30,546 nt of DNA from positions 1-30,546 of IMG/VR virus record IMGVR_UViG_3300046411_001280, one strand, 5' to 3'. The position numbers were made by a program, and so were the translations under genes. How positions within the stretch are numbered: the stretch's first letter is position 1; each line of letters begins with the position of its first letter. Below, one piece after another: positions 1-30,546 of this stretch. This stretch comes from a virus. The notes beneath the pieces were generated by a model that worked only from the letters and a program-made list of their open reading frames with translations, did not search any database and was not told the origin of the DNA.

Positions 1-2
1 TT

Positions 3-1364
3 GGTGGAACAGATTTAACGCCAGGTGTATCACAGGGTTCAGCAATTGTGCAGGACTGGGGTGACGGTGTTCTATTTACTTCAACTAATAACCAAGCATG
101 GTCATCTTACCAAGATGAAGATATGAAGTTTACTTTACGAAGAGCTAACTTTAGTGCTTCAAGTGGTAGTATAACATTAACACCAAATAATCCAGAGTTC
201 TTAACTGTTGGTAATATTACTGGTCAATTTAATGTTGGTGAAATGATTTACCAAGACGATGCAACACAGCCAAGTGCTAATACAGTTTCAGTAACAAGTG
301 GTAGTACAACAGTTACTGCTGGAAACGGACTAGACAATTTCTATAGTGCTGGTGATTTCATCAGACTATTTGCTAACAGTCCAGCTTCAAATGGATTATA
401 TAAAATTGCAACAGTAGATAGTGCAATACAAATTACTCTTGAAACTCCTTACGGATTTGCAAGTGGTTCTGTATTCCATTCACCAGTTACAGTTGCTGAA
501 TTATCTTATTTAGATAAACGTAATGCTACAATCATGCATTTAGAAAACAGTTCGGCAAAAGCAACAAGAAAATTTGGACCTTCTGCTAAACCAATTAAAG
601 GCTTAGATAGTGAAGTTAGTGCAGATGCAGTAAGTGTAGACAATATCAATATTAGTTATATGCAACCATTTGTTTCTAAAGTTAATGATTCTGTTTCTTC
701 AACAACATTTGACGGAACATTTGTACCAACAGATAATGTTAACATTACATACGACTTACCACTTCAGTTTAATAACAATAATCATTTTAATGAAAAGGGT
801 GTAGTTCTTTATAGTACATCGAATGACCCATCTGGTTCAAAATCGTTTGATTTAAAAGTTAATATGGAAAATGGTGGTAATACAACATCATCTCCATTTA
901 TTGATATGGAAATTTCTAAATTACTAGCTTATCAATATACTTTATCAAACACTGCAACAGATACATCTAAATATATTTCTAAAACTATAGAGTTATCAAG
1001 TGATTTAGATGCTGAAGATTTAGAGGTCATATTAACAGGTTACAGACCTAATGGTTCTGATATTAAAGTTTATCTTAAAGCACAAAGCCCATTTGATGGA
1101 GCTGCATTCGACACATTAGATTGGACAGAGTTAGAATTATTTGAAGGTGTCGGCGTATTCTCAAATAAAAGTAATATAAGAGATTATAAAGAATACAAAT
1201 ATAAAGTATCTGACACTAATAAAAACGCTGGTGTATGGGAATACACTAGTGACAACGGTACATTTACAGAATATAGAAGATTTGCAATACGTATTGATTT
1301 GCTTTCAAGTGACATTGCTAATGCACCGACTGTAAAAGATTATCGAGCGATCGCACTTACATAA
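3..1364 (+). CDS. Virion structural protein, C-terminal part (5' truncated by window edge)
   Basis: The frame is open from base 3 with no stop until TAA at 1362-1364. The GTG at 48 is therefore an internal codon and the real start lies upstream. The visible 453 residues are beta-rich with few charged clusters, as in phage virion proteins. The C-terminal 140 residues (an ISKTIELSSDLDAEDL segment, later FAIRIDLLSS and ending VKDYRAIALT) resemble the end of large baseplate or neck-type structural proteins of marine T4-like phages (DUF4815-like proteins); this is recalled family resemblance, not a search result. It is followed 10 bases later by a 61-aa coiled-coil gene, which supports a baseplate or tail module. 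Confident that it is a virion protein, not of its exact place in the particle. Confidence 0.7.
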   Translation, partial: GGTDLTPGVSQGSAIVQDWGDGVLFTSTNNQAWSSYQDEDMKFTLRRANFSASSGSITLTPNNPEFLTVGNITGQFNVGEMIYQDDATQPSANTVSVTSGSTTVTAGNGLDNFYSAGDFIRLFANSPASNGLYKIATVDSAIQITLETPYGFASGSVFHSPVTVAELSYLDKRNATIMHLENSSAKATRKFGPSAKPIKGLDSEVSADAVSVDNINISYMQPFVSKVNDSVSSTTFDGTFVPTDNVNITYDLPLQFNNNNHFNEKGVVLYSTSNDPSGSKSFDLKVNMENGGNTTSSPFIDMEISKLLAYQYTLSNTATDTSKYISKTIELSSDLDAEDLEVILTGYRPNGSDIKVYLKAQSPFDGAAFDTLDWTELELFEGVGVFSNKSNIRDYKEYKYKVSDTNKNAGVWEYTSDNGTFTEYRRFAIRIDLLSSDIANAPTVKDYRAIALT

Positions 1365-1374
1365 GGCAATAATT

Positions 1375-1560
1375 ATGACAAATATTAAAAGAGACAAAAA
1401 GAGTGGAGCTGTACTTAACACAGATGCAGCTGCGCTGAATAAATATAAAGTAGAGCGATTATATTATCGTAAAGTAGATAAACTACAAGACGACATTTTA
1501 GAAATTAAGCGCAGCATAATTTCCATTTATGAGAGAATAGAAAAGCTGGAAACCAAATAA
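1375..1560 (+). CDS. Small coiled-coil protein, unknown function
   Basis: 61 residues, highly charged and Lys-rich. Residues about 25-61 have regular hydrophobic spacing typical of a coiled coil (KVDKLQDDILEIKRSI, IYERIEKLE). No signal peptide or membrane segment is visible. The start is ATG with AAGG at 1363-1366, overlapping the upstream stop. Its stop shares one base with the next gene's start (TAATG), so the three genes are probably translationally coupled. I recall similar short proteins after the DUF4815-like structural gene in marine T4-like phages, so it may be a virion accessory or assembly factor; the function is unknown. Confidence 0.75.
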   Translation: MTNIKRDKKSGAVLNTDAAALNKYKVERLYYRKVDKLQDDILEIKRSIISIYERIEKLETK

Positions 1561-2645
1561 TGGCTAAAAATATATCAAATGTAAATACTTCCGACACGTT
1601 TCAACAGTGGTTAGATAAAACTAATGCTTTTGCTTCGGCGTTTAGAACAGATGTAGTTACAACTGGGTCTGGTGATACAGCTGGACAAGGTAATGCACAA
1701 ATTACTGGTAACTTTACAGCTGCTGCTTTTTTAGGAGATGTTCAGACTGATGCTATATCTGCAGAAACATCTTCTGCTGTTATTCAAGTTAATAGCCCAT
1801 TTAAAGTTAATGGTGCATCACAAACAACTGCTACATTTTCTAACGGAACCGGTGGTCAAGTTGAATTTACTAATGGTAGTTTAACATGGGATGTTGGTTT
1901 AAAAGATAGTGGTGGTAATTTTCTTATTAACACTGGAGCCGGTGACTCTAAATTTGAATTGTCATCAGCTGGTACGTTAACTGTTCCAAACATTACAGTA
2001 ACTGAAGACATCTCTGCTAATAATTTTATTGGTGATGGTTCTCAATTAACTGGAGTTATATCATCTGTTGCTCTTGACGATATATCAGATATTACACTTA
2101 CAAATGTACAAGGTGGCCAAGTATTAAAATATAACTCAAGTGCAGGAGCATGGGTTAACGATACAGATTTTGATGGTGGCTCTAATGTAAACGCTGCAAC
2201 ACTTGACAATTTAGATAGTACACAGTTTTTAAGAAGTGATGCTAACGACACATATACTGGTGATTTAACAGTATCTGGTGCTATTAACCAAACTGGAAAT
2301 ATGGCAATAGACGGTGCACTAACGGTTACCGGAGATATTACAACTAATTATAGTGCATCTGATGAAAGATTAAAAGAGAATTTAAAAGTTATTGAACAAC
2401 CACTAGAAAAAATAAATGCAATTAGTGGTTACACATTTAATTATAAAGATAAACCCCGAGAAACAGTTCCGGGAGTTATCGCACAGGAAGTTGAAAAGGT
2501 TCTTCCTAACGTTGTATTTGACCACGAAAGAGATGGTGGTACATATAAAGCCGTTCGCTATGACCAATTAATCCCTCTACTGATAGAGTCGATTAAAGAA
2601 TTGAACGAAAAAGTCAATGAATTGCAAAATGAGTTGAATTCGTAA
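1560..2645 (+). CDS. Tail fibre protein with C-terminal S74 self-cleaving chaperone domain
   Basis: 361 residues. The N-terminus (residues 1-30, NVNTSDTFQQWLDKTNAF) looks like an attachment segment shared by marine phage fibres. Residues 45-260 are Thr/Gly/Asn-rich beta repeats including GDGSQLTGV and LDNLDSTQFLRSD, both common in phage fibre shafts. Residues 267-361 match the Peptidase_S74 / endosialidase intramolecular chaperone family: SDERLKEN, then GYTFNY, GVIAQEVEKVLPNVV, YDQLIPLLIESIKEL and a coiled-coil end. In this family the domain trimerises the fibre and cuts itself off just before the Ser of the SD motif, here S267. Start ATG at 1560 with GGAAA about 7 bases upstream, one-base overlap with the previous gene. 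The short shaft suggests a small trimeric side fibre. Confidence 0.88.
   Translation: MAKNISNVNTSDTFQQWLDKTNAFASAFRTDVVTTGSGDTAGQGNAQITGNFTAAAFLGDVQTDAISAETSSAVIQVNSPFKVNGASQTTATFSNGTGGQVEFTNGSLTWDVGLKDSGGNFLINTGAGDSKFELSSAGTLTVPNITVTEDISANNFIGDGSQLTGVISSVALDDISDITLTNVQGGQVLKYNSSAGAWVNDTDFDGGSNVNAATLDNLDSTQFLRSDANDTYTGDLTVSGAINQTGNMAIDGALTVTGDITTNYSASDERLKENLKVIEQPLEKINAISGYTFNYKDKPRETVPGVIAQEVEKVLPNVVFDHERDGGTYKAVRYDQLIPLLIESIKELNEKVNELQNELNS
2358..2642 (+). other. S74 intramolecular chaperone domain of the 361-aa fibre
   Basis: Codons 267-361. S267-D268 begins the SDERLKEN motif, the predicted autocleavage point in the S74 family. The released piece would be about 95 residues and ends in a heptad-like coiled coil (ESIKELNEKVNELQNEL). 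Confidence 0.85.
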
Positions 2646-2666
2646 TTGGCAATTGGGTACTAACCT

Positions 2667-2674
2667 AATAAATA
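2667..2674 (+). promoter_or_regulatory. Putative T4-type late promoter element AATAAATA
   Basis: AATAAATA lies in the 54-base gap before the giant gene, 26 bases upstream of its ATG. T4-type late promoters have TATAAATA. AAAGGGA at 2684-2690 is a good ribosome binding site nine bases from the start. The motif also occurs by chance inside genes, so this is a candidate only. Confidence 0.4.
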
Positions 2675-2699
2675 ATAGAAATTAAAGGGAAAAGTCTAA

Positions 2700-5600
2700 A
2701 TGGCAAAAATTTCAGAATTACCTCCTATTACCGGTGCTAATACCAGGCCTGAGGATTTATTTGTAATTGTCAACCTGGTTCAAGGTGACGATGGTACGAG
2801 TAACATTACTAGGAAAGAACTGGTTCAAGCTATTCAGTATGAGATTTTTGACCGCATCACAATCACTGGCGGTACAATATCCGGTGTTCAAATGCGAGAC
2901 TCGACTCTCGATAATGTTCGTATTGATAATTCAGATATTGAAGATACTAATTTTCTCAGAGGAACAATCCGAGATACTGAAATCTTTAATTCCACCGCTA
3001 ATAACATTACAATTACTTCATCATCATTTACTGATGGTTCTTTAGTATCTTCAACTGGTGAAGATTTAGCAATTGCAAACTCTTCGTTTACTGATGGCAC
3101 AATCACAGATTCTACTGGTAACAATGTAGTACTTACAAGTTCAGAACTAAATGATAGTACTGCAAACAATGTCGTAATAACAAATTCCGAGTTTAATGAT
3201 GGTACAGGAAATAATGTAACATTAACTAACTCAACTATTGATGATTCTACAATCACTGATAGTACTGCTAATAACGTAACAATTACTCAATCAACATTCG
3301 ACGATGGTGCATTAAGTAATAGCACAGCTAATAATATTACAATGACTTCTTCCACATTTGGAAGTGGTGATATATTTGATAGTACTGCTAATAACGTAAC
3401 AATTACAAATTCTGATTTCTCAGAAGGTACTGGTTCTAATAATACATTTACAGATACAACACTTCTTGGTGGTACTGCAAATGCTGTAATCATTACTAAT
3501 TCTGAATTTAACGATGGTACAGTTAATAACACAATTATTACTTCATCTGAATTTAATGATGGTACTGGAAATAATGTAGTACTGACTAATTCAACCATTG
3601 ATGATTCTACATTTACAGATGGTACAATATCTAATACTGATTTCCAAGGTACAATGCAAGATGTTGTAGCTACCGATATGACAATCAGAAGCTCATCTGC
3701 AGATGGTCTTTCTTCAAATAATTCATCGTTCGATAATGGCACGATGTCAGGGTCAGTATTTGACGGTGGTACAATATCAAACTCTAACCTTGTCGACTTC
3801 GACATGGACATTAATAAAGAGTTTGAAGCACCAATTACAGATGAAACATTCTTTGCTATTAAAAATGAGAAAACTGGTGAAACAGAAAAAATCAATTTTG
3901 CTCAACTTTACGATGAAGTATCTAAGAAAACAGCACAAGCTTTAAAAGTTAATGTAGACGCTGCATCTGGTGACGATAAAAATCCAGGCACAATGCTACA
4001 ACCTGTACAAACATTAGAAAAAGCGTTTGAACTATGTTTAGAAAAAGCAGGTGGTGACTTAAACAGAAACGCAATTAACAACGCAGTTCATATATCAGTT
4101 GGTCCTGGTACATATTATACAAAAGGTAATCTCATGTTACCTGATGATTGTTCATGTACTTCAACAGCTGGTCAGTATGCTACTGTTATCGAATTACTTC
4201 CTGGATATGAAAACAATAACGGAATCTTAGTTGGTTCTGGTTGTTATGTTCAAGGCTTCGGTTATCAGAACTTCCAAGTTGATAACTTTGATTTCCCAGA
4301 GGGTGGATTTGCGATCGCATATCGACCTGGTGCTAAACTATTACGTTCACCTTACTTAAGAGATAGTACTCAGTTATCTAACTTCTTACGACAAGATGTT
4401 GAACCACCTTTAAATCCTTATAACACAAAAGGTACTCTTGCTGACCTAGGTAGAGAGTTTACATTAGCAACTGGACTTACAGGTTCTTGGGCAATGGACG
4501 ATGAGATTGTATTCTCATCTGGTGCTATCGGTTACTTATCTTGGGACGATGCACAAGACGCACTGAAAGGCGTATCTGGTGATATTGCTACTTATCGTAA
4601 AATTAGAGTTCGTAACCTTAAGAATGGTCAAGGATTCGCGGTTGGTGACACAGTAACTTCAGAGTCAGGCGGTGTTGGTGTTATCGAATCAATTGGTATT
4701 GATGACTTCCCGAACAGAGCAGTTGGAAGAGGTGGTGGTTGTGTACTTGCAGACAGAAGAGTACTAGACACAGACTCACTATATACTTACGTATTATGTT
4801 TTGGTTTCACACCTCGTACTCAAAACGGTTTAGGTTATGTTGCTAGAGATGGTGCTGGTGTTAACGGTATTGGTTCTCTATCCATCTTCGTACGATGTGC
4901 ATTCTATGCATTGAATGGTGGACAGATGACTCTGAACAACTCAGGTACTCAGTTCGGTGACATCTCAATGAGAGCAAAAGGTACTACAGAGTTCTTTGCT
5001 CCTAAGTCAACTACTGCAACAATTATTGGTAATACAGCTTTTGCTGATACTATTAATACTCAAGCTGATGATATTATTGACGACATGGTTGTTTACTTAA
5101 CATCCAACACAGCAAACGGTGGATTAGGTTACCAAGAGTATGATTCAGAAAAATGTTTAAGAGATTCAGGTATTGTACTTGACGGAACAGGTTATGACAT
5201 TGCTCTCGATACTAACTATTGGGGAAGACTTGGTGGAATTACATATAGGTCTCCTATCAGTTATGTTGTACCAGGTGAACAATTAGAAGAAACAAAAGGC
5301 GCACTTGAATATCTAAGAGATAGAACAAAAGAGGTATTTGATAGTGGTAATCCAAAAGTTAATGGCCGTATTGATACTTCATTCAGCGAATTACTCAATG
5401 TATTAGAGTATGGCGAAGAAAACATTAACCCAATTATTTGGCAAGATACTTCAGTTGCTCAAACTGCAGCACGTAACTTAATACAAGATAACAGAGATTT
5501 AATTACTAACGAACTTATTGACTGGATTGAAAACAACGGTCAGTTCTATGCATACGACAGTGCAGCATGCAGAAGAGATGTTTCAGACTATATTCTTCCA

Positions 5601-8600
5601 GCTGTTAAAAACGATATGTTGTTTGACACAAACTATAATGCAGTAACTGCAGGTAGAGCTTATTATATGGCTACTGCAAAAACTGTTATGGAAAATCAAA
5701 ACAACGAAACAGTAGCTGCATACAAAAGATTAAAAGACCAAACAAACGAATTAATTGATGGCGATTCTTATCTTGCTTCACAAAGATTAGATGATAGCTT
5801 TGATAATATATTAGAAATCTTAGAAAACAAAGGAACACAGTTTACTCCTACTGCTGCAACTTACGACCCAGAAACTGGGTTATCAGTTATCACACTCGGC
5901 ACTAAGAAAGATTTCACACCATCAGCTGTTGACTATGACCCTGCTACAGGAATTATGACAGCAACTGTTGGTAAACATGCACTAACCACTAAAGACCATA
6001 TCTGGTTTAAACCAGGTGGTATAACATTTAGTTGTGATGCAGGTTCTGGCGTACAAAATCATGCTGTACCTGAATCACATCACCCTTACTATAATAAACC
6101 ATGTCCAATTACTAGTGTAACTTCAAACACTATTACAATGAATGTAGGAGTTGGTGGTCCAACTGGTCAACAAGTACATACCTTCGTATCAGCCGTACCA
6201 AATGCTTTAACATCAGGCCACGGTTTAGGAGTTGGTAGAAAAGTATTATTAAAAACTGGTGGCTTAGTATTTACATGTGACAGAGATAATAATGCATCAC
6301 GAACAGGATATCCAAGAGCTTCTGACCCAGCTGCTGGAACACCGATTGAAGTTATTGGTGCAAATGAAACTAAGATTACAGTTAATGTTGGTAAATCTGC
6401 AATTATAGATGACCATACATTTGTTGAAGCATTAACAAATTCAGTATCAGTATTAGGTGACGACATTCATTATAGTAATGACGTTCCTGCTAATAACGCT
6501 AATGCTAGAAAACAACTTCAGAAGAACAGAGAGTTCTTGCAAGACCTAGTTGAAGGTTATATCAATGATACCTATTTCAGATATGATTCTGATAAGTGTC
6601 AACGTGATATTAAATCTTATATTTTACCTGCTGTTGAAAGAGATATTCTAACAGGTTCAAACTATAATGCAATTCAAACTGGTATTGCATACAGAAGTGG
6701 TACAACACTTGCAGATAATGTTATCAATGAGCAATTGGTAGAAACAACTGGTGCTATTAACGAATTACGAACAAGAGTTAATTTAGACAATACAGAAACT
6801 GGATTCACAGTAACTGGTGCTACTTATGACCCAGCTACTGGAGACTTTACAGCAACTATTGGTACTGGACACGGTTTAGCAATTGGTGATTACATCATGT
6901 TTGCCGATGAAGGTATAACAATGAGTTGTGATATGGGAAGTGGTCAACAGAATCACACATCTCCACAATCACATCACCCATATTGGAGAACACCTTGCCC
7001 AATTACTGGAGTAACTTCAACAACTATTTCTATGAATGTTGGAGATGGTGGAACTGGACAATATCCACATACCTTCGTATCAGCTGTTGCTAATGCTATT
7101 ACTCCTGCTAAAGGAGTTGGTTTAAGCTTTACGCCAACAGATGCTTCATACGACCCAGAAACTGGAAGGTTTGAAGCAACAATCGGTCATCACCATTTAC
7201 AAGTTGGAGATTACGTAAGGTTCTTATCAGGTGGTGTTACATTTAGTTGTGATACAGGAAGTGGAGTTCAGAATGACTCAGTACCTGCTGTAGGGCATCC
7301 TTATTATAATCACCCTTGCCCAGTTCATTCAGTAACTGGAACATCCATCGTAATGTATGTTGGAACGGGTGGTACTAATCCTCATACCTTTGTATCTGCA
7401 TTAGATAACTCAATTATAGAAATGAGAGCAATTGATGAAAATGCTTCTGGATTTAGAAGTAACGAATCATTCGATAAAATTGTTTCTATTGTTAATAGTT
7501 CAAATAAAACTTACTCTACAAGTAATGCTACTTATGACCCAGTAACTGGTTTAACAGTACTTACAGTTGGTTCTCACGATTTACAAATCGGCGATGAGAT
7601 AATGCTTGCTCCTAATAGCTTGACATTTACTTGTGCTACTGATGGTAATGTTTCACAACATACTTATCCAACAACAACGATTACAAACTTTACACCTACT
7701 GGTGCTACTTATGACCCAGCAACTGGTGTATTCACTGCAGAAATTGGTAGTCATAAATTACAAATTGGTGATGAAATTGAAATCGCACCTAACAGTATTG
7801 TATTTACTTGTGCACTTGATGGTAACCAAGTACAACATCCTGCGCCAGAACCACATCACCCATTCTATAAGAAGAAGATTAAGTTAACTGCAGTTACAGC
7901 AACAGGAATTGAATGTAATGTTGGAGCTGTAGCAAATGGCGGTGGAGCACATACGTTTGAATCTGCAATCACAAATGCTATACAAGGTGAAAGAAAGCAT
8001 CCTGCATACAAGAAAGCTGTAGTAGTTGCTGCTAAGACAGACACAACAATAACAATGAATGTTGGTACATCAACTGATACATCTACACATACATTCGTAT
8101 CGGCAACTGCAGATAATGTTAAATCTGCTAAGTATGTTTCAACATATACACCTAGAACAGCTACTTATGACCCAGCAACTGGAGTCTTCGTAGCAACTAT
8201 CGGTCAACACAATTTAGTAGCCGGTGATTATGTATCTATCGCACCTGAAAGCGTAGTGTTTACTTGTGCAATGGATGGTAATAGTTACGAACATGCTGTT
8301 CCACAAGGACATCACCCATTCTATAAAGTACCAGTAATGTTATCTAGCGTTACTGCTGATACAATAACAATGAATGTTGGTACTGGACCTGGTGGAGCTC
8401 ATACATTTGTAAGTGCTCAAGTTGGAGCTATTGATTCTGATGCGTTAGTATTTACTGACCCAGCATCCTATGTTAAACATTACACACCAACAACAGCTAC
8501 TTACGACCCAGCAACTGGTGTTTCAGTTATTACTATGCCAGGGCATGATTTAACAACTGATGACTATATTGAGTTTACTCCTTATAGCTTCACTTATACA

Positions 8601-11600
8601 TGTGCTCAAGATGGTAACGCTACTGAACATTCATATCCAAGAAAAGGAGATAGCAACTACAGAACTCCAATGGCAATTACAAATATTGCTGGTGATGATA
8701 TTACTGTTCAACTTGTTGTATCTTCTGGTGGTGCTCATACATTTGTAAGTGTTGAAAAAGACGCTGTATCTAAAGTTACTTATAACTCTCAAGGTCAATA
8801 TGCTAGAGAGCAATTACAAACTAATAAAGATTACTTAGCTAAGAAAGTATCTGCTTACTTAGATTCACAATACTTCGTATTTGATGGAGTAAAATGTTCT
8901 AGAGATTCTGGATTTATTTTAGATTCTGTAAGACGTGATATTGCAACTGGTTCTACTTGGAATTCTCAATTTATGGGATTAGGCTACAGAACTGGTTCTG
9001 TAGGAGCTACTGAAGTAATCACTGAACAATTAACAGAAACTGTTGCTGCAATTAACTTCCTTAAAGGAAAGGTTGCTGCAGACCCAAGTGTTACAGGAAC
9101 TGCATTAACTCGTTCTAACCAACACTTTGATAAAATTATTGATATCATGCAAAACGGTGCTGCTAACACGGGTACTAAATCTTACGGTGCAGATGCTGCG
9201 GTAACAATTAATCATAAAGAAGCAACAGATACATTATTATCCAATAGAGCATTTATTATTGCTGAAACTACTGCATATATTGCAGACCAATATCCATCAC
9301 TAACATATGATGTTGCATCTTGTGAAAGAGATACTGGTTATTTAGTTGACTCATTAATTCAAGATGTTAGATTTGGTGGTAACACATGTTCAGTTAACTT
9401 CGCAAGACTTTACTTTGAAAATGCTGTATCAGTATTAGCTGAAGACCAGAAAGTACCAACATATAAAACTTGGGAACATATTGCTGAAATTGCATATAAG
9501 ATTGTTAGAAACATTACAATTACTCCTACAACAGGAAATGCAGTATCACAAGTAACTGGTGCTGATAGAGGTATTGAAGTTGCTAATGCTGCAAGAGATG
9601 CTATTAACATTGTAACTCAAGTAATTAGTGATGATACTTTAGATTACTTACCTAAGTACATTGAACCTAATGTTGAAGCTGCTATGGCTTCTGCTGTTGC
9701 TGCAATTGATGGTATAACAGAAAATCTATCAGAAGCAGTAATTGATTACCTTAGAGATGAACATAACGGATTACCATATACTAAATCAGTTTGTGAAAGA
9801 GATGTCGGCCTTATGGTTGATGCTATATCTCGTGATATCGAATATGGTGGTAATGAGAATACATTGGAAGTGTTTGATTACTACTTCAGAAGATTCGATT
9901 CTCAATCAGCTGATTACGAACAACAGCGTTCAGTTAACGTATTACCACTTGAAGTAAAAGGTCAGTTCAGAAGATTATCAGATTATGAAGATAATGCTAA
10001 TGTATCTGGTTTAAGAGAAGCGATCAACGTTCTTCCATACGAACAACGTAAACCAACAAAACAAGCATTTACAGTTCTTGCTGATAATGCTGCTGAAATT
10101 GTTGCACAAATTGGTAACGGTATTGTAGGAACTCAATATACTCCAACTAATGCTACTTATGACCCAGCAACTGGTGTATTCACTGCAACGATTGGTTCTC
10201 ATAACCTTGTTGAAGGTGACAGTATTTGGTTGAAGCCAGAAGGATTTGTATTCTCTTGTGATATGGGTGGCGGTGTCGCTAACCATACTTCACCTCAGGC
10301 TCATCACCCATTCTATAATAAACCAGTAATTATTACGAACACAACACCTACTGTTATAACAATGAATGTTGGTGGCGGTGGTTCTGGTCAGTATCCACAT
10401 ACATTTGTTTCTGCTGATGCAAATTCAATTAGTGATGGTCCTTATCAAATTACTGATGGTACTGCTGCTTCAGTATCAACAGGTACTGCTGTACATGACC
10501 TCATTCAAACTATTGCAGACTTAATTGATGATACTAATATTGAAACATCTCAATTACCAACATTAACTAAAGCATCGTTTGACCCGAACAGAACACTAGC
10601 AAGAAAGAACATCCAACGTAACAGAGAATTTATTATCGAAGAATTACAAGGATACTTGCAAGACAGATATTATGTCTTCGATGGTGACAAGTGTAAAGCT
10701 GACTTAGGATTTATTCTTGATGCTGTTAAAACTGATGTACTAACAGGTTCTAATTATAATTCTGTATACGCAGGACTTGCTTATAATATTGGAACTACAA
10801 ACACAACTAGAGTATTAACAGAACAATTAACAGAAACAATTTCTGGTATTAATTATGCTAAGAATCTTGTGCTTGAAGCTGTAACTGATGATGCTGCAAA
10901 ATTAAGAGTAGAATCTAGCTTTAACGAAATCATAGACATTATGACTAATGGTAGAGGAGCAGCTGATGCTATTAACTTTACAACTAACGCAGCTAATGTT
11001 AATCGACTTAATGCATCACAACAATTACAAAATAACAAAGTATTCTTACAAGCTGAAATAACTGCTTGGTTGGCTGCAAACAGACCTTCACATACTTACG
11101 ATGTAGCAAAATGTGAAAGAGATACTGGTTACATGATTGATGCTATCTCGTTTGACGCACAACATCGTGGAAACTTTGGTACTATTAACTTTGCTAAATT
11201 ATATTTTGAAAATGCAATATTAGTTGGACTACCTCAAGACCAGGTTGAACCAACTGCTGCTGCATATATTCACTTAGGTGATTGTGCTGATTTAATTGTA
11301 CAAGACCAAGATATTGGTGGATTAAAATCAGCAGGAAATGGCGAAACACAAAATATAAGTTCAGGCTCTGCAGGAGCTGCGATTGGTGCTGAAGTTGAAG
11401 GATTATTTGATATTGTTGCTAATGCAATTACTAACAATACAATGTTATTAAGTCCTCCAGTTCAATTCCCAACACTTGGAAACTATGACGATGCAAATCA
11501 ATCTGCATTTGGTGAAATTGAAGCTGTCAAATCAACTGCACAATCTGGTGTACTAAAACACTTATCACAACAATTTGAAGTACTTCCTTATAGTGAAGCG

Positions 11601-13910
11601 AAGTGCAGAAGAGATACTGGATATATTGTTGATGCTGTTGCTCACGATATTCAATATGGTGGTAATGCAGCTACGGTACAAACTGCTGGAATGTATTTTG
11701 AAAATGCAGTTAATACTGGATTACAAATCGAACAAAGAATGGGAACAAGAGATGCATTCTTACACATGGCAAAAATCATTGAACACGTTGCTGGTGGTAA
11801 AGACATTGAAACTAAGATGTTCCCAAGAACAGGAAAATACTATACTGGTGATATCGTAACTAAATACGAATACTGGAATGGAGTAACTTCTTATCAGTCA
11901 ACAGAAGCTCAAGACATGCAAGTACATGGTGCAAATCCAAATACTTGTATAGCTGCAAGAAAACTTGTAGAGATTGTTGCTAACGCGGTTGATGATTCTA
12001 ATGAGGTTAGAAATACAATCCCTGATCGCATTGATGTTAACCAAACTTGGATGGGTGATAACTTTATCACTGCTAAAGAGATAATGGAAAGTCAATCTCA
12101 AGTATTAGGTCATGCAGTAATTAGTTACTTATCACATACACATAACGGATTATCATTTAGAGATGCTAAGTGTAGAAGAGATATTGGATTCTTAATTGAT
12201 GCAGCATCTCACGACATTAATAATCAGACTAACTTTGCAATGCGTCAAGCTGCAGGAATTTACTTCGAAAATGGAGTATCAGTACTACCTATTGACACAA
12301 GAGTACAGACTGCTAATATTTACCAATTCCTCGGAGATGCGGTTGAACAAGTTGTACAAGAGATTGCAGTAACTAACGCAGTTAATTACACATTAACTCC
12401 ACAGAATACTGCAGGAACTGCTGCTACAGCAACTGAAGGCGCAAGGGTACATGAATTAATTGGATACATTGAAAATGTTATTATAGCAAATGATGTAGAC
12501 GAACTACCTGCTCCAGAGTCAACCGGTACTCAATCTGCTGAATTAGTAACAGCTGCACAAAGTATTGTTGATGAAACTGAAGAGCTTGCATCTGATGTAA
12601 CACAATTTATTAATAGTAACTTTGATGTACTTGATTATAACAAAGCGAAGTGCAGAAGAGATACTGGTTACTTACTCGACGCGTTTAGCTTCGACTTAAA
12701 CTTTGGTGGAAACACTGCTTCAAGATGGAATGCAGATTTCTACTTCTGGAATTCAGTTTACAGATTACCAGAAGACCAGAGAATACCAACTGCAAAATCT
12801 TATAGACATCTAGGCAGAATTTGTAAAGACATCGTATTAGGTGAATACGCAAATCAAGTAGTAATTGGTGAAGTAGCAACTTCAGTTGAAAGCTTGAAAG
12901 TTGAAGAATTAGCAAATATATTCTACAACACTCAACTGTATAATGATACTAAGTACTTACCAGTTAAGACTGAGCCAGATTACGCATATTCTTCATCAAT
13001 ATTTACTGATGCACAAGCTGTAATAGCTCAAAGAAGAAAGCAATTACAGAAAGATACTGTAAGATTTGTTAATTCAGAATACAACTTCATTGATATTAAT
13101 CTATCAAGGCGTGATGCTAGAAACTTACTCACAGCAGTTTATAATGACTTTGCTTATGATAAGTTTGACCCAGATGTTCCAGTACCAACATACAGTGATA
13201 ATGGTTCACAGAATGCTGTAAGAACATACACTGCATCATTCTTTGACTATGATGGTACTCATGTATTCCCAGTATTTAACCCAACAAGACAAGGATTAAA
13301 ATACAAAGGTTCAGTTGCTCAATTATCTGATTTATCATCGATAACTGGAATGAAACCAAACTGGTCATACATTGTTGCTACTGATTACTCAACTAACTTC
13401 TACGCTGGTAATATATACTACTGGAACGGCTCGACTTGGGTATTAGATGGAGTCAACAATACTGACCTTCTAGATGCATTTACTGGAGCTTGGGACAGAA
13501 TGAGAGATTATATTGTTAATAATATATCTCCTAACTCAGAACATAGCTTAATGGTTGAAGGTTTATTTAATGACTGTCTAAAAGATAACATATTAAGACC
13601 TCAAACGTTAATATTTGGAGCCTTGGTTGAATCCATTGCTCACCAGTTTAACGGTGCTTCTGCAGGTGTTAACAGAAACGCGTTACCGCTTAACTTCAGA
13701 AACTTAGGTGCTGCTATTTCAGCGGTTGCTTCGGTACTCAACGAAGACGGTGGTAGAATACGATGGTCGGGTGCTGATGAATTGAATAACCAGTACTTCG
13801 CAAGAGGATTGAGGATTAATGGTCGAACAGGACGAATTGAAGGTAGACCGTTTACATCATCTGTAAGAAAACTTGCAAGAAGAGCTTCAAACTCAAGAGC
13901 ATCATTATAA
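2700..13910 (+). CDS. Giant 3736-aa modular virion protein (beta-helix plus CxRD repeat array)
   Basis: One uninterrupted frame. Residues 1-53: attachment-like start (MAKISELPPITGANTRPEDL). Residues 54-365: about 13 short repeats of NNVTITNSxFxDGT type, probably a beta-helix. Residues 418-800: begins NVDAASGDDKNPGT, the usual entry of pectin-lyase-like phage spikes, and is probably a second beta-helix. Residues 800-3480: eleven modules centred on Cys-x-x-Asp (Cys 819, 957, 1300, 2066, 2208, 2365, 2665, 2805, 2969, 3158, 3318) with YDPxTG beta modules inserted in their loops. Residues 3490-3736: C-terminal region with ALVESIAHQFNGASAG and a basic last 20 residues. There is no catalytic motif or signal peptide I recognise. 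The AAAGGGA site and the preceding TAAATA support the ATG at 2700. It may be a long tail fibre, a decoration or a tape-like rod; tape measure is less likely given the beta content. The role is inferred. Confidence 0.85.
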   Translation: MAKISELPPITGANTRPEDLFVIVNLVQGDDGTSNITRKELVQAIQYEIFDRITITGGTISGVQMRDSTLDNVRIDNSDIEDTNFLRGTIRDTEIFNSTANNITITSSSFTDGSLVSSTGEDLAIANSSFTDGTITDSTGNNVVLTSSELNDSTANNVVITNSEFNDGTGNNVTLTNSTIDDSTITDSTANNVTITQSTFDDGALSNSTANNITMTSSTFGSGDIFDSTANNVTITNSDFSEGTGSNNTFTDTTLLGGTANAVIITNSEFNDGTVNNTIITSSEFNDGTGNNVVLTNSTIDDSTFTDGTISNTDFQGTMQDVVATDMTIRSSSADGLSSNNSSFDNGTMSGSVFDGGTISNSNLVDFDMDINKEFEAPITDETFFAIKNEKTGETEKINFAQLYDEVSKKTAQALKVNVDAASGDDKNPGTMLQPVQTLEKAFELCLEKAGGDLNRNAINNAVHISVGPGTYYTKGNLMLPDDCSCTSTAGQYATVIELLPGYENNNGILVGSGCYVQGFGYQNFQVDNFDFPEGGFAIAYRPGAKLLRSPYLRDSTQLSNFLRQDVEPPLNPYNTKGTLADLGREFTLATGLTGSWAMDDEIVFSSGAIGYLSWDDAQDALKGVSGDIATYRKIRVRNLKNGQGFAVGDTVTSESGGVGVIESIGIDDFPNRAVGRGGGCVLADRRVLDTDSLYTYVLCFGFTPRTQNGLGYVARDGAGVNGIGSLSIFVRCAFYALNGGQMTLNNSGTQFGDISMRAKGTTEFFAPKSTTATIIGNTAFADTINTQADDIIDDMVVYLTSNTANGGLGYQEYDSEKCLRDSGIVLDGTGYDIALDTNYWGRLGGITYRSPISYVVPGEQLEETKGALEYLRDRTKEVFDSGNPKVNGRIDTSFSELLNVLEYGEENINPIIWQDTSVAQTAARNLIQDNRDLITNELIDWIENNGQFYAYDSAACRRDVSDYILPAVKNDMLFDTNYNAVTAGRAYYMATAKTVMENQNNETVAAYKRLKDQTNELIDGDSYLASQRLDDSFDNILEILENKGTQFTPTAATYDPETGLSVITLGTKKDFTPSAVDYDPATGIMTATVGKHALTTKDHIWFKPGGITFSCDAGSGVQNHAVPESHHPYYNKPCPITSVTSNTITMNVGVGGPTGQQVHTFVSAVPNALTSGHGLGVGRKVLLKTGGLVFTCDRDNNASRTGYPRASDPAAGTPIEVIGANETKITVNVGKSAIIDDHTFVEALTNSVSVLGDDIHYSNDVPANNANARKQLQKNREFLQDLVEGYINDTYFRYDSDKCQRDIKSYILPAVERDILTGSNYNAIQTGIAYRSGTTLADNVINEQLVETTGAINELRTRVNLDNTETGFTVTGATYDPATGDFTATIGTGHGLAIGDYIMFADEGITMSCDMGSGQQNHTSPQSHHPYWRTPCPITGVTSTTISMNVGDGGTGQYPHTFVSAVANAITPAKGVGLSFTPTDASYDPETGRFEATIGHHHLQVGDYVRFLSGGVTFSCDTGSGVQNDSVPAVGHPYYNHPCPVHSVTGTSIVMYVGTGGTNPHTFVSALDNSIIEMRAIDENASGFRSNESFDKIVSIVNSSNKTYSTSNATYDPVTGLTVLTVGSHDLQIGDEIMLAPNSLTFTCATDGNVSQHTYPTTTITNFTPTGATYDPATGVFTAEIGSHKLQIGDEIEIAPNSIVFTCALDGNQVQHPAPEPHHPFYKKKIKLTAVTATGIECNVGAVANGGGAHTFESAITNAIQGERKHPAYKKAVVVAAKTDTTITMNVGTSTDTSTHTFVSATADNVKSAKYVSTYTPRTATYDPATGVFVATIGQHNLVAGDYVSIAPESVVFTCAMDGNSYEHAVPQGHHPFYKVPVMLSSVTADTITMNVGTGPGGAHTFVSAQVGAIDSDALVFTDPASYVKHYTPTTATYDPATGVSVITMPGHDLTTDDYIEFTPYSFTYTCAQDGNATEHSYPRKGDSNYRTPMAITNIAGDDITVQLVVSSGGAHTFVSVEKDAVSKVTYNSQGQYAREQLQTNKDYLAKKVSAYLDSQYFVFDGVKCSRDSGFILDSVRRDIATGSTWNSQFMGLGYRTGSVGATEVITEQLTETVAAINFLKGKVAADPSVTGTALTRSNQHFDKIIDIMQNGAANTGTKSYGADAAVTINHKEATDTLLSNRAFIIAETTAYIADQYPSLTYDVASCERDTGYLVDSLIQDVRFGGNTCSVNFARLYFENAVSVLAEDQKVPTYKTWEHIAEIAYKIVRNITITPTTGNAVSQVTGADRGIEVANAARDAINIVTQVISDDTLDYLPKYIEPNVEAAMASAVAAIDGITENLSEAVIDYLRDEHNGLPYTKSVCERDVGLMVDAISRDIEYGGNENTLEVFDYYFRRFDSQSADYEQQRSVNVLPLEVKGQFRRLSDYEDNANVSGLREAINVLPYEQRKPTKQAFTVLADNAAEIVAQIGNGIVGTQYTPTNATYDPATGVFTATIGSHNLVEGDSIWLKPEGFVFSCDMGGGVANHTSPQAHHPFYNKPVIITNTTPTVITMNVGGGGSGQYPHTFVSADANSISDGPYQITDGTAASVSTGTAVHDLIQTIADLIDDTNIETSQLPTLTKASFDPNRTLARKNIQRNREFIIEELQGYLQDRYYVFDGDKCKADLGFILDAVKTDVLTGSNYNSVYAGLAYNIGTTNTTRVLTEQLTETISGINYAKNLVLEAVTDDAAKLRVESSFNEIIDIMTNGRGAADAINFTTNAANVNRLNASQQLQNNKVFLQAEITAWLAANRPSHTYDVAKCERDTGYMIDAISFDAQHRGNFGTINFAKLYFENAILVGLPQDQVEPTAAAYIHLGDCADLIVQDQDIGGLKSAGNGETQNISSGSAGAAIGAEVEGLFDIVANAITNNTMLLSPPVQFPTLGNYDDANQSAFGEIEAVKSTAQSGVLKHLSQQFEVLPYSEAKCRRDTGYIVDAVAHDIQYGGNAATVQTAGMYFENAVNTGLQIEQRMGTRDAFLHMAKIIEHVAGGKDIETKMFPRTGKYYTGDIVTKYEYWNGVTSYQSTEAQDMQVHGANPNTCIAARKLVEIVANAVDDSNEVRNTIPDRIDVNQTWMGDNFITAKEIMESQSQVLGHAVISYLSHTHNGLSFRDAKCRRDIGFLIDAASHDINNQTNFAMRQAAGIYFENGVSVLPIDTRVQTANIYQFLGDAVEQVVQEIAVTNAVNYTLTPQNTAGTAATATEGARVHELIGYIENVIIANDVDELPAPESTGTQSAELVTAAQSIVDETEELASDVTQFINSNFDVLDYNKAKCRRDTGYLLDAFSFDLNFGGNTASRWNADFYFWNSVYRLPEDQRIPTAKSYRHLGRICKDIVLGEYANQVVIGEVATSVESLKVEELANIFYNTQLYNDTKYLPVKTEPDYAYSSSIFTDAQAVIAQRRKQLQKDTVRFVNSEYNFIDINLSRRDARNLLTAVYNDFAYDKFDPDVPVPTYSDNGSQNAVRTYTASFFDYDGTHVFPVFNPTRQGLKYKGSVAQLSDLSSITGMKPNWSYIVATDYSTNFYAGNIYYWNGSTWVLDGVNNTDLLDAFTGAWDRMRDYIVNNISPNSEHSLMVEGLFNDCLKDNILRPQTLIFGALVESIAHQFNGASAGVNRNALPLNFRNLGAAISAVASVLNEDGGRIRWSGADELNNQYFARGLRINGRTGRIEGRPFTSSVRKLARRASNSRASL
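2859..3794 (+). repeat. N-terminal NNVTITNS-type protein repeats (beta-helix-like)
   Basis: About 13 degenerate units of 20-25 residues, each with a hydrophobic strand flanked by Asn/Thr/Ser and a DGT turn, reminiscent of pentapeptide or right-handed beta-helix repeats. At DNA level a 30-base identity recurs at 3257-3286 and 3377-3406 (120 bases apart). The EFNDGTGNNV..LTNSTIDDST unit recurs 360 bases apart (near 3190 and 3550), suggesting a 120-base higher-order period. Confidence 0.75.
3951..5100 (+). other. Pectin-lyase-like (beta-helix) region of the giant protein
   Basis: Codons 418 to about 800. The opening NVDAASGDDKNPGT followed by PVQTLEKAFELC and ISVGPGTYY is the classic lead-in of single-stranded right-handed beta-helix phage proteins (DNA-G-pT-P-f-kTi-A type). 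The region is Gly-rich with regular short strands (RCAFYALNGG, MTLNNSGTQFGD). No polysaccharide-lyase active site is recognisable, so it may bind rather than cut. Confidence 0.55.
5835..6446 (+). repeat. YDPxTG beta-module block 1 (one stub, one full, one degenerate)
   Basis: A stub (YDPETG at residue 1055) is followed directly by a full module (YDPATG at 1079, FSCDAGSG, ESHHPYYNKPC, TITMNVGVGG, HTFVSA). A copy lacking the YDP strand follows (GHGLGVGRKVLL, FTCDRDNN, DDHTFVEA). The block sits between two CxRD modules. Confidence 0.8.
6801..7416 (+). repeat. YDPxTG beta-module block 2 (two copies)
   Basis: Two full modules (YDP at residues 1376 and 1484), each with an SCD strand, a Cys/His stretch (QSHHPYWRTPC; AVGHPYYNHPC), an NVG or YVG strand and HTFVSA. 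The block interrupts a CxRD type I module between its INELRTRV helix and its ESFDKIVSIVN helix. Confidence 0.8.
7509..8769 (+). repeat. YDPxTG beta-module block 3 (four copies)
   Basis: Four YDPxTG starts at residues 1612 (truncated copy), 1671, 1823 and 1935. They carry FTCALDGN, EPHHPFYKKKI; FTCAMDGN, QGHHPFYKVPV; and a divergent last copy (YTCAQDGN, YPRKGDSNYRTP). An extra TITMNVG...HTFVSA half-module follows the second copy. Confidence 0.8.
10131..10430 (+). repeat. YDPxTG beta-module block 4 (single copy)
   Basis: YDPATG at residue 2487, then FSCDMGGG, QAHHPFYNKPV, TMNVGGGGSG and HTFVSA. It lies in the loop after the AAEIVAQ helix of a type II CxRD module. Confidence 0.8.
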
Positions 13911-13930
13911 AAGAAATAGGATAAAGAAAA

Positions 13931-14374
13931 ATGCCAATAACAACAATTACAACTTCCCAGGCACCTGACGCAAAACCAGTTGCCATTAATAAGGTCGTTT
14001 CTACCAACTGGCAAGTTCTTATTGAAGTTCCTCAATACGAGGTTCCAGAACTAGTATTTGGTGGGTCGACAACAGTTGAACCAGGTGTTGGTGAAGTTAT
14101 TTCACCATTAATTTTATGTAATACAACAGCTAATACAGTTAATATAGATGTTAGAACTCATCGTGAAAATGATGGACAAGGTAGCTATATTAACGCAGAG
14201 TTTTACATACTAAGAAGTATGCCAGTACCAGGATTTCAAACAACAGCTATTCCTTTGAATGGCCAATTTTTAAAGAGTGGTGATACGCTAGAAATTAAAG
14301 CTTCGGCAGATTTAGCAGTACATAGTACATTATCATTCACATTAGGTCAATCAGAAGAAGATGACGTTGTTTAA
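13931..14374 (+). CDS. Small beta-rich virion-type protein, unknown function
   Basis: 147 residues, no signal peptide or membrane segment. The alternation of short hydrophobic strands and turns (VEPGVGEVISPLILCN, NIDVRTHREN, AEFYILRSMPVPG, LKSGDTLEIKAS, HSTLSFTLGQ) looks like a single beta-sandwich, and it ends in an acidic EEDD tail. Proteins of this form are frequent in structural operons of marine T4-like phages, where they are annotated only as virion or hypothetical proteins. The gene starts 20 bases after the giant gene, with TAGGAT at 13917-13922 as ribosome binding site and no TAAATA element, so it is probably cotranscribed with it. It could be a cap, connector or head-tail decoration for one of the flanking fibres; this is inference. 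Confidence 0.75.
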   Translation: MPITTITTSQAPDAKPVAINKVVSTNWQVLIEVPQYEVPELVFGGSTTVEPGVGEVISPLILCNTTANTVNIDVRTHRENDGQGSYINAEFYILRSMPVPGFQTTAIPLNGQFLKSGDTLEIKASADLAVHSTLSFTLGQSEEDDVV

Positions 14375-14379
14375 TTGCC

Positions 14380-14387
14380 GATAAATA
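14380..14387 (+). promoter_or_regulatory. Putative late promoter element GATAAATA
   Basis: GATAAATA lies in the 44-base gap, 31 bases before the collagen-like gene's ATG. A GGAG ribosome binding site is at 14405-14408. It matches seven of eight bases of T4 late TATAAATA. Confidence 0.42.
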
Positions 14388-14418
14388 TATTAATAATGAT
14401 ACACGGAGAATAACTTAA

Positions 14419-17400
14419 ATGTCCCAATTTGGAACAATCACAGGAAAAAGTCAGCTAATAGGGTTTGGTAATCCACAACCGTTTCCTATTACATTAGATG
14501 TTGTCTTCTATGAAGGCTCTGTCGTATATGCTGATAATAATAAGGTTTATTACTCCAACGGAACAAATTGGATAGAGATTGGGGCTGGACCTCAAGGAAT
14601 CCAGGGTGCTACGGGTATCCAAGGAACACAAGGTCTACAAGGTGATTACGGACCTGGTTTTACAATTATCGGTTCTGTTGCAGATGTTGACTCAGGTGGT
14701 GACCCACAAGCTACATTAAACGGAGCATTCGGTTCTGCTAATGTTGGCGAAGGTGTTATTGATGAAGCTGATGATGAATTGTGGATTTATGTAGGTTCAA
14801 GCACTTGGGTAAATATTGGTAACTTTAGAGGTGTTCAAGGTTTCCAAGGACCAACCGGTTTTCAAGGTATTCAAGGTCCATTAGGTAATGAAGGTATCCA
14901 GGGCGAAAGAGGATTTAGAGGTTTCCAAGGAGAAGCTGGACCACAGGGTACACAAGGTGTTCAAGGTGATTTAGGTATTCAAGGTATTCAAGGCCGAAGA
15001 GGACCACAAGGTGTTCAAGGCGTACAGGGTGATTTGGGTATTCAAGGTACTCAAGGAAGCATAGGACCTCAAGGAATTCAAGGCACAACTGGTATCCAAG
15101 GCGATACTGGTATTCAAGGTTTACAAGGTTATAACGGTGATGATACTGGTCATGTTGTAGAGTTTAGAGTTGCCGAACCTATTGTAGAGTCAGACCCTGG
15201 TGTAGGTAATCTAATTCTTAATAGTACAAACAGCCCAACAGATAATTTCTCATCTGTTACTAAAATGTGGATTGATAATGAAGCATTTTACAGTGTAAAT
15301 TTAGAAGGTTTATACACACTTATTTCTCAGTCAACTGGTGCCAACAGAGGATTTATGAAAATCACTCTACGTGGTGGCCCAGACCATTACATGATTTTCT
15401 CAATACAAGATGCTGTTGACCAAACAGGTTATTGGGAATTTGATATAACATACGTATCAGGTACTGGAACACGTGGTGACTTTGTTTTAGAAAATACTCC
15501 AACACCAGGCACAACAACTACTTTACCAACTATAGTTGCATTTAGCTTATCTGGTGATAAAGGTATACAAGGTGTTCAAGGCTTACTAGGTAATCAAGGA
15601 GCTCAAGGAGTTCAAGGCCTTCAAGGTCCAATAGGTCCACAGGGAGTTCAAGGCACAACCGGTAGTCAAGGCGTTCAAGGCCTCCAAGGGTTATTAGGGC
15701 CTCAAGGAGTTCAAGGGCCACAAGGACTACAAGGTATCCAAGGACCTCAAGGATTACAAGGAAATACTGGTGATTTTGGTGGTATTTCATACAATTACGA
15801 TTATAGTAACGATACAACAGATGCTGACCCAGGTTCTGGTAACTTACGATTCAGCTCAACAAATTTCACATCAGCAAACTTAAAACTTTGGATTGACGAC
15901 GAAGATAACGGTGCAGTCAATGTAATGGACGGACTTCTTACTGAACTTGATGCACTTACAGGTTCTCCAAAAGGTTACGTTAGGTTTATTGATGCAACAG
16001 ATTATACAAGACAATTCCTAGCTCGTATTGACTTAATTACAGATAGTACTGGTTATTGGGAACTTGGAGTTACAAGACTTAACGGTGCAACATCATTTAC
16101 AGATGGTGACAATTTAAGAGTAACATTCTCAAGAAACGGTGATAGAGGTTTACAAGGAGTTCAAGGTACTCAAGGTCTAATAGGTTTCCAAGGTATTCAA
16201 GGCGTACAAGGTATTCAAGGCCAACAAGGTACTACTGGTATTCAAGGTTCACAAGGTATTCAAGGTATCCAAGGTGAAGCTATTCAAGGTTCACAGGGTA
16301 CTCAAGGTATTACAGGTTCTCAAGGATTACAAGGACTTCAAGGATTACAGGGCGACACTGGTGGACAAGGTACACAAGGTGTTCAAGGTACTACTGGTAT
16401 TCAAGGTTTACAAGGATTACAAGGTGAGCAAGGACAATACGGTGGTTTAACATTCCCTTGGAACTTTGTTAATAATACTTTAGGTGGAACAGACCCAGGC
16501 ACAAACAATTTTAAATTCAATAATTCTAACCCAACACTTGCTACATTAATTACAATTGATGATGTTCCTGTTGACCAATTTGGCCAAGAAGTAGATAATT
16601 TCTTTGACTTTATTGCTGGACAACCAGGTACAGTTAAAGGTTATCTGAAAATACAAGAAGGTAATTACGAAGACGGTTCCGGTCCTGCTGGACACCATTG
16701 GTTAATTTATGAAATTACTGGTTGGACATGGGATAGTGGTTCAAAGAATTATGGTTATTGGGATGTTACTTGGGTAGATGGTAATGTTACTAATTGGCAA
16801 TCTTCTGTTAACGCAGTACATGGTCCAACTACTTTAATTACATTTGTTCCAAGAGGTCCTGCAGGTATTCAAGGTGCTCAGGGAACTCAAGGATTACAAG
16901 GACTTCAAGGTAGAATTGGTCAAGGTATACAAGGACCTCAAGGTACACAAGGAACAGGTGGACTTCAAGGTACTACTGGTTCATTCGGTGGTGTAACATT
17001 TGATTATACATACGACGCAACAACAACAAACAGTGACCCAGGTACTGGTGGATTAAGAATTAATAATAGCACATTATCATCTGGTACAGCAATGTACATT
17101 GATAATCGTGACGATAACTTTATTGATATTTCTACATTCTTAGCAACCATTGATGATTCTACATCTCCTATTAAAGGTCACTTCAAGATTACGAAGGTTG
17201 GTTCACCTGAAATATTCCATCTATATACAATTAGTTCAGCTACACCAATTGGTGGTTATTTCAATGTAGCTTGTGTTCATGTAGATGGTAATGGCGGATT
17301 AACAGACGGCGATGATATTACAGTAACATTCGCAAGAACTGGTGATGCCGGTGCAACGGGTGCAACTGGACCACAAGGTGTTCAAGGAGTTCAAGGTACA

Positions 17401-19800
17401 CAAGGTGATACTGGTATCCAAGGAACAACTGGAGCTGGTGCCCAAGGTGCAACAGGAGCTATTGGTCCTCAAGGTACACAAGGTGTTCAAGGTATTGTTG
17501 GTGCAACTGGTACTGGAGTTCAAGGCTTACAAGGTACTCAAGGTATTCAAGGTGATTTAGGATTACAAGGATTACAAGGAGCTACTGGAGCTGGTGAAGC
17601 TGGTTCTCAAGGTACTGTTGGTACACAAGGTATCCAAGGTGTTCAAGGTTTACAAGGTATTGCTGGAACGGGTGGTATCGGTGGACAAGGTACACAAGGT
17701 ATTCAAGGCGTTCAAGGTTCTGACGGACCTCAAGGTTTACAAGGTGGAGATGGTGGCGAAGGTCAACCAGGCCCAGAAGGTTCACAAGGTATTCAAGGTA
17801 CAACAGGAGCTGGTACACAGGGTGTTCAAGGTCCTCAAGGTGCTGATGGATTTGGTATACAGGGTCCTTCAGGTGATGGTACTCAAGGTATTCAAGGCCC
17901 AGGTGGCCCTCAAGGTTTAGGCGGTTCGGGCCCACAAGGTACTCAAGGTGTTCAAGGTTTCCAAGGTACTCTTGGTGCACAGGGCTCTGGCGGAACAGGA
18001 CCACAAGGTGTTCAAGGCCCAGAAGGCCCAGATGGTGGTTCTGGTACTCAAGGTGCTACGGGTGAAGGTATACAAGGTGTACAAGGACCTCAAGGTATTG
18101 ATGGAGCAGTAGGTTTTGGTACTCAAGGTCTTCAAGGTTTCCAAGGTATTCAAGGTGAAGCTATACAAGGTGCCGAAGGCGCAGGTATACAAGGACCAAC
18201 TGGTATTCAAGGTATTCAAGGTAATGAGGGTGCAGGTTCTGCTGGTCCTCAAGGTCCTCAAGGTGATTTAGGTATTCAAGGCGCACAAGGACCATTTGGT
18301 CCACAAGGTGTTGCTGGTGCAACTAGTGCACAGGGTGATACTGGTATTCAAGGTAACCAAGGTTTACAAGGTTTTGACGGAGGCGGTGGTTTCCAAGGTA
18401 TCCAAGGTGGTACTGGTGTACAAGGACCTCAAGGTTTAGACGGTGGTTCAGGTGGTGAAGGTATTCAAGGGCCAGAAGGTCCTCAAGGTTCATCAGGTTT
18501 CCAAGGCGGAATCGGCCCAGCTGGTACAGGCTCTCAGGGTTCATCTGGTCCTCAAGGTGATACTGGACCGGGTGGTCAAGGTCCAGCGGGACCTCAAGGT
18601 CCTGCAGGTTCAGAAGTTGGTCCTCAAGGTTCAAACGGTTTCCAAGGTCCTGCTGGTCCATTAGGTCCACAAGGAACGACAGGTGCTGGTGGTGTTGGTA
18701 TACAAGGACAACAAGGTACATCAGGTCAAGCTGGTGCTCAAGGAACGACTGGTGATACTGGTGCTCAAGGTACTGCAGGAAGTAGCACAGGGATGGATGT
18801 TTCATCTCTACACACTTCTGGTTTACAAGGTACAGCAATGTTCCTCACCATGGTACAAGGTGGTAGTGGTGTAAGACCTTTATATGGTACAACTACTCCA
18901 AACCCAGGTGGTGAACAAAACTTCTTCTATACAGCTAATGATGATGAGCTAACACTAGAAAATATTAAAATTGATGGTTCAGCAACACTTAACGGTTCAA
19001 CGATTACATCATGGCCAACAGGTGGTGGCGGCAGTGCGATTACTATACAAGACGAAGGTTCATCATTAGCAACAGCTGCAACTACAATAGACTTTGTGGG
19101 TGGTGGTGTTACTGCTTCTGGTACAGGAACTACTAAGACAATTACGATCGCAGGTGGTTCATCTCAAAACGTATTCCAAAATATGGCGGTAAGTGGTCAA
19201 ACTACAGTTGCTGCAGATACTGCTACTGATACGTTAACCTTCGTAGCTGGTACTAATATGACTATTACTACTGATGCTACAACTGATAGTATTACGTTTA
19301 ATGCTTCAGGTAGCGGTGGCAGTGGTATTAGTAATGTTGTCGAAGATACAACTCCTCAGTTAGGTGGTAATTTAGACGGACAATCATATAATATTACAAC
19401 AACTGGTGATATTACAGCTGCTAACTTTAATACAACATCTGATGAGTCACTCAAAACAAATGTAGAAACAATTGAAAATGCATTAAGTAAAGTTATTAAC
19501 ATGCGTGGTGTTAACTTTAATTGGACAGAAAATAGTCAACCAGGTACTGGTGTAATTGCTCAAGAAATGGCAGAAGTACTTCCACATGTTGTTACAGAAA
19601 ACGATGAAGGAATTAAACATGTACAATATGGTAACATTGTAGGTACATTAATTGAAGCGATCAAAGAACAACAAAGAGAAATAGAAGAATTAAAAGATTT
19701 AGCACATCCACCAAGAGGTTTAATGGACCTAGATGGTAGCAACGAACTAATTGATTTAATAACTGATATCAATGCGAGATTAGACAAGCTAGAGGGTTAA
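14419..19800 (+). CDS. Collagen-like tail fibre (1793 aa) with C-terminal S74 chaperone
   Basis: Residues 1-54: attachment-like head (QLIGFGNPQPFPITLDVVFY, VYYSNGTNWIEIG). Residues 55-1457: six blocks of Gly-x-y triplets, strongly biased to GIQG, GVQG, GTQG and GPQG, broken by five globular inserts. The first is an ELWIYVGSSTWVNIG type at 14659-14829 and the other four are related to one another. Residues 1460-1670: beta segments such as ITIQDEGSSLATAAT and EDTTPQLGGNLDG, usual in marine phage fibre tips. Residues 1674-1793: S74 domain (SDESLKTN, GVNFNW, GVIAQEMAEVLPHVV, coiled-coil end), predicted to cut before S1674. It should form a trimeric rod. Pro is scarce and Gln dominates the third triplet position, so stability cannot rest on hydroxyproline. 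Most likely a receptor-binding fibre. The 169-aa gene begins right after its stop. Confidence 0.92.
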   Translation: MSQFGTITGKSQLIGFGNPQPFPITLDVVFYEGSVVYADNNKVYYSNGTNWIEIGAGPQGIQGATGIQGTQGLQGDYGPGFTIIGSVADVDSGGDPQATLNGAFGSANVGEGVIDEADDELWIYVGSSTWVNIGNFRGVQGFQGPTGFQGIQGPLGNEGIQGERGFRGFQGEAGPQGTQGVQGDLGIQGIQGRRGPQGVQGVQGDLGIQGTQGSIGPQGIQGTTGIQGDTGIQGLQGYNGDDTGHVVEFRVAEPIVESDPGVGNLILNSTNSPTDNFSSVTKMWIDNEAFYSVNLEGLYTLISQSTGANRGFMKITLRGGPDHYMIFSIQDAVDQTGYWEFDITYVSGTGTRGDFVLENTPTPGTTTTLPTIVAFSLSGDKGIQGVQGLLGNQGAQGVQGLQGPIGPQGVQGTTGSQGVQGLQGLLGPQGVQGPQGLQGIQGPQGLQGNTGDFGGISYNYDYSNDTTDADPGSGNLRFSSTNFTSANLKLWIDDEDNGAVNVMDGLLTELDALTGSPKGYVRFIDATDYTRQFLARIDLITDSTGYWELGVTRLNGATSFTDGDNLRVTFSRNGDRGLQGVQGTQGLIGFQGIQGVQGIQGQQGTTGIQGSQGIQGIQGEAIQGSQGTQGITGSQGLQGLQGLQGDTGGQGTQGVQGTTGIQGLQGLQGEQGQYGGLTFPWNFVNNTLGGTDPGTNNFKFNNSNPTLATLITIDDVPVDQFGQEVDNFFDFIAGQPGTVKGYLKIQEGNYEDGSGPAGHHWLIYEITGWTWDSGSKNYGYWDVTWVDGNVTNWQSSVNAVHGPTTLITFVPRGPAGIQGAQGTQGLQGLQGRIGQGIQGPQGTQGTGGLQGTTGSFGGVTFDYTYDATTTNSDPGTGGLRINNSTLSSGTAMYIDNRDDNFIDISTFLATIDDSTSPIKGHFKITKVGSPEIFHLYTISSATPIGGYFNVACVHVDGNGGLTDGDDITVTFARTGDAGATGATGPQGVQGVQGTQGDTGIQGTTGAGAQGATGAIGPQGTQGVQGIVGATGTGVQGLQGTQGIQGDLGLQGLQGATGAGEAGSQGTVGTQGIQGVQGLQGIAGTGGIGGQGTQGIQGVQGSDGPQGLQGGDGGEGQPGPEGSQGIQGTTGAGTQGVQGPQGADGFGIQGPSGDGTQGIQGPGGPQGLGGSGPQGTQGVQGFQGTLGAQGSGGTGPQGVQGPEGPDGGSGTQGATGEGIQGVQGPQGIDGAVGFGTQGLQGFQGIQGEAIQGAEGAGIQGPTGIQGIQGNEGAGSAGPQGPQGDLGIQGAQGPFGPQGVAGATSAQGDTGIQGNQGLQGFDGGGGFQGIQGGTGVQGPQGLDGGSGGEGIQGPEGPQGSSGFQGGIGPAGTGSQGSSGPQGDTGPGGQGPAGPQGPAGSEVGPQGSNGFQGPAGPLGPQGTTGAGGVGIQGQQGTSGQAGAQGTTGDTGAQGTAGSSTGMDVSSLHTSGLQGTAMFLTMVQGGSGVRPLYGTTTPNPGGEQNFFYTANDDELTLENIKIDGSATLNGSTITSWPTGGGGSAITIQDEGSSLATAATTIDFVGGGVTASGTGTTKTITIAGGSSQNVFQNMAVSGQTTVAADTATDTLTFVAGTNMTITTDATTDSITFNASGSGGSGISNVVEDTTPQLGGNLDGQSYNITTTGDITAANFNTTSDESLKTNVETIENALSKVINMRGVNFNWTENSQPGTGVIAQEMAEVLPHVVTENDEGIKHVQYGNIVGTLIEAIKEQQREIEELKDLAHPPRGLMDLDGSNELIDLITDINARLDKLEG
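14581..18789 (+). repeat. Collagen-like Gly-x-y blocks
   Basis: Triplet blocks at about 14581-14658, 14830-15150, 15553-15780, 16138-16440, 16855-16986 and 17341-18789. The last is about 480 residues long. DNA is dominated by variants of ggtattcaaggt and caaggtgttcaa. The last block contains repeated one-residue phase shifts (GAGAQG, GTGVQG, GAGTQG, GEGIQG). Confidence 0.9.
15151..17340 (+). repeat. Four paralogous globular inserts in the collagen-like fibre
   Basis: Inserts at 15151-15552, 15781-16137, 16441-16854 and 16987-17340 (about 118-138 residues each). They share DPGxGNLxxNxS, an ID(D/N) strand, KGYxK, a GYWE/GYWD strand and a TFxRxGDxG exit into the next collagen block. Confidence 0.8.
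19438..19797 (+). other. S74 intramolecular chaperone domain of the collagen-like fibre
   Basis: Codons 1674-1793. S1674-D1675 starts the SDESLKTN motif. The domain keeps GVIAQEMAEVLPHVV and a terminal coiled coil. It is longer (about 120 residues) than the copy in the 361-aa fibre because of an added LAHPPRGLMDLDGSNELID segment. Confidence 0.85.
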
Positions 19801-20310
19801 ATGTTAACCTGGAGAAAAGGTAACCTCCGCGGAGGAGCTAATGAAATCGAAGAACTTAAAGGCGCAATTGCAGTATTATTAGAACTTGGAAATATAAAAC
19901 AAGGTCAAGGCAGAGAACTTTTGGAATACGCTGAAAGTCAATATCGAAGTGCACCAGTTGTAAATTTAAGCAATGTTAATTGGAGTAGAATGGCTAACAC
20001 TGGAAGTTGGTTTGACAATAACTATTCTGAAATAAAAACATTTAAACAGTTATTTCGTAATCTGCGAGACGATGGCGAACGAAGAAACGTATCTCGTATA
20101 GTTAGTCAATTTATGGGTGAAGGTGAGATTAATGATTTTAACGGAACAGTTGATTGTCCCATTTGTTTAAAATTAAATGCTACCGGTGGCGTAGTGCAAC
20201 AAGGGAAGTTTTTGGGTCCTCTTTATTTGGTTGGCGGAAATACAAGACTAACTGTTGCTAAAATATTAGGCGTACCAACTAAGATCGTAGAGATTAATGT
20301 TGATTGGTAG
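19801..20310 (+). CDS. ParB/Srx-fold-like protein with GNTRL motif
   Basis: 169 residues. The C-terminal part reads YLVGGNTRLTVAKILG, with VGGNTRL at residues 144-150. This looks like box II of the ParB-N / sulfiredoxin superfamily (GERRxxAA in ParB), and VVNLSNVNW near residue 55 could be its first strand. Family members bind or hydrolyse nucleotides, cut DNA or modify proteins; which of these applies here cannot be told. A CPIC pair (Cys-x-x-Cys) occurs around residue 120. The ATG follows the collagen fibre's TAA with no gap, using GAGGG at 19792-19796, so translation is probably coupled. It is the only enzyme-like protein in a run of structural genes and might act on the fibre or its assembly; that is a guess. 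Confidence 0.6.
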   Translation: MLTWRKGNLRGGANEIEELKGAIAVLLELGNIKQGQGRELLEYAESQYRSAPVVNLSNVNWSRMANTGSWFDNNYSEIKTFKQLFRNLRDDGERRNVSRIVSQFMGEGEINDFNGTVDCPICLKLNATGGVVQQGKFLGPLYLVGGNTRLTVAKILGVPTKIVEINVDW

Positions 20311-20317
20311 GAAATAG

Positions 20318-20325
20318 AATAAATA
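20318..20325 (+). promoter_or_regulatory. Putative late promoter element AATAAATA
   Basis: AATAAATA in the 55-base gap, 41 bases before the next gene's last start-codon base. The gap also holds ATGGCAAGATAA at 20331, a three-codon start-stop, and a T6 run. The ribosome binding site is weak (TAAGG near 20349). Confidence 0.38.
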
Positions 20326-20365
20326 ATAAAATGGCAAGATAAATTTTTTAAGGTATAGTATCTCC

Positions 20366-20704
20366 ATGGCATCAAGAGCAAACATATACATAGACAAAGG
20401 AACTGACTTCAGAACAGCTATTGAGTTGTTTAATGATGAGGGTGCAGAGTATTCTGACGCAGTAATCGATGTTTATAACTTTTATTCAAGTATACGAAAA
20501 GTTTACTCTAGTACTAGTGTCGCGGACTTTACAATCGAAAAAGCCAACAACGACATCACTCTAGTTCTGACAGACCAGCAAACAGATTTGCTGAAACCTG
20601 GTAAATATCAATACGACGTAATCATGCAAAAACAAACAGGAGAGTTGTCCAAAATAGTTGAAGGCTTAGCAATTGTAGTCGATACTATTACGGAGGTTGC
20701 GTGA
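20366..20704 (+). CDS. Small virion structural protein
   Basis: 112 residues beginning [15 protein letters not shown]. The order of a short N-terminal strand, a Tyr/Ser-rich [15 protein letters not shown] segment, a [12 protein letters not shown] stretch and a [10 protein letters not shown] strand is typical of a small beta-sandwich protein that recurs in structural operons of marine T4-like phages (recalled, not searched). It somewhat resembles baseplate upper (BppU) N-terminal domains, which anchor receptor-binding proteins. Its TGA overlaps the GTG start of the 1432-aa fibre (GTGA), and GGAGG at 20692-20696 inside this gene serves that fibre. The pair is therefore translated together and this protein may be an adaptor for the fibre. 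Confident as a gene, moderate on role. Confidence 0.78.
20692..20696 (+). promoter_or_regulatory. Ribosome binding site fixing the GTG start of the 1432-aa fibre
   Basis: GGAGG four bases before GTG at 20701, inside the 3' end of the upstream gene. It is the strongest Shine-Dalgarno in the window and supports the unusual GTG start and the four-base overlap. Confidence 0.75.
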
Positions 20705-23700
20705 GCATAAAGGTCAAGGTTCGCTCTGGCCGTAGTATTAAGGCTGTCCCAAAGGAAGGTTCTACTACTAGTATTGTAGCACCAGCAGAACGAAAACCCC
20801 AAATTGTCCCAGATTCCGTTGTACTCGGAATTGATACTATTGGTGAATACGTTGTTTCCGTTGCTAATACCAATGGTATAATTGTATCACAAACAGTTTA
20901 CGACCAAGGCGCAAATGTTGTTATTGGTCATGCTGATACATCAGACGCAGTCAGCACAACAAATCCAAATTTATCATATCCAAAAAATATCTCAATTGAT
21001 ACGTTTGGTCATATTACAGATTTTGAAAATGTAAGTTTTAATCCATTAAACTTTTCTGCTAATTCAACAGTTATTTCTTCTGATGATATTACAATTGGTA
21101 CTACGTCACTTACACTAGGTGAAACAACTCCAACAATTACAGGTCTTACATCTCTTGATGTTGGTGGGCCAGTATTATCAAACACATTATCCATACGAAA
21201 CATTACAGACGGCAGAATATTATTTGCTGGTGCTAATGGCTTTGTATCTGATAGTGCAGGATTAACATTCGACGGTACATCGTTAATTGCGTCAGGTGGT
21301 GTATTCCTTGATGGATTACAAGTACCAGGTCAGTCTGGTTTAGGCAGTGTTAATGTTACAGACTTAACAGATGGCCGTATAGTATACGCAGGCGCTAACG
21401 GTGAATTAATTGATAGTAACAATCTAAGATTCGATGGTACATCTCTTACAGCAACAGGTGGAGTATTCTTAGATGGTCTTGAAGTACCAGGTCAAATTGG
21501 TGCTGGAAGTATTAATGTTACCGATTTAACTCAAGGCCGTATTGTTTATATTGGCGCAAATGGAGAGTTAATAGATTCTAATAACCTACGGTTTGACGAT
21601 ACAAGTATTATCGCAACTGGTGGTGTATTCTTAGATGACCTTTCAGTTCCTGGTCAAGCAACTTTAGGTAGTGTAAATATACAAGACCTCAACGAAGGTC
21701 GAATCATGTACGCCGGTGCAAACGGTGAATTAATTGATTCTGCTAACCTATCGTTTGACGGTGTTTCTATTACTGCAACAGGTGGTGTATTTTTAGATAT
21801 ATTACGAGTACCTGGTCAAACAGAACTTGGTAGTGTTAATGTTACAGATTTAACTTCAGGTAGAGTAACATTTGCAGGAACTAATGGGGAATTAGTTGAT
21901 AGTAATAACTTAAGATTTGACGGAACAACACTTACAGTTACTGGTGATGCTGATATTACAGGTAACGTTACTATTGGTGGTAATCTTACTTTAGGTGATA
22001 ACGAAGTAGATACAATTAATGTTGTAGCAGATTTTACTTCAGACCTTATACCAGATGCTTCAGACACATATAGTTTAGGTACTCCTACTAAAGAATGGCG
22101 CAGAATATTTACACCCACTATTAAGAGTAGTACAGGTGTAATTACTATTGATACTACTGGTGCATTAAATATACCAGTTGGTGGAACTGCAGATAGACCT
22201 ACAGCTGCTCAAGGTATGATTCGCTATAATACTTCAGATGATAGATTTGAAGGTTATGATGGAAACGGCTGGTCAGAATTAGCAGGTTCAGTAAAAGACG
22301 TTGACAAAGATACTTTAATTTCAGCTGAAGATACTCCTGGGTCAGATAATGACCAACTCAAATTTAAAACTGGTGGTGTTGAAAGATTAGTTCTTGAAGC
22401 TGACGGTGATTTTAACTTTAAAAATAATTCAGTACGAATTGACGGAACAGACGGAAAATTTGTTGCTAACAATGGCGTATACGTTAATGACTTACAACAA
22501 CTGGGTGGTATTGTATATACTGGACCAGATGGTCATATACGAAATGAAGCCAACCTTGCATGGGATGGTACCAATTTAACAATCCTCGGTGGTATTACAG
22601 TTGATGGTGACTTTAGTACATCGGGTGGTTTATCAGGTGACAGCTTATCTGTAGGTAACTTACAAGCTAACACAATGATGTTTGTATCTGATACAGGTGC
22701 ATTATCATCTAATAACAACATTCAATTTGACGGCACGCATATGAATGTGAATGCAACTTCTGCATTCCTCAAAGCGCCTACAATTGAAACAGTTACACAA
22801 GGTCATATATTTGTAGCTGGAGCTAATGGAGCATTACAAGGTAGTTCTGGTTTAACATATGATGGTACAGACCTTGACGTTACTGGTAATGTTGATATTT
22901 CTGGCGGACTTACAATTGGTGACGACTCAGTATTTGGTGGTACTCAAGTTACTGTTCCAAGTATTAATGTTCTAGACTTAACAGCTGGTCGTGTTACCTT
23001 TGCAGGTGTTGATGGCGAACTAACTGATAGTAATGATTTAACATGGGATGGTTCTACATTCTATGTCGATGGTAACGGAGAATTTACAGGTGATGTAACT
23101 ATCTCTGGTAATCTTACTCTTGGTGACCAAGTACAAGACACAATTAATGTAGTTGCTGATTTTACTAGTAACTTAATTCCAAAAGACGATGCAACTTACG
23201 ATTTAGGTCAAACAGGTTCTAATTGGAATACATTACATATACGAACCCTTGACAGTGATACTGAAGTAATTTCAGTAGATACAACTGGAGCGTTTACAGT
23301 ACCTGTTGGTACAACTGCGGAAAGACCTACTCCTCTTGCTGCTGGTATGGTTCGATTCAATAATACCGATGGAGTATTTGAAGGATATAGTGGAGCAGCA
23401 TGGGCATCACTCGGTGGTGTTAAAGATGTTGACCAAGATACATTTATTGAAGCAGAAGATTCTCCTGGTTCAGATAATGACGAATTAAACTTTGTTACTG
23501 CAGGAACTTCAAGATTTAAGGTTGGACCTACTGGTAATATTACAACAGCAGCTGCTCAAAACTTTACTTTTGACTTAGGAAGTGGTGGCCAGATTGATGC
23601 TGGTGCTACAATTATTACTGGTGTTTCAGACCCAGTTGCTAATACCGACGCAGTCAATTATAACTATTTAGAAAATGGTGGTTTTGCTAGAACATTCACT

Positions 23701-24999
23701 GTTACTAAAGCTGCTAATACTTACAATTTAGATTTACTTCAAGATAATAATAGAGCTGCAATTGAGATTGGTACTGCTCTTACAATTGAAACATACGATA
23801 CTGGAAACAATGTTGTACAAATTGGATTAGACCCAGTATGGCAATCCTTTACAGGTTTAAGAGAAGCTGGTGTTGAAGGCACTGTTCCAAACTTTGAATT
23901 TGACGTTTATGGTCGTGTTCGTTCTCTTGTTAATATTCCACTTTCTGTATCGTCAAACGCGGTTGTTGACTTTGTTCCATCCATCTATGGTGTTATTGAA
24001 GACGCTGTAAGAAATGGTAATATCGAACGTGGTATTAGAGTAACATCAAATAATGCTGCGCAGAAACTTGATTTTGTAACGAACCCATTTGATATTACAT
24101 TAGTTGGAGCTGTGACTGGTAATGGCACAGTACAAAATAACTCAAATGTTTCAATTACAACATCATACGATTTAGTTACACTTGACCAAAGATTCTTAAA
24201 TGTACAAGGTGGAGATACAGCAAACGGTGCATTAGGTGCCACAAGATTTGAAGATAAAGAAGATACAGATTACTTTGTTGAACCAGCTGCAACTTCAAGA
24301 TTAGCTGACTTACATATAGGTTATAATAAACCAAGTACTACATTAACATTTGGTACTGGTGCTTCAAATATGTACATGTATGCTCAAGGGACCAAACTTG
24401 GTTTCTTAAGTAGCTCATTCAACTTTGGTACTTATTTCAATACAGTAAATAATAGTTGGTATGCTGAAGATGGTTCCATGTTCTCAAGGAACTTTATTGA
24501 TAGTCAAGATGTAAACTATCTACTCAATCCTGCTGGATACAATTCTCGTATTAAAGGATTAAATGTTGATGGTCAAGTAGTTATTGGTAGTAATCTATCA
24601 TTTAGTAATAATTCTATTAGTAACTCTAGTGGGGATATTACTATATCACCTATTGGTAATTTGATTGTCGATAACAATATTATAACACAATTAGCTGACC
24701 CTGTCAACCCCCAAGATGCAATTAATAAGAGGTTTTTACAATCAGAGTTAGATAGTATAAGTGCAAGTGGTATTCAGCTTGCTGCTGAGACTGGAACTAT
24801 AGATACAGTTGCTCTCGGTGAAACAATTACTTTTGCTGCTGGTGAAGGAATAAATACAACTGTTGCAAATAATCAAATAACAATTGCTAGTGAATTGGCG
24901 AGTGACTCCAATATTGGTGCTGCTTCGTTTAACATAGCAAACTTTACAGTTACAAGTGGTGATGTAGCCCTCACAACACTTGATGGAGGAACCTTTTAA
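20701..24999 (+). CDS. Repetitive tail fibre protein (1432 aa)
   Basis: GTG start with a strong GGAGG. Residues 1-70: basic head. Residues about 72-110: an IGHADTS...DTFGHITDF unit also found twice in the next gene. Residues 165-430: five near-perfect 54-residue repeats with core [23 protein letters not shown] and [13 protein letters not shown] (written here in parts). Four more divergent copies follow to about residue 800. A large segment ([46 protein letters not shown]) occurs twice, 376 residues apart. The C-terminal part has FxDxxDxxYxxxPA fibre motifs (near 24250 and 24495). It ends with a [19 protein letters not shown] tail typical of marine phage fibres. It lacks an S74 domain, so it needs another trimerisation route. 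Confidence 0.85.
21199..21966 (+). repeat. 162-bp (54-aa) tandem repeats, five copies
   Basis: The GRI/GRV codon triplet falls at 21211, 21373, 21535, 21697 and 21859, exactly 162 bases apart each time. Protein identity is high while third codon positions vary freely. Confidence 0.9.
21943..23550 (+). repeat. Internal duplication, two copies 1128 bases apart
   Basis: The segment starting near [21 protein letters not shown] (D codons at 22009 and 23137) runs about 160 residues in both copies, through SxxLG, AERPT/ADRPT, GMxRxNxxDxxFEGY and DVDxDTxIxAEDxPGSDND. Confidence 0.8.
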
Positions 25000-25003
25000 T
25001 ATC

Positions 25004-25015
25004 GCCTAAATAGGC
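25004..25015 (+). promoter_or_regulatory. Putative late promoter element within palindrome GCCTAAATAGGC
   Basis: The 40-base gap before the 1166-aa fibre holds CCTAAATA at 25005-25012, inside a GCCTA/TAGGC inverted repeat with a two-base loop. The ATG at 25040 has AAAGGA at 25027-25032. The loop is too short and there is no T-run, so it is not a terminator. Confidence 0.35.
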
Positions 25016-25039
25016 TTATATGATATAAAGGACATACAT

Positions 25040-28000
25040 ATGTCGACGTTAATTAAGTTAAAAAGAAGTGCCGTAGCAGGTCGTATTCCGACTACCTCTA
25101 ATTTAGAGTTAGGCGAATTAGCGATCAACACAGCTGACGGTAAAATCTATATTAAACAAGATGTCGGTGGAACAGAATCCATCGTTGAGTTTAGTGCAGA
25201 CCCTAATGATTTATTAACTTTAATTAAAACTGTCGACGGAGCTGGTTCAGGTTTAGATGCCGACCTGCTGGACGGGATTGACTCTCTCCAATTCTTAAGG
25301 TCAGATGAAGATGACACATTTGACGGAAACTTAGTTGTCACTGGTAATCTTACCGTGTCTGGTAATACCACATATGTTAATACTGAGACTATTCAGTTAT
25401 CAGATAACATTATTACTCTTAACGCTAATTTTGATGGAGCAACTGCAACTGAAGATGCAGGTATTGAAGTTGAAAGAGGTGACGAATCTAATGTTGTATT
25501 ACAATGGAATGAAACAAATAATTACTGGGAAATTGCTTCAGGTGGTACAACCGGACGTATCATTACAACTGGAGATGAAGGCTCAGGCAATGGATTTGAC
25601 GCTGACCAACTAGACGGCCAAGAAGGTACGTATTATTTAGATTTTACAAATACTACTAATAAGCCCGACCCACAAATCGACGTCAATTTATCAGGGAAGG
25701 CAACCGGGTCAGGGACGACCACTTTAACAGATTTAGGTAATGGAACAATTAATATTACCACTGAACTTGCAAATACTGCAGTTACAGCTGGTTCTTACGG
25801 TTCTGCTTCTCAGATTCCAACATTTACTGTCGATGAAGACGGAAGGCTTACAGCTGCTTCTGAAGTTGATGTAGCTGGTGTTAGTGATACACAATGGTAC
25901 AACGCAAATAATACTTTCCAAATTAATACAGTTGATGGTACCTCATTTAATTCTGTTATTAACCAATTTACAAACCTTACAGTCAACGGTGATATAGTTG
26001 TTACTGGTACTGTTGATGGTCGTGATATATTAGCAGATGGTACCAAGTTAGATAATATTGAAACTGGTGCTCAAGTTAACATTTCAAATACAGAAATATT
26101 TACTGCTATTAAAGGTTTAGATGGTACAGGTTCAGGTTTAGATGCAGATTTATTAGATGGACAAGAAGGTACTTACTATCTTGACTATGTTAATTTTACA
26201 AATACTCCACACATTTTAAGTAATACAGAAATTGTTCAAATCATTTTAGATAATGATGGAGAATTTTCTGGTATTGATGCTGACTTCTTAGATGGAGCAA
26301 ATAGTTCTTTCTATCTAGACTTTACAAATACAACAAATAAACCAGACCCAGAATTGACATTAAGTGGAGATGTTACTGGTTCAGCTACATTCACAGATTT
26401 AGGAAACGCTACACTTACTGCTGATATTGCAGCTTCAGGTGTTACAGCTGGTTCTTATGGTGGTGGTACTTCAATTCCAGTTATTACAGTTGGAGCTGAT
26501 GGTCGTTTAACAACTGTTACAACCGCTTCTGTTGCTGGTTTATCTGGTACCGAATGGTATTCAGCTAATAACACATTCCAAGTTAATACAGGTGATGGTT
26601 CAAGTTATAATGCTATTATATCAGACTTTGATGCAAATGTCAACTTTGGTGCAGGAATTGATGTTACTGGAGATATTACAGTTACTGGTAATGTTGATGG
26701 TCGTGATGTTTCAGTAGATGGTGCAAAACTTGATGGTATAGAAGCAGGAGCAACTGCTGACCAAAGCGCAGCTCAAATACTTACATTAATTAAAACAGTC
26801 GATGGAACAACATCAGGATTAGATGCTGATTTACTCGACGGCCAAGAAGGTTCTCATTATTTAGATTTTGGAAACTTTACAAATACACCAGACCCACAGA
26901 TTGATGTCACATTATCTGGTAAAGTTACAGGTACAGGTTCTACAATACTTACTGATTTAGGGAATGGCTCTATATCAATTACAGCAGAACTTGCAAATAC
27001 AGCAGTAACTGCAGGAACCTATGGTAGTGCTTCAGCAACACCAACTATTACAGTTGATGAAGATGGTCGTATTACTTCTGCTTCAGAAAATTCTATTAGA
27101 GGTATTGCAGACCTAACATGGCATAGTGCAAATACAACTCTTAATTTAGAAGCAGGTGATGGAACTCACTTCCTTGCTGATATACACAACTTTGGCGAAC
27201 TTGATATTAATGGTGATATCACAATCTCTGGAACAGTCGATGGGCGAGATGTTTCCGTTGACGGTACTAAATTAGATACCATTGAACAAAACGCTACAGC
27301 AGACCAAACTGCTGCTGAGATATTAACTGCAATTAAAACAGTTGATGGAACAACTTCAGGATTAGATGCTGATTTACTTGACGGACAACATGCTCAAGAT
27401 ATTATTAATTCAGCTTCTGCAAGTGCTGCAAACAATATTAACAATTCAACAATTACTATCACCGCAGGAAACGCGTTAGACGGTGGTGGTTCGTTTACAC
27501 TTAACCAAGTAGCTAATGGTGCAATTACAATTGACCATGAAGATACAAGTACAGCAACAAGTCAACTTGGTACTAATGGTAGTGTAATACAAGAAGTTGT
27601 CATAGATACTTTTGGTCATGTTACTGGCCTGAGTCAAGTCGACCTTGATGGTCGTTTTTATACCGAGACTGAACTAGATGCCGGTCAGCTCGATAGCAGA
27701 TATTATACCGAAACTGAACTTGACTCGGGCCAACTTGATTCCCGTTATTATACGGAAACAGAATTAGACGCTGGACAATTAGATAATCGTTACTTTACTG
27801 AAACTGAATTAACTAATGGTGAACTTGATAGTAGATATTATACAGAAACAGAATTAGATGCTGGTCAATTAGATAATCGTTATTATACCGAGACAGAATC
27901 TGACTCAATATTTGTTCCACAAACTCGAACAGTAACAGGAAATGATGGAGTTACTGGTGGTGGAGCATTAACTGGCGATGTAATATTAAGTCACGCTGAT

Positions 28001-28540
28001 ACTTCAAGCGTAGCAAATACTGGTAACTTAGACTTAGTTAATGCTGAAGTTATTGAGAGTATGAATTTTGATAAATTCGGCCATGTGGTTGGGTTTAGTA
28101 CAGGTAATCTTCAAGTATTAACAATCGCAATTGCTGATGCAAGATATGTAAATGTTACTGGTGATGTAATGACCGGTGATTTGACTGTTCCTAATTTATC
28201 AGCAAATAATATTTTACTTGATGAGATTGATTATACTTCTGGTGAGTCCTCAACAAGTTTTGGTTTTCCAACAACAATATTTGAATTTAGTGAAACAGAT
28301 TATAACAGTGCTGAATTAATTATTACAGCAACTGACGGAAGTAATAGACATATAACAAAATTATTAATAGTACACGATGGCTCAACTGCATATGCAACTG
28401 AGTTTGGTAGTATATTTACAAATACAAGTTTAGCAGAATATGACGTTGACATGCAATCTGGTAATGTTGTATTGAATGCAACTGCAGCAAGTTCCAATGC
28501 AACAACATATAAAATAGCTGCAACGTTGATTAGAGATTAG
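25040..28540 (+). CDS. Tail fibre protein (1166 aa) with LDADLLDG and YTETELD repeats
   Basis: Residues 1-50: KLKRSAVAGRIP, LELGELAINTADGKIYIK, a common N-terminal attachment domain of marine phage fibres. Residues about 70-80 hold GSGLDADLLDG, the first of six copies. Residues 110-170: a DNIITLNANFDG, GIEVERGDE, WNETNNYWEI module shared with the next gene. Residues 209-785: three large related modules (starts 25667, 26345, 26891), each with TDLGN, ANTAVTAGSYG, VDEDGRxTxAS, GTVDGRD and KLDxIE. Residues 873-958: five 15-residue YYTETELDAGQLDSR units plus a partial sixth, probably coiled coil. The C-terminus (FGFPTTIFEFSE, YNSAELIITATDGS, ending KIAATLIRD) is a compact beta domain and probable receptor-binding or capping tip. 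No S74 domain. Confidence 0.87.
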   Translation: MSTLIKLKRSAVAGRIPTTSNLELGELAINTADGKIYIKQDVGGTESIVEFSADPNDLLTLIKTVDGAGSGLDADLLDGIDSLQFLRSDEDDTFDGNLVVTGNLTVSGNTTYVNTETIQLSDNIITLNANFDGATATEDAGIEVERGDESNVVLQWNETNNYWEIASGGTTGRIITTGDEGSGNGFDADQLDGQEGTYYLDFTNTTNKPDPQIDVNLSGKATGSGTTTLTDLGNGTINITTELANTAVTAGSYGSASQIPTFTVDEDGRLTAASEVDVAGVSDTQWYNANNTFQINTVDGTSFNSVINQFTNLTVNGDIVVTGTVDGRDILADGTKLDNIETGAQVNISNTEIFTAIKGLDGTGSGLDADLLDGQEGTYYLDYVNFTNTPHILSNTEIVQIILDNDGEFSGIDADFLDGANSSFYLDFTNTTNKPDPELTLSGDVTGSATFTDLGNATLTADIAASGVTAGSYGGGTSIPVITVGADGRLTTVTTASVAGLSGTEWYSANNTFQVNTGDGSSYNAIISDFDANVNFGAGIDVTGDITVTGNVDGRDVSVDGAKLDGIEAGATADQSAAQILTLIKTVDGTTSGLDADLLDGQEGSHYLDFGNFTNTPDPQIDVTLSGKVTGTGSTILTDLGNGSISITAELANTAVTAGTYGSASATPTITVDEDGRITSASENSIRGIADLTWHSANTTLNLEAGDGTHFLADIHNFGELDINGDITISGTVDGRDVSVDGTKLDTIEQNATADQTAAEILTAIKTVDGTTSGLDADLLDGQHAQDIINSASASAANNINNSTITITAGNALDGGGSFTLNQVANGAITIDHEDTSTATSQLGTNGSVIQEVVIDTFGHVTGLSQVDLDGRFYTETELDAGQLDSRYYTETELDSGQLDSRYYTETELDAGQLDNRYFTETELTNGELDSRYYTETELDAGQLDNRYYTETESDSIFVPQTRTVTGNDGVTGGGALTGDVILSHADTSSVANTGNLDLVNAEVIESMNFDKFGHVVGFSTGNLQVLTIAIADARYVNVTGDVMTGDLTVPNLSANNILLDEIDYTSGESSTSFGFPTTIFEFSETDYNSAELIITATDGSNRHITKLLIVHDGSTAYATEFGSIFTNTSLAEYDVDMQSGNVVLNATAASSNATTYKIAATLIRD
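25667..27400 (+). repeat. Three large paralogous modules within the 1166-aa fibre
   Basis: Modules start with DPQIDVNLSGK, DPELTLSGDV and DPQIDVTLSGK at 25667, 26345 and 26891 (226 and 182 residues apart). The first carries an extra 44-residue GIDADFLDG unit. Confidence 0.85.
27656..27913 (+). repeat. 45-bp (15-aa) YTETELDAGQLDSR repeats
   Basis: Five full units (27656-27700, 27701-27745, 27746-27790, 27791-27835, 27836-27880) and a partial sixth to 27913. Amino acids are nearly constant but codons differ strongly from unit to unit. Confidence 0.92.
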
Positions 28541-28548
28541 AATAAATA
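28541..28548 (+). promoter_or_regulatory. Putative late promoter element AATAAATA
   Basis: AATAAATA begins one base after the stop of the 1166-aa fibre and lies 52 bases before the ATG of the last gene. The 59-base gap also contains a good GGGGAGA ribosome binding site at 28584-28590. Confidence 0.42.
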
Positions 28549-28565
28549 AAGGTAAGACAAACAAA

Positions 28566-28610
28566 ATGTTAATACGCCAATCTGGGGAGAGTGAACCGAA
28601 TGGCCAATGA
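28566..28610 (+). CDS. Possible 14-codon leader ORF overlapping the next start
   Basis: ATG at 28566 opens MLIRQSGESEPNGQ and ends at TGA 28608-28610, overlapping the ATG (28600) of the fibre gene in another frame. There is no clear ribosome binding site of its own (the upstream AAAGG at 28548-28552 is 13 bases away). It could be chance or a coupling leader. Confidence 0.15.
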   Translation: MLIRQSGESEPNGQ

Positions 28611-30546
28611 TAAGAAATTTATAGTCAAGAACGGCCTCTTGACGCCCGAAAATGCTGTTATCGGTTCAAATACTGATACCGGCGAAAAACTTCAAGTTAC
28701 TGGAGATACAGTTCTTACGCAATCTACTGCGGGAACTCCTACGCTTAAAGTTACGAACTCAGGTGGCAATAGTGCTATCATTGGTCAATTTGAAGGTGAC
28801 TCATCTGCCCTTCAAGTCAAAAATTTAACAACTGGTGATTATCAGTTAGTTAATACAGGTCAAAATAACGGTATTATTTTCTATAATGATACTGGTGGTA
28901 TTTCAATTCAATATAACGGTGGCGATCGACTAGTACTATCAAATACTGGTAACGAATTCACTGGTTTATCCAATACAACAATTGATGGTAATAGAATCCT
29001 TACAACTGCTGATGAAGGTGCAGGTAATGGATTAGATGCTGATACGGTTGATGGTTTAGAAGCTGCACAATTTGTTCGTGCTGATGTTTCTGATATCATG
29101 GCTGGTAGCTATACCATTCAAAACGATTTAACAATTTCTGGTGACTTAACAGTTTCTGGTAATACAACTTATCTTGCCACAGAAGAAATTAAACTCGACG
29201 ATAACATTATAACACTTAATGCAAACTTTGTAGGTTCTTCTCCTACAGAAAATGCAGGTATTGAAGTAGAGCGTGGTACACTCGACAACGCTAAAGTTAT
29301 TTGGAACGAAACAAGTGATTATTGGCAACTAGAAGTTAATAACGCAGTTCTTGGTCGTATTATTACAACTGCAGACGAAGGTCCAGGTAACGGATTTGAT
29401 GCCGATACAGTAGATGGTTTAGAAGCTGCACAATTTTTAAGAAGTGATGCAGATGATACTGCTACTGGTAATATTACAATAGAGGGTGACCTTACAGTTG
29501 GTGATAACGCGGGTCCTGCACAAATATTCTTTGATGGTCAAAACAACAACAGAACATTATATTCTAATAATGGTGAAATTGGATTTTTAAATAGCGCTGC
29601 TAACTGGGCAATGAAATCAGATGCTTCAGGTGACCTTGAAGTAGAACGTGATGTTGAAGCAGGTCGTGATGTTACAGCAGATAGAAATATAGTTGCAGAA
29701 GATGATATTACAGCAACAACTGGTAATGTTTCTGCTACAGCAGGTGATGTTACAGCTGGTGACGATGTTATTGCACAAAATAATGTAACGGCCACAACAG
29801 GTAATGTTGCAGCTACGGCAGGTAATGTAACCGCAGGACAAGATGTTACTGCTGGTGATGACATGATCGCCCAAAACAATATTACTTCAACAGCAGGAAA
29901 TATAACAGCAACTGCAGGTAATGTTTCAGCAACAGTTGGTGACGTAACTGCAGGTGATGATGTTATTGCACAAAATAATGTCACAGCTACATCAGGTAAT
30001 GTAACTGCTGGCGATAGCATGACGGCTCAAAATGATATTACAGCTACAACAGGTAATATTACAGCTTCAGCTGGTGCAGTAAGTGCTGCAACAACAGTTA
30101 CTGCTGGAACTGATGTTATTGGTAAAAGGTTTGTAGACGCAGATAATAATGCTCGTTATATGGACCCAGCAACTGGTGGTAATGTTGCAGGCACGTGGAA
30201 CTGGAATAATGGTACGATTGATAATTTAAACAATCTTACATTTAACGACCCAGGTCCAAACGAAGGTATTCAGTGGAAAGGTGGTAGTGATTGGAGAATA
30301 TACGAATCACCAAATGATTTAACAACAAACGCTGGTGGTAATCTTCAATTCACAACAGGTAGCACATGGCGCTTCCGTATGGAATCGGATGGTGACTTCT
30401 TTGCTTCTAAAGATATTTCTGCAGGCGGAAATATATCAGGTGGTAGTGGTACCTTTACAGGTGATGTTACTGCTCCAAGATTTGTTGATGCCGATGATAC
30501 TAATTATTTCGCAGACCCAGCAGGTTCTTCCGAATTCCATGATTTA
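28600..30546 (+). CDS. Tail fibre protein, N-terminal 649 codons (3' truncated by window edge)
   Basis: Translated by hand from ATG 28600 and open to the last base. The ATG is preferred over in-frame GTG 28591 because GGGGAGA (28584-28590) is nine bases from the ATG but adjacent to the GTG. Start: MANDKKFIVKNGLLTPENAV, a common N-terminus of marine phage fibres. Residues about 140-155 and 262-277 hold GNGLDADTVDGLEAAQF, and residues 188-245 the DNIITLNANF, GIEVERGT, WNETSDYWQL module shared with the 1166-aa fibre. Residues 348-508: short GNVTATAGDVTAGDDV repeats, probably a beta-solenoid. Two FVDADxxxYxxDPA motifs follow (near 30130 and 30480), the second at the window end. The C-terminal tip is outside the window. 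Confidence 0.87.
   Translation, partial: MANDKKFIVKNGLLTPENAVIGSNTDTGEKLQVTGDTVLTQSTAGTPTLKVTNSGGNSAIIGQFEGDSSALQVKNLTTGDYQLVNTGQNNGIIFYNDTGGISIQYNGGDRLVLSNTGNEFTGLSNTTIDGNRILTTADEGAGNGLDADTVDGLEAAQFVRADVSDIMAGSYTIQNDLTISGDLTVSGNTTYLATEEIKLDDNIITLNANFVGSSPTENAGIEVERGTLDNAKVIWNETSDYWQLEVNNAVLGRIITTADEGPGNGFDADTVDGLEAAQFLRSDADDTATGNITIEGDLTVGDNAGPAQIFFDGQNNNRTLYSNNGEIGFLNSAANWAMKSDASGDLEVERDVEAGRDVTADRNIVAEDDITATTGNVSATAGDVTAGDDVIAQNNVTATTGNVAATAGNVTAGQDVTAGDDMIAQNNITSTAGNITATAGNVSATVGDVTAGDDVIAQNNVTATSGNVTAGDSMTAQNDITATTGNITASAGAVSAATTVTAGTDVIGKRFVDADNNARYMDPATGGNVAGTWNWNNGTIDNLNNLTFNDPGPNEGIQWKGGSDWRIYESPNDLTTNAGGNLQFTTGSTWRFRMESDGDFFASKDISAGGNISGGSGTFTGDVTAPRFVDADDTNYFADPAGSSEFHDL
29641..30120 (+). 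repeat. GNVTATxGDVTAGDDVIAQNN short repeats
   Basis: The anchor AGDDVIAQNN (variants AGDDMIAQNN, AGDSMTAQND) has its Gly codon at 29758, 29854, 29953 and 30010, spacing 96, 99 and 57 bases. Five- to six-residue GN[VI][TSA]AT steps fill the intervals. Confidence 0.85.

Follow-up and report, generated by a model that had tools for sequence, protein, structure and literature searches.

The window analysed here, a virus contig of 30.5 kb taken over its whole length, carries a run of tail-fibre genes, including those for an S74-type short fibre, a protein of 3736 amino acids (aa) and a collagen-like fibre of 1793 aa, among others. The 3736-aa protein contains 11 helical units with a CxRD motif, which are recognised by a unit profile, and a set of beta modules of ca. 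99 residues. In profile searches, the protein matched PHROG 701 (virion structural, E = 3e-131) and PHROG 5342 (tail fiber, E = 1e-128), which are families of giant structural and tail-fibre proteins in T4-like phages, and is a member of this group. An earlier, sequence-only reading had proposed that modules with a YDPxTG motif enter the CxRD units at specific loops and form swappable side domains of a rod. The motifs and coordinates on which that reading was built were correct: there are nine YDPxTG motifs, between nucleotides 5862 and 10158. The features of the protein are listed in Table 1.

Table 1. Features of the giant protein gene (nucleotide positions in the window).
Feature	Position	Strand	Evidence
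Giant tail/structural protein, 3736 aa, bearing rod and inserts	2700..13910	+	ORF; PHROG matches
Pentapeptide-repeat-like N-terminal region, extent approximate	2877..3809	+	Pfam Pentapeptide_4, E 1.9e-12
Helical unit 1 (Cys819)	5031..5336	+	unit profile
Helical unit 2 (Cys957), carrying block 1 behind its last helix	5454..5753	+	unit profile; masked alignment
Block 1 outer module, N-terminal part (profile states 1-23)	5838..5906	+	module profile; grammar parse
Block 1 inner module (complete), interrupting the outer module after state 22	5910..6215	+	module profile; grammar parse
Block 1 outer module, C-terminal part (states 22-99)	6216..6446	+	module profile; grammar parse
Helical unit 3 (Cys1300), carrying blocks 2 and 3	6489..6782	+	unit profile
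Block 2 module 1, loop between last two helices of unit 3	6804..7103	+	module profile; masked alignment
Block 2 module 2; 0, 1 or 2 modules in relatives	7125..7418	+	module profile; relatives; tree
Block 3 outer module, N-terminal part (states 2-56)	7509..7676	+	module profile; grammar parse
Block 3 inner module (complete), interrupting the outer module after state 54-56	7686..7982	+	module profile; grammar parse
Block 3 outer module, C-terminal part (states 55-98)	7989..8120	+	module profile; grammar parse
Block 3 third module	8142..8432	+	module profile
Block 3 fourth module	8478..8768	+	module profile
Helical unit 4 (Cys2066), insert-free	8790..9077	+	unit profile; masked alignment
Helical unit 5 (Cys2208)	9207..9506	+	unit profile
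Helical unit 6 (Cys2365), carrying block 4	9678..9983	+	unit profile
Block 4 module, between last two helices of unit 6	10134..10430	+	module profile; masked alignment
Helical unit 7 (Cys2665)	10584..10880	+	unit profile
Helical unit 8 (Cys2805)	10998..11300	+	unit profile
Helical unit 9 (Cys2969)	11490..11789	+	unit profile
Short insert (KYYTGDIVTKYEYWNGVTSY...), unrelated to modules, at inner loop of unit 9; extent approximate	11790..11903	+	masked alignment
Helical unit 10 (Cys3158)	12057..12356	+	unit profile
Helical unit 11 (Cys3318)	12537..12836	+	unit profile

The entry sites of the modules were compared by aligning the 11 CxRD units with the inserts masked. Only two entry places are used: blocks 1 and 3 (units of Cys957 and Cys1300) enter after alignment column 217, behind the last helix, and blocks 2 and 4 (units of Cys1300 and Cys2365) enter at columns 187 and 185, respectively, between the last two helices. 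As the sequence-only reading had stated, entry points are not scattered, and the unit of Cys2066 runs on without an insert. Its placement of blocks 1 and 4 after a last helix holds for block 1 but not for block 4, which lies in the inner loop; the pair of modules and the set of four that it had assigned to the unit of Cys1300 both exist, but within the set of four the second module interrupts the first. Since a unit offers only ca. six inter-helix loops, it is not very improbable that four blocks would share two of them by coincidence alone, and the weight is carried by the comparison of homologues, which the same reading had suggested. A comparison of 33 homologous virus-contig ORFs shows modules at the four block places and nowhere else, and relatives do differ in the presence or absence of modules at these loops. 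Because the inner loop is inside a unit, the modules of blocks 2 and 4 are true insertions; those of blocks 1 and 3, which are located between consecutive units at the outer site, could be in line with the rod. Fixed loops and the presence or absence of modules in relatives thus agree with a rod that carries swappable domains, but not all of these need be side domains.

The split module of block 3 has a counterpart in block 1, and in both cases the interrupting element is itself a complete module, so that nests of depth 2 are present in the window. When read with the module profile, block 1 runs through states 1-23, a complete module and then states 22-99, and block 3 through states 2-56, a complete module and then states 55-98. 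The inner module of block 1 is absent from five relatives (L019, L025, L026, L033 and L037), in which the host module is uninterrupted and is 79-92% identical to the two halves put together, against 33-39% for the inner module, and in which the DNA flanks of the empty site are continuous. In L041, the first module of block 3 is intact; its identities to the joined halves (55%) and to the inner module (52%) are similar, and the orthology therefore rests on the flanks. Counted without any nesting grammar, a full module is flanked by two fragments in 90 cases, and in 86 of these the second fragment takes up within five positions of where the first breaks off (24.8 expected; maximum of 41 in 10,000 shuffles); after collapse the figure is 22 of 25 against 7.3 expected from shuffling. 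Random truncation of modules was ruled out by the complementarity of the halves and the empty sites in relatives. A transposon-like insertion was rejected as well, no target-site duplication being apparent at the block 1 junctions, and so was the idea that one of the window's modules had recently been duplicated, since the modules are only 59-72% identical in DNA.

The module is also present in Kyanoviridae isolates. A context-free grammar that allows complete modules within modules recovers the nests of the window and balanced trees in the isolates, which reach depth 3 in S-SSM4 and ACG-2014g and depth 4 in S-H9-2, Sf-FR1 and Sf-CH1b; the 11 modules at residues 4613-5762 of P-SSM4 gp7 form one tree of depth 5. 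Among virus contigs, 81 clusters with 261 modules yielded 58 nested trees with depths from 2 to 6, depth 6 occurring in one contig parse. Breaks in these contigs cluster at module states 19-28, 54-57, 70-74 and 81-88, positions that fall between predicted strands, and the YDPxTG turn itself is not used as a break site.

Searches of the module sequence against PDB, Pfam and NCBIfam retrieved nothing significant. An AlphaFold model of window residues 915-1369 was confident for the nested barrels only, with helical parts at pLDDT <50. In this model, both the outer and the inner module are shown as confidently predicted barrels: the outer one (model residues 130-339, with ca. 103 residues skipped) matches EF-Tu domain 2 and riboflavin synthase as one barrel with Z of 5-6, and the inner one (model residues 155-259) matches single barrels with Z of ca. 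7; all these values are below 8 and of a size that unrelated folds often reach. The single barrels matched by the inner module include that of the phi92 endosialidase, at an rmsd of 2.1. The endosialidase beta-barrel (phi92, 4hiz; endoNF, 3gvj) is of similar size and superimposes with an rmsd of 2.1-2.2 over 77-82 residues (Z 7.2-7.7), but this Z is likewise below 8, there is no sequence match and no enzyme domain is recognised in the phage protein. A model of a depth-4 cassette (pLDDT 82.8, pTM 0.71) was matched by other predicted cyanophage proteins (ACG-2014d, TM 0.62, rmsd 3.7). A whole-chain Foldseek search of the nest against PDB returned mainly fibronectin-type strings with uninformative TM values of 0.1-0.15.

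When module states are mapped on a tree built from the backbone without its inserts, the inner module of block 1 requires at least six state changes, the number of block 2 modules at least six, the block 4 module (missing in L026, L036, L037 and L041) at least three and the inner module of block 3 at least one, counts that recombination could inflate. One relative on the tree (L022) is a partial locus, and another (L009) is identical to the window over the 3736-aa protein and is not independent evidence. The ORF of a further relative, L029, is broken by a stop. These comparisons indicate that inserts come and go at fixed sites.

Three other explanations of the modules have to be weighed against this description. 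Partial modules might be degenerate or truncated tandem copies instead of halves of an interrupted domain; complete tandem modules do exist (in block 2 and at the end of block 3) and the modules are strongly diverged, but the halves complement each other within a few residues, far above chance, they model as one barrel, and relatives have the host module uninterrupted, which makes this explanation very improbable. That the architecture is an artefact of assembly or misprediction, as might be feared for a single uncultured metagenomic contig with a relative whose ORF is broken, can practically be dismissed, since the same arrangement recurs in tens of independent contigs and in sequenced isolates. 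More serious is the proposal that modules are in-line spacers that set fibre length, i.e., a ruler, and not side decorations. It would suit blocks 1 and 3, which lie between consecutive helical units, and the low confidence of the helical parts of the model leaves room for it; blocks 2 and 4, however, lie within a unit, a nested copy is a branch on a barrel and not a link in line, and the number of modules varies freely among close relatives. We consider a ruler unlikely.

The rod unit itself was examined after an unexpected weak match to phycocyanin. The unit profile aligned to phycocyanin alpha with 93% probability, with the unit Cys placed on the bilin Cys84, and reversed and shuffled controls of this alignment gave at most 0.8%. 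Units of the window's clade alone reached hhalign probabilities of 70-80% against phycobiliproteins; decoy families gave at most 1.3%, with the exception of one small phage protein that is a true relative, and beta subunits alone gave little signal (2.5%). The match is made mainly by two helices (ca. 57 columns), and results of the hhalign global mode, which produced one-column artefacts with very small P-values, were discarded. When 739,330 residues of viral ORFs were scanned with a phycobiliprotein profile, CxRD units ranked top with 20 bits, compared to at most 7.3 bits for reversed sequences. A unit of S-WAM2 scored 27.8 bits with Pfam PF00502 (Phycobilisome; curated cut-off 22.2), a second S-WAM2 unit scored ca. 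22.2 bits, and the window's own best unit stayed under the cut-off (E = 0.064). The window-clade unit profile matches the S-WAM2 unit that passes PF00502 with an iE of 2e-13. Out of 23 PDB matches of the S-WAM2 unit, 20 are phycobiliproteins in one register, PF00502 matches in six whole phage genomes are found solely in giant structural ORFs (6 of 6 phages), and a near relative of the window, G001, has a separate match to the C-terminal half of the profile (117-155). The link to phycobiliproteins is directly strong for isolate units and, for window units, holds via homology.

In 216 units of the window's clade, the Cys and Asp of the CxRD motif are conserved at 100% and the Arg at 98%, and the units have an additional invariant Asp and a nearly invariant Asn. 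Phage units and phycobiliproteins have in common a two-helix core with Cys-x-Arg-Asp at the position of bilin attachment; phage units differ in being tandem viral domains and in the extra Asp and Asn, and a bilin bound to them is hypothetical. Could this likeness be mere convergence on a short C-x-R-D-x-G-Y helix motif? The shortness of the aligned stretch, the poor signal of beta subunits and the scores of window units under the Pfam cut-off all speak for it. Against it stand the S-WAM2 score above the curated cut-off, the single register of the PDB matches, the gap between CxRD units and reversed sequences, the near-zero decoys apart from the true phage homologue and the separate C-terminal match in G001, so that convergence appears doubtful. 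Homology of the helical unit to phycobiliproteins is likely, not proven. Neither this relationship nor the nesting of modules had been noticed in the sequence-only reading.

Of the explanations considered, we favour, as the probable one, a rod of phycobiliprotein-like domains bearing exchangeable, branching beta-barrels in a long tail-fibre-like component. The helical section would be a tandem array of 11 phycobiliprotein-like (globin-fold) domains, with barrels of ca. 99 residues inserted at two recurrent unit sites and at four loops within other barrels. If the ends of a barrel are close together, as is presumed, a loop could take it up while the host stays folded, and each copy so inserted could in turn host another; in this way, a branched set of barrels might grow, shrink and be exchanged, possibly by recombination. 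Such barrels would be exposed and would contact the host surface, probably its glycans, and their gain or loss may tune adsorption. Judging from the family of the protein, the exposure of the loops and the way modules come and go, the most likely function is that of an exposed adhesive or protective decoration of a tail component, its make-up changed by barrel gain and loss.

A bolder idea is that marine T4-like phages captured phycobiliprotein domains and made a tail part out of them, and that Cys-x-Arg-Asp still serves in these domains to bind a tetrapyrrole, with bilin loaded by the neighbouring CpeT-type lyase of cyanophages. We regard it as a long shot; if true, a fibre bilin would amount to a pigmented or light-sensitive adsorption organelle. 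Neither psbA nor CpeT was found in G001 (169,742 bases, completeness not given), and the capsid protein of this relative is nearest to those of Melnitz and Sinorhizobium phages (66-67%). Because of this capsid affinity and since neither psbA nor CpeT was found, the host of the window may not be a cyanobacterium, which weakens a bilin role in its clade. The nearest capsid proteins to that of G001 belong to phages of Methylophilales and Sinorhizobium.

The closest parallel to the nests is Si3 of the cyanobacterial RNA polymerase beta-prime subunit, in which HABAS/barrel-sandwich hybrid domains are inserted recursively, up to six levels (PMC11515920, PMC13114784). As in Si3, a small beta domain is repeatedly inserted in its own copies, the host halves are complementary, and there are at least three levels (in isolates). 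Si3, however, is a lineage-specific insertion in a cellular enzyme, whereas the phage module belongs to a viral tail protein and varies between close relatives. The phage module resembles EF-Tu domain 2 and riboflavin synthase, and it may or may not be homologous to HABAS: no PDB sequence match was obtained, and RNA polymerase is absent among the structural matches listed, which excludes nothing. In the open-access literature we found no report of recursive self-insertion or nested domains in viruses and none of phycobiliprotein-like virion or fibre units, a negative result of little weight given this scope.

With recursive insertion, a protein can form branches although no gene is added, and viruses have a way to branch and re-equip their fibres. 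Since near relatives differ by whole modules at fixed sites, what each module does for adsorption can be tested directly. Should viral fibres indeed be built with a phycobiliprotein-related fold, this would bear on the origin of such domains. The giant virion structural proteins of T4-like cyanophages (PHROG 701, 5342, 18802 and 4527) share family, modules and units with the protein of the window, whose clade has its own module arrangement; the annotations of these proteins that were examined mention neither nesting nor phycobiliprotein-like units. In marine T4-like phages, such very large structural proteins are annotated generically ("structural protein", gp7), and for part of them the present analysis offers a sequence-level account. 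Homologues in Kyanoviridae are annotated as gp7 or "short tail fiber".

The nesting of YDPxTG modules within one another was seen to recur in a fixed form, a nest four levels deep whose inner modules enter the host modules at profile states 85, 85 and 73. This nest forms a cassette, some 415 residues long, that was found repeatedly (loci L103, L112, L113, L123, L128 and L129), and a single protein of 4770 amino acids carries up to five copies of it. In unit 9 of the helical array, the inner loop, i.e., the site between the last two helices, is occupied by a short insert that is unrelated to the YDPxTG module.

A relative of the helical unit also exists as a standalone small phage protein (hhalign, 93.7%, 141 columns). 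ORFs of about 286 amino acids of this “MADVFVPLNAFKSVV...” type are present in L091, L127 and L136, and the CxRD motif is absent from the protein.

In the related record L029, the giant ORF is broken by a stop and a second ORF carries on; the interruption may be due to a frameshift, a real split or an assembly error. A gene for a CpeT-like protein (phycobiliprotein lyase) lies upstream of the giant fibre gene, a few genes away at most, in five of the 14 isolate records examined (L049, L054, L055, L061 and L063). In phage S-PM2d, ORFs 081, 088 and 218, which code for very large hypothetical proteins, acquired late mutations during a Synechococcus-phage coexistence experiment (PMC9910659).

Coordinates of the insert, of other fibre genes of the window and of the interrupted ORF
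Feature	Record	Positions	Details
Insert in unit 9	window	11790-11903	KYYTGDIVTKYEYWNGVTSY
Collagen-like fibre	window	14419-19800	1793 aa; GxxGxQG; C-terminal end is an S74-type chaperone region
Fibre with repeated units	window	20701-24999	units of one type (43 protein letters, not shown)
Giant ORF, first part	L029	5571-11390	
Giant ORF, second part	L029	11646-13904
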